From Hirudinaria manillensis (Eukaryota > Annelida > Clitellata > Hirudinida > Hirudinidae): 64,000 nucleotides of DNA. The notes below the pieces were generated by a model. It searched no databases and had not been told where the DNA came from. It saw only the letters and a program-made list of their open reading frames with translations. Where the stretch lies: assembly GCA_034509925.1 (NCBI GenBank), contig CM067530.1:7833501-7897500 (forward strand). Direction: 5' to 3'. This document shows positions 1 through 64,000 of this stretch, piece by piece (position 1 is the stretch's first letter; each line of letters starts with the position of its first letter). Position numbers and translations under genes: made by a program.

Positions 1-2442
1 ATTCCACAGTTACTGGCATCTGTATCGAGGATAAAAGGTAATCCGGGAATAGGATATGCCAGGATCGGTGCCGTTGTCATAGCTTCTTTCAGATTATTAA
101 ATGCTTTCTCACAGCTGCCGTTCCAGATAAATGGCTTGCCTTTTACAGTAAGCTCATGAAGGCTTTTTGCGATGTTTGAAAAGTTGGCAATAAATCGTCT
201 GTAATAGGTACAAAGTCCTAAGAAGCTTTGAAGTTCTTGGATATTTTTGGGTACGGGCCAATTTTTCACTACATCGACTTTATCTGGATCTGTACTAACA
301 CCTTCAGAAGACACGATATGGCCAAGGTATTTGACTTCTTTTTTAAAGAGTGAGCATTTCTTTGGACTCAGTTTCATGCCTGCCTCTCTAATCCTACTAA
401 ACACTTCTCGGAGGTTGTCTAAATGTTCTCCAAATGTTTTTCCGACAACAATTATGTCATCTAAATATACCAGGCATACTTTCCAGTTGAGTCCCCTTAG
501 TATGTGTTCCATTAATCTTTCAAACGTCGCGGGGGCATTGCATAGCCCGAACGGCATGACAGTGAATTGCCATAATCCTTCACCTGTCGAGAAGGCCGTT
601 TTTTCTCTGTCGTCAGGATGTAACTCCACCTGCCAGTAACCACTTTTGAGATCTAACGTGGAAAAAATTTTTGATCCCGAGAGAGTGTCTAAAGTATCAT
701 CGATTCTAGGTAAGGGGTAGCTGTCTTTAAGTGTCATTTCGTTCAGCTTTCTATAGTCGACACAAAAACGAAGTGATCCATCTTTCTTTTTAACGAGTAC
801 CACTGGTGAGCTCCAGGGGCTATTTGACGGTTCAATAACCCCTTGGTCTTGCATTTCTTTTATCATTTCCTTGGCGTTTGCTCTTGTAGCTAACGGAAGT
901 GGACGGGGGTTTTGTCGAATGGGTTTAGCACCGGCCGTATTTATTTGATGTTGCACGAGGTTAGTCCTACCCAAAGGGCTGTCTTGTTCAGCCATTATAT
1001 CCTGAAATTCGCTAAGCAGCTTTTCCGCTTGTTGATAATCTTCTTTTTGTAGGGTTTTGTTTAAATCTTTCAGGAGATTGTCCACCAATGGTTTAGGCAT
1101 GGCATCCCTTTTTATATGCTTATTTCCACTTCCATCTAATGTTAATATGTGTTCTAGGTTCCTGCAAAGTGCGATAGGTGTTCCTGCTTTGATCTGTTGT
1201 TCCTGGTCAGATAGATTCATTACCCTCAGTGGAACTCTGCCGGTGTTTAGCTTGACTAGTGCTCGTCCTATTAGTAGTCCTTGGCCAATGCCCGATTGAT
1301 CTTCGACTGCTCCTATACCAAATTTTGTGTGGTCGCCCTCTAGCCCGCCCCAAATTAAACTTTCCGACTGTGCTGGGATGGTCTCGTCCTGCAATACTTT
1401 TACAAATGTGTCTTTAATTTCTGTACCTCCGTAATTTAAAGGAATCTCCATCGTTCCTTGTTGAAGGGTACCGCCCTTCATGTCAATGGAAATTCCATAG
1501 CGTCGCATGAAATCCAATCCCAGTATACATTCATCTGTTATATTGGCTATCATAAATTCCTGTTCGAATGACTTGCCTCCTAAATCCACTGTAATAGTTG
1601 TGGTTCCTTGAACTGGCACTAATTCTCCGGTGGCTGTTTTTAGCTTGTAGTTGTTGGTCGTTACTTTACTGTTTCCTGCCAGCTTTGGTTGGACAATAGA
1701 TGTAGATGCCCCTGTGTCTATTACAAGATTATATTCCTTCCCTCCAATTTTTCCTTTAACCTCTAGTGATGATCCTTTTCCCAATGCCGTAACGTGAAAG
1801 ACGAGTGGGGCATTTCGAGTTTGCTGAAACGATCTTTGCCCCTTAAAATCAGAAGCTTCAGGTTTTTCTGATTTATAGGGCTCTCTCCAGTACTGCTGTT
1901 TTTTGGAGAAGGTCGTTCTACATTCTCGGGCTAAATGGCCTGGCTTGTTACACCTGAAGCACCTTGGTCTTCTATCTATTTCCTGGAATCTTAAGTTTCT
2001 TGGGGGCTTGCTGAAGTCATTGATTTGTCGGGCTATTTTTTTAATCATCTCTCTGTCTTTGTCATTATCTTTATCTTTCTCCTTGCCTCTGTTTTCCTGA
2101 GCTTCAATTTTCTTTACATTCAAGCTTTTTTGGATTGCGGCTCTTGCCGCTTCTATGGAGATTGCAAACGCCAATGCTTCATGGCTGGCCTTTATTCCAT
2201 GAATTTTTAGTGCCATTTTGGTTTCCGCATCCCTTATCCCATCAACGAAGGCGTCAGTTACAATGTTTTCAATGAAATCTGTTGACTGTCCTGGATGGGC
2301 TAAGTATGCGAGCCTTCTGACATCAGCCTCTAATTCTTGGAGTGATTCGCCCTGTTTTTGCGTACGATTTTTCAATTCGTTTTTATGTACTTCCAGCATG
2401 TGGCCATTCCCAAATCTTCTTTCCATTGCTTCTGCTATTTAC
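1..2442 (-). CDS. Gag C-terminus plus Pol (protease, RT), partial at window edge
   Basis: All conserved motifs from about 2442 down to position 1 share one frame (-1 relative to the Gag start). They are: the rest of the capsid; a CCHC knuckle (CFRCNKPGHLARECR) at 1918-1961; an aspartic-protease active site (VIDTGAST) with the catalytic D-T-G-A at 1707-1718 and a partner motif ILGLDFMRRYG near 1500-1530; and reverse transcriptase with the Y-L-D-D catalytic box at 456-467. The RNase H start (ILDTDASNCG) touches the left edge. Gag and Pol would be made as one polyprotein. I saw no stop in this frame in the parts I translated, but the frame has no obvious start of its own and depends on the break upstream. 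Confidence 0.8.
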
Positions 2443-3256
2443 AGTGGAGCATTGTTTGCAAAAGCTCGGCTGCCCTTCCTCGCAGTACCATTATCAGCTC
2501 TGTTGCTTTTTCCTCTTCGGTCCACTTGTTGCGTTCAGCGGCAGTTTCAAACTGATGTCTGAACACTGCCCATGGCCCTTGTCCGTCGAATAATGGTGGT
2601 CTTGTCGTTTTCTCTCTTCCATATGTCTCTGTTTTCGATTCATTGTATTTTTTAAACTTCTCTATTTCCATCCTCTGCTCTTCTTTTAGTGCATCTAATT
2701 CTGCTTTAACCTTTCTCAGGTCGGCCATCTCCTTGGATGATCTGAGGTTGGCTACGTCCGTTTTTACCTCTTCCCGCAGAGCATCCATGGATGTCTGGAA
2801 TTTGGCTGCATCAGTTTTTACCTCTTCCCGCAGAACATCCATGGATGTCTGGAATTTGGCTACGTCTGTTTTTACCTGCTCCTGTAAAACATCCATGGCT
2901 ACCTGGAAGTTGGCTATATCGGATTTCACATCTGACCGCAAAGTATCCATGCCGCAAATCAATTCTGACCGCAAAACATCTATGCCGCAAGTCATATCTG
3001 ACCGTAAAACATTATTGTCTGACCGCAAAGCATCCAGGGCCTTATTGTTGGCTTCTATAGCAGTCTGAAGGGCTTCCCATTGTTTTTCTTTTTGAGCCCC
3101 AAATTCATACTCCGACGGATCGTGATTATTTTCCAAAAGCCATTCCTCGAGCCGTCCTTGTAGTTCGGCTTTTAGGCCAGTTGCATCCAGGCCTCGATTC
3201 CTTAGTTCTCGTCTCAAATCGGGAACGCGCAAATCGTCCAGTATCTTAGGTCCCAT
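2435..3256 (-). pseudogene. Gag N-terminal part with SAP domain and coiled coil; broken
   Basis: A 273-codon frame begins 60 bases after the primer site. Residues ~8-40 form a SAP-type helix-extension-helix motif (LRVPDLRRELRNRG, then TGLKAELQGRL), a fold usually used for nucleic-acid binding. Residues ~65-190 are coiled coil made of near-repeats of about 19 residues (MDVLREEVKTDAAKFQTS and relatives), visible in DNA as ~57 bp units between 2755 and 2995. A capsid-like stretch follows (PLFDGQGPWAVFRHQFE). The frame ends at TAG in the middle of the capsid. The continuation (AEAMERRFGNGH) lies in the -1 frame, itself just behind a TAA, so the two frames are separated by overlapping stops. A small indel is the simplest explanation; a programmed shift is possible, but I see no classic slippery heptamer. 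Confidence 0.75.
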
Positions 3257-3316
3257 TTCTGTCGTTAAAACTCGCTGTTTTACCTCTAGTGAATCGATAT
3301 CCCTTTACGACGTTAA

Positions 3317-3334
3317 ATCCCACTCCTGACACCA
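3317..3334 (-). other. Primer-binding site, tRNA-Leu type
   Basis: The minus strand reads TGGTGTCAGGAGTGGGAT, starting one base after the LTR. This is complementary to a tRNA 3' end of the form ATCCCACTCCTGACA plus CCA, which is typical of animal tRNA-Leu. The tRNA identity is from knowledge of tRNA sequences and was not searched. Confidence 0.65.
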
Positions 3335-3335
3335 A

Positions 3336-3556
3336 TGTTGTAACCCGGGGTCTGATGAATTAATTAACGTAAGGATATCTTTATTGGATTTAACTAATGG
3401 CAAATACGGCTGGACGATTTGGTCGATTGCTTGTCCCGACGGAACTGCCTAATGACCCGAATCGCTAGATACGACTTTGAAATAAAAGATCCTGAATATT
3501 AACTAAACTTAATTAATTAATTATTTAATTAATTAATTAATGTCAGGGATCCAACA
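3336..3556 (-). repeat. 5' LTR of the left gypsy element (221 bp)
   Basis: On the minus strand the LTR starts TGTTGGATCCCTGACA and ends GGGTTACAACA, so it has the terminal TG...CA and a short TGTTG/CAACA inverted repeat. One base separates it from the primer-binding site. A minus-strand AATAAA lies at 3380-3385. The outer boundary rests on the TGTTG signature only, because the partner LTR is outside the window. Confidence 0.75.
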
Positions 3557-3626
3557 CTATCATAACATTAATTTAAACGATTAATAACGTTTGTCTTAAA
3601 ATTATGAATTGTTGGATATAATTTGA
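3557..3626. other. Short spacer between LTR and last visible ADF-H exon
   Basis: Seventy AT-rich bases. They are either 3' untranslated sequence of the ADF-H gene or, if the splice donor at 3662 is used, the start of an intron that now carries the retrotransposon. Confidence 0.4.
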
Positions 3627-6600
3627 TCAATAAACATCTGAAGGCTGCACTTTGGTTCTTACCAGTGTCTGCCACCCCTGGCCTGAAAAGAATGAGCCAA
3701 AGTCAAGGCCACTGAGTGACTTGAGGATCGCACTGAGATTCAGTTCAGATACATTTTGAAGGATCACGTAAGAGAAACTTCTCTTGAGCAATTTTTTAAC
3801 TTTCTTAAACTTTCTCTTATACAAAGTCTGCTGCTTTTGAGGGGCATCTGCCGGGACCCTGAATTTTGAAATTTCGTTATGGATTTTAGGCCATAATTGT
3901 TTCAGGATTAAAATATGTAAACAGTTCCAAAATATTTTTCATCATATCATCGTTTCTAACAAACCGAGCTGCAAGGAAATGTGGTATTTGCTAATAAATG
4001 AATGTTTACAAGTCACGCTTACCATACCAAGATAACCAGCTTATTTTTGTCAGAATCGTGATAGAAGGCATATCTTCCTTCTCCAGCTTTCTGGGCTGCC
4101 ACGAGGTCTTTCACCAAGTCATCAAAAGAGGCTCCTTAAAAGTATCGAAAGAAATTTATTGATTAATAGCTAAATAAAAATAAAAACTTTATTTTGTATT
4201 CCTTATCAACCTGCGGCCCCGGATTTATCGACAACGAGAGTGTTTGCTGCTGTCCATTTGGTTGTTATGTATTTTCGTTTCCCTGAATTAACTTCATCGA
4301 TGGCAGTTTCGGTGCTTGGGTCCAAATTAGCCTGGATTAAATTACATATGTTTTGATAAATTTAATTAAATAAATTAAATTTTATTCAATTTTTAATTAA
4401 ATAAAAGTTTAATATTTTGTTGACAAACATTTGGATAAAATTTTGGATGAAGCGGTGAAACCAATTTAAGATGATTTAAAAATTTACTTTCAATCTTGCA
4501 ATTAAAATTTTTATTCAAACCGGCTCGTTATCTTCTGGTCCTTCATCGCTATCTTCACCAAAGACAATCTACATTAAAAATTGTTTAAATAAATTATTAT
4601 TTATTTCTAAACCATCACAGTTTATCCAAAATTGAACAAGTGAAACACCATGATACTGAATTAAAAACTACGAGGAGCGTTTCATAAATGATTGATGAAT
4701 AAACTTACTGGCACTAATGTGATTCATGACATGTTGCAATAAACGTAGTAATTTAAACTAAAATGGAAAATTAAAGTTTAAATTGAAGATCACCTGTTGT
4801 TTCCACTCGAATTTTGAAACCCAGCTGCTGAAGTCGAAGGAACTTGCTGACTTGAACAGCGCATCGAGGTTCAGGTCAGCAACTTTGCTGGTTATGACGT
4901 AGAAGAAACTTTTCTTTAGCAACTTCTTCAGTTTTTTAAGTTTTCGTTTGTACAAAACTTTCTGTGCTTCCGGTACACTGGCTGGTGTCCTAAACAATTT
5001 CAGATTTGCTTTTGAAATGCGCTAAGAAATGCTATCGGACGGGTAATCGTATGTTTAGAGCATATCTAATCATTTTCGGAGCGATAGGTTATCACAACTA
5101 TGGACAAATATGCTTTAGAAATGAATGAAATTATAGGTATAAGCACTATTAAACCGACCATACGACGAGAAGTAATTTTCCTTTGTCGTTGTAAAAAGCA
5201 TATCTGCCTTCACCAGATTTCTCTGCAGCTACTAATTCTTTCACGAGGTCGTCGAATTTGGCATCTTCAATAGAAAAGCATTTGCGTAATTTAAACTGAT
5301 AAACGAAATAGATTTTTTATTAATATTTACCTGGCGCTCCAGTTTTATCAACAACGAGTGTGTTTGCTGGAGTCCACTTAAGAGTCACATATTTTTTCGT
5401 GCCCTTTTTCACGTCTTCCACTACTGAATCAACTTTGACATCAAGCTGAGCCTAAGCCAATATTTAAAGAAATAACAAACAAAAAACATTATCTCTATTC
5501 TCCGCCGATAAAAGATTTTAAAAATATTTAACTTTTCAAATACATTCTGATTCAATATTTTTTTTTATGTAAGTCCTCTTAAGTTTTCTTCTTATGTAAA
5601 GTAAATTCTAATAAAAATATGTGTTAATATTGACAAGCATCTACGAGTGAGCACATCAAACAAATTAATAGAAACTCACGGGTTCATCATCATCGCCTTC
5701 GTCCTCTTCACCCTATAATAACAGTATACGATTAGTTAATATTTGCGACCAAATTCACTTTTCACGGAAATCAATAAATCAGATAAATTTTCATTTCAAA
5801 GATTCACGATGAATGCAAGCATAGTTAAGTACATATCATATAAATATTAGACAAATATACATATAATGTAATATTAATATATAATAAACTCACTCCAAAT
5901 TTCTTGACTTGTTTCAACAACCAGGAAGAAAAATCAAAGCTCTTCGATTTTTTCAAAAGTTTGGTGAGTTCCAATTCAGGAACACTTTCGGCGACAACGT
6001 AAGCGAAGTTCTTCTTCAGCAGCTTCTTTACTTTGACCAATTTCTTTTTGTACAACACTTTTTGTTTATCAGGTAGGGTCGATGGAGCCCTATGCGAAAG
6101 TGAGTGTAGAATATTATGGGTTAACTTTAATTTTATCTTTCGGGCTCAAATGTATCCATAAATAAGACAATCAAGTTACTGCCTTTATGTTTCACTACCT
6201 CTAAACCAGTCCGCACTTGTATAGCGCTTCTCCCCGATGATGCGTGGGGTTTACGACACGACACATTGTGGCGGTCGTCATTACGATGGTATGCAGGAAC
6301 GTCAAGGCCACATTTTTAATTAACATGATCTCACCATACGACGAGAAGCAAATTTCCATTGTCGTTATAGAAAGCATATCTTCCTTCACCAGCCTTTTCT
6401 GCATCAACCAGATCTTTTACCAGATCGTCGAACTTTGCATCTTGAGAAATATTTTCAGTACGAGATTTTGACAGAATTACAATATTAAAATGTTTTATGA
6501 TTATTAATTACTTGGAGCTCCAGTCTTATCGACGACAAGAGTGTTTGTAGGAGTCCATTTTAGAGTCACATATTTCTTTGTTCCTTTTTTCACATCTTCC

Positions 6601-9600
6601 ACAACGGGATCTACTTTTGGATCTAGTTCAGCCTTAATAACGCAAAGATCAATTTTAAAAATAATAATGTGTTTAATTGAAATTAAAATAAAACAATAAA
6701 TAGAGCCATGTTCAAAATGTAATGAGTAAATGATGAAATATTGGGACTGATTAAAAGTGCAATAATATCTCTAAGTATACTTCGACTAATATTAATACTT
6801 CGATTAACATTTAATATTTTTCTTACAGGTTCGTCATCATCTTCATCCTCATCTTCTTCTTCGGGCTTCTAAAATTTAAAGATTATTTGGTTGTTTACAA
6901 CTCAGTCCTAAGCTTTTTTAGAAGATAAAAATATAGAACTATATATTTCTTGTTATACATTAGAATCTATTAACTCTGAAAATAAACGAAATCAACTGAA
7001 ACATGAAAGAAATAGTTCTGAAACACAAACTCACCACTACTTTCTTCACCACTTTCGTAAACCACTTCACGAAGTCCAAAACTTTCACGGTTTTCTGAAG
7101 CTTTGGAAGATCCAAATCTTGGACTGACTGGGGAAACGCGTAAGTAAAGTCCTTTTTCAACAATTTCTTGACTTTAACGAGTTTCTTTTTGTAGAGCACT
7201 TTCTGCTTATCAGGAAGAGTCGATGGCGCCCTTTGTAATAATGAAATATTAAAGTATTATAATAAAAATAAATATTTTCTTGATACTTGTGCCTTTATCT
7301 GCCAATATAGTCTCTGCTAACCAAACGACGAGAAGCAAATTTCCATTGTCGTTGAAGAAGGCATATCTTCCTTCACCAGCCTTTTCTGCATCAACCAGAT
7401 CTTTAACCAGATCGTCGAACTTTGCATCTTGAGAAATATTTTCAATACGAAAATTTTACAGAATTACATTATTAAAATGTTTTATGATTATTAATTACTT
7501 GGAGCTCCAGTCTTATCGACGACAAGAGTGTTTGTAGGAGTCCATTTTAGAGTCACATATTTCTTTGTTCCTTTTTTCACATCTTCCACAACAGGGTCTA
7601 CTTTTGGATCTAGTTCAGCCTTAATAGGGAAAAGATCGTTTTAAAAATAATTATGTCTTTAATTGAATTAAAATAAACAATAAATAGAGCCATGTTCAAA
7701 ATGTAATGAGTAAATGATTAAATATTAAAAGTACAATAATATGTCTAAGTATACTTCGATTAACATTTAATATTTTTCCTTACAGGTTCGTCATCATCTT
7801 CATCCTCATCTTCTTCGGGTTTCTAAAATTTAAAGTTTATTCGGTTGTTTACAACTCAGTCCTAAGCTGTGTTTTTTTTTAGAAAATAAAACCATAGAAC
7901 TATATATTTCTTGTTATACATTAGAATCTATTAACTCTGAAAATAAATGAAATCAACTGAAGCATGAAACAAATAGTTCTGAAACACAAGCTCACCACTA
8001 CTTTCTTCACCACTTTCGTAAACCACTTCACGAAGTCAAAACGTTTCACGGTTTTCTGAAGCTTTGAAAGATCCAAATCTTGGACTGACTGGGGAACCGC
8101 GTAAGAAAAGTCCTTTTTCAACAATTTCTTGACTTTAACGAGTTTCTTTTTGTAAAGTACTTTCTGCTTATCAGGAAGAGTCGATGGCGCCCTATGTAAT
8201 AATGAAATATTAAAGTATAATTATAAATAAAATAAACTTTTATAGTACTTATGCCTTCATTTTAAACTCAAAATCGTGCAATTTTAAGAATTTAATTCCT
8301 GCTAACCAAACGACGAGAAGCAAATTTCCATTGTCGTTGAAGAAGGCATATCTTCCTTCACCAGCCTTTTCTGCATCAACCAGATCTTTCACCAGATCGT
8401 CGAACTTTGCATCTTGAGAAACATTTTCGATATGAGAATTAAGTTAATAAAATGTTTTATGAATAATTACTTGGGGCTCCAGTCTTATCAACAACAAGGG
8501 TATTTGTAGGAGTCCATTTTAGAGTCACATATTTCTTTGATCCTTTTTTCACATCTTCCACAAGGGGATCAACTTTTGGATCTAGTTCGGCCTTAATAAT
8601 GCAATGATCAATTTAAAAATAATAATGATTGAGATAAAATAAAATAAATTTAATGGGGCTATGTTGCAATGATGCAATGAATAAATGTAAATGTAAAGAC
8701 AAATACAGTTACGTCTGGCTACTATGCCACCCTCGCTATTATGCTACTTTTGGTCGGTCCCGACAAAATTCAATACAAAATAAATTTACTATGCCACCCC
8801 CAATCCTCGCTACTAGGCCACCATGGTCCTGACATTGTTTATCTAACCCATGAAGTTAAGGACATATTTCCAGTAGGGGGAAATAATTGAGAGTCATTTC
8901 CTTGTATTTTTAAGATTTTATCAGGTTAATACTTTGCCATGACTTGTTGGTGAGGGATGATTAAGGAAAGTAATGGAAAATTCCTTGGAATTTGATTGGT
9001 CTAATGGGCAAAGTTGCCTGGGAGTGTAAATAGGAATGAAAGTGAATGTTGAGATTTTATGTGAAAATTGCGAGTTGGAGTGAAGATCAGCAAATGTTAT
9101 CTCAGAAACGTAAGCGAACGTTTGGCTAGATAATTTCAAGAAGCGCCAAATCACGTTCAAGGCAGTGCAGGGTGAAGCTGAAGCTTTGGTCGCAAGTCTA
9201 GTGTGATGCAAGCGTGCGATCGACTAGACAACGAGATCCGCCGAAAGGAGATGCGTCAGCCAAAGATTGTGAGAGATGATCTGAGCTGATGGTTAACTTG
9301 AGAAAATAAAGCCGTTTTTATTTGATAAAATAAGGCCATTTTTACAAATCCTCGTTACTCTGCCACTCTCGCTACTATGCCACTTTTGCTCGGTCCCGAC
9401 GTGCGTCATAGCAGCGAGACTTGACTGTATAAATGTAAAATGCAGAGACAAATATCCAGATGAAATATTGGGCCTGGCCAAAAATACAACACGTCAACGA
9501 TTAATAAATATTAATTCAGCTTACAGGTTCGTCATCGTCTTCATCCTCATCCTCATCTGCTTCTTCGGGTTTCTAAAATTTAAAGATTAATAGGTTATTT

Positions 9601-12600
9601 ACAACTCAGTTCTAAGCTGTGGATTTTTTTCGAAAATAAAACCAAAGAACTAATTTTTATATATCTCTGTCGTATTTCTTGATTCTTTGTAAATTAAATT
9701 AACTCAAACAAAAAAATTAACTTAACTGAAACACAAACTCACTCCTGGTTTCTTGAACAGCTTCGAAAACCACTTCACGAAGTCAAAAGCTTTCACGGTT
9801 TTCTGAAGCTTTGGAAGATCCAAATCTTGGACTGACTGTGGAACCACATAAGAAAAGTCCTTTTTCAACAACTTCTTGACTTTAACGAGTTTCTTTTTGT
9901 ACAGCACTTTCTGCTTATCAGGAAGAGTCGATGGCGCCCTTTATAATAATGAAATATTAAAGTATTATAATAAAAATAAATATTTTCTTGATACTTGTGC
10001 CTTTATGTGCCAATCTGGTCGCTGCTAACCAAACGACGAGAAGCAAATTTCCATTGTCGTTGAAGAAGGCATATCTTCCTTCGCCTGCCTTTTCTGCATC
10101 AACCAGATCTTTAACCAGATCGTCGAACTTTGCATCTTGAGAAACATTTTCAATACGAGATTTTGACAGAATTACATTATTAAAATGTTTTATGATTATT
10201 AATTACTTGGAGCTCCAGTCTTATCGACGACAAGAGTGTTTGTAGGAGTCCATTTTAGAGTCACATATTTCTTTGTTCCTTTTTTCACATCTTCCACAAC
10301 AGGGTCTACTTTTGGATCTAGATCAGCCTTAACAACGCAAAGATCAATTTTAAAATAAAAATTCTTAAAATAAAACAAAATAAATGGAACTGCGTTCAAG
10401 ATGCAGTGAGCAATGCAGAGATAAATATCCATGTGAAATATTAGAACTGATAAAAAAAATGCATGCAATTTCTAAGTATACTTGGATTAACTTCTAATAT
10501 TTTTCCTTACAGGTTCGTCATCATCTTCATCCTCATCTTCTTCTTCGGGTTTCTAAAATTTAAGCATTATTCGTTTGTTTACAACTCAGTCTTAAGCTTT
10601 GTTTTTTTAAGAATATAAAACAATAGAAATATATATTTCTTGTTTTTTAGAAAATAAAATCATAGAACTAATTCTTATAGATTTCTTGTTGTAAATTAGA
10701 CTATTAACTCAGAGAATAAATTAAATTAAATGAAGCATGAAACAAATAGTTCTGAAACACAAGCTCACCAATACTTTCTTCACCACTTTCGTAAACCACT
10801 TCACGAAGTCAAAAACTTTCACGGTTTTCTGAAGCTTTGGAAGATCCAAATCTTGGACTGACTGGGGAACCGCGTAAGAAAAGTCCTTTTTCAACAATTT
10901 CTTGACTTTAACGAGTTTCTTTTTGTAAAGTACTTTCTGCTTATCAGGAAGAGTTGATGGGGCCCTATGTAATAATGAAATATTAAAGTATAATGAAAAA
11001 AATAAACGTTTATAGTGGTACTTGTGCCTTCATTTTAAACTCAAAATCGAGCAATTTTGAGAATTTAGTTCATGCTAACCAAACGACGAGAAGCAAATTT
11101 CCATTATCGTTATAGAAAGCATATCTTCCTTCACCAGCCTTTTCTGCATCAACCAGATCTTTCACCAGATCGTCGAACTTTGCATCTTGAGAAACATTTT
11201 CGATATGAGAATTACGTTAATAAAATGTTTTATGATTATTAATTACTTGGAGCTCCAGTCTTATCGACAACAAGGGTATTTGTAGGAGTCCATTTTAGAG
11301 TCACATATTTCTTTGTTCCTTTTTTCACATCTTCCACAAGGGGATCAACTTTTGGATCTAGTTCAGCCTTAATAATATCAATATCAGCCTTAATAATGAT
11401 CAATTTAAAAATAATAATGATTGAGATTATAAAATAAAATTCATGGGGCTATAATGGATATAAAATTTTAGAAATAATAATCGGAGGAGAGAATGTGTGT
11501 AATATATGACGGTAGAGATTATCTAAAAGGTGCATGAGATATTTATTTATGACAAAACTAACGGGTTCATCATCATCTTCATCTTCCTCTTCCTCCTCAG
11601 GTTTCTAAAGATATTAAAAGAAAGGCTTATATATCCATAATAAGTTGTACAACGAAATCAAATAACATATATCCATAATAGTTTAAAACAATTTCATCGA
11701 TGGAATCACTTACTTCTGGTTTCTTTCCTTGTTTCGACAAAAATGTTGAATAGTCAAAGTCCTTCACGGTTTTTAGAAGCTTTGGAAGGTCCAATTCTGG
11801 GACAGATTGTGGGGCAACGTACGAGAAGTTCTTTTTCAGCAATTTCTTTACTTTAACAAGTTTCTTCTTGTACAGAACTTTCTGCTTATCAGGTAGGGTC
11901 AATGGTGCCCTGAATGGCGTTCATATTGCAGTTTCTTAAATATGCTATCGCAGCAAAATAAATCATTTACAATGTCATGGGTACTCACCAAACAACGAGC
12001 AATAGTTTTCCATTATCGTTATAGAAAGCATATCTTCCTTCGCCTGCCTTTTCTGCATCAATCAGATCTTTCACCAGATCATCGAACTTTGCACCTGAGA
12101 AAGCATAACGATACTCAATAATAATATGAGTTATACCTTGAAATGTTTAGCGACCAAAAGTGAAGTGGGGAATGACCATAACTTGAACAAAGTTCAGAGC
12201 GTCTTACCTGGAGCTCCAGTCTTATCAACGACCAGTGTATTGGTTGGGGTCCACTTCAGTGTGACGTACTTTTTAGTTCCCTTTTTCACGTCTTCTACCA
12301 CAGTGTCAACATTTGGTTCCAATTGAGCCTATAAATTTTACATGGATTTAATATGTGTAAACTAATTCTTCATTTTAATGCCAGAATCATTAATATGAGA
12401 ACATCTATTCATTATTTCGGGAACACTTACGGGTTCATCGTCATCAACTTCATCGTCTTCCTCCGTGGGCTTTGGTAATGGCTTTAAAGAAGTAATGAAT
12501 GCAAGTCACAAGATAATTTATTTGGTATGTAAAAAAATTACATTTACGTGTATGGATGATTTAATAGCTTAGACAATACGTCTAATTAGGATTCACGATC

Positions 12601-15600
12601 AAAATCACTCACTTCTGGTTTCTTTCCTTGTTTCGACAAAAATGTCGGGTAATCAAAATCCTTGACGGTTTTCAGAAGCTTTGGAAGATCCAATTCTGGT
12701 ACGGATTGTGGGGCAACGTACGAGAAGTTCTTTTTCAGCAATTTCTTTACTTTAACAAGTTTCTTCTTATACAGAACTTTCTGCTTGTCAGGTAGGGTCA
12801 ATGGTGCCCTGAATGGCGTTCATATTGCAGTTTCTTAAATATGCTTTCGCAGCAAAATAAATTATTTACAATGTCATGGGTACTCACCAAACGACGAGCA
12901 ATAGTTTTCCGTTGTCGTTGTAGAAGGCATATCTTCCTTCGCCTGCCTTTTCTGCATCGACCAGATCTTTGACCAGATCGTCGAACTTTGCAGCTTGAAA
13001 AACATCAATATTATTCATTAAGGATTATGCATGGGGAAATGAAGCTTAGGATCGACTAGTTTGCTTAATTCTACGCTGATCTTTTTGGACTAGAATTGAA
13101 TAAGTTTCGGGAGTTATGGGACCAATAAATGACAGTTACCTTTTTTTTTCTTATGAACAAGATAAGAACTGGCATTTCATAGTCGTAAGGATAAGTTCAA
13201 CGCTACTCACTTGGAGCTCCAGTCTTATCGACGACGAGGGTGTTTGTTGGGGTCCACTTCAGTGTAACATATTTTTTAGTGCCCTTTTTCACGTCTTCGA
13301 CAACAGTGTCGACGTTTGGTTCTAACTGAGCCTATTAGATTTAGACAGGTTTAGTAATTATTTATTTCTTAAATTGGAGGCCAACATCAATAACATATCC
13401 ACTCCTATTTGTTTTAGTCTCACTTACAGGTTCGTCGTCATCAACATCCTCGTCTTCATCCACGGGCTTCTGTAATAAATTTAAATTCAACTAGTGCATA
13501 TCATAAGAGAAACGCAAAATTTCCAGTTATAAAAATGGACGATATTTAGATATATCCAGAATATATTCTATCGCCATCGACAGCATCACTTACTTCTGGT
13601 TTCTTTCCTTGTTTCGACAAAAATGTCGGGTAATCAAATTCCTTGACGGCTTTCAGAAGCTTTGGAAGATCCAATTCTTGGGTCGACTGAGGGAGCACGT
13701 ACGAGAAGTTCTTTTTAAGTAATTTCTTGACTTTAACAAGTTTCTTTTTGTACAGCACTTTCTGCTTGTCAGATAAGGTTGATGGTGCCCTAAATGACGA
13801 TGAGTTTATATTTAATTTATGGAATAGTGGTTTCTTGCAAAGTCATTCATTACTACCAAACAACGAGCAGCAGTTTTCCATTGTCGTTGAAGAAGGCGTA
13901 TCTTCCTTCGCCAGTCTTTTCTGCATCGACCAGATCTTTCACCAGATCATCAAACTTCGCACCTTAGTAAACATCAATATTTTGTCACTATATTCAATAT
14001 GGATTTTACCCGGAGATATGAAAATATCCTTATCATCTAGGATTAGAATTCATGGAACTAGACAGAGTTAAGAGCATAATACTTGCAGGGATAAAGTTGG
14101 GTTTTTTTTCTAAGAAATCTGAATTGGCGTTTCAAATGCACGTGGATAAAATTCAAGCGACATACTTGGAGCTCCAGTCTTGTCGACGACGAGGGTGTTT
14201 GTTGGGGTCCATTTCAGTGTGACATACTTTTTAGTACCCTTTTTGACGTCTTCAACTACGTTGTCGACGCTTGGTTCTAACTGAGCCTATAATTTTTAGA
14301 CAAGTTTAAACTTTATATCTTGTAGAATATTTCTTAATTTATAGGCTACTATTATTAACATCGGCATGCCTATTTTATTTTAGTTAAACTTACAGGTTCG
14401 TCGTCATCAACTTCATCGTCTTCTTCCGCAGGTTTCTGAAATGAATTCAGAGTAAAAAGAATACTGATCATAAAAAATTGTAAATTTTCGAACTTTGATC
14501 CTATGAATCGATATTTCCATCGACAGAATCACTTACTTCTGGTGTCTTTCCTTGTTTCGACAAAAATGTGGGGTAATCAAAATCCTTCGCAGTTTTTTGA
14601 AGTTTTGGAAGATCTAATTCCTGAGCCGAACGAGGAACAACGTACGAGAAGTTCTTTTTGAGAAGTTTCTTGACTTTGACGAGTTTTTTCTTGTACAGCA
14701 CTTTTTGTTTATCAGTTAGGGTTGATGGTGCCCTATATGACGAGGAGTTCATATTGCATTTTATCAATCGTGAGTTCTATCAAATTTATTCATGCGCACA
14801 GCAAAAAGATCGTACCACACGACTAGCAGCAATTTTCCATTGTCGTTGTAGAAGGCATATCTTCCTTCACCAGCCTTTTCTGCATCAACCAGATCTTTCA
14901 CCAGATCATCGAATTTCGCATCTTTGAAAATAAAATTAATATTTCTCGTAATATTAATATTTACTTAGTGGTTGTATCAAGAGATATGAAACGCGGACTG
15001 GGCTAATCTGGGCCTACGAAACTTTGGATGTAGCAGTGTTAGACAAGGATGCGTTGCTAAGTTTGTATTAAGTACCAAAAGTGATTTGGCGATTTATCCT
15101 TACTTGGACAAAGTCATACGTGTCTTACTTGGAGCTCCAGTCTTATCAACAACCAGGGTATTGGTTGGGGTCCACTTGAGTGTGACGTACTTTTTAGTAC
15201 CCTTTTTCACGTCTTCAACAACGGTATCGACGCTTGGCTCCAACTGAGCCTGATTTTAATGAAATGTTTAACTTAAAATTCTTTATTGAATTTAACTTTC
15301 ATTGAATTATGGAGTTTTGCTCGGTAATTATTTCCATTATTTGTTTAACATATACTTTGGTGCATTTGGTTTGTCATATTTTTGGTTATACTTTAAAAGT
15401 AAAACATATTTTCCACGTTTTACGCTTACCGGTTCGTCATCATCTTCGTCGCTCAGCTCTTCGGGTACCTTCATAAATTAGAATTTATGCTTATATTCCT
15501 TTATTTATATTCAAGAGTTATTTTTACTAATTATTCTATGTTCTTAGTTAGTCTGATCTATTCACCTCAACTTTTTCTGGTACTACAGGGGTTTCTTTGA

Positions 15601-18600
15601 CAGGCTCCTGGACTTGTCCACTGCCAGCTGGAAGAAGTTTGCTGACACCTTCTGGAGTTACTTCAGTGACGCTTTTTACGGTAACTTCATTCCATGCTGG
15701 TACTTTCAATGAGGTTTTTAGGCCTTTTAATTTCAATAGGTATTTCGTAACCAATGTTTTGTCGGCTGTGCTGGGGGTCCTATTAAAAACACATTTATTG
15801 ATCAATTATCAGCATAATTATATTAATCAACCTCTAAAAGAATTAACTTACCATAACAGTAAAAGAAGTTTATTTTGGGTTGTGCCATCTTTTAACACTG
15901 GCAGAAAGTAAAAGACTACTCTCAGTTGACCAGAACCTTCAAACTGTTTCAAATACGACGCCAACGAAGCAAAATCGGCACCTGTGGAAGGTAACATCAA
16001 GTTCGGTATTTAAGATTTTCCTGAGTTTTACAATTTTTTCTGTGCTTACTAAATAAGATTTAAATTACACTCCTTGTTTTTTTTAATGTCTTTTAAATAA
16101 TTATATTTTTTTTAAATAATTCCTCAAACTATTAATTTGATGAGGTAATTTTGTGAATGCATAGTTATGGCCTAAAATATATTTAAATGTCAACATTCTT
16201 CGCTATATATAACTAGAAAGAAAGAAAGAAAAATGAAACTTTGATCAACTTACTGAGATCACCCACTTTATCAACCACCACGCTGTTGAAATCGTCAGAA
16301 AATTTCAGGACAACGTATCTTTTCGATCCCTGACTGACTTCATTGACGCTGGTTTGCACACTTGTATCTACTTTCACCACCTTTGATGAAAGTGAAATTT
16401 TATAAAATCACAAGTTATTTGCAGCTAAGATTTACTGCAACATTTGCAGTGCAACCATATTATTTAATTGACTGTATCTAAATAATGGTGCTCCTCGTCG
16501 TGTAATGGTTAAGACACTGCCTCTTAAGATGGCGTCACGGATTGGAACACCATGTTATTGGAGCACCCTCCTATACATTCAGCTATGTAAGTTTATTTTT
16601 TATTATTGGATTTAAATGTTGTACCTCATCTGTGGTTGGTGTTGTTGTCGTCGTCGTCACGAGTTGTCCCGAATTGGCTGGAAGAAGTTTGTTGACACTT
16701 TCGGGGGTTACTTCCGTGACGCTTTTTACCGTAACTTCATTCCATACTGGTACTTTCAATGCGGTTTTTAGGCCTTTTAATTTCAACAAGTATTTCGTAA
16801 CCAACGTTTTGTCGGCTGTGCTGGGGGTCCTATTAGAAACACATGTATTAATCAAATAACAGCGTAGTTATATTAATCAATTCGAAAAGAATTAACTTAC
16901 CATAACAGTAGGAGAAGTTTATTTTGGGTTGCGCCATCTTTTAGCACTGGCACGAAGTAAAAGACTACTCTCAGTTGACCAGAACCTTCATACTGCTTCA
17001 AATATAGTGCCAACGAAGCAAAATCGGCACCTGTGGAAGATAACATCAAGTTCGGTATTTAAGATTTGCCTGAGTTTTACAATTTTTTCTGTGCTTACTA
17101 AATAAGATTGAAATTACACTCCTTGTTGTATTTTTAAACGACTTTTAAATAATTATAATTTTTTTAAATAATTCCTCAAACTATTAATTTGATGAGGTAA
17201 TTTTGTGAATGCATAGTTATGGCCTAAAATATATTTAAATGTCAACATTCTTCGCTATATATAACTAGAAAGAAAGAAAGAAAAATGAAACTTTGATCAA
17301 CTTACTGAGATCACCCACTTTATCAACCACCACGCTGTTGAAATCGTCAGAAAATTTCAGGACAACGTATCTTTTCGATCCCTGACTGACTTCATTGACG
17401 CTGGTTTGCACACTTGTATCTACTTTCACCACCTTTGATGAAAGTGAAATTTTGTCACAAGTTATTTGCAGACAAGCTAAGTTTTACTGCAACATTTGCA
17501 GTGCAACTGTATTATTTAATTGACTGTATCTAAATAATTGTGCTTCCTCGTGTAATGGTTAAGACACTGCCTCTTAAGATGGCGTCATGCATCGGAATAC
17601 CCTGGAGCACCCGCCTGCTCATTCAGATATGTAAAGAATTTTTTTAAATATTGGATTTAAATGTTGTACCTCATCTGTGGTCGTTGTCGTTGTCGTCGTC
17701 GTCACGATTTGTCCTGTATTCGCTGGAAGAAGTTTGTTGATGCCTTCAGGAGTGACTTCGGTTGTGGTTTTGACTGTTACTTCATCCCATATCGGTACAT
17801 TTAAGGAAGTCGTTAGACTCTTTAGTTTCGTCTGATACTTTGATACTAAGGTCTTGTCAGCGGTGCCAGGGGCCCTTTTAAGGACATTTAGAAGGTAGGC
17901 AAGATGGTATCCGCCATTCGACCATAGAGATAAACTTCTTAAATTACTTACCAGAAGATAAGCAGTACTTTGTTTCCTACGACTCCATCTTTAACGACAG
18001 GCACAAAGTAGATGACGATTCTCACTTCACCTGCTGCTTCGTACTTTTTCAGGTCTGCAGCCAGGTCGGCGAAGGTTGCACCTGCAAAATGTTTTATTTT
18101 TATGAGAGCATCAAACTGAATTAATTGTATTTTATATTATATTAATATTTATTATATTATTGAGCATTTGAAATTATTTTTATCCTTATATCTTAACATT
18201 TGCTGAGATCAGCCACTTTATCAATCAACAACGCTAGTGAAAATCATCAGAAAATTTCAGAAAAACGTACCTTATTATTACATTATTAAAGTTAGACAAA
18301 ACATAATCTGCCAACAATAGCCCCGGCCAAATCAGCCGCCATAAAATTATGGTAATTACAAGGTTTACATGGTTTACAAGTTAATTTTGAAGCATTTTAA
18401 ACCCACTGAGATCGCCCACTTTATCGAGGACGATGCTTGAAAAGTCATCGGAAAATTTAAAGATGACGTATCTCTTTGATCCGAGACTGACTTCTTGGAT
18501 GCTTGGCTTCAGTTGTACATTCACCGTTACTACCTTGAAAAATATATTGATTACAGTTGTTAATTACTGTTTTCCTTCCCAGAATTCGGACAAAAAAGAC

Positions 18601-19504
18601 TAGAATAATACTTCAGTAGTTTCTGACTCTCCGTACTCCGAGCTTGATATAATCCTATTGTATCCCTCTGCAGCGCTGTTGTGTAAGTACGTAAGATTGA
18701 AGTCGGATTGCAAATCAGATATCAGAGAAAGTACAATATCCTTGCTAAAAAGTTTTTCCAGTTCATCGACTACGGCCGAATATTTTTGGCCAACTTCTTC
18801 ATTGTTTCCCGTGGCTACCCTGAGGATATAAATATAAATGTAAAAGGATTTGTAACTCTTCAGATGTTACAATAAGAATATCTAAGGTTAAATTACATAT
18901 ACAAGACATCGTTCGTTATCAAAAGATGATTTCCTTAAAGTAGTTTTATTATTTTAACGTTAGAGTGTCCTCACCAAACTAAAACATAAAGTTCCTTTCC
19001 ACTTTTCCCGGCATTGGAATATGCTCCAAGTAAATCTTCTTTTGATGCCAATAAATCGGTTGTCAGACTGTTGAAATCTGTTGCATATGTTTTCTTCGTA
19101 TAATTTATGTTTTTAAACGTATCATAATCATTTAAAAATATTTTTTCTGTTTTTACCTCCAGCAGAAACTTTAACCAAAGAAAATGTGCTAAGGTCCTGA
19201 GATGGCTTGAATACGGCATAACTTTTTGCGCCTTGGGCTACGTCCTGATAAGCTTTCGAGGCATCGGCATTGAATGTTAAGGTCGCACTGGTCTGAATAA
19301 CAAAATGCAGAATTTCAAAAATACTCTAATTTAGATTGTTGATATGTGGCCACTGAAACTCACCAATTTGCAAAATTGGAGGATAAGGAATATTGTTCCC
19401 GACCAGAACGAAAAAGAGGCTGTGTGACCCTAGTTAAATAATGTAATTAATTAAATTTAATCAAAAGTCCTGTAGCCCAACTAGAGTAATAAGTAACTAA
19501 CCAT
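3627..19504 (-). CDS. Predicted secreted tandem ADF-H (cofilin-like) 15-domain protein
   Basis: About 58 exons on the minus strand encode ~2,360 residues: a signal-peptide-like start, then 15 ADF/cofilin-homology domains. The fold call rests on the order of conserved blocks in each repeat: KKYVTLKWTPTNTLVVDKTG, then FDDLVKDL, then GRYAFYND..LLLVVWAP, then KQKVLYKKKLVKVKKLL. These match the cofilin blocks (IVV-K-TG, F-L, RYA-YD, L-FI-W-PD, K-KM-YASSK-ALK). ADF-H domains bind actin inside cells; a secreted array has no known role that I am aware of, so function is open. Each domain is three exons in phases 0-1, 1-2 and 2-0. Domains 5-15 are joined by separate acidic phase 0-0 linker exons. The ATG at 19502-19504 is followed directly by a donor and a TATA box lies 41 bp upstream. 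At the 3' end, reading through exon 3663-3858 gives TGA at 3627, but an intact donor at the conserved place suggests more exons to the left. Confidence 0.8.
3663..4331 (-). other. ADF-H domain 15 (last visible)
   Basis: Exons 4211-4331 (121 nt), 4023-4134 (112 nt, two extra codons: HDSDKNKLVILVW) and 3663-3858 (196 nt if the donor GTAAGA at 3662 is used). The start of the third exon (VPADAPQKQQTLYKRKFKK) is very cofilin-like, although the K-x-K is replaced. If unspliced, the frame adds 11 codons after the donor and stops at TGA 3627-3629. Confidence 0.8.
4794..5451 (-). other. ADF-H domain 14
   Basis: Exons 5331-5451, 5159-5264 and 4794-4989, standard sizes and phases. The K-x-K is partly lost (PEAQKVLYKRKLKKLKKLL). 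Linker exon after it: 4521-4568 (IVFGEDSDEGPEDNEP). Confidence 0.85.
5894..6632 (-). other. ADF-H domain 13
   Basis: Exons 6512-6632, 6335-6440 and 5894-6089, standard sizes and phases. Third exon: PDKQKVLYKKKLVKVKKLL, then NFAYVVAESVPELELTKLL. Linker exon after it: 5680-5712, the shortest at 11 codons (GEEDEGDDDEP). Confidence 0.85.
7035..7619 (-). other. ADF-H domain 12
   Basis: Exons 7499-7619, 7322-7427 and 7035-7230, standard sizes and phases. K-x-K present. Tail KWFTKVVKKVV. Linker exon after it: 6827-6868 (KPEEEDEDEDDDEP). Confidence 0.85.
7996..8591 (-). other. ADF-H domain 11
   Basis: Exons 8471-8591, 8307-8412 and 7996-8191, standard sizes and phases. Introns are nearly identical to those of domain 12, 961 bp away. 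Linker exon after it: 7784-7822 (KPEEDEDEDDDEP). Confidence 0.85.
8706..9427. mobile_element. pogo/Tigger-like DNA transposon, 722 bp, non-autonomous
   Basis: The ends are imperfect inverted repeats starting CAGT: left CAGTTACGTCTGGCTACTAT, right (reverse complement) CAGTCAAGTCTCGCTGCTAT. The similarity continues through GTCGGGACCGA further in. A TA dinucleotide flanks each side (8704-8705, 9428-9429), as expected for Tc1/mariner-pogo insertions. There is no intact transposase. A short plus-strand frame near 9206-9289 (ending KEMRQPKIVRDDLS) resembles the C-terminal tail of pogo-type transposases and may be a remnant. The element sits in the intron between ADF-H domains 10 and 11; the matching introns of neighbouring repeats lack it. 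Confidence 0.75.
9743..10327 (-). other. ADF-H domain 10
   Basis: Exons 10207-10327, 10030-10135 and 9743-9938, standard sizes and phases. The tail is KWFSKLFKKPG. Linker exon after it: 9525-9572, 16 codons (KPEEADEDEDEDDDEP). The following intron carries a 722 bp DNA transposon. Confidence 0.85.
10769..11367 (-). other. ADF-H domain 9
   Basis: Exons 11247-11367, 11080-11185 and 10769-10964, standard sizes and phases. The domain end changes type here: instead of FLSKQGKKPE it reads KWFTKVVKKVL, shared with domains 11 and 12. Linker exon after it: 10511-10552 (KPEEEDEDEDDDEP). Confidence 0.85.
11714..12328 (-). other. ADF-H domain 8
   Basis: Exons 12208-12328, 11989-12094 and 11714-11909, standard sizes and phases. 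The third exon and its flanking intron are close to those of domain 7, including the upstream stretch ending CATTCAGGGCACC. Linker exon after it: 11563-11604 (KPEEEEEDEDDDEP). Confidence 0.85.
12613..13331 (-). other. ADF-H domain 7
   Basis: Exons 13211-13331, 12888-12993 and 12613-12808, standard sizes and phases. K-x-K present (PDKQKVLY). Linker exon after it: 12431-12481, the longest at 17 codons (PLPKPTEEDDEVDDDEP); its start is set by the AG at 12482-12483. Confidence 0.85.
13594..14286 (-). other. ADF-H domain 6
   Basis: Exons 14166-14286, 13857-13962 and 13594-13789, standard sizes and phases. Blocks as in domain 5 with SDKQKVLYKKKL and FFNDNGKLLLVVW. Linker exon after it: 13428-13469 (KPVDEDEDVDDDEP). 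Confidence 0.85.
14537..15249 (-). other. ADF-H domain 5
   Basis: Exons 15129-15249 (121 nt), 14816-14921 (106 nt) and 14537-14732 (196 nt), the standard sizes for domains 5-14. Third-exon block: TDKQKVLYKKKLVKVKKLL. The K-x-K before V-L-Y lines up with the cofilin K-x-K-M that contacts actin. Linker exon after it: 14394-14435 (KPAEEDDEVDDDEP). Confidence 0.85.
15566..16380 (-). other. ADF-H domain 4
   Basis: Exons 16254-16380, 15852-15981 and 15566-15779. It is a near twin of domain 3 through VTEVTPEG, but its tail is different: VQEPVKETPVVPEKVE replaces the Thr run. From here on, linkers are Pro/Glu/Lys-rich or acidic. The first acidic linker exon (15430-15468, VPEELSDEDDDEP) follows. Confidence 0.8.
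16487..16567 (+). repeat. tRNA-like element in intron, copy 1
   Basis: An 81 nt segment is closed by a perfect 8 bp stem (GGTGCTCC / GGAGCACC). Inside is a perfect 4 bp D-arm (GTGT..ACAC) with loop AATGGTTAAG, and a weaker second arm around TCTTAAGAT. The T-arm is poor, so this looks like a tRNA-derived SINE relic rather than a working tRNA. Confidence 0.35.
16625..17432 (-). other. ADF-H domain 3
   Basis: Exons 17306-17432, 16901-17030 and 16625-16829. Blocks: GSKRYVVLKFSDDFNSVVVD, FASLALYL, LLLLLWTPSTADKTLVTKY. It ends in a Thr-rich linker (LVTTTTTTPTTDE). Exons and introns are nearly the same as those of domain 4, about 1,050 bp away, which marks a recent tandem duplication. Confidence 0.8.
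17540..17611 (+). repeat. tRNA-like element in intron, copy 2
   Basis: The same core (GTGTAATGGTTAAGACAC, then TGCCTCTTAAGATGGCGTCA) lies at the matching place in the duplicated intron, about 1,050 bp away. Here the closing stem has a mismatch (GTGCTTCC), so copy 1 is the better preserved. It arrived by the duplication, not by a second insertion. Confidence 0.35.
17670..18533 (-). other. ADF-H domain 2
   Basis: Exons 18407-18533, 17952-18081 and 17670-17874. Blocks: GSKRYVIFKFSDDFSSIVLD, FADLAADL, GEVRIVIYF and VLLIFWAPGTADKTLVSKY. The last is closest to the coactosin type (TDKTLV after the tryptophan strand). The domain ends in a run of eight or nine threonines before the next intron. The intron between its first two exons holds a decayed copy of an exon. 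Confidence 0.75.
18202..18272 (-). pseudogene. Relic first exon of an ADF-H domain
   Basis: Lying in the intron between the first two exons of domain 2, this segment matches the first exons of domains 3 and 4 base for base over long stretches (for example CTGAGATCA.CCACTTTATCAA and CATCAGAAAATTTCAG), but has small indels and ends inside the exon. It looks like the remnant of a lost array unit or an abandoned duplicate exon. Confidence 0.75.
18612..19292 (-). other. ADF-H domain 1 (divergent)
   Basis: Exons 19157-19292, 18975-19077 and 18612-18819 (phases 0-1, 1-2, 2-0) follow the same three-exon plan as the other domains. Readable blocks are GAKSYAVFKPSQDLSTFSLV, FNSLTTDL and GKELYVLVW. The third exon (EEVGQKYSAVVDELEKLF) keeps the length and heptad pattern of the long helix but lacks the lysine cluster, so actin contacts are not conserved. 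It ends in a Ser/Glu/Thr tail (SSSEYGESETTE). Confidence 0.6.
19364..19504 (-). other. Signal-peptide exons of the ADF-H array protein
   Basis: Exon 1 contributes only the start codon (19502-19504, donor GTTAGT). Exon 2 (19364-19429, 22 codons) adds GHTASFSFWSGTIFLILQFC and then KL. The start is followed by a hydrophobic core (FSFWSGTIFLILQF) and then a small-residue region at the exon junction (KLTSA), consistent with cleavage near TSA. This is a prediction by eye; the n-region lacks a basic residue, so a signal-predictor check matters. A single-codon first exon is unusual but the splice signals on both sides are good. Confidence 0.6.
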
Positions 19505-19544
19505 ATTTGGTGGGTGCCCAACTGCTGGGGAAGCCAAACTGTAA

Positions 19545-19553
19545 GCTTTATAT
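19545..19553 (-). promoter_or_regulatory. TATA box of the ADF-H array gene
   Basis: The minus strand reads TATATAAAG, about 41 bases upstream of the proposed ATG at 19504. That leaves room for a start site near 19520 and a very short leader. A strong TATA box is common in genes with high tissue-specific expression. The start site itself is inferred. Confidence 0.6.
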
Positions 19554-19559
19554 ACACTT

Positions 19560-20945
19560 CTAGAGTTAAATTTCATCAGCCTACATTGTGATGTACGACC
19601 ATTTGGCAGTCGACGTTGGGGACATTTCGGCGTGAGTTTAACGGGTTTTCATGACGGCAAAGTCAAAATTTATGACAAATTGATAGCGTGTGCTGGTGTT
19701 TGATCGCTAATGCTTTATCGTCTTTAATATGTGCAGACAATATTACTTATATGAAATTAACGACTATTGTGGTAATAATAGTAATGTCCTGTTGGGTTGG
19801 AAATGTTTATTTTCATTCTTTTACTTCATGAAGCCTTTAGTTGTTTCCATAAAATGTTGCCATAAAAACTTGCCGCCAAAAAGTCATCGAGCTATTCTTA
19901 ATTTTTAAGACCTTCACGGGTCTCTTACTTCATTTGCTGGCGTTGTGTTGCAATTTCTCAATAAAAATTAGTTAATAGCTCGGTGGAAAGAGCATAGGTG
20001 GGATATTAGGAGATATTGCACCTGTTGCGGCCTATGAATGAATTATTCTATTTTTCAATTTCATGCTCAATAAACAAACTGAAAACATTAAAACAGAGTA
20101 CAGCTTGTACCAACCTGAGTGTGAAAATGTATTTTCACATTATTTTATCCTCGATGCAGAACATTTTTCGAAACCTGGGACCCGTCGCGTCAGAACTTGA
20201 CGTAAGTAAAATTTCATCAGAATTATGTTTAATAGCTATCGAAATTCTAATAGTTAAAGATATTACTAATAAGTTCAGTTTTTTATAATAAAAAAACAAT
20301 TATTTTCGCTTGATGTTATTTTACCATACCGTAGACCATTTTTACCACAGTGTACGCTAGGGGATCTTGAGGGTATGGTCGTGATATAGAAAGTACCAAA
20401 ATTGTATGTCTGAGGGCATGGGAAGAAGATAACAGTAGACTGAATGCTTACATATATTCCCATGTCAAGTTTATCTCTTCCAAGTTATGATAACCCGCAC
20501 ACATGGTTTTATAATTGGTGGCTTTGTAATACTGATGTAAAATGCAAACTACGCCTGCACCATTTTTTTGAGGGCTTATTTTATGCTGGGTCTTTCTTTA
20601 GTCTATTAGACTGTGGCATCCTAACATTAAAAATTAACTCTTTACTCATTATAAACCTAATGTACATTGCGAACTAACTTTTACTTTTTTTTGTAAACCC
20701 TGGCCACAATAGCTTTAACCTTGTGCAAAACTGACGAGGGACACAGATGCACGTCTGAGAGGAAACACGTCATCGCGACGTTATGGTGATATCTTTGCGT
20801 TTCATTTCTAAAGTATTTCTCATGATCAGCAAAATTTCACATCACATGCAAACAATGTGACCATAATTGAACTTGATTGTACATTCTGATTTTAGGCTTA
20901 CAGCTTTAGAATACAGAAAATAATCCAGTCACGATCCCTCTACAT
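19560..20945. other. Intergenic spacer
   Basis: AT-rich DNA between the promoter of the ADF-H gene and the 3' end of TATDN3. I see no convincing gene, RNA or repeat; the short frames here have no recognisable sequence. Confidence 0.6.
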
Positions 20946-20951
20946 TTTATT
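20946..20951 (-). promoter_or_regulatory. Poly(A) signal of TATDN3
   Basis: AATAAA on the minus strand, 18 bases after the TATDN3 stop codon. Confidence 0.6.
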
Positions 20952-20968
20952 TGGACTAAATTAATATG

Positions 20969-22764
20969 CTAAAGTGATAAAGACATAGATATCTTTGGAA
21001 ACAATTTCTTGGTGTTTTCCATCAAAATGCTTGCAAGTGATTCATGATCAAGTTTTTTGACTTGAGCAATGTATTCAAATGAAATTCTTGCATTTACAGG
21101 CTCATTCCTGATCTTGAAACAAAATAAAAAACATTTAGTTTATTTGTTATTTACCAAGCATCACAACTAATATTCATTTTTAAGACAAATCAAATTACCA
21201 TTTTCTCAGGGCCCAAAGCAGGAGAATCAGTTTCTAACAATATCCTGTCTAAAGGCAAAGCTTTGACTATTTTATCCTTCTGCAGGAATTTTTCAAAATG
21301 TTAAACAACTTTGAAAACAATTTTTCTAAAACAAGGCTTAAAACTCTGATGTAAATTCGACAATAAGGATAGAAAAAAAAACAGAATAAAAACAATGCAA
21401 TAAAAGATACTGGAAAGGTTCTGCTCATTAACATCAAATGCATAACTAAATAGAACAACTCTATTGCCGACATTGCAAGAGGCAAATTCTTAATTATTGG
21501 ACCATTTTGATATGTGACGGAAGAACTTAAGAACTAATCTACCTGTTCACTGCGAACGATTGAAGGAGGAAAAGAAAAGAAGAATCCCTGGGAAGCTCCT
21601 TCCAGTGCGACAGACACTTTTCCATCGAAAGCGTGCAAAAGAACGTTGCGTGCGTTCATTTCTTTCAACAACTTGATCACTGGTCGACCTGCAGATCTTG
21701 AATGAACATTTCTGAAGAAATTTCAATATATTAGTCAGATTGTGTCATTTTTAAATTACTATTTTATTTAAATTATTATTATTAAAATTCTATTTTTGGT
21801 ACTCACATGGGCAATCCATGTTGTTCTGCAAACTTTACCTAAATTGGAATAAAATTTAATGCATTTGCTGTTATTCTACTCCTATTACTATTAAGCAACA
21901 TACCTGTTCACTAAAAACTTGTCTTTGAGCCAATTTTTCATCCTCAGAATTGCAAACTCTTGGTGTGAAATCCAAGCCAATCTGAACAAAGCCAATTTTA
22001 ACTTTTGACTCACTATTAATTATCATCAGGCCTCATTAAAATGGAAGTATGAAAAGATATGTCACCTCGCCTATGCAAACAATTTCAGTTAAATGTTCAT
22101 GGAAATGTGGAAGCATTTTCTCCAAGTCCTTGAAAAAATTCAAAATTATTAAGTATATTCTAAAATCCCAGCAATTGATTCTACCTCCATTCTGGCACTT
22201 CTATCTTTATCTCCATCTTTCTAAAAGTTAAACAATAATTACGTCAAGTAAACATCCTCAGGGCTTTTTAAAAATCTCTGTTTTTACCTGGACTGGGTGA
22301 ACACCGATACCAGCAAAACAATAATTTGGATAGCTTTGATAATCAAGATAAAATCAAACTAAAAATAAACCAATGAATAAAGTAATTTCACAGCATTGTT
22401 TGTCTAACTTTTTCACCATTTGGAACAACGGTTGGACGTCATCGGCACTTTCTGTTACAGAGACCATTCCTTTAAGACCAGCCTAAGAAAAACATTGAAG
22501 TTCCATATATTCAAAATTCAGTCAGCCGTTGAAACTAACCCCCATAGCTTTTTGTATAACATCATCTCTATCCTGTTGAAATGATGAAAATATATTACAA
22601 ATCTTAACAATCAACACATCCAGCCACAATTTCAAAATTGTGTTAAATCCAATTCAGAAATGTAGCGCAAATGCTCCAGAGCATGATAATATTGATGGGC
22701 TCACTGTATCAAATTCTTCGCAATATAAATGGTTGTGGCAATCAATAAAATTTATTCCCGTCAT
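20969..22764 (-). CDS. TATDN3: TatD-family metal-dependent hydrolase, TATDN3 type
   Basis: Ten exons give 259 residues, close to the usual ~270: 22705-22764, 22540-22572, 22409-22482, 22288-22333, 22066-22128, 21904-21981, 21807-21838, 21543-21711, 21199-21279 and 20969-21112. All junctions have GT-AG signals and consistent phases. TatD proteins are TIM-barrel hydrolases related to amidohydrolases; some are DNases, and the substrate of the TATDN3 branch is not settled. Motifs in order: the metal-binding D-C-H-N-H (FIDCHNHL) at the N-terminus, [19 protein letters not shown] (metal ligand Glu), [11 protein letters not shown] (His ligand), LLHAFDG (His ligand) and LLETDSPAL (Asp ligand). All expected metal ligands are present, so the enzyme should be active. 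The start ATG is followed within a few residues by the first metal motif. It shares a 249 bp spacer with FDX2. Confidence 0.92.
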
Positions 22765-23013
22765 GATTTACTCTTAAAGTTATTTCTAGCAACGGAAGGG
22801 AATGTTTATCACTGAACTTTTAATCATTAGCATAAATATACAATTTAAACTGTTTTTATTAAAACATACGTTAAAAAATAATTGCATAATGTTATTAATT
22901 TGTCGCAATTTGATAAATCTTTGCATTAATAAATCATGATTAAAAGTAGATTTAAGCATGCTTCTTTTGTAAACAAAACGTAAACCCCCTTCGCGAGTTT
23001 TACATTCGTTAGC
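22765..23013. promoter_or_regulatory. Shared divergent promoter region of TATDN3 and FDX2
   Basis: 249 bp separate the two start codons, which point away from each other. This is a typical bidirectional housekeeping promoter layout. No TATA box stands out, and I could not assign start sites. Confidence 0.55.
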
Positions 23014-24350
<1,337 letters not shown>

Positions 24351-26400
24351 ATAATTTTAATGATTTATTTTTACCAACAAAATCAAGAATACTCAGTTTG
24401 CCTCCAGATACTTGATTGTGTGTTTTTGAGAGTACTTAAAGTACATAAATCAATGCAATGATTGTTTAAGTAAGTGAGGATCAGCAGAAATGAAAAAACT
24501 TAGCTTTGGAGCAAAGGTTTGGGGTTGTTCTTTCTGAATAGGGAAATGTTATTTTAATTAATCATTGTATAATGAAGATGTTTATTATTACTTGTCCATC
24601 TTTCTGGTCTGGACTTCTCAGCTCCACTTATTTAGCTTAGTACTTATTATGAAACTTATCAATATCTTTTTGTCATTCAAAGTCACATAAAAATTGACTT
24701 TGAAGGGCTCATAAGGCACCACAGCACTTAAGATTCGTTACCAATAGCCATGGTTTTTGGAACACATCTTCGTTTGCAGTTCTCGTGACAGGTGTGATCC
24801 TCAATCGAATATTCTCTCGTTGAAATGGCCAAACAACGTATTGATTAAAAAAAAATACGTATTGATAGAAAGATGAAACAGTTATGAATAATAAATTGCT
24901 TAGTTGCTGCGCTCGATGGTCATTCAAATGTTGAAGGTCGAAGGGATTTTGACCTTAGAATGAACCGCACTTAAGGTTCAAAAACGTGATGTTTGTTGCG
25001 CTAGCAGTACTTTTTATTCATTTTCAGATGCAACAAAGCCATACAAAGCCAAGGTAGTTATAATTATTTATAATAACACGTCTATGTAAGATTTGTTTGA
25101 TTAACATGTCTTTGATATGTTGAGGCCTACTTTAGGATCAGCAACTTAATGACATCATTTTTATTCCGTTTATTTCAAACGTTTTCCAGAGATTGATTTA
25201 TTTGAAAAATGTGACTTTGTTTTTAAATATTTCTTTTCAAATATTTCAATTGTTTGCTATGTTTGGCTATCCTAAAATATTAGTATTGTGGTATAGTATC
25301 GTATATAGTATTAAAATAATATTATAGTATATAATCGCATTATATAAGTAAATTATTATATAATTGCTTTGTCATATTTTGATGGCCCTTAATAATAAAG
25401 CTGTGTGGAGGACAATTCCATGAAATATAAATTCGACAATACTTAGAACTGCTGATATCTATTAGCAGAAAACCATTCTAAAAAAACCATTTTTTTGTGC
25501 CTAATTTCCTGAGAGCAAGGAATAAACCGAACGGCATTTAACTCATTTGTATTCATCAAGGAAGATTAACCGTCATTTTGCAGGCAAATACGAAAAGAAA
25601 TGAAAATAACGATGATTTGTTCTTTATATGGCTCATTACTTCCCAGACTCACGAATTGCAAACACACGAAACCATACGTCTCTTGAACTTCATCTTACCT
25701 GTTTTGAATTGTTTGATATTTAATTTTATGATTTTTAAGAATATTTTCACAATATGCACTTAGACTTTAACCATCGAAATTTGTTAAAAATTTAATTTTA
25801 GGATGAATAAAAGTGTCTAAGATGAGCATTTACTGTTGCGTGCTTCATATGATGTGGTCGTTGACTTTGACAAATGTTGTTTAAATTCAATTTAAGGTAA
25901 CAAACGACATTTCATTGTCTATGTAGATCTCTTTTAATTTCCGCTGATTACGTAAGATTTTTTTAAAATTTCCATTCAAAGTTTATTCAAGCAGTACTTC
26001 CGCTCCACGATGCTCACAAGCAGGGGCGTTATTAAAGAACACTTTTTTTTTGCTGAGAATTAAATGAAATTATAAAAACAAAACAGAACAAAATGGCATC
26101 TAATGCTTTGAACCTTAACCTGTTGACCTATTAATATAATTTAATTCGGAGGAATGCTTAATTTTGGTTAGAAATGATTTTAAGGCGGTATTTTTGACCA
26201 CAATGACATTGGTAGGTGCAAAGGAAGTGATGAGATATTAATGAACCATTAATACTTAAATAGCTTCCCCATCCAAGTCATTACCGGAGAAGGTGTCCAC
26301 ATTTTATATTAATCTAATTAAAACTAATTAGTTATTTATAATTTGCAAAATAAATAAAAACATTCATTCTCGGATGAATTTTCTATGACCGATTTGCAGG
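24351..26400. other. Intergenic spacer after FDX2
   Basis: Includes the FDX2 3' untranslated region and AT-rich DNA. Short reading frames here look random; I see no gene or repeat family I can support. Confidence 0.55.
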
Positions 26401-26416
26401 ATTAACGTTTCAAAAA

Positions 26417-26700
26417 TGACGTCAGCCGTTGTTGTTGTTCTTGTTGGTATTTTACAATTTCTTTTGAATTTCTTTTGAATTTCTTCAATTGTCAGCACCC
26501 AGGATTAGGAATTGTTTTAAATTCTCCTTCAAGTTCAACGTAGGATTACAATTGTCCCTCCTCGACAGATCGCCTGACGTTGCTTCCGAGATTGACGACT
26601 GCTACAGGTATCAGGTCAGATGATCACGTGATCGCGACGTTCATCCAATCACCGAGAGGCTCCAGACGCACGTGCGCAAGAATATTCACGTACTTATTAT
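26417..26700. promoter_or_regulatory. GC-richer patch with CRE and E-box palindromes
   Basis: A perfect CRE (TGACGTCA) at 26417-26424 and a 12 bp palindrome GATCACGTGATC at 26622-26633 lie in a patch clearly richer in GC and CpG than its surroundings. It may be a promoter or enhancer. No gene beside it is recognisable. Confidence 0.35.
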
Positions 26701-26799
26701 TATTACTATTATTTTTATTATTTCTTTTTTTTCAAATCCAAGGGCGTAAGATTTTAATATGGAATGCACTCGGATTTATTTCGAAATAAAAAACCAAAG

Positions 26800-27939
26800 C
26801 AAGCATTTAACATTTAAACCTGTAACGACTTAATCTTATAAGGAAATCTTCAATAAAATCGAATAACAATTCATTTGGCTTTTATCGATTTCAAAATTCT
26901 CTCCGGAAATTCGTCAAAAATGTCATGAAAGTGTCCTTGCGGTAGCAGTGAAAGATTCAATTCTTCCAAGAGCATCCGGCTCGAGATCATGGCAAAGCAT
27001 TCCTCTCGCGTAAAAGTGTCTAACATTCCCTCATCCAATTATTTCTTTTAACAGGCTTAAGGAAGCTCAATGAGCAAACATGGACGCTCGAAATCCAGAT
27101 ATTCACAACACGAGCTTCAGAAGTTCGTTCTAACTGAATTTTGAACCTAATTTCATTTAAGCATAAATTTAAAAAAAATCAATTTTAGCAATTTAATGTA
27201 ATTTATTTATTTATATATTTGTTGATGATTTATTTATTTTCAATGTTCATTAATTATTTATTTATTTATTTACAATATTATTTAATAACGTATTTGTTTG
27301 TTTCCGGACTCATTTTCAGAGTTGAATGTTTTGCATAACAATAATTAAAACAAAAGCCACGTGGTTTAATTCGCATGTTTATTTCAATATTTTATTACAA
27401 AGTTAGAAACCTTCCGAATAAACAACGAAATTATTTCCAAGAATTAAATTTAAATAATTTATCTTTCGAATGAAATTCTGCCGAAATTCTGCTGAAATTC
27501 GCTGATAATTTTTATCTTGAAACCGACAAACGAGAGAAGATGAAATTGATGAAAATATGAGAAATAAATCGTAGGAATATTGAACATTCCACGGCAGAAG
27601 TTTATTGATTTCACCCACAACAAAACATACTGAATTGATGGAGCATCATTAATAAATAAATTTATATTAACATTAGTAATATCGTTACTAACTAGATATA
27701 GTAATGATAATAAATAATGATTTTAAATAATCTAATGATAATAATTATAAATAATTGATAATAAATTATAATTAATATAATAAAGTTGATAAATATCCAA
27801 ATAATTATTAACATCTCTATTATAATATAATCGTTATCATTATCATTATAATTAATGTTGTTATTTATCGTCTCTTACCATTCTTATTTATTACAATTAC
27901 CAAATATATAATTATTATAATAATATATTATAATAGAAA

Positions 27940-27974
<35 letters not shown>

Positions 27975-29110
27975 GTTATTATTATTACTATTATTATTAT
28001 TGTTATTATTATTATTGTTACTATAAGTTACATAAAGTTAGTAGTGCAACCATCACGAAAGCATTGAACAACTAAACACAACTGAACATCTTCTACCATC
28101 TTGGTGACGTCGGACATCAACTCATCCTAATGGAGACCTGAAAGAAAATGTTTATTTAAATTAGTTAATACAAATAATTAAATACATTAACATTTAATCT
28201 AAATACATAGGTATATATAAAGATTAATTATTTCGTTTTTATATAATAAATAAATTAATCATAAAAATAATATTTTAAGTCGACATTTAAATTTAAGCAA
28301 CAAATTCCAATTACATTTCGAAAAACGTTAACGGCCAAAAAAGAAAGAACTATAATAATCGCTAGGAATAAATTATGATAAAACCCGAGAATAAATTATG
28401 ATAATGAAGAAACAATAAAATATTTACAAAGTATGATTATTCATTCATTTTCACGTTTGACTGACGTTAAAAAATAAACGGACGTAGAGAAGTGAGACAT
28501 GGTCGTGAAAAATAATTTTAATGAATCAATATCCGCGGGCCATCCATCATGTACCCCCATTAGATGCCAACAGGAAATATTCCAGAAAGCTCCACTTTAA
28601 TTAATCTCCTCTCGAATGTTTTCGGCTCTCGGAATAAAATTTATTTAAATTTAAAAAAATGGAATTCTATTCTAAAATATTTGTAAAACATATTCAACGA
28701 TAATTTTTCTGGCTAATCTTTTCTAATTCTATTAAAAGATGCTTAATTTATTAACAGTGAAAATGATGATGATGACGACGACGATGACGATGATGCAAAA
28801 CAACTGATTTGGCAGTTTAAGACAATATAAAAATAAAATAACTTTTAATATTTTCACAATTTCTTCACTTCGTTCTAATTATAGATAATTAATAATAATT
28901 ATTATTTAATTTCGAATATATTTGAGAGAATATTTGTAAAAATGTATATACAAATATATATATAAAAATAATTTTATTATTATATTTTATATTATATTAT
29001 TTATAAATATTATAATATAAAATCTCAAATTCTCGTGATAAAAACGTGAAACTGTTCAACCTATTAAAATGAAAGCGTTTTCTTTTTCTATGAATTCTTT
29101 TCATAAAGTT
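26800..29110. other. Intergenic AT-rich DNA with ATT-type repeats
   Basis: A trinucleotide-like ATT/ATTG block lies at about 27940-28020, and ATTT tetranucleotide runs near 27190-27285. No gene was recognised. Confidence 0.55.
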
Positions 29111-29118
29111 AATTTCAA

Positions 29119-29265
29119 TGACGAATGAAAATATTTAATAAAAAATATTTAATAATTATTAAAAAATATTTAATATTTATTAAAAAAGATTTAATATTTA
29201 TTAAAAAATATTTAATATTTATTAAAAAATATTTAATAATTGTTAAGAAATATTTAATTTTTATT
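29119..29265. repeat. ~20 bp AT-rich tandem repeat
   Basis: Units of the form TTTAATATTTATTAAAAAA recur about seven times with small changes. It reads as a repetitive peptide on either strand, which is a by-product of the repeat. Confidence 0.7.
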
Positions 29266-29460
29266 CCATCAATTGAAGCCCCATTTCTTCTTTCTGGACA
29301 ACAAACGTGGACGACATTTTGAAGAATACGCAACAAATGTTTTCCAAATGTTTGAATTTTTTAATTATTTTGAAATTTAATTAAATGTTTAAATTTCAAT
29401 TTGACTTTTAATTGCATTTGTAGATTAATTCCATATTGACCTATTTCTCACTTCTCACTA

Positions 29461-29708
29461 TATAATATAATATAATATAATATAATATAATATAATATAA
29501 TATAATATAATATAATATAATATAATATAATATAATATAATATAATATAATATAATATAATATAATATAATATAATATAATATAATATAATATAATATAA
29601 TATAATATAATATAATATAATATAATATAATATAATATAATATAATATAATATAATATAATATAATATAATATAATATAATATAATATAATATAATATAA
29701 TATAATAT
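29461..29708. repeat. (TATAA)n pentanucleotide microsatellite
   Basis: About 50 copies of TATAA, essentially uninterrupted over ~248 bp. Confidence 0.97.
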
Positions 29709-29719
29709 ATGCAACAAAT

Positions 29720-30475
29720 GTAATAAATATGATAGACATAAAAAATATATATTAACATAATAAACATAACAAAGACTTTTGCTTTTGAGAAAACGCTTTT
29801 GAGTGTCACCTACACTGAAGAGAAAATGAAAAAAGAATTTAAATTAAAAATTTTCCAAACATTTACCAGCAGCTTATCATTGAATGCCGTTGCATGTCAT
29901 TACGTATCATTCCGTGTCATTGCATGTCGTGGCCATATTAACGCCCGAACGAAATATATTTGTCTCACGAGATTTTTGGCAACTTTGAATTCAAGCTTAG
30001 CAGTTTCGTTGATAAAAGATTGCGATTTAAAAAAAAGAAATTGGTTTTTAACTTCTTAAACTTCTGAAATTTACTGAAAATTCCAAAGACTAGTCCAAAG
30101 ACTTGACCCCCTGACTAAAATTTTCCAGGTGCAGATTCAAAATGTTCATGCAACTTATGTTGCAACTTGTGACTCACTCATGAAAGTTGTTCGATTCTGA
30201 TATCGAAACTTGGAAATGCCATAATCGACGGAATTTCATTGAATTTATGACGATTAAATTATATTTTTAAATAATCATCGATTTACATTGATGAATATTT
30301 TTCGACAAAATAACTTGAACAAACACGTGGCAATGCATGAAATCGATTTAACAGCATTAAACGGACTTAAATATTTGGCCATCTTGGATTTCCAGGAATT
30401 TGGCGTAAAAATTTAGAAATAATTCAAACAAGTTGTTCAAAAAATATTTGCACCCAATTTTCCAAGCATTATTGT
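29720..30475. other. Intergenic spacer
   Basis: AT-rich, no recognisable gene. A small degenerate repeat of the form TTGCATGTCATTACGTATCA occurs near 29890-29930. Confidence 0.5.
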
Positions 30476-30665
30476 GGTTAATCCGATATTATTTGCCATT
30501 TCGCATTTCTTTTGGCTACTTTAACTTTTAATATTCTTATCAGTATTAAATGAAGTCCCTATGCTACAGGTATCAATAAGACACATATCAAACTAATATC
30601 GTAATTATGACGTGATAATCATTCATCATTATGTAATAATAAACTATTACATCACATACCTAACA
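30476..30665 (+). repeat. ~190 bp dispersed repeat, copy 1
   Basis: Shares ordered blocks with 32153-32345: GGTTAATCCGATAT, CTTTAACTTTTAATATTC, then TCAGTA.TAAAT..., GTCCCTA, and finally AATCA.TCATCATTATGT. The two copies are direct, diverged and bracket the LINE. Limits are approximate. Confidence 0.7.
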
Positions 30666-30683
30666 TAATAACATCATTCAGAG

Positions 30684-31613
30684 GTTGCCGTTACTAGTGG
30701 AGTTCCCCAGGGGAGTGTTCTTGGGCCAACATTATTTTTACTCTACATAAACGACCTTCCTGGCTTATTCAAGAACTCAGACACAATTTGTAAGCTCTTC
30801 GCTGATGACATAAAGCTTTACAATAGTTCTCCTCTCCAGCTGCAGAGATCTCTTGATACGATAGTGGAGTGGAGTGAGAGATGGCAGCTACAACTCGCTC
30901 CCGACAAATGTCAGATTCTCTCATTAATTGGCTGCAAAAGATCTTTTCATCCAAATGAATATTGTATTCACAACCACATACTGTCAAGAGTTAACTTGAT
31001 TCGAGATCTAGGAATACTCATAGATTCTTCGCTCCGACTTGACAAACACATAGATAACATCACCAGAAAGGCAGCTACAATATCCAAACTGATTCTAGCA
31101 TCATTTTCCTCACGTGACCATGACATCCTCATAAGGGCATTTTGTACCTTTGTTAGGCCAATACTCGAGTATGGCTCTCCTGTATGGAACCCACACAAAA
31201 AACTTCTCATCGATAGGCTTGAACAGATCCAAAAAAGGTTCACCAAGGCCATTCCCACACTGGCCAAATATCCTTATCTGCTGAGACTAAAGATTCTTAA
31301 ATTGCCCACCCTAGAAAAACGAAGACTACTGGCCGATCTCACCATGTGTTTTAAATTACTAAAAGGCCTTACTAATAGCAAAATCTCCACTACTCTCAAC
31401 AGATCAACATACAATAGGACCAGAGGCCACAACTACAAACTCAGGACAAACAAATTCCGTTGTAATACTTCCAAATACTTTTTCTCCAATCGAATTGTCA
31501 AATCCTGGAACACCCTGCCAGCCCATGTCGTTAACTCCTCTACCACGTCCCGCTTCAATGCTGAGATCCACAAATTGAACCTTAACCAATACCTTAAATA
31601 TCATGAACCCTAA
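30684..31613 (+). pseudogene. LINE ORF2 C-terminal part: reverse transcriptase palm/thumb and tail
   Basis: About 309 codons open to a TAA at 31611-31613. Motifs: SGVPQGSVLGPTLFLLYIND, then the catalytic F-A-D-D at 30798-30809, then a thumb region with LAPDKCQ, DLGILIDSSL and RPILEYGSPVW. These are typical of non-LTR reverse transcriptases of the Jockey/CR1 groups. The endonuclease and the N-terminal half of RT are missing, so it cannot move by itself. The remaining frame is intact, which suggests a fairly recent insertion. Confidence 0.88.
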
Positions 31614-31796
31614 GAGCTTACATCTGTACAAGAGTTTTTTTTTTTGTTTTTGTTTTTGTTTTTTTTTGTTTTTTTAAGTCCGAATGGCGATTGTTTATGT
31701 TCTATTTGCGCTTCAGTTGTTTTTTTTTTCCGAACGTGTCAGAGGCCTCGGCCCTTCGTTCGTCTCGAATAAATAAATAAAAATAAATAAAAAAAT
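30684..31796 (+). mobile_element. 5'-truncated LINE (Jockey/CR1-like), 3' end
   Basis: The element begins abruptly inside the reverse transcriptase, as expected from incomplete reverse transcription. It runs through the end of ORF2 and a 3' untranslated region with T-rich tracts, and ends in a short AATAAATAAATAAA-type tail (31768-31796). I did not find a clear target-site duplication. Confidence 0.85.
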
Positions 31797-32152
31797 TACA
31801 AAATACGAGACTATATGATCATTCAAGCTGCCATCATATTCCAATCACATGGTATTACATTTTTATGAGTTGCTATTCAAATTTCAATTACATTTGCATG
31901 AGGTGGTATTTCGGAGATGATGAAGAATATGACGAACCAATCCTCGATTGAGTTTTCGAATGAAACGTTCTTATTGGAGGATAAACTCATCATCAAGAGA
32001 TTTTGAGGGATTCCCCATTTCCTGTCCTCTTTAAATATTTTTTTTTCAAATTATTTTTATTAACTTTTTTTTAAAAAGTAGATCCCTTCTTGTGATTTGG
32101 TAGTTGGAGAATGAATCATTCAAATTCGACGTATTGTTCTATGCATTAATAT

Positions 32153-32345
32153 GGTTAATCCGATATATTTTTTTGTGGCATTTTGTAATCTTACCGATAC
32201 TTTAACTTTTAATATTCTCATCAGTAATAAATACCGTCCCTAAGGTAACATTGTAAAAGTACAAGGATACACATATTATAACTAATAACGTCATATTTTG
32301 TACAAGACAATCACTCATCATTATGTTGATTACAAACAAACATAC
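32153..32345 (+). repeat. ~190 bp dispersed repeat, copy 2
   Basis: Direct partner of 30476-30665, about 1.68 kb downstream. This copy has GGTTAATCCGATATATTT, CTTTAACTTTTAATATTCTC and CACTCATCATTATGTTGATT. Confidence 0.7.
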
Positions 32346-32459
32346 CATCAGAACAAGCATCACATTCTACATTCACGAGCACAAACATTTGCTCCAGTTT
32401 TGAAGGAAAATGACATTTTCAACTCGAACGACCTACAATTGAAAACATCGGCGTTGATT

Positions 32460-32560
32460 TTCAATTATTCCACGGTCATCACGTGATCTGGGACCGGATA
32501 TGACGTCAGGGAGTTGGACAAAATTGATTGTTTGAAAGGTCCACTCCTAATTAAGCCGAC
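32460..32560. promoter_or_regulatory. Promoter-like patch with E-box and CRE palindromes
   Basis: TCACGTGA at 32479-32486 and a perfect CRE TGACGTCA at 32501-32508 are 14 bases apart, in a locally GC-rich stretch just before a possible coding start at 32681. A role is inferred only. Confidence 0.4.
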
Positions 32561-32680
32561 ACGCAACAAAGCTGAACCCTCGAAGCGATCCTACGACGGC
32601 GATAGAAAGATGGAAGAAGAAGCGAAAGAAAGAAAGAAACAAAGTTCGGAAGGAACAAGTCGCAGTTGAAGAAAATAAGG

Positions 32681-32848
32681 ATGAATCCAGAAAGTCCAGA
32701 GTCGATGATGGACCGACGAGAAATGTTGGAGTTGATCAGTCAAAGAGGAAGAGACGAGTGCTCTTCCATCGATTACGATGTTTCGCCGAGATTAAGTGGC
32801 CGTTGCCATGGAAACGGAAGTGCCCGGGGATTGATGGAAGGTGCCGAG
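32681..32848 (+). CDS. Possible first coding exon of an unknown gene
   Basis: A 56-codon frame (starts MNPESPESMMDRREMLELI) ends at a phase-0 donor-like GTTAGG. It lies 170 bases downstream of the CRE/E-box patch and in GC-richer DNA than its surroundings, with CGs throughout. I recognise no domain and no following exon, so this is a weak candidate; it could equally be an untranslated leader. Confidence 0.2.
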
Positions 32849-32956
32849 GTTAGGAGTCCGTTTAATGGCCGGTCGTCGGGTTTTGCACCTACCAGTCGTT
32901 CGTGATGATTTCTGCTTCTCGCGACACGCATCGTTGCATTTCGACGACCTAGTTGT

Positions 32957-32957
32957 T

Positions 32958-33003
<46 letters not shown>

Positions 33004-33035
33004 TTGATGCTGTTGGTGGTGGTGGTGGTGGTGAT
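32957..33035. repeat. (GTT)n then (GGT)n microsatellite
   Basis: About fifteen GTT units followed by a short TTGGTGGTGGTGG run. Confidence 0.9.
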
Positions 33036-33295
33036 GATATTGACGGTGAAGGTACGAGTTTTAAAAGTTTGTATCATGATTTTGTTGATTACTTTTTAAG
33101 AATATGATTAAAATGATTTAATTAATTAATTAATTTTTATTTCCTGACCAAGTAATTTCTTTATATGGACGTCATCAACCAAAACCGCCGTTTTATTTTT
33201 AAATCCGTAAAGTGCTGTTATATTTTAATAAATATTTATAATAAATGCTGTCAGAAGTAATTAAAAGTGGAAGGAAACTATTGCTTGGTGAGCGC

Positions 33296-33372
33296 AAGAA
33301 GAGGAGGAGGAGGAGGAAGAGGAGGAGGAGGAGGAGGAAGAGGAGGAAGAGGAGGAAGAGGAGGAAGAGTAC
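33296..33372. repeat. (GAG/GAA)n purine-rich microsatellite
   Basis: An almost pure purine tract of AGG and AAG units, about 75 bp. Confidence 0.9.
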
Positions 33373-33525
33373 GACGATGGCTGCTGAAATGATTTTTGCT
33401 CGACTGAACATAATGTTGCAAAAGGAGGGAAACAATTTTGAAGAAAAATTCCTTTGTTGACCGAGAATGTTTGACCGTGACAGGTGATAACGATGAAATG
33501 ATAACATGTTAAGAGATATTAAATT

Positions 33526-33580
33526 GTTGTTATTATTATTATTATTATTGTTGTTATTATTATTATTATTATTGTTGTTG

Positions 33581-33645
<65 letters not shown>
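33526..33645. repeat. (TTA/TTG)n microsatellite
   Basis: About 40 TTA units with three TTG-rich interruptions. Leucine or isoleucine runs read from it are artefacts. Confidence 0.95.
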
Positions 33646-33839
33646 GCCTGTAAAAATTGTAACAAATTGTAAGCGATTTGAAACTTCGTTTCATCCAAAA
33701 TTTGGTCTTTGTTTGATGGCGGGCCACAAAGTGCTCCTTTGAATTTTTCATAAATTCCAATGGAGTCATTTACTTCGAGAGACATTATTTTTATTATTAT
33801 TATTATTATGTTATTATGCTATTATTTTATTAATATTTT

Positions 33840-34280
33840 ATTATTTTTTTCGGATCCTCGCCAGAAGTGAAAAAGCAAAATGTCTGCTTGGACGACCTGG
33901 AGGCGCCTCTGGGAATTGATGAATGTTGACTCCATTCCACGTCCATTCATCCGAGCATCGGTTCGCACACCGACCAACAAGAGCCATGAATTTCCCCTGC
34001 AATTCCAAGACCGCAACTGCTACCGTTTTGCCCCACGCAGCTTGCAAGTCTAACTGCTGGAGGTCGTGACACCCGAGTTGAGGATTTTCCTGTTCCATCA
34101 ACAAAACACCTGTCGACGAGGAACATTCGCTTTCGATGTGTTACGGTTTCCCCCCCGTTTTCGCTCGACGAGGTGTCGCGGGGTTAGGAGCTGTGCCCCT
34201 TCCCCCCTGTCGTCACGTGATGGATGGAGGTGTTTGGCCGTGCAAAGGCGCCTAAGTTGGTGATGATGTCATCGTCTGAA
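33840..34280. other. GC-richer patch without a recognised gene
   Basis: This 440 bp stretch is markedly less AT-rich than its flanks and contains TCACGTGA at 34213-34220. A minus-strand frame of 87 codons (33841-34104) crosses it but shows no domain that I know. It may be a regulatory element or part of an untranslated exon. Confidence 0.3.
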
Positions 34281-34740
34281 TGCTATCATGTCCGAGATGC
34301 ACTGCCATCCATCAATTTAATGATCGCAACCGCTTCCTTTTTGAGAGTAATTTCTGATCCAAAAAACAAAGTATCGAATTCCGATATTATTTCTAGCATT
34401 GTTTTAAATTTATTTTTTTCGTATTTAAAAACAAAATCCACTTTATTTGTTACGTTTTCAAATTTAATCATTTCATTTTGCTAAAGAGATGAAGAATGAA
34501 ATTCTATCCAAGAAATAAAGTTTCTCTGTTACTCTGCTTGGATATAAACCTTGGTGAGATTATGATTATTATTATGATTATTATAATAGTAATATTATAT
34601 AATAACAATAGTTATTATTATTATTACTATTGTTTTTATTATTGTTTGACTTTTGAGATGCCACTTCTATTGGGACCAGCCATCATTCATTTTGATTGAA
34701 ATATTTATTCTGGAATGTTGCTCATCCATTATGGAACTCG

Positions 34741-34754
34741 TAAATAATAATAAC

Positions 34755-34832
<78 letters not shown>
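34741..34832. repeat. (AAT)n microsatellite
   Basis: About 30 AAT units with one AAC near the start. Confidence 0.97.
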
Positions 34833-34833
<1 letters not shown>

Positions 34834-34899
34834 CAAATATTATTATAATAACATTAATTATGATGTCCTCAGATGTTCAGCGTTTTCAAATAAATATGT

Positions 34900-37260
34900 G
34901 AATAAATCAATTTATTTATTTATTAAAAATCTCACAAATAAATTTCAATGTCATTAATTTTCAATGTTGAGTTGAAAACAATTCTCGGAGATGAGGTGTT
35001 GGAAAAATAATTATTTGAAAATTCATCCAGTTTCATTGGTTACGTCATCAAACTGGGGATCCAATCATATCATTTCTTTAAGTCAAACTATTTATGTAGC
35101 GCAACTTCAAGAACTCTAGTTGTAGTTGTTGTTAATTCTTTAAGTACAAATGTACAACGACAATTCAATCGGTGCCGACTCCAGAACAACAAAAGTGTCA
35201 ACATTTTCAACCTTCTGACTAGAATAACCATCGATCATGTGATTTTAATCCCGCCTTTTTTATTGAATTTTCATTAAATTCTAAAATAGTCCTAAAATAG
35301 ATTTTTCCATAATTCGAAATACTTTTGAAATGAAATAAAAACATCATTTCAAGGTCATTTCAGGAACGGCTTGAACACCAATGCCACTGGTAACCATTAG
35401 TAACCATTGGTAACCATTGGTAACCATCGGAAATGCACCTCACAACATCTCCTCCATTACAATTTTTAAAACTTTTAAATGTCTTGAAAGTATTTAAAAG
35501 CAAAATAATTGCTTTTGGTTAATTAATGTTATTATTCGTTTATTAATTAATTAATTAATTAATTAATTAATTATTTATTTATTTATTTCAACGATGATCT
35601 GTTCATAAAAGTCTCCTATCGGTTTCTTAGAAATCGAATTTGCATTGAAAGCTTCAATTAAATTAATGAACAATTTTTTAACAATTATTTAAATAATTTT
35701 ATAAATATCTGAATAACGTTTTTCTTTAGAAATGGATTCTAAGGATGCATCAATGAATTTAATAATGTTTTTAAAAATAAAATTATAAAATTTATAAAAA
35801 TTAAAATAAATTAAAAATGAATTTAAAGAATAATATAATTATCATCGATTTACTAAATTAATTAAAAATTAATTAAAATTAATTGCTAATTCCTTAATTT
35901 AATTTCAAGTGAACACATCCAACAAACATCATCACGTAAACAAATGTTTTTATAAGATATTATTAATATTGAGTCTATCGATTTTAAACATTTTTTTGGT
36001 AAATAACGAAAAATATTTTCATAAATTGAGCACGAATGATGGACATGGCGAGGTTTACTTAATGAACGTTAAATTTAAAATTTAAAATATCCAAATTTAT
36101 AATATATATATTTATTTTTTAAATATTTTAGAATATTTAATTTAAATATTTCTCAAGCGAACTGGAACCTGTTTCACTGAAATCATTGCAAGTCACACCA
36201 ACACCTCGTTAGGCCATGGGGCAGTCTTTTCTTTATTGCTCAATAAGTTCTGATCGTTCTAATTATTTTTAACTTTATTTAAATATTTGAAATTATTTAA
36301 AATCTCATTAAAAATAAAAATATGATTTAAAATAATTTAAAGGTAGTCGATAAAAAACAGGAACAGAATATTCATTTATTTGTTTGTTTATTTATCTATT
36401 TATATTTTATTTATACCTAATTAATTAATTATTCATTAATTACACTAATTTTTAAAGTGTTTGCCTCCCTGTTAAGGGGAATACTTAAGACTGAAACATC
36501 TTTCACTTTCAATGAATTTGCATCGAACTTCAATTCAAATCCCATTCAAAAGTTAACCAATGGTTGTTACACCTACTAATATTTCAACTAATATAACAAT
36601 AATAATGTAATAATAATGATAATAATTACTGTTATTATTGTTATTATTATTATGATAATAATAATTATTATTATTGCTATTATTATCATAGTATTGATTA
36701 TTATTGTTATTATTATTAATGACAAATTATTACTACTAATAAAAAGTTAATAGTATGATTTCATTTTAATCTGTATTTCCTCATCTCGTCGGATTAACAA
36801 TTTTGAGGCGAAAAGCTTAGATTAGATTTTGGCATTTCACATTAAACCCTGCTTTTTTGAAAAATATATCGGAAAATCGCGAATAGATTTTTTATTTTTA
36901 AATCCTAAAATAAAGGAATCAAATTTCAGATGACAATCAAAAGTTTTTAATTTTTAATCAATTTATTTATGTTTTAATTCAAATTATTTTATGGCATTTT
37001 ATGGTCATGAAATTAATGTCTTCCCTTGAAATATGGAATCCTTTGAAGTATTATTATACTTGCTTCTTAAAACATGGCTTGAAAAATTAATATTTTTATT
37101 ATTTTTATCGTTTTTATTGTTTTTATTGTTTTTATCAGTTGCGTTCACAATTTACGAGCAATTGATCAATAATTGCATTTAAAGTAGAATTTCATGCAAA
37201 AATATTTGAGATCTTCAAAAGGGTTTTCATCTTCTTTGAACTTCACAACATTTTCAAGAT
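34900..37260. other. Intergenic AT-rich DNA
   Basis: Holds a 10 bp tandem repeat (TAACCATTGG, four units) at 35388-35430, an (ATTA)n run near 35540-35580 and ATT-type runs near 36595-36720. No gene recognised. Confidence 0.5.
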
Positions 37261-37270
37261 ACGTTTTATA

Positions 37271-37800
37271 ATTAATTATTATATTATATATATTTTATAT
37301 TTAATTAATTTAGGAAATTACTCTTCAGTTAATTAATTATTTTAATATATATTCAATTAGTTTTATGGTTAATTTAATGATTTGTTTCCTAAATAGTTTT
37401 TATTTTACTAGAATTGATTTTAAATTGTTTAATTTTATAATATTCGTAATGGAAGTCCTGAAAAATAAAGTTCCTTTTTCATATCCACTTAAAATGAATA
37501 AAATTAAATCATGAATTAAAAAGAAGTTAAAACTATTTTCTGTCATTTTATTTTTTATTTTATTCGGAAAACATGCCTCATTAATTCCCTTCTCTCTCAC
37601 TTCATATCACAATTTCTGGACCTCCTTCGTTTAATATAATAATATAATTATAATTATATCATATATTATTATAATTAATTATTATTTATATTTCATATTT
37701 AATTTATGAAATTTCTATTCAGTTAATTAATTATTTTAATTTATATTCAATTGGTTTTATAGTTAATTTAATGATTTTTTCATACATAGTTTTTATTTAT
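37271..37800. repeat. Two direct AT-rich repeats of ~145 bp
   Basis: 37271-37412 and 37652-37800 share CAGTTAATTAATTATTTTAA, then TATATTCAATT.GTTTTAT, GTTAATTTAATGATTT and ATAGTTTTTATTT in the same order. They are about 380 bp apart and diverged. Confidence 0.65.
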
Positions 37801-38039
37801 ATTATAATATATTTATATATATATTTATTTTATAATATAATTCTGGTAATTCAATTTGTTTTAAAAATCTAATTTTCCAAATTATTATATTAAAACCGAT
37901 TAAAAATTATTTCGAATTTATTCCAAACGACTTTGAAGCCAAGTATTAATTATTTTTCAACTCAACAAGCGTTGGATCATCAAAAGGATGGTCAAGAAGT
38001 GGTGAAGAAATGATGAAGGAATGAACTTGGAAGGGGTGA

Positions 38040-38155
38040 TAAGGGTGATTGTGATTGAATGTGATAGTGCTTGAAGATGATAGTGATTGAAGGTGGTTGT
38101 GATTGAAGGTGGCTGTGATTGAAGGTGGTTGTGATTGAAGGTCGTTGTGATTGAA
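38040..38155. repeat. 16 bp minisatellite
   Basis: Units of GGTGGTTGTGATTGAA recur about six times, the first ones degenerate. Confidence 0.8.
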
Positions 38156-38199
38156 TAGGTGGTTGATTGATTAACAAATCAAGTTAGAGAATTTGTAAT

Positions 38200-39640
38200 T
38201 AATTTGTAATTTAAAATTCAGGAAGCATTCAAACGTAGTTATTTAAAATAATTAAATAAATAAACAATTAAACTAATAATAAAAAGTTATGTTTAAATAA
38301 TCCATTATTATTTAATATAATAATAATAATAATATCATTTAATATAATTATTTAAATTAGCTTCATTAATCTGGGTTATTACAAAATATTCATGAAAATA
38401 TTAATAAAAATATCAACTATTATGTTTATTATCCTGCAAACGTAACAGCCCACAATTATGATTTTTAAATATTTGATGAAAAATCCGTAAAAATCATTAA
38501 AATAATTATTTTTAAAAATAAAAGCCATTTCAGATGAAATATTTAATGGGACAGGAAACTACACTTTGTGTCGTTTATTTTGTGGCGGGAGTTGAAAAGC
38601 AAAGAATCGTCTGCCTGTTTTGAGTCAATGATTGAGCGATAAATACGCATTTCCTGTTTTCGTCCATGCATTTCAGGTCCTAAAAGTGTTCCGCCATCTT
38701 TCTTTTATTATTTTTTCTTTTTTTTTTTTTAAATAATTTTGCAAATCTTTTGACACGTGACCTCTTCAGTGGCATTAAAAGCATCGCATGGAAAAAATAA
38801 ATCGTCTTCGTAAAAGCGTTGCATCGGAGGCAGAACAAGTTGGCAAAATAATAATTAATAATTATTCAAAATAATAATTAATAATAATTATTTTCGAGGG
38901 AAATGTTAGCGTTTCATTCGTTCATCCGTTCGTTCATTCGTTCGTTCGTTCACCGGAAGTTTAAAAGTTCTAGCAGCAACAATAGCAGTAGCTGATGATG
39001 GTGACGATGATGATGATGATGGAGAAGAGGAGGAGGAGGAAGAGGAGGAAATGAGAAATTAGCTTTCAATTTGTCGGTAAACGATGTCCGTGATGAACCG
39101 ATATTAAAAATTCACGACTAAAAAACTGCTCTGAGCAGTTTTCCATGGAAAGAACGTGGCTCCCTTCAAACAAACGACGATGTCTTCAATGGAGGACAAA
39201 CACATTCACAGCCACTCTCTGACCTCGTCGTGGCTTTGAGGTGAGGGTCCCGTCTTTTGTAAAGAGATGCCGAGAATTGTCGTTGCAGGAACATCATAGG
39301 AGTCGTTCGGTGTTCGAAGAGATTGGCGGGGAGGCAAATGTGAAAGATTTCGGCGCAAATTGGATTCCTGGAGACCCTTTTTAAGGAGAAAATGAGCTTA
39401 AAATCTTTAAAATGAATTCGAAATTCAAACTCATTCCTTTTATATTTGAAAAATCTGGGAATAATTTTAGCCAAGGTTTTGGCGAGAGAAAATTTCTTTT
39501 GCTTCAGCTTCATCGTAATCATCATCATCATCATTTCTATAGCATGACCTTCATCGTCGTTGTCATCACTTCCACTTTGGACAGGATTTAAAGCAAGAGT
39601 TGAAACTGAGACAAATTTAACTTTGCGGAGTGTTGAATCT
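38200..39640. other. Intergenic AT-rich DNA
   Basis: Contains a TTCG/TTCA tetranucleotide run near 38915-38950 and GAT/GAG runs near 39000-39050. A 159-codon minus-strand frame (39166-39645) includes a run of methionines from a CAT repeat and shows no known domain, so I do not call it a gene. Confidence 0.45.
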
Positions 39641-39667
39641 GCCAAGTTACGTTAGCTTCAAGAAGAC

Positions 39668-39872
39668 TGCAATGGTTGTTGCATGGTTACAATGCATGTT
39701 ACAGTGGTTGATGCATGGTTACAATGCATGTTACACTGAATGATGCATGGTTACAATGCATGTTACAGTGATTGATGCATGGTTACAATGCATGTTACAC
39801 TGAATGATGCATGGTTACAATGCATGTTAAAAGTGATTGATGCATTATTACAATGCATGTTACAACCGATTA
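39668..39872. repeat. 32 bp minisatellite containing ATGCAT palindromes
   Basis: Six units of the form GATGCATGGTTACAATGCAT plus GTTACA(C/G)TGA(A/T)T. Alternate units differ in the last bases (ACTGAAT versus AGTGATT), so a 64 bp higher-order unit is visible. Confidence 0.85.
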
Positions 39873-39879
39873 ATGCGTC

Positions 39880-42800
39880 ATAAAAAAAAAAGAGTTTTAA
39901 TACATTAATGGAGTTCCAGGGTCATTCATTTGAGACATTGCAACAAAAGAAGTCGAAGACGCGTACGAGATGAGATCAAACAGGTGACATCGGATAACAT
40001 GATTGCATCCAGCCATACTCACTTGGCATTTTCTATTAATCATTTAACTGATCATCATCATCGCCATCATCATCATCATCGTCGTCGTCGTCATCATCAT
40101 TATCATCATCATATTTAATAATGTCTCGACAAGGTGGGGACGTGTTAATCCGCAGGTTATGAATAAATAATTGCTGGCTGACTAAATATTTACAAATAAA
40201 TATTATTATTTAAAATTATTATTAAAAATTATTATTATTATTATTTATTAATATTATTATCACAATTATTTGAATTTTATTAACGTCTGTCGTTACGAAA
40301 GATATCGTCATACCAGTCATTACAAACACTTAATCTGTTTTCTAAATACACGTGTCACTGAAAACATAGGAGCTTATACAAAACAAACACTTAAAAATAC
40401 ACTTGTATATATATTTGTATAATTGTTTTGTATAATTGTTTTTTATAATTGTTTTGTATATTTGTTTTGTATATTTGTTTTGTATATTTGTTTTGTATGC
40501 TTGGCAAAGAACAACAAATGGATGCGAAAGGTTTGCAATTATTTCTGAGATAAAATCAACTTTCAGTCACCAAGAAATTGCAGTCTTTTGATTGAGTCTC
40601 CATTGCCAGAGATTAGAAAAATAATTGAACAAATAAATCAATATTCCTTTATTTATATAAAAAAATATTTAATGATTTTAATTAAATTAATTTATTAAAT
40701 AATAGATCGATATTAAATTAATTAATTATATATAATTTTAAATTGATTAAATTTAATTAATTTGATAATTACTTTTTAATAATTAATTTTAACAAATAAT
40801 TTAATTAATTTGATAATTAATTTTAACAAATAATTTAATTAATTTAATAATTAACTGGTCACAAAAAATAAATGCACGTATAAATTGTAATAATAATCCG
40901 ACATGACGTAGATTTGAAATAAAATTTAAAGCCGTTTATCTGTTAATAATTAAGCCGACATAAAACATGATTTTAAAATTTTTAAAAATAAATTAATTAA
41001 ACGAGGATAAAATCTGAAATAATTTATTACTATTAATACAATTTATTGTTATAGAAATTATTGTTATTAATTATATTATTAATTTAATTTAGAAATAAAA
41101 TCATAATATTAATATTAAAATGTTAATGTAAATAATTATTGTTGACAAAGGATATTGTTGTCATTATTAGTTATTTAATGTAATATATATGTATAACTAT
41201 TTACATATTATAATTATTATAATTATTATAATATATTATAATTGTTATAATATATTATAATAATTATATTATTATAATATATTATAATTGTTATAATATA
41301 TTATAATTATTATTTAATTATAAATTATTCAATTAATAATTTATAATATTAATATAAAAAATTATTGTTTACATTTTTAATGTTATTGATGCCCATTATA
41401 ATAAGTACTAAGAAAAGCCAATAATCTGATTTAATGCCAATAAATCACACAATCATCATCATCATCATCATCATCGTCGTCGTCGTCATCATCATCATCA
41501 TGTCTCCTCAGGTTGAACTTGTTTATGTCTCGAATGTTTCCTTGTCTGAGATTTATGGGGGTTAGAAGCCCTTAAACAACCACGACCCCCTCCGCAGGGG
41601 AGGAACAGAAGGCAATTAATAACGAATTAATTAATTAATAACAATTAATTTAATTGTTTTAATGCATTTCGATGGCAAAAATCAAAAATCAAAGGTCAAT
41701 TTTATCGAGTCGAAATATTTTTCTCGAAATATATTTTTTAAAATAATTGTTATAAAAATTAATTTTATTAAATAATTTTGTTAAATTTGAAATTTATTAA
41801 GTAATTTTGTCTAAATTAATTTTATTAAGTAATTTTTTTTTAAATTAATTTTATTAAGTAATTTTTTTAAAATTAATTTTATTCTAGTCTTTTGACGAGA
41901 GACAAGACGATTAATCTCCATCCTCCTTTGTGACAAACGAAGCGGAACACCTGGATTGGTACTTCACACCTGATTAATTTCATTACGAAATGCAATTTAA
42001 GAAAATAATTTATTTCTATAAAAAGATTGGAGGAAATTATTTAGATAATATCAATTATAAAATAATATAATTATTAAAAATTATAAAAATTAATTATATA
42101 ATTAATTAATTGCATTATTTCTCAATTTAAGTGATAATTTTAAATATTCCCGTTTTTGAATATCATACGTAGACGCATTCAATTTTATAATTTTATATAT
42201 TTTATTTAATAATAATTTGTCGAAATTAAAAGATTAATTTCATTACTAATTACAGATATTCTTTATTATAAGGCTTCCTATTAATAAGTTGGAAAAGATA
42301 ATTAATATTAATGAGTTTCCTCTGTGAAAAGGGCGAAACATCATTCAGGAAGCGATGACGAATTATTTTTTTCCCAAATTCAATTCATAATTTCTTTATT
42401 TTCACAATAATAAAAAAATAATAAAATAAAAAAAATGGAGAATTTTAAGCGCAAAATGCGTTTTATCGATTTCTATGGCGGCTTTATAAAATGGACTATT
42501 TTCCCCTCCACTTTGGGGCTGAACAAGTCAACAGCTTTTTTCCATCACACGATTTCAAAGCAGGGTCCCATTGATGAGCTTCTCTCGAGTGTTTCCTCGG
42601 CTGGAGAGGCTACGAACGATCGTTATCAGCACCGACGGCCATTATCACGTGGCCCTAATGAGTCACGTGATTCGCAAAAAACTTGAAAGTCAGTTTCAAG
42701 GGTAGGATGTTGACATTTTCGTAGCCTGGGATTTCCTAAGGCAAACAACGAAGCTGATGATGACTATTATGACGACGACGACGATGATGATGTGCTGATG

Positions 42801-45800
42801 ATGAAGATGATGGAGAAAGAATGCTGTTTTATTAATTAATTTTAATTAATTTAATTTTAATCACAATTTTATCTGATGTATCGTCGATTAATTATATATA
42901 TATATATCATAATACGATCATAATACTCTCATTTGCTTGACTTTAACGATCTTCCATAAAACGTTAGAAGATGCCAAGTGAAGGTAACAAGACTTTGTGA
43001 AATTATGTCAAATTGATTTTATTTTACAACAACGACGATCCTATTCAACCAATTTTGCTCCTCCATTTCTACCACATTAAAAATCGCAATCGTCGTCGTC
43101 TTCATCATCGCCACCATCTTCATTATCATCACAGTCATCGTCATGTAATGACGGAGTATTCGTCTCAACCCGCCAACTTAAATGTTCCACTTTTCCTAAA
43201 GACTTCGGAGATTGAAAGAATCGATCCTGTGAGACGTGAAATCATCGGTCATGTTGAAACAAACGAAGCCATTTTGCCGGCCCGAGTGCCCGGGGTGTGC
43301 CAAACGTCGGTCTCTCCGTCGCTAATTCATCATACTCGATGCGGTCTCATTGTTCAACCCATTTGCTTCTTGAAGAGCTAAACTCATCGTGTATCCACGC
43401 CGTGGAAATTATCATTCATTACACTTAGGACGTCTGACACCGTCCATCCATCATCATAAGTTCCTGACTCAAGTAATTGTTTCCTTCCGATACGATTCTC
43501 CTTCTTTCCTATCGACGTCGGCGATTCTAGGAAATTCCTCTTCCGGTAGTTCGTGCCCATTTCTTGAGCTCCGAGCAGACTTTAAGGACGTGGAACGAAT
43601 ACTTCGCTAAGAAACAAAAGCAGGGCCGTGAAAAATGAGTCCCTTTCAGAAGTATCGACCAATTTATTTAATCATCAACGGATTAATTACGTTTGTTTTG
43701 AATATTTAATGATTGCTGACTTAAAATTGGAACCAGTATATTGGAACAAAATTATACTCTGCCAAAAACAGACGTAAATGAATGTATTGCCTTTGTATAT
43801 GGACCATCAACGTCGATAAAGTATTTGGAAGACCCTTAGAAGACCGATATCCATCAGTATTACGTGGTCTTTTCAGTCCACTTGGCCAATTCCTATGAAG
43901 TCATTTCATTGAAAGGTCGTATTTCCACGGAAGCTCTTAAGAAAATAAAAACCAACAAAGTCACAAGTTTCATCCCGCCACGCAAAAGCCGTGAAATGAT
44001 TGAACAACGGAAGGAGTGTCGAAGAAGTGGAGAAAAACCTTTGCAAGGAGTGCGACCGGTGCATTGGAGTGCCGTGGAGTGCCATAGAGTGCCATAGAGT
44101 GCAGCGGAGTGCCGTGGGTTGAATCCTCAGTTAATTGAGTTAAACGTCTCCATCACGTACTCAGCCGACCGAACTCTTTTGTCTGGATTTGCTTTCCTTC
44201 CGCTAAGACGAGGCCAAAGCGAGGCCAAAAGCTATTGGACCATTCCGAAAAAAGACATGAATTATTCACGGGAAATGTTATTATGATAATTGCATTCAAA
44301 GGGCGTCGTGCAATTGGGTTTTCCATGTTTTGGGGGCCAATCAGAAGACAGCGTTCAATGAGGAAAACGAAAATGCTATTAATCAAACGTAGACACGACT
44401 ATGGCGACAGGCACACATACAAAAACAAACGAAACATCAAAATTGCAAACATACAAATCTCGCGAACCCGTCCATTTATCAGAAATCGGCGAATTATTTC
44501 GAGAGTCCAATTTGCACGGATGATGATCAATACTCTGGTGACGAAGATGAAGATGACGACTACGACGAGGAGCAGGCTGGTGATGATGACGAATGATAAA
44601 TTTGTGGTCAACAATTTTTTGTTGCAAATACAAAAGTACTCAGAGTCGATAAAAACCTTTCAAAGCATTTTTTGATTTCACTTTTCAAAAGAGACCTCAT
44701 TATTTTTAAGAAGTTATGAAAATATTTATCTTTATCTTCATTTGTAGCTGACGATTCGCATGTTGCGAACCTTTCAGTGGAAGTTTAAACATTTTAATTT
44801 TTAATATTTAATGTTTATTTATTTAAAAAAAAATAGAAGAAGCTTTTGTTTGCATTTATTCTTCAATTCTAAGCTTTCACTCAGTAATTCGGCCACATTT
44901 GGATCGTGTCATGAAATAAGCCAAAACAAAATGAGATCCACGAATCAGAGGATACTTTGAAGGCTCATTTTCTGAATTTCTCTGCTGTTTTATTCCGCTT
45001 GGCTTTTTAAAACTTGTTGCATTTCGAGTAATTTCATTCATTTGGCGCTTAATTCCACCGGAAGTAGAATTTGGAGGCCACTCAATTTAGTGCCCCACTG
45101 ACGTGATATAAACGCTGCACTGAATAACTTTAAGATTCCTTATTGGATCCTCGCCAAGCTATCAACCAAACATTCAACCAATCAACCAACCTTGGCAATC
45201 AAGCAGGTCCCGAAGTAAACGCCTTTCAATGCGCTCCTGGGACAACCTATTGCGCGCCAAATCTTTACCACTTTAACGAGAGCAGACGATGTAAAACCTA
45301 CCGAAATAAGTATGAATTATTCGTATTTAAAAGTTTTATCTTCCGAAAAATAGCTAGAAAAAATGCCCGAGTCAGTTCAAAGTTTCAGTGCCGGGCGATG
45401 GAGGATAAATTATTTTCACGGTTGGTTGGAGACTCACTCAATCATGACTCTCATCACCCACTGATTGCCTCCAAAACTCGAATCTTTCTCACTTCAAAGG
45501 CCCCAATCAGCCGAAGGTTTCCGAATATGGGATCTGAGCGGTTTTACGCTTGTTATCACTTGTTATTCGTTTAAAAGATAAGAAGTCTCTAATTCTGGCT
45601 AATAAGAGTATCAGCGTTACTGTGCCAACTATTGGTTTCGATTTCTGTCCGTCCAAATCTTGTCGTCATTCGAGCGTCGATTCGGCTTCATAATGCCTTT
45701 TATATTAAATTCACCTTTCATAATGCTCTAGTGAAAAGAAATAGACAAGAACACGTAACAAATGGATGGCATAATTGAAGCAATAATTGGAACATAAAGC

Positions 45801-46009
45801 ATACAACAGATGGACGGCGGCCCAGAAAGAAATGGCGAACGATCTCCTTCATCAACGGACAACTTTCGAGCTGCAATTCCACTCGAGCAGAAAGACGTTT
45901 TTCAGGAGAAAATATTTAAATAGAAAAAAAAGAAAACCGAAAGTTGGAGAAGTAAAAAAAAACGATGATGCTGATGAAATGAACTCACTTCATGACGAGA
46001 GTGTTATTG
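39880..46009. other. Intergenic, AT-rich with simple repeats
   Basis: Holds (CAT/CGT)n runs near 40050-40110 and 41455-41510, a 13 bp repeat (TGTTTTGTATATT) near 40425-40500, palindromic TATAATATATTATAATTG tandem sequence near 41200-41320, GA(C/T) runs near 42765-42815, and an 11 bp repeat (GGAGTGCCGTG and variants) near 44055-44115. TCACGTGA occurs at 42663-42670. Frames at 43013-43381 and 45143-45574 have no recognisable domain. Confidence 0.5.
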
Positions 46010-47305
46010 CTACTTCTTCATCAGTACCGGCGGATTGAGTCTGTTGTTGGAGACGGAGCTGCTCATTCCGAGATGATTGGCCTCCAATCGATCCTCCAAC
46101 TGACAGCTCCTGTTTGGAGGAGTGAAGTTCTGCATCGGGATCGCATTTCCGTCGTGGTAGCGGTACTTTTTGCCGCATACTCGAGCCATGAAAGTACCGA
46201 GGACCTTCTTGAAAGCGTCTCTGAACTGGCGATTGAAGACGCCGTAGATGACCGGATTCATGGTGCTGTTGACGTACCCGAGCCAAGTGAACACGCCGAA
46301 GACCAGCGGAGGAACGCAGCGACAAAAAGCCCCGACGACGTTCACGGTGAAGAAGGGAACCCAACAGATGAGGAAGACGCCCATGATGATGCCGAGGGTG
46401 ATGGCAGCCTTGTGGTCCGAGTTCTTGTACAGGCTGCTGCCGGTGGTGGTGGTGGTGCAGGTGGTGGTGGCAGCCGAGGTTACGCAGTGCTGCACCTGCG
46501 TGGCAGACGTTGAAAACTTGGTCGTCATCTTGATGTGAGTGACGTGACGACGGGCGTACTGAAGCAGTCGGTAGTAAATGAGAGTCATGGCGAGACACGG
46601 CAAATAGAAGCTGATCGTCGACGATACGACGGCATAAACCGGGTTCAACTCCAGCTGACAGACGCCTTCAGATTCTGCATAGAAGTGGGAGGTCGTGCGA
46701 TCCTCTGGCTGCTGGACGCCAGCCACGGCCATACCTTCGCTACTGAGATTCGAGTCCGACAGGCCCAATTTGTGCCAATCCAATTGGATGGGCAGAAACG
46801 ATATGAGTGCAGACATGACCCAAATGGCTGCCACGACGAAGAGGACCCTAAAGTGATCGACCCAGGCGTCGTAGTGCAGTGGACTTCGAATATGCAGGTA
46901 CCTGTCCAGACTGACAGCACAGAGGTTGAGTATCGACGCCGTCGAACACATGACGTCTGCCGACATCCATACCTTACAGAAACTCGGGCCGAAGGACCAC
47001 CTGCCCAGTACGTCGTTGACCATGGCAAAAGTCATGACGAAGCAGGCCACGAACGTATCTGCCATGGCCAAACTGACGAGGAAATAGTTGCCGGCCTTTC
47101 TCAGGTTTCTGTCGGTCAGAATTGCTATGATGACGAGAATGTTTCCGGCCATGGCAGTGGCTATGAAGACGCACAGGATGATGGCGATGACGATTTGATC
47201 CAAACCCAGGATAAACCAGGTGTCGTCGGTAGCCCTAAACTCGACACAGGGCTGGGATTCATTTGCACTCAATGACAGATTGGTCTGTTCCCCTCTGGAA
47301 CTCAT
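46010..47305 (-). CDS. D1-like dopamine receptor (class A GPCR)
   Basis: 431 residues in a single exon. It should be a plasma-membrane receptor for dopamine that couples to Gs and raises cAMP, by analogy with Dop1R1/D1 receptors. Visible marks: N-glycosylation sites near the N-terminus (NLS, NES); TM1 with GN; TM2 LAMAD; TM3 with the amine-binding Asp in ADVMCSTASILNLCAVSLDR followed by Y (D-R-Y); TM5 serines for catechol binding in VVSSTISFYLP; TM6 ICWVPFF; TM7 N-P-x-x-Y (NPVIY). DVMCSTASILNLCA is very characteristic of invertebrate D1-like receptors. The third loop is short and Thr-rich (TTTCTTTTTG). The C-tail has cysteine but no obvious PDZ motif. The ATG chosen gives a normal ~30-residue extracellular N-terminus. 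Which D1 paralogue it is cannot be decided by eye. Confidence 0.9.
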   Translation of the reverse strand: MSSRGEQTNLSLSANESQPCVEFRATDDTWFILGLDQIVIAIILCVFIATAMAGNILVIIAILTDRNLRKAGNYFLVSLAMADTFVACFVMTFAMVNDVLGRWSFGPSFCKVWMSADVMCSTASILNLCAVSLDRYLHIRSPLHYDAWVDHFRVLFVVAAIWVMSALISFLPIQLDWHKLGLSDSNLSSEGMAVAGVQQPEDRTTSHFYAESEGVCQLELNPVYAVVSSTISFYLPCLAMTLIYYRLLQYARRHVTHIKMTTKFSTSATQVQHCVTSAATTTCTTTTTGSSLYKNSDHKAAITLGIIMGVFLICWVPFFTVNVVGAFCRCVPPLVFGVFTWLGYVNSTMNPVIYGVFNRQFRDAFKKVLGTFMARVCGKKYRYHDGNAIPMQNFTPPNRSCQLEDRLEANHLGMSSSVSNNRLNPPVLMKK

Positions 47306-49138
47306 TCTTTCATTTCTCGTCCGTCATTCAGAAGATTTATTAGGAGGTAGGCCTTTAAAATCGAATACTCAGCCATCACTCAACTGATTACCTAAATTCG
47401 TCTCCTCTAAACTTTAAAACAACGTTCTGAATTTTGGAATTGATTGTGCAGGCTCATTCTGTAGGTTTTCGTGAAAATCAGCCTCGAAAATCTAATTTCA
47501 ATTAATTTTGAAGTCAAAACATTGAAAAATAATTTTTAAAACAAAAAAAAAACTATAAAATCATTACTTTGACGAGATCCTTTTCTTCACCGGAGGTCAG
47601 AAAATCAAAAGCGGGTCATTTAAAAAGAAATTATCAGAATCGAAAGTTTCAAATTTCCTACGAGCGCCGTGGAATCACAAACGACTCCTTTTAAGCGAGC
47701 CGCGCATCGAGTGCTGCCGAAGAAATTATGAAACAAAAATGCCGGAAAAAAGTTTATCTACTTTTGCTTTGCTTCAATCTTTCAAATTAATAAGGTAAAG
47801 CTGGAATCTTTAAGGAGAAGTCCATTGGAACGTGGCAATTATTCGGAAAGAGACTGTCCTTGTTATATTTTTCCCACCTTCTTAGCGGATTTCCCTCTGG
47901 AAATCATTTTTCTCACGTGCAACTCACCTGATGAACTGCAACGAAAAGTGCATCTCCGAGTGTTATTCCGTTGAAGCTGATTGTATTTTTGAGAAGGCAC
48001 GTTAAGCGGGTTTTTTGGATAATTGAGTTTAAATTTTAAAAAATATACACATGTATATTTATATGTAATTATATATAATTTAATAATATATTAGTTAAAA
48101 TTATTTGTTGATAAAAAATGTTCAAAAGAATTTATTAAAGTCCGGGAATCATTTTGTTCTTTATCGAATAAATTGATGAAAATATTGATTTAAATTTAAA
48201 CTTTTCCTCGTCATAACGGATCCGGAATTTGTTGAAGTGTTGCTTAAAGAATTATGATTTATTTCATCATAAATTTAAAATAATTCAACGTAATTATCAA
48301 ATAATTCATCGTAAATATAACATGAAAAGTACGTTTGGAAATCGTTTGAATTTAGAGGTAATAATTTCAAATTGAACCAATAAAATATAAAATATTCAAA
48401 TTACATTATTATTATAATTTTATTATTTATTATATTTATTATTTTATTATATTATTATAAATTAAATTAAGTTATTATAGTTGAAAATTTAATTATTATA
48501 ATATCTGGGTGCATGGAATGGCAAAGCATTTAAAATATGGGGAGGTTTTCCAGCACGGGAAAGTTTATTTCATAGTTTCACTGAAGCCAAGAAGGCTTTT
48601 ATGATCGCAACGAGCACTAATTGTCCAGTAATCTGAGCAATTTCGTAACAATATGTCGTTTTAAGATTATTTTAGTTCATGCAAAATATTTCAAAATAAT
48701 TTCCTTCTCGGCATTTTTTTTTTCTGAGTCTTTTAAAATTATTTCTCGATCGATTTTCTGGTTTAAAAAAATGAAAATCTCTTCTAAGAATACTTTTTCT
48801 TCCTTCCTTCTGTTTCATTCATTCTGTTTATCAAAATCGAAATTTTTCAGACTTACATTGTTGCTGATAAATTTGAATTTATAAATTATCAACAATTTAA
48901 TCGATAATATTTTAATGAATGTTATATTAATATTTTGATGGTTATAATAATAATAACAACAATAATAATAATAATAATAATTTAATGTCATAAAGGTGGA
49001 AAACCGGAAGTTGATGGAGTCCTTCAAATTGAATGAAATCGAATCAACCTTGGACGACTGACCTCATATTGGCCTCTTTAAACCTGCATATGAACTCACC
49101 CTGTTGAGTCTCTCCATCATCTTCATTCATTCACTCCG
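47306..49138. other. Upstream region of the receptor gene
   Basis: Probably contains the receptor's untranslated leader and promoter. AT-rich, no other gene seen. A short AAT-type run is at 48945-48980. Confidence 0.5.
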
Positions 49139-49144
49139 TCAATC

Positions 49145-50340
49145 AATCATTCATTCATTCATTCATTCATTCATTCATTCATTCATTCATTCATTCATTC
49201 ATTCATTCATTCATTCATTCATTCATTCATTCATTCATTCATTCATTCATTCATTCATTCATTCATTCATTCATTCATTCATTCATTCATTCATTCATTC
49301 ATTCATCATTCATTCATTCATTCATTCATTCATTCATTCATTCATTCATTCATTCATTCATTCATTCATTCATTCATTCATTCATTCATTCATTCATTCA
49401 TTCATTCATTCATTCATTCATTCATTCATTCATTCATTCATTCATTCATTCATCATTCATTCATTCATTCATTCATTCATTCATTCATTCATTCATTCAT
49501 TCATTCATTCATTCATTCATTCATTCATTCATTCATTCATTCATTCATTCATTCATTCATTCATTCATTCATTCATTCATTCATTCATTCATTCATTCAT
49601 TCATTCATTCATTCATTCATTCATTCATTCATTCATTCATTCATTCATTCATTCATTCATTCATTCATTCATTCATTCATTCATTCATTCATTCATTCAT
49701 TCATTCATTCATTCATTCATTCATTCATTCATTCATTCATTCATTCATTCATTCATTCATTCATTCATTCATTCATTCATTCATTCATTCATTCATTCAT
49801 TCATTCATTCATTCATTCATTCATTCATTCATTCATTCATTCATTCATTCATTCATTCATTCATTCATTCATTCATTCATTCATTCATTCATTCATTCAT
49901 TCATTCATTCATTCATTCATTCATTCATTCATTCATTCATTCATTCATTCATTCATTCATTCATTCATTCATTCATTCATTCATTCATTCATTCATTCAT
50001 TCATTCATTCATTCATTCATTCATTCATTCATTCATTCATTCATTCATTCATTCATTCATTCATTCATTCATTCATTCATTCATTCATTCATTCATTCAT
50101 TCATTCATTCATTCATTCATTCATTCATTCATTCATTCATTCATTCATTCATTCATTCATTCATTCATTCATTCATTCATTCATTCATTCATTCATTCAT
50201 TCATTCATTCATTCATTCATTCATTCATTCATTCATTCATTCATTCATTCATTCATTCATTCATTCATTCATTCATTCATTCATTCATTCATTCATTCAT
50301 TCATTCATTCATTCATTCATTCATTCATTCATTTATTCAT
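49145..50340. repeat. (ATTC)n tetranucleotide array, ~1.2 kb
   Basis: About 300 copies of ATTC/GAAT, with only two phase-shifting interruptions (ATTCATCATT at 49301-49310 and CATCATTCAT at 49451-49460) and small changes at the right end (ATTT, TTCG). Because 4 and 3 share a 12 bp period, it reads as an endless H-S-F-I peptide; that is not a gene. Confidence 0.98.
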
Positions 50341-50399
50341 TCGTTCACTCCATGAATAGGTCAATGATCCCACCAGGATATCTTTCGTTGTATATATCA

Positions 50400-52422
50400 T
50401 CTTAACATAGTATCATAATTTGTTGCTGCAACAAATAATTATTTCAGGTTCGACTTTGTTGTTGCAACTTCATAACGATCTTAGGTTCAAGTACCAGACG
50501 CATAGCTAAAAACTGCTCATTTAGCAAAAGAACAAACAGGTGTACTCAGAGAAGTACTCGAGTACTCAAAGAAGAGAACCTTATTATACGATTCCTTATT
50601 ATACAATCAATACTTTGTAATCGTTGATAATTAATTATCGTCCATTACTTGCTTTCGAGAGGAAGCAACGAATTCCCTTGCGTCCTTCTTTCAATAGCAT
50701 TCGAATCGAAAGGATCAAAGACTCCAACAGGGGGATGAAGCCATCAGTACGATTGGAGGTTAGGGTTGTTTGGACGTGGAAATCCCAACGGTTATTAATA
50801 GCGACGAATGAACACCGCAGAGAATACTTGCACCAATCAAAAGAAAGCATTTAAAACGACTACCAAACCCGGCCTTGGATCATTACAATCGAAATATCGC
50901 CTGAAATCGAATAAAAACTCGTTCAATGTTTACGGGGAGCAGAAAAAGAAAGAAGCATAAAATTCCCCCCGAGGCGAACCCCAATTTAGGGGGAAATGAA
51001 TTGAATTTGCATTCCTCCTCTTCTTTCCTTCCTGCTCCATCCCTCTTTCCCTAGATAGCGGATCACGTGTTGCAGATGCCCTAGGCCTCTCAGAACCACG
51101 GATCTTTGATCCGGAATCGGAAAGATGGAATGGAGATGGAGTGGCTGAGGTTTCTCCGAAAAGAGTTTCAATTTAATTTAATTCTGAGCTGAGGATTGTT
51201 TTTATTGCTTTTAATAAATTAAATCGACACAAACTGAAAGATTATATATTCACTTAAGACGGACGATCAAATCAAAGTCCACGTTCAGAATATTTATCGC
51301 TCGTGCGGGACGAACTCATGAATACATTAACACACGAACACACGAACACACGAACACATGAACATGAACGCAGATGTAAGCAATAAGTTCTGGGGCGTCA
51401 AGCAAACACACCTGTAACTCTTAATCTGTCCAGGTAGATTGGAGGCCATCAAACATTGAACATCCGTTCGATGATGACCGACCATAAAAGACTTCCTTAC
51501 GAGGATTACGAGCCGATTATGAACAGCTCAGTTGCACGGAGTACCTCCTCCTCCTCCTCCTCCTCGTCGTCGTCGTCGTCATCACCTTCGTACCCTTTCA
51601 TCTTTCCATCCATCCTTCATTCATTCATTCAATCTCTTCCCTCATTCAGTCATTTCCTCAATTCCGTGGCGATTCTTTCGTTGCCTTGGAAACCAGTCGT
51701 TCTAGTTTGAAATTTTTGTTCAAAGATAATGAAAAAAAAAAATCTGTCTAATTAACAATAAAAGATAATTTGAAATAAGAATAAGAAATGTCTTCTGTCT
51801 GCTTGTGATATTTTGCTAGCTGATTGATTGATTAAATTAGGTTATATTAAGCTAAATTATTAAATATCAAGCATAAATTAATTAATAATCATCTATTAAA
51901 CAATCGATCGGATAACTAATACCCGCTCAACCATGAATGTTAACCCCGCCCCGAACGATTTCTCAGAAGTTCGCCAGGGCGCGACCTTTGAACCGCGAGA
52001 GGGATTTACCACCGTGGTTGCTGTTGTTTCTCGGCAAACTGTGGATCTGCAGGTGATCAGCACGTGTTTATCCTGAAATCTCGACTTTCAGGAATTTGCA
52101 ATCACAGGCGCTTTCGGTGGAGGGGTGTTCGTTACTTTCCCGAGAACGGATTTGAGAAAGTACGAAAGTAATTTTTATCCTCACTTCTCCTCTTTTTTTT
52201 ATTTTTTGTTGTGTGTTTTTATTACGTAATATTCGTTGAATAGAAATTAGTGGAATTAATGTTGGAAATAAAGTGTCAAATAATATTATTAATAGCAATC
52301 GTTTATAATCTTCCATCAGGTGAAGTTCATTGAGGTCGTCCATATTGCTTCATTAGGTGAGGCAATCCTTCGTCATGTTCATCTCCGAGGCAACTTCTAG
52401 TAAGCGTAATTTTCGCATTACT

Positions 52423-52476
<54 letters not shown>

Positions 52477-53661
52477 TTCATCATCTTCATCGTCGTCGTC
52501 GCCGCGGTCAGATTATAATTATTAAATCGCTATAATTATGGATTTGTAGTTGGGTTTTTTTGTTTATAATAATTGCATTATCGTTTCATATTACTTCGTT
52601 AATTCAAATTTATTTAAATTTTGAACGTAATAAAAACAACAGCTTTTTATCTAATTTTATGGTTTATTATAAATAATATTTTAAATAACATTTTAACAAT
52701 TATTTTAATAATTATTAATAATTTAATTTTTAATAGCGCTGTAATTGCACGGTTTATTTTCTAATATGTATATTAATTTGGTGACTTAACGGTTTATTAA
52801 GGTCCTAATATAATAAGTTAATATTTTAATAACTACTTCCAATGACACGTCATTTTGAACTGATGACGACATTGGAGCGGAAGTGACGGAAGAGACATTC
52901 CGATCTCCTGACTGCAAACGTCGAAAGACATTTTGCCAAAAATTCCTCAACGACCGCTTTGAGGAATTAATTTACTTAGAACGAATTATTTCAATTATTT
53001 GCGCAAAATATTCTCTTTTCTCTCGATTGCTCCATTATCTCGAATCTTTTCTAATTGCAGAACTAACGAAAAGTCGAATATCGGGCTGAAACGGCTTTCA
53101 TTGAAGACGCCAAGAGCAATGAGAAGCGGTTAATGTCGTCTTAATGGGACGCCATTTGGCTTTTAAGTCATTGTTATTTTAAATGGGAAGCCCATTCACC
53201 ACCGGTGATTGATTGATTGAAAGCTCGAGATGATTGATTCTCTGACAATTCATTGTCTCAGCTACGATCGAGGGTAATTACTGGTTCCGAATTCATTTAA
53301 AAACTCCAACGTGTTTTCGTTCCATCAAAAAGTCTGCCGACATAAAACTAATCTTTTGTAACCGATTCTTTCTTTATTCAAACGTCTGTCTTTTGAATTC
53401 ACAACTCAAAAATCAATGTTAGACTTTCTAAAGATCAAGATCAAGATCATCATCACCATCATCATCATTATCATCATCATCATCATACAGTGGAAAAAAA
53501 GAAGAATGTTCATCACAAACGTGAGTTTTGCCCTCCTAAGCACTGCTAAGACCTACTGCATCTACCGACAATTAAAACAAACAAGAGAGGCATACGAGAT
53601 TGCTACCAGGCAAACGGCATGAAATGATAACATTTTTTTGTCTTAATAATAATCACGAAAG
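50400..53661. other. Intergenic spacer
   Basis: Holds a 10 bp repeat (ACACGAACAC) near 51330-51360, CTC/GTC runs near 51545-51580, a (CAT)n microsatellite of ~70 bp at about 52425-52500 and another near 53440-53480. A GC-richer patch near 51930-52060 is followed by a T-rich stretch. No gene recognised. Confidence 0.5.
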
Positions 53662-53666
53662 GTAAT

Positions 53667-53882
53667 TGTTGCGGAGTGCAATATAGTTTTTAAAACTATA
53701 TATATATTTGTAAAAGGGCACTCAGTGTCTTTCGATATGCACATCTGTGCTGGGAATCGTTAAGCCAGCGTGTTGTTGTGTTGAGCTTTGTAGCATTCTT
53801 GGAAACCAATACAAGTCGTTCCCCCAATCTGTAGTTCTCTCGCGTTGTCATCACTTACTACGTTCCCAGTAAGAACGTAACA
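53667..53882 (+). repeat. 5' LTR of the young gypsy element
   Basis: Starts TGTTGCGGAG, ends GAACGTAACA. A TATA-like run (ACTATATATATATTTG) begins about 30 bases in. Confidence 0.95.
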
Positions 53883-56800
53883 ATGGCGCAGTCGACAGGA
53901 TCGATGATGACCGAGATGAAACAATTGGTGGCGATGTTTCAGCAGCAAATATCGTCAATGAGGGAACAGATGCTCGAGGAACGGAAGATATACGATGAGC
54001 AGCTAAAGGACTTATTTACAAGATCCCAAACCTCAGGAGTACAGAGTTGTACAGCATTCGACACTTCGAACGAACTCTGGGAAGATTACGGGGCAAAGTT
54101 TTCTAACGTAGCAGCTCAGTCCGTCCCCGAAGAGAAACACCCGCATGTGTTTCTCAGCCAAGATCCGTCCACCTACAAGTTACGCAACACCCTGGCGGAA
54201 CAAGAAGAAACCGCCAGAGTAGCCAGGGAAACCGTTCATGGTTCACCGGCTCATACAGCAGTACAGGAAATCAAGACCACAACTTCAAAAACTAAAACAA
54301 CCCCGATCAACCGACAGATACAAGAGAGTTGTTTTAGATGTGGCAAAACCAACCACAAAGCAAACGCTTGCAAGAGGAAGGACCTGTTCTGCAAATTCTG
54401 CGACAAGACCGGACACCTAGAAATCGTCTGTCGGAAAAAGGCCAAACAAAGCCTTCAGGTAATCAAGCACTCGTCTGTACATCGGGTGTCCGGCACAGAA
54501 CCTTTAAAATACAAAGTGAGATTTCAGAACAATTACAGTTTTGAATTCCTAGTGGACAGCGGATCCAGAGACAGTTTTTGTTCAAAGCAAATATGGACAA
54601 AACTAGGCAAACCTGCGCTGAGTACCAATTCCACGGTCTACACCTCTGCGACAGGAGATCCCATCCAAATACTTGGATGCTTCACCATCCAAACCCTTTC
54701 AGACGAGCACCCAAAACGGGAAAGGCAGCTGCGGTTAAACGTCACATCAATTCCGGATCTCAACCTACTAGGAAGAAAAGCGCTGCTAGATCTAGAAGTC
54801 GATGTTACGGCTCTTATGAGAAACAAAGTACAAGTGGTATCCAAGGTACAGGATATCAATCTCAAACAAGCTTGCCAAAAGCTGTGTTTACAATTCGAGG
54901 AACTGTTCAAACCTGAATTAGGTTGCCTTAAAGATTTTGAATTAGACATTAAATTCAAGGCAGAAACCGAACCGATATTCCACAAGCCGAGAACGGTACC
55001 TTTAGCCATTCTCGAGGAGCTGGGCCAAACCTACGAGGCAGGAATAAAAAAGGGGCTATGGATACCAACCCAATTCAACAACTGGGGAACCCCTGTTGTC
55101 CCCATCAGGAAGCAACTTCAAGAGGGACAAAGCAAGGCCAAGCTTCGAGTCTGTGGAGATTATTCAGTCACAGTGAATCCGCAGCTAGAACCGCATCGAC
55201 ATCCAATGCCTTTACCAGAAGATTTAATGAGAAGGCTGGGTGGAGGACATTATTTCAGTAAGATTGATCTTGCAGATGCCTACCACCAGATCAAGCTATC
55301 TCTAGAGAGCCAGAAAAGATTAGCTCTAAGTACACATAAAGGAGTTCTTCTTCAAACTAGGCTCCCATTCGGAATTACATCGGCACCAGGTTACTTTCAA
55401 GAAATCATGGATAAACTAACAAGCGATCTGGAAGGCGTCGCAGTTTATCTAGATGATATTTTGGTCAGCGGACTCTCTGCTACCGAACATCTTTGCAACC
55501 TAAGGAAGTTACTCCAACGACTCCAAGACAACGGTCTAAGATGTAACCTAAACAAGTGTCGATTTGCCCAACCTACAGTGGAATACCTGGGCCACACAAT
55601 AACAAGGGATGGAATCAAAGCAGGCCGACAAGTGGACGCAGTGGCAAAAATGCCAGTACCAACAAACGTACCAAACCTGAAGTCTTTCTTAGGGTCTATT
55701 CAATTCTACGGCAAGTTCATCCCAAATCTTTCAACAGTAGCAGAACCATTAAACCGCCTAACTCGGAAAGAAACTACATGGAGATGGTCAGGTCAGGAAG
55801 ACTCAGCATTCAACAAACTGAAAAGTCTACTGACGAAGGACGTAATGTTAGCACATTACGACAAAACACTACCAATCGGGATTTCATGTGATGCTTCAGA
55901 AGTGGGAGTAGGAGTTGTTCTGTTCCAGAGATACCAAGATGGCGCAGAAAGACCTCTTTTCAATGTCTCCAAGACATTGACGCCGACACAACGCAGATAC
56001 AGTCAGATACAGCGAGAGGCATTAGCCATCATCTACGGGCTAGAGAAATTCCATAATTATCTCTACGCTTTAGCTGCAAATCGCCTAGCCAGATGGGCGT
56101 TGACCCTGAGTCAATACGAATACACCATCGAGTACCGGAAAACAACTGAGCACGGAAATGCGGATGCCCTCAGCAGATTACCGGCCGGTGAAGATCGAGA
56201 ATTCGATAAGAAAGAAGAAACAGAGGATACTTCAACAGTGTGTACAATAAACACCATCAGTCAACAACTCAAACCTACTGATCACAAGGTGTTAGCAAAA
56301 GAATCCAGCAAAGATACAACTCTGTCAACCGTCATGCGACACGTAAAGGAAGGATGGCCCAAAGTTACAACTCAAGAGGTAAGTCACTTCCAGAAACTGC
56401 AGGATTCTCTTGTCACACAAGGAGGATGTCTACTATACGGATCAAGAATAGTCATTCCCCACAAACTCCAAAACCAAGTGTTGGATTTGTTACACCTGGG
56501 ACACTTTGGGATAAACCGCATGAAACAGTTGGCAAGATCAGTGGTTTACTGGCATGGCATCGATAGGGACATTGAACACCTATGCCGTTCATGCACATCA
56601 TGTGCAGAACACCAGAACAGTCCAAATAAAGCCCCAAACCATCCTTGGATGTTACCCGAAAAGCCATGGAGCAGATTACATTTAGACCATGCGATAAATT
56701 TCCTCGGGAGTAACTGGTTGGTAATAGTGGATGCTTTCTCAAAGTATCCATGCATACACCCTACGAGCTCAATCACAGCAAATACAACCATCCAGCTATT

Positions 56801-57641
56801 GGAGGAGGACTTTGCACATTTCGGCTACCCACATTCTATTGTGACGGACAATGCACCATCCTTCTTATCGGAGGAATTTCAAAGTTGGTGCAAAGAAAGA
56901 GGGATCTCACACCTTACAGGGGCCCCATACCACCCAGCCACAAATGGAGCAGCAGAACGAATGGTGCAAACGTTTAAGCAATCCCTGAGAAAGTCGGCAC
57001 ATACACCGAAACAAGCACTTCAGGAATTCTTATTAATGTACAGGAGAACACCTTTAGACTCAGGTTTCTCACCTAGCGAACTACTAAATGGTCGTCAAAT
57101 CAGAAGTAAATTGGACGCCCTAATGCCTTCTCCTGTTCACTTTGCGCAAAAGAAGCAGGTACAAAATAACGCTAAAAAATCAGGACCAAGCAAACAGACG
57201 AGTACAACCAACTTCCTACAGGAAGGCGCGCTGTGTTATGCACTTTACATGGGTCCAAAACAAGATAAGCAGCCAAAATGGATTCCGGCTACAATTATCA
57301 AAATCCGGGGTCCTAGAACGGTAGAAGTCAAAATCCACCCAAAAGGTCCGGTATGGAAACGCCATGTGGACCAACTTCGCGAACGGTATGAAGAATACCC
57401 GGATTTAGATCCAGGCGAAGAAACAGGACACTCGGCAAGAAGCTACGTCAACGAAGAAACAGGCAACTCGGCAAGAAGCTCCACCAGCGAAGAACAGAGC
57501 AAGATTCCGGAACCCATTCCGTCGACAACCACCGTCGAACCAGCAGAAACACTTATCCCAAGACGCTCAGAGCGAATCCGCCAAAAGGCCTTTACAAAGG
57601 ACTTTTCGGCCGGTGGGGAGGTGTTGCGGAGTGCAATATAG
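53883..57641 (+). CDS. Gypsy Gag-Pol polyprotein, internally deleted
   Basis: 1,252 residues in one frame. Order: a coiled-coil N-terminus; a remnant of the capsid (residues ~57-115); two CCHC knuckles (CFRCGKTNHKANAC and CKFCDKTGHLEIVC, ~150-183); aspartic protease (LVDSGSRDSF, ~225); reverse transcriptase with FSKIDLADAYHQIKL and Y-L-D-D at 522-525; RNase H; integrase with an H-H-C-C zinc motif (HLGHFGINRM...CRSCTSC) and catalytic Asp (HLDHAINF), Asp (VTDNAPSF) and Glu (NGAAERMVQ). Two losses stand out: the capsid is far shorter than the usual ~200 residues, jumping from the STYKL region to the EETARVARETVHG region, and RNase H jumps from FHNYLYA to LAANRLARWAL, so the usual TDHKPL block with a catalytic Asp is gone. 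The frame is otherwise clean and ends inside the 3' LTR. Confidence 0.92.
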   Translation: MAQSTGSMMTEMKQLVAMFQQQISSMREQMLEERKIYDEQLKDLFTRSQTSGVQSCTAFDTSNELWEDYGAKFSNVAAQSVPEEKHPHVFLSQDPSTYKLRNTLAEQEETARVARETVHGSPAHTAVQEIKTTTSKTKTTPINRQIQESCFRCGKTNHKANACKRKDLFCKFCDKTGHLEIVCRKKAKQSLQVIKHSSVHRVSGTEPLKYKVRFQNNYSFEFLVDSGSRDSFCSKQIWTKLGKPALSTNSTVYTSATGDPIQILGCFTIQTLSDEHPKRERQLRLNVTSIPDLNLLGRKALLDLEVDVTALMRNKVQVVSKVQDINLKQACQKLCLQFEELFKPELGCLKDFELDIKFKAETEPIFHKPRTVPLAILEELGQTYEAGIKKGLWIPTQFNNWGTPVVPIRKQLQEGQSKAKLRVCGDYSVTVNPQLEPHRHPMPLPEDLMRRLGGGHYFSKIDLADAYHQIKLSLESQKRLALSTHKGVLLQTRLPFGITSAPGYFQEIMDKLTSDLEGVAVYLDDILVSGLSATEHLCNLRKLLQRLQDNGLRCNLNKCRFAQPTVEYLGHTITRDGIKAGRQVDAVAKMPVPTNVPNLKSFLGSIQFYGKFIPNLSTVAEPLNRLTRKETTWRWSGQEDSAFNKLKSLLTKDVMLAHYDKTLPIGISCDASEVGVGVVLFQRYQDGAERPLFNVSKTLTPTQRRYSQIQREALAIIYGLEKFHNYLYALAANRLARWALTLSQYEYTIEYRKTTEHGNADALSRLPAGEDREFDKKEETEDTSTVCTINTISQQLKPTDHKVLAKESSKDTTLSTVMRHVKEGWPKVTTQEVSHFQKLQDSLVTQGGCLLYGSRIVIPHKLQNQVLDLLHLGHFGINRMKQLARSVVYWHGIDRDIEHLCRSCTSCAEHQNSPNKAPNHPWMLPEKPWSRLHLDHAINFLGSNWLVIVDAFSKYPCIHPTSSITANTTIQLLEEDFAHFGYPHSIVTDNAPSFLSEEFQSWCKERGISHLTGAPYHPATNGAAERMVQTFKQSLRKSAHTPKQALQEFLLMYRRTPLDSGFSPSELLNGRQIRSKLDALMPSPVHFAQKKQVQNNAKKSGPSKQTSTTNFLQEGALCYALYMGPKQDKQPKWIPATIIKIRGPRTVEVKIHPKGPVWKRHVDQLRERYEEYPDLDPGEETGHSARSYVNEETGNSARSSTSEEQSKIPEPIPSTTTVEPAETLIPRRSERIRQKAFTKDFSAGGEVLRSAI
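53884..53901 (+). other. Primer-binding site, probably tRNA-Ser type
   Basis: TGGCGCAGTCGACAGGAT lies one base after the LTR. It is complementary to a tRNA 3' end ATCCTGTCGACTGCG plus CCA, which best fits animal tRNA-Ser with a GCAGTCG acceptor. The polyprotein ATG (53883) overlaps the site. Confidence 0.55.
57611..57621 (+). other. Polypurine tract
   Basis: CGGTGGGGAGG lies directly before the 3' LTR, where plus-strand synthesis is primed in LTR retrotransposons. It lies inside the coding frame. Confidence 0.7.
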
Positions 57642-57837
57642 TTTTTAAAACTATATATATATTTGTAAAAGGGCACTCAGTGTCTTTCGATATGCACATC
57701 TGTGCTGGGAATCGTTAAGCCAGCGTGTTGTTGTGTTGAGCTTTGTAGCATTCTTGGAAACCAATACAAGTCGTTCCCCCAATCTGTAGTTCTCTCGCGT
57801 TGTCATCACTTACTACGTTCCCAGTAAGAACGTAACA
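57622..57837 (+). repeat. 3' LTR of the young gypsy element
   Basis: Identical to 53667-53882 over all 216 bases by visual comparison. The polyprotein stop codon TAG (57639-57641) lies inside it. Confidence 0.95.
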
Positions 57838-57842
57838 GTAAT

Positions 57843-58046
57843 AATAACAATTAATATTGTTCTTGTAACAAGATAACCAGCCCTCTAACGAATGATTTAT
57901 AAACATCTGAAGGCACAAAATTGATTCAAGAAACGTTCAAGTGTTTCGTTCAATTGAAAGCAACGTCGTGTACAAATTGCTATTTGTTAAAATTTAAAAA
58001 AAAAAGAGGGAAAAAGATAATATAATTCAAAAAATATAAATCTTTT
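57843..58046. other. Spacer between the LTR element and EGR
   Basis: About 200 bp of AT-rich 3' flank; nothing else seen. Confidence 0.6.
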
Positions 58047-58052
58047 TTTATT
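58047..58052 (-). promoter_or_regulatory. Poly(A) signal of EGR
   Basis: AATAAA on the minus strand about 83 bases after the EGR stop codon. Confidence 0.6.
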
Positions 58053-58134
58053 AATAAATTCTTTAAGATTTTCAATCGTGGCTCTTTGAGATCACAGGAA
58101 GTACGTACAGCTGCTTTAGAAAGATGTGGATGGG

Positions 58135-60174
58135 CTAGGAAATGCTGGCAGACTGGAAAGCCAGTTGAAACCCGTTTGAAGAATTTGTCGAGTCGGGATT
58201 GTTCGGACTCCCGAAAGATTGAGTTAGATTGCCGACCAGTTGTTGCTGATGTTGGTGATTGATGTCCGAAAAGTTGGACGAGTTTACGAGAGAAGCGCCG
58301 GGAAGCTGGACAGACTTCAAAGTTTGAAGGTTGGCGATCACCTCGAGACTCAACCTGTGAATCGTGTCCGACATGGAACTTGTTGAGCCGACTTCTTGCG
58401 CTTTTAGCGTCTCTGGAGAAAATGCAAACAAGGAGACGTTGTCTTGCAGAGAGGAGTTGGAAAAGGATCCCGGTGGATGGGCAAAGACTGGGAGACTTGG
58501 GTGGCTGGTACTGCTACTGGTGGTGGTGGTGTCCGGCACCATCTGAGGAGCTTGGGTCGGTAGCTGTGGGTTGATTTGGGTCGGGGGCTGATGACTGGCG
58601 AGATGTTGGATGGGGAGCTGGTGGAGTGAACTCGACTTCTGCTTGTCGTGGGTCTTCATGTGCCTCGTCCTCTCGTCGCTCCTAGAGAATCTCCTGCCGC
58701 AGAGGTCACAGCTGAAGGGCTTCTCGCCCGTGTGCGTCCTCATGTGGGTTGTCACGTGATCGCTCCGGCTGAAAGACCTCAGGCAGACGCTGCACTGGAA
58801 GGGTCGGTGCCCGGTGTGGATGCGCACGTGCCTCGCCAGCTCGTCGCTCCTGCAGAACCGCCTGTCGCACGATTGCTCCGGACACGGATAGGGACGCTGT
58901 TCCACCGGCACTCGGCTGGGCCGGCAAGGGTACTTCCTAGGCTTCATTGGCTTCAGCTGGCCGGACGGATACATGCTCAGCTGCTTGAGAGCCGCCGTGG
59001 ATAGCTTGCAGTTGGTCGAAACTTTCTTGGATTTCGGCTGTTCCGAGTCGCTGTTGGCTCTTTTACGGGCTTTTTTGCAGGCGGCCTGTCCGGGCGTCAT
59101 TTCACCTGGATCAACGTCACACGTCGTATGATTGGACGACTTGTCAGGTACAAAATCGCACGGTTCTTTCTTGATTCCAGTCGAAGCGAGAGACAAGCAG
59201 ACGGGTTTCTGGGGAAAAGCGTTCATTGGTTCGTTGGAGACTTGTGGCATGGTTCTCTGGACCTCAAAGGCAGGTGGTTCTTGTTTGATGAACTGATTGA
59301 GTTTGCCAATGTGTTTGTCAATTAGGGACTGGAGATAACTTGGAGGCGGAGGTTTGATGTGATTGGAGACGGAAGTGACGACCACGTCTTGATTGAAATT
59401 GAGCTGATCGGAGAAACTGAGACTGCGCGGTTGTTCGGTCGATTGGAGGATATTGGCTTCCAATTCCAGGATGTTGTCCAGAATTTCCTGTTTCACTGAA
59501 GCCTCGTGGGGATTCAAACAGTCGTTGCTGACCTCCATCAAGTCGGACGAAGATTCCTGAAAGAATCAATCAGAGTTGGTCTATCGGATTATCAATCACC
59601 TCAATTACCTGCCACCATCGAGGGTCACCATCAAACGATTTACCTGAGTCTGTGGATTGCTCTTCGAAACTTCTTCCAGGTACTTGAGGATGCTTTCCAG
59701 CATCTCCATCTGCTCGGTATCCTGACGACCTTGCGACGACGTCTCGTGTTGCACGGCAACGGTCGACAGGTGTTCGCTCGAGTTTGTGACCTTATTTCCT
59801 GTCACGTGACAAGGGAGATCGACGGAAGTACAGAAGGGAAGGTTGCTGCCCAAGGATGACAACGACGACGACGAAGAGGATGAGGAGGACGAAGGTGGTG
59901 ACATCGACGGTGCGGCTCCTCGATGAATGTCAAGAGCTTTCGGCGATGATGACGACGCCGGCGATGGCGGTGTCGCCATGAAGGAGTTGTTTGGAGACGA
60001 GGAGAGGAGAGAGTGAGAGGTCGGTGAGTGGATGGACAGAGGAGACATGAAGACGGAGCTGGAAAGCATCGACTGATCCTGGAAGTCGATGGGTGGCGTT
60101 TGGTCGGGGGACAAACAAATGGAACTGAACGCTACCATATCCTCCTTTGAGAAACATCGAGAGAATGGATCCAT
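58135..60174 (-). CDS. EGR: EGR-family zinc-finger transcription factor
   Basis: Two coding exons (59644-60174, 177 codons; 58135-59556, 473 codons plus stop) give about 650 residues. The intron of 87 bp has GT-AG signals and phase 0; vertebrate EGR genes also have two coding exons with the fingers in the second. Three C2H2 fingers lie at 58665-58890. The helices RSDELAR, RSDHVTT and RSDERTR carry the same DNA-contact residues as EGR1 (R-D-E-R, R-D-H-T, R-D-E-R), so it should bind the GCGTGGGCG-type site in the nucleus. The pre-finger block [11 protein letters not shown] also matches EGR. The N-terminal exon is rich in Ser/Pro with a long Ser run (~residues 96-110), as in EGR activation domains. 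Family membership is firm; which paralogue is not. Confidence 0.93.
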
Positions 60175-60484
60175 CTCAGCACCTGCTTGGATGCAACGAG
60201 AATAAATAATTCATGAGCTCATTAATATTGATTAGAAAGTAATTATTCACGGATTATTCACGATTATTCATTTTTAGACCACTTTCAATCTCCACCCATC
60301 CGTCCATTCGTCTTGGAAATAGTACGTTCGTCGCCCTAATGATTCGCTGACCAAACTTTCTCCTACAATCATCTACATGAGCATCCATATAACAACACGC
60401 ACGCGTCTCTGTAAACACGCATATAAGAACACGAGCACGTACATAGAGACACACAGAAACACACAAGCATACAGAGAGAGAAAC

Positions 60485-60527
<43 letters not shown>

Positions 60528-60930
60528 TCCGAACAAATGTTTGCACTCCTCGTGCGTGTTCAAGAGCAGCTCCAACTGGTCAGAAAGGACCTGCATTTTA
60601 GAAAACTTCAGAACTTTTTGGACCTGCACTTCAACATTTATTTATTTATTCATTTATTTATTTATTCATTTATTTATTTATTTATTTTCTGCGATAAATT
60701 TTTGTTTAATTCTTTCATAAACAATTTTTTTTAAACGATAAAAAAGAATTTATAAAATAATTATCGGGAAAATATTTCTCAAATTATCCTTTTTTTTTAT
60801 ATTATTTTTTATTTTCATTTTACATGTGTTGTGCAATAAATCTCTGACGTCGTCAGGCAAAAATTCAAGGCAAACGTACCGAAAGGTGATTTGCATATTC
60901 ATCGAGCCACTAATTAATAATTAATGATCT
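60175..60930. other. Region upstream of EGR
   Basis: Contains a (GA)n run at 60492-60523, a (TTTA/TTCA)n run at 60637-60687 and a CRE-like TGACGTCGTCA at 60845-60855. This is about 670 bp upstream of the start codon and could be a regulatory site for an immediate-early type gene. I found no clear serum response element. Confidence 0.4.
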
Positions 60931-60939
60931 TCTGCGTTA

Positions 60940-63745
60940 GTCATCATCATCATCATCATTCACTGAGTTGAAACCAGTTCGAAGAGGATGACGACGACGT
61001 TGACATTGTTGGAGTTGTTGACGGTGATGACGTTCATGGGATGACGATTGTATCATGTCTGTGGTCATGATAGTGATGGTGCTGGTGATGACACTGGGGT
61101 TGATGATGATGATGATGATGATGATGATGACGACGACGATGATGATGATAGAGATGGTGCTGATGATGATAGTGGTTTTTGATGATGGTGGTGATATTGA
61201 TGATCACCATAATCAAGGAATCGAGAATCTGGAAGTAAACCCCAGGTGATGATGATCTTAGTTCTAGACGTGTTTAGAAAGTCAATCAAGCGGAACCGAG
61301 CCAGAAGAACAGAGACTCCACTTTCGAAAACCTGCTCGAGTTGAGAGCAAATATTTACGACCACCATTTATTTATTTTTTTTTTTGCTTTTCAGACGTGA
61401 TTTCAAACGTGGTTTCAACGTTTCGAGGCATTCTGTTAATCTCTTTGAACAAATAAACATTTAGCCGAGTATTTATCGAAGTTAATTTCATTAATTAATT
61501 TATTTATTTATTAATTTTGATTAATTTAACGATTTAATGAAGCTAATGGCGCGATATTAATATTCTAATAATTAATTCGTTTATTAAATTAATAAAAAAT
61601 AAAATTAATTAAATATATTTTAATGAAACTGATTAAAAAATAAATAAAAATAAATAAATGTTAAATATAAAATAAATGAAATTCTGAAATCCATCCTGGA
61701 CGAGCAAATTGTTCTCCTGAATTTTGGACCTCCGCGGACCGCTTCGTGACGATTATTAATCTTTGGTCCCGTTATGATGATGATGATGATGATGACATCA
61801 CAAACCGATGACTAATCTCGAGCTGAGGATGATGACGACGACGACGATGGTGGTGGTGGTAGTAGTGGCGACTGCGGTGGTGGTGGTGGTGGTGGTGGTG
61901 AACACGGCTGTGGCGGAGATGAGAATGGTGTTGATGGTGATGATACATCAGTCTCATATAAGTAGCTATGTGACCAAAATCATGTCGCCTGAAAACAGGT
62001 CAGAAGAGATCTGAGGTTGAACAGAAAGCTTCTGACTTAATAAATCCAGTCTGAAAGGTACGAGCCAAAAGTGCCAGCCATTGTTGGCCTTTATTCTTTC
62101 AGAAGTTCTGTTCTCTTCTGTCGCTCTGAGACTCTGAACTGTGACTGTGAGTGTTTATGACGAATTGTTGAAGTTATTGAATTCATTCTTCTTTTGACGT
62201 CCGCAAATGAAAATCCACTTTTAAACACTTTTAAATGGTCAACGCTGCTGCAAATTTATAGCCACCCTGGTCGTCATTTTCTTTACAATCATCGTCAATG
62301 TAATCGTCGTCGTCATCATCATCATCCTCAATGTAATCGTCATCATCGTCGTCGTCGTCATCTTCATCTTCTGGAAGCATCATCATCGTATCGTAGCATG
62401 TTTATCTTGCAACAAGACCAACATTGTACACATTGTACACGCTTTACAGTTTACTGAGTTTACTGGTTATAAGTGTACATCGTTCAAACGATTACGATCC
62501 TGATGATGATGACGATTACGATCCTGATGATGATGATGATGATGGTGATGACGACGACGATGATGATGATAGTTTTGGAAATTCTTTGATCTGAAAAAAA
62601 AACCTGTCTTATTATTTCGCTATGAAGTTCTTATCCAAACAGTTTGTTTCCTACAATTAGGCGATGATGATGATGATGATGATTACGATGCATTATTACA
62701 TTATTATTGTTATTATTTACATGAATATTATCGATATTAATGTGGTTGACAACCATTGCTGTATTTATTATTAAAATAATAATTATTTTTGAGGCTGATG
62801 TTGTTGTTGTTGTTGCTGCTGTTGTTGCTGTCGTCGTCGTCGTCGTCGTTGTTTTTGTTGCCAGAAAAACGACCACGAAAGATGAACAACAAGAGCAGAC
62901 ACCGTGTAGTTGTTGTACACTGCGTTGGAACCTTCGACTTGTAATGCCTCAGAAAATGTTTATTGGTCTGTTTATCGGGCGACTAAAATAGAACCGTTCT
63001 ACAACTCTCTCTTGCAAAACATACAAAGACTCACTCGCAGAACGTCTGCCATGATAGTAGTTGCAACTACTAGAAGCAACAACAACAAAAACAACAACAA
63101 GAAGAGCAACAATAACATCAATAGTAATAATAACAAATGTCATTCATAAAATATCTGGCATAACAGCAGTAGCTGCCCTAAAAACAACAACAACATTAGC
63201 AGCGATTATAGTATCAATGATTACAAAATCAACAACAACAACAACAACAACGATAATACTAATCATTGTATATACACACACGTATTAATTATTACAAATT
63301 TTTATGACATTTCCGAGAGCCGTAACTCACAACTTCTTTCGGATTCCCGCTGTTTTGCGCTTGTAACATAATCGCTATTAAGAGTACTCACTACGTATGC
63401 TGCGATGGTGATGATGATGATTGTGATAATAGTGGTGATGATGATGATGATGATGATGATCATAATGTAATGACGATGACGGGGATTGTGATGGTGATGA
63501 TGATGATTATGATAGTAGTGGTGATGATGATGATGATTGTGATGATAGTGGTGATGATGATTATGATAATAGTTGCGATGATGATGATGATGATTATGAT
63601 AGCAGTGGCGATGATGATGATGATCAGACTTTGAATGACGATGACGAGGATTGTGATGATGATGATGATGACGACGAGAAGTAATCCGACCCTGATGGTG
63701 ATGATGACGACGACGATGATGATGACGATGATGATGATGATCCTT
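60940..63745. repeat. Cluster of GAT/GAC/GTT-type microsatellites
   Basis: Short arrays lie at about 61105-61155, 61771-61795, 61827-61905 (GGT), 62305-62375, 62500-62570, 62661-62690, 62807-62850 (TTG/TCG) and 63403-63745. The last is a ~340 bp degenerate array with a higher-order unit (GATGATAGTGGTGATGATGA). Frames across them encode runs of H, S, M, V or D and are not genes. Between them lies AT-rich DNA without recognisable features. Confidence 0.85.
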
Positions 63746-64000
63746 CTACGGTGATGATTGACAAGGTGGTGGCGTAAATAAAGGTGTTTACGGTCTGAAA
63801 TTTCTCAGGATGAAAAAATTCACACGACTCCGAAAATATCGTCTCCTTGTTTTGTTTGTAAGTTTTGGAGGGAAGGATTCTTATTAATTGTTGTCTCTTG
63901 TTCTCAATGACTTGGTGCTCTTGTTGCACTTGCTGTTGTTGTTGTTGCTGATGTTATTGTTGTTGTTGTTATTGTCTTTGCAGCCGACTTACAGAGGCGG
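63746..64000. other. Right edge of window
   Basis: A TTG/TTA run lies at 63930-63978. The sequence ends CTTTGCAGCCGACTTACAG, which offers acceptor-like CAG sites for the plus strand, but no exon can be confirmed before the edge. Confidence 0.3.

Follow-up and report, generated by a model that had tools for sequence, protein, structure and literature searches.

In the sections of one review considered here, ADF-H proteins fall into classes with one or two domains that act on the actin cytoskeleton, and the term "tandem ADF-H" denotes the two domains of twinfilin (PMC5297645). The locus described here lies in the leech Hirudinaria manillensis, in a window of 64,000 nucleotides (contig CM067530.1, positions 7,833,501 to 7,897,500 of the forward strand). 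Like twinfilin as presented in those sections (PMC5297645), the gene in the window encodes more than one ADF-H domain per chain. Twinfilin has two domains, whereas this gene (M1) and three paralogues (M2, M3 and M4) have 15, 3, 4 and 4, together with a leader. The relationship to the ADF/cofilins, represented by actophorin and by leech cofilins encoded on contigs C2, C4 and C7, is seen in a common match to the Pfam family PF00241, and the cofilin genes on C7 and C4 share both introns of the repeated unit. M1 differs from these proteins in having 15 domains in the model instead of one, which places it outside the single-domain ADF/cofilin class, and in its leader exon. Within the units, the residues K105 and M99 of the actin site are lost, the F-loop segment of the type 3 units is shortened, and the SGV start is absent.

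The initial annotation of the window had stated that no protein with such an array was described. Searches of the open-access literature left this statement uncontradicted: no protein with three, four, five or multiple ADF-H domains and no ADF-H repeat was found there, and such a protein could possibly have been described elsewhere. The name "ADF-H domain-containing protein" does occur, in 17 papers, and by title some of these concern secretions: nematode excretory-secretory products, the wasp venom sac and shark skin. Inventories of this kind have thus already included proteins named after the ADF-H domain. Among the matches listed in the same literature there was no paper on a leech cofilin by title. 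A word search of main texts found neither "cofilin" nor "actin" in PMC7191736 and PMC10087013, and none of "cofilin," "actin-binding" and "depolymerizing" in PMC2996935. The leech multi-ADF-H gene family, its likely secretion and the shared introns go beyond the initial annotation.

Gene Model of M1

The gene M1 occupies positions 3627–19504 on the minus strand and consists of 58 coding exons with 2357 codons and 15 ADF-H units. It forms one open frame from the ATG at 19504 to the TGA at 3629–3627, without a stop in the 58 joined exons. The 57 introns range from 58 to 933 nucleotides; GT-AG ends were a requirement in building the model, so their presence in 57 of 57 introns is not independent evidence. 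Each unit contains exons A, B and C starting in phases 0, 1 and 2, and the pattern is repeated in all 15 units, which bears out the fifteen three-exon units of the initial annotation. Two elements go beyond that picture. Eleven units (U4–U14) have a fourth exon, D, which is acidic, and two leader exons are situated ahead of U1.

A TATA-like box (TATATAAA, 19547–19554, minus strand) is located upstream of the ATG, and similar boxes were recognized by eye before M2 and M3. Exon S1 (19502–19504) is the start codon alone. Exon S2 (19364–19429) encodes a hydrophobic leader, a putative signal peptide, that reads MGHTASFSFWSGTIFLILQFCKL together with S1. All units follow on the same minus strand. U1 (18612–19292) is of type 1. 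Type 2 comprises U2 (17670–18533) and U3 (16625–17432), both with a Thr-rich linker, as well as U4 (15430–16380), which carries the acidic exon D4 (15468–15430). The remaining units are of type 3: U5 (14394–15249, with D5 at 14435–14394), U6 (13428–14286, D6 at 13469–13428), U7 (12431–13331, D7 at 12481–12431), U8 (11563–12328, D8 at 11604–11563), U9 (10511–11367, D9 at 10552–10511), U10 (9525–10327, D10 at 9572–9525), U11 (7784–8591, D11 at 7822–7784), U12 (6827–7619, D12 at 6868–6827), U13 (5680–6632, D13 at 5712–5680), U14 (4521–5451, D14 at 4568–4521) and the last unit, U15 (3628–4331), which is without an acidic exon. The intron between A2 and B2 contains a further, decayed A exon copy (18197–18270, minus strand), recognized by eye.

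The last exon, C15, contains a possible donor, GTAAGA, after position 3663, close to the splice point of the other C exons. Because of this donor-like site the 3′ end of M1 may continue, and a scan for a terminal exon gave no convincing candidate. Just past the 3′ end, an open frame at 2435–3304 on the minus strand has the look of a gag gene of a retroelement, and a terminal exon of M1 may have been displaced by it. An insert of ~0.72 kb is found at 8706–9427 in the intron between D10 and A11. Its ends are similar and in opposite orientation (CAGTTACGTCTGGCTAC and CAGTCAAGTCTCGCTGC), and it is perhaps a small DNA transposon; an inverted-repeat search of this long intron yielded one weak pair, other than the insert ends.

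The ratio Ka/Ks between units U5–U14 is 0.03–0.41 in the 37 of 45 pairs for which Ks could be computed. In the remaining 8 pairs, each of which involves U14, Ks is saturated. U3 and U4 show a milder Ka/Ks of ~0.37. By these ratios, U5–U14 are diverging under purifying selection. Introns are 84–97% identical between U9 and U11, between U10 and U12 and between U11 and U12, and this identity indicates that some M1 units are recent copies.

The Units Match the ADF-H Family

When the 15 units of M1 and the 11 units of the three paralogues were compared with Pfam, 25 of the 26 matched PF00241 at E ≤ 1e-4, with a best value of 1.9e-15, and one unit failed this threshold. As single units, U6 and U12 gave Pfam E values of 2.7e-10 and 1.3e-9. 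A profile of the 26 units had its best match in the Protein Data Bank with actophorin (E = 7.8e-21) and also found many other ADF-H proteins; twinfilin-1 was a weak match (E = 5.6e-5). The 26 units match 14 Pfam families at E ≤ 1, and a gelsolin family is not one of them. The proposal that the array is built of ADF-H domains is thus upheld, and by sequence profile the units are members of the ADF-H superfamily.

An exon-by-exon search of the genome (148.43 Mb, 23 contigs) with PF00241 listed 15 places, none of them within the window, probably because single unit exons are too short and too divergent.

Introns Are Shared with Leech Cofilin Genes

The positions of introns were compared between the array units and the cofilin genes on C2, C4 and C7, which are among the PF00241 places in the genome. 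In the C7 and C4 genes an acceptor lies immediately ahead of codon 2, from which we infer a first exon of ATG only. Both genes have a phase 1 intron just ahead of the block ADYKDF or ATYDDF and a phase 2 intron within the tryptophan codon. The array units contain these same two introns, before the block and in the tryptophan codon, at the same places and in the same phases. For the cofilin gene on C2, the intron in the tryptophan codon is the only shared one, and there is no intron after its ATG. On the evidence of the shared introns, the units descend from an ADF/cofilin gene. The array would then have grown as the body of a cofilin gene was copied in tandem.

Paralogues and Relatives

Protein searches of the genome, combined with exon profiles over 164 kb of contig C5 (5 kb of which is N), revealed four multi-ADF-H genes on this one contig, M1–M4, a count that is a lower bound as further members may exist in the genome. 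M2 (C5:7827.5–7824.9k for the units) has 3 units, M3 (C5:7815.1–7811.9k) has 4 and M4 (C5:9519.2–9516.2k) has 4. All three are on the same strand as M1 and have the same phases, and all three are represented by assembled unit domains rather than full coding sequences. Unit 1 of M4 requires a GC donor. For M2, a short basic exon at C5:7824557, KGKGHGKKVKGYLKV, is a candidate for the terminal one.

In a tree of 30 rows, four cofilins are set apart from the units with a support of 100/100. U1 groups with the first unit of M2, U2–U4 with the second and U5–U15 with the third, each with 100/99, and M3 and M4 pair unit by unit with a support of 95/97 to 100/100. Support is weak for the deeper branching order of the unit types. 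U1–U4 and U13–U15 are well diverged from the remaining M1 units. M2 has a single unit of each type, and the counterparts in M1 number 1 for type 1, 3 for type 2 and 11 for type 3. Because of these groupings, M1 looks like an M2-like three-unit gene in which the second unit has become three and the third eleven.

Four database proteins (P0001–P0004) are 71–86% identical to exon C stretches of type 3, M2 unit 1, M3 unit 1 and U1. Of 2207 candidates in a search with the unit alignment, 2 reached E ≤ 1e-3, and in a search with an exon C alignment of 19 sequences 2 of 233 reached E ≤ 0.01. The four short relatives may come from other species or be further copies. When the first 1428 of the 2357 residues of M1 were used for a homologue search, none of the 7999 candidates scored reached E ≤ 1e-3. 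This result is weak negative evidence, since the database seems to hold intron-bearing genes only as exon-sized pieces, and the four relatives are such pieces.

The Actin Site of Cofilin

The 26 units were aligned with five cofilins, namely the three from the leech, actophorin and yeast cofilin. In yeast cofilin, the residues considered here, among them Arg-80, Met-99 and Lys-105, contact actin. The position of Lys-105 is basic in all five cofilins and in none of the 26 units, which have Ala, Phe, Leu, Val or Tyr instead. All five cofilins likewise have Met-99, and none of the 26 units does. A basic residue at position 80 is present in 5 of 5 cofilins but only 3 of 26 units, and Asp, Glu or Asn at position 106 in 5 of 5 compared with 4 of 26. 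The segment that contains the F-loop, up to the tryptophan, spans 23–25 residues in the five cofilins and 15–17 in the 12 type 3 units; it has 16 residues in U1, 21 in unit 1 of M2, 19 in unit 1 of both M3 and M4, and 23 in the other ten units. Judged by these actin-site residues, the units lie outside the ADF/cofilin class.

Of the 26 units, 17 still have a basic residue at yeast site 98 and 21 have one at site 109, so another kind of actin contact is possible. The alignment is one of cofilins, with coactosin, GMF, drebrin and twinfilin outside it, and the units could possibly contact actin in a manner other than that of cofilin.

Leader, Composition and Charge

The four gene models begin alike: the ATG is the whole of the first coding exon, a hydrophobic leader exon comes next, and unit 1 follows in phase 0; for M2–M4 this was read by eye. 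The leader of M1 was given above, and those of M2, M3 and M4 read MGPTTSVGLKLSWLLLLLQIFKL, MGLLTGLSIGILLVCFNV and MGKVINLRSAIAIFLLCTNL. Their maximum hydropathy over 12 residues is 1.78–2.49. The lowest value, 1.78, belongs to the leader of M1, and a stretch elsewhere in M1 scores higher, at 2.03. The position and character of the leader exon suggest a putative signal peptide and a protein that leaves the cytosol.

M1 contains one methionine, at the start, and one cysteine, in the leader, and the following 2334 residues are without either. The 22 units of M1, M2 and M3 (3153 residues) contain no methionine and no cysteine. By comparison, the three leech cofilins (442 residues) have 17 methionines, 3 of which are assumed or actual start codons, and 9 cysteines. 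Binomial figures for this absence presuppose independent residues, an assumption that copied units violate. M4 departs from the pattern, with 11 methionines and 4 cysteines.

Lysine accounts for 14.7% of M1. The cores of U5–U14 have a net charge of +9 to +11 and their linkers of −7 to −11, so that basic domains alternate with acidic linkers. This pattern does not extend to the whole array: U1 is at −7, the cores of U2–U4 are at +1 to +4, the linkers of U2 and U3 are at −2, and U15 is at +7 and has no acidic linker. With 26 residues removed, M1 has an overall pI of 7.2 and a mass of 261 kDa. There are only seven N-glycosylation sequons.

Possible Function of M1

The initial annotation had offered two readings, a multivalent actin-binding protein or a repurposed structural protein. 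The sequence favors the second, because Lys-105 and Met-99 are lost in 26 of 26 units and position 80 is basic in only 3, and the leader suggests an exit from the cytosol. We give about an even chance that the product of M1 is a secreted, repurposed structural or matrix protein of ~261 kDa, whose ADF/cofilin domains would no longer bind actin in the manner of cofilin. The leader would be cleaved and the protein exported from the cell. There, the basic U5–U14 beads and their acidic linkers would pair within and between chains, and this pairing would let the protein self-associate as a gel, a coat, a glue or a material like that of a cocoon. A chain free of methionine and cysteine would suit an oxidizing or cross-linking setting. 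Counting against this reading are the lack of cysteine for disulfides, the small number of N-glycosylation sequons, the modest hydropathy of the M1 leader, the limited reach of the charge pattern, the milder Ka/Ks of U3 and U4, the methionines and cysteines of M4 and the basic residues kept at sites 98 and 109. More tentatively, the sequence can be read in a fuller form as an extracellular, sulfur-free, charge-alternating chain of fifteen ADF-H beads that would be joined by salt bridges to form cocoon material, a glue or a coat and would have no role in actin biology. If this were true, the protein would represent a further, extracellular class of ADF-H protein.

Plasma gelsolin is a secreted protein with tandem domains of a related fold that scavenges actin. 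A comparable multivalent scavenger in saliva or body fluid, capturing actin from damaged cells of the host or of the leech itself, would account for the leader exon, the ADF-H identity and the occurrence in a leech genome, and the basic residues at sites 98 and 109 would be in keeping with it. The loss of Lys-105 and Met-99 from every unit, with a basic residue at position 80 in 3 of 26, makes this function unlikely. In addition, "cofilin," "actin," "gelsolin" and "ADF" are absent as whole words from the main text, as distinct from the tables, of a study of Hirudo saliva (PMC7191736).

It is also rather unlikely that M1 is a secreted binder of another polyanion, such as a glycosaminoglycan, nucleic acid or lipid, acting through the lysine-rich last helix in, for example, anticoagulation or immunity. 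The type 3 units do contain a lysine-rich stretch (KVLYKKKLVKVKKLLKK), and their cores have a pI of 9.5–9.7. However, the acidic linkers almost cancel the bead charge of U5–U14, unit 1 is acidic, and the lysine content falls from 15.7% to 8–10% in the units of M2–M4.

An intracellular protein that binds or bundles actin multivalently, with the leader either mis-assigned or serving as an N-terminal anchor after the Met-Gly start, appears improbable. The ADF-H classes treated in the sections of the review considered here do act on the actin cytoskeleton (PMC5297645). In the units, however, key actin-site residues are gone, and so are the methionines and cysteines in those of M1–M3. The start of M1, MGHTAS, is compatible with a myristoylation pattern. 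By eye, M3 and M4 are without this pattern, so myristoylation was rejected as a common reason for the Met-Gly start, and the feature common to the four models is the hydrophobic leader.

That M1 is not one gene but several short separate ones, an array in decay or an artifact of the assembly would be in line with the relic A exon inside the array and the unsettled 3′ end of M1, but is very improbable given the compatible phases without a stop over 58 joined exons, the low Ka/Ks and the divergence of U1–U4 and U13–U15.

If the proteins with 3–15 domains are secreted and key actin-site residues are gone, as in the preferred reading of M1 as a repurposed extracellular protein, then the ADF-H fold is exportable and reusable. 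The unit numbers of 3, 4, 4 and 15, together with the introns, make it possible to trace how a housekeeping gene became one for a repeat protein. The bead and linker design of U5–U14 (about +10 against about −9) is that of a simple natural polyampholyte and could interest work on protein materials.

Other Features of the Window and Genome

On the minus strand of the window, a single-frame gene for a rhodopsin-type receptor is situated at 46010–47323 (7tm_1, E = 9.1e-58), which is dopamine D1-like by eye. An open frame with three C2H2 zinc fingers, EGR-like by eye, is present at 58135–59565 on the same strand, and the open frame at 59605–60210 may be its first exon. The plus strand contains a 1268-codon open frame at 53835–57641 that reads like the polyprotein of an LTR retrotransposon, a reverse-transcriptase fragment at 30672–31613 (RVT_1, E = 1e-16) and, at 49062–50405, a short tandem repeat of more than 1 kb that is open in three frames and has HSFI repeats. 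A single match to the hirudin family is found in the genome, at C4:12249547–12249618, with 33.9 bits (cut-off 25). It covers one exon and contains one stop within the match, and a leader-like open frame is present upstream of this exon.
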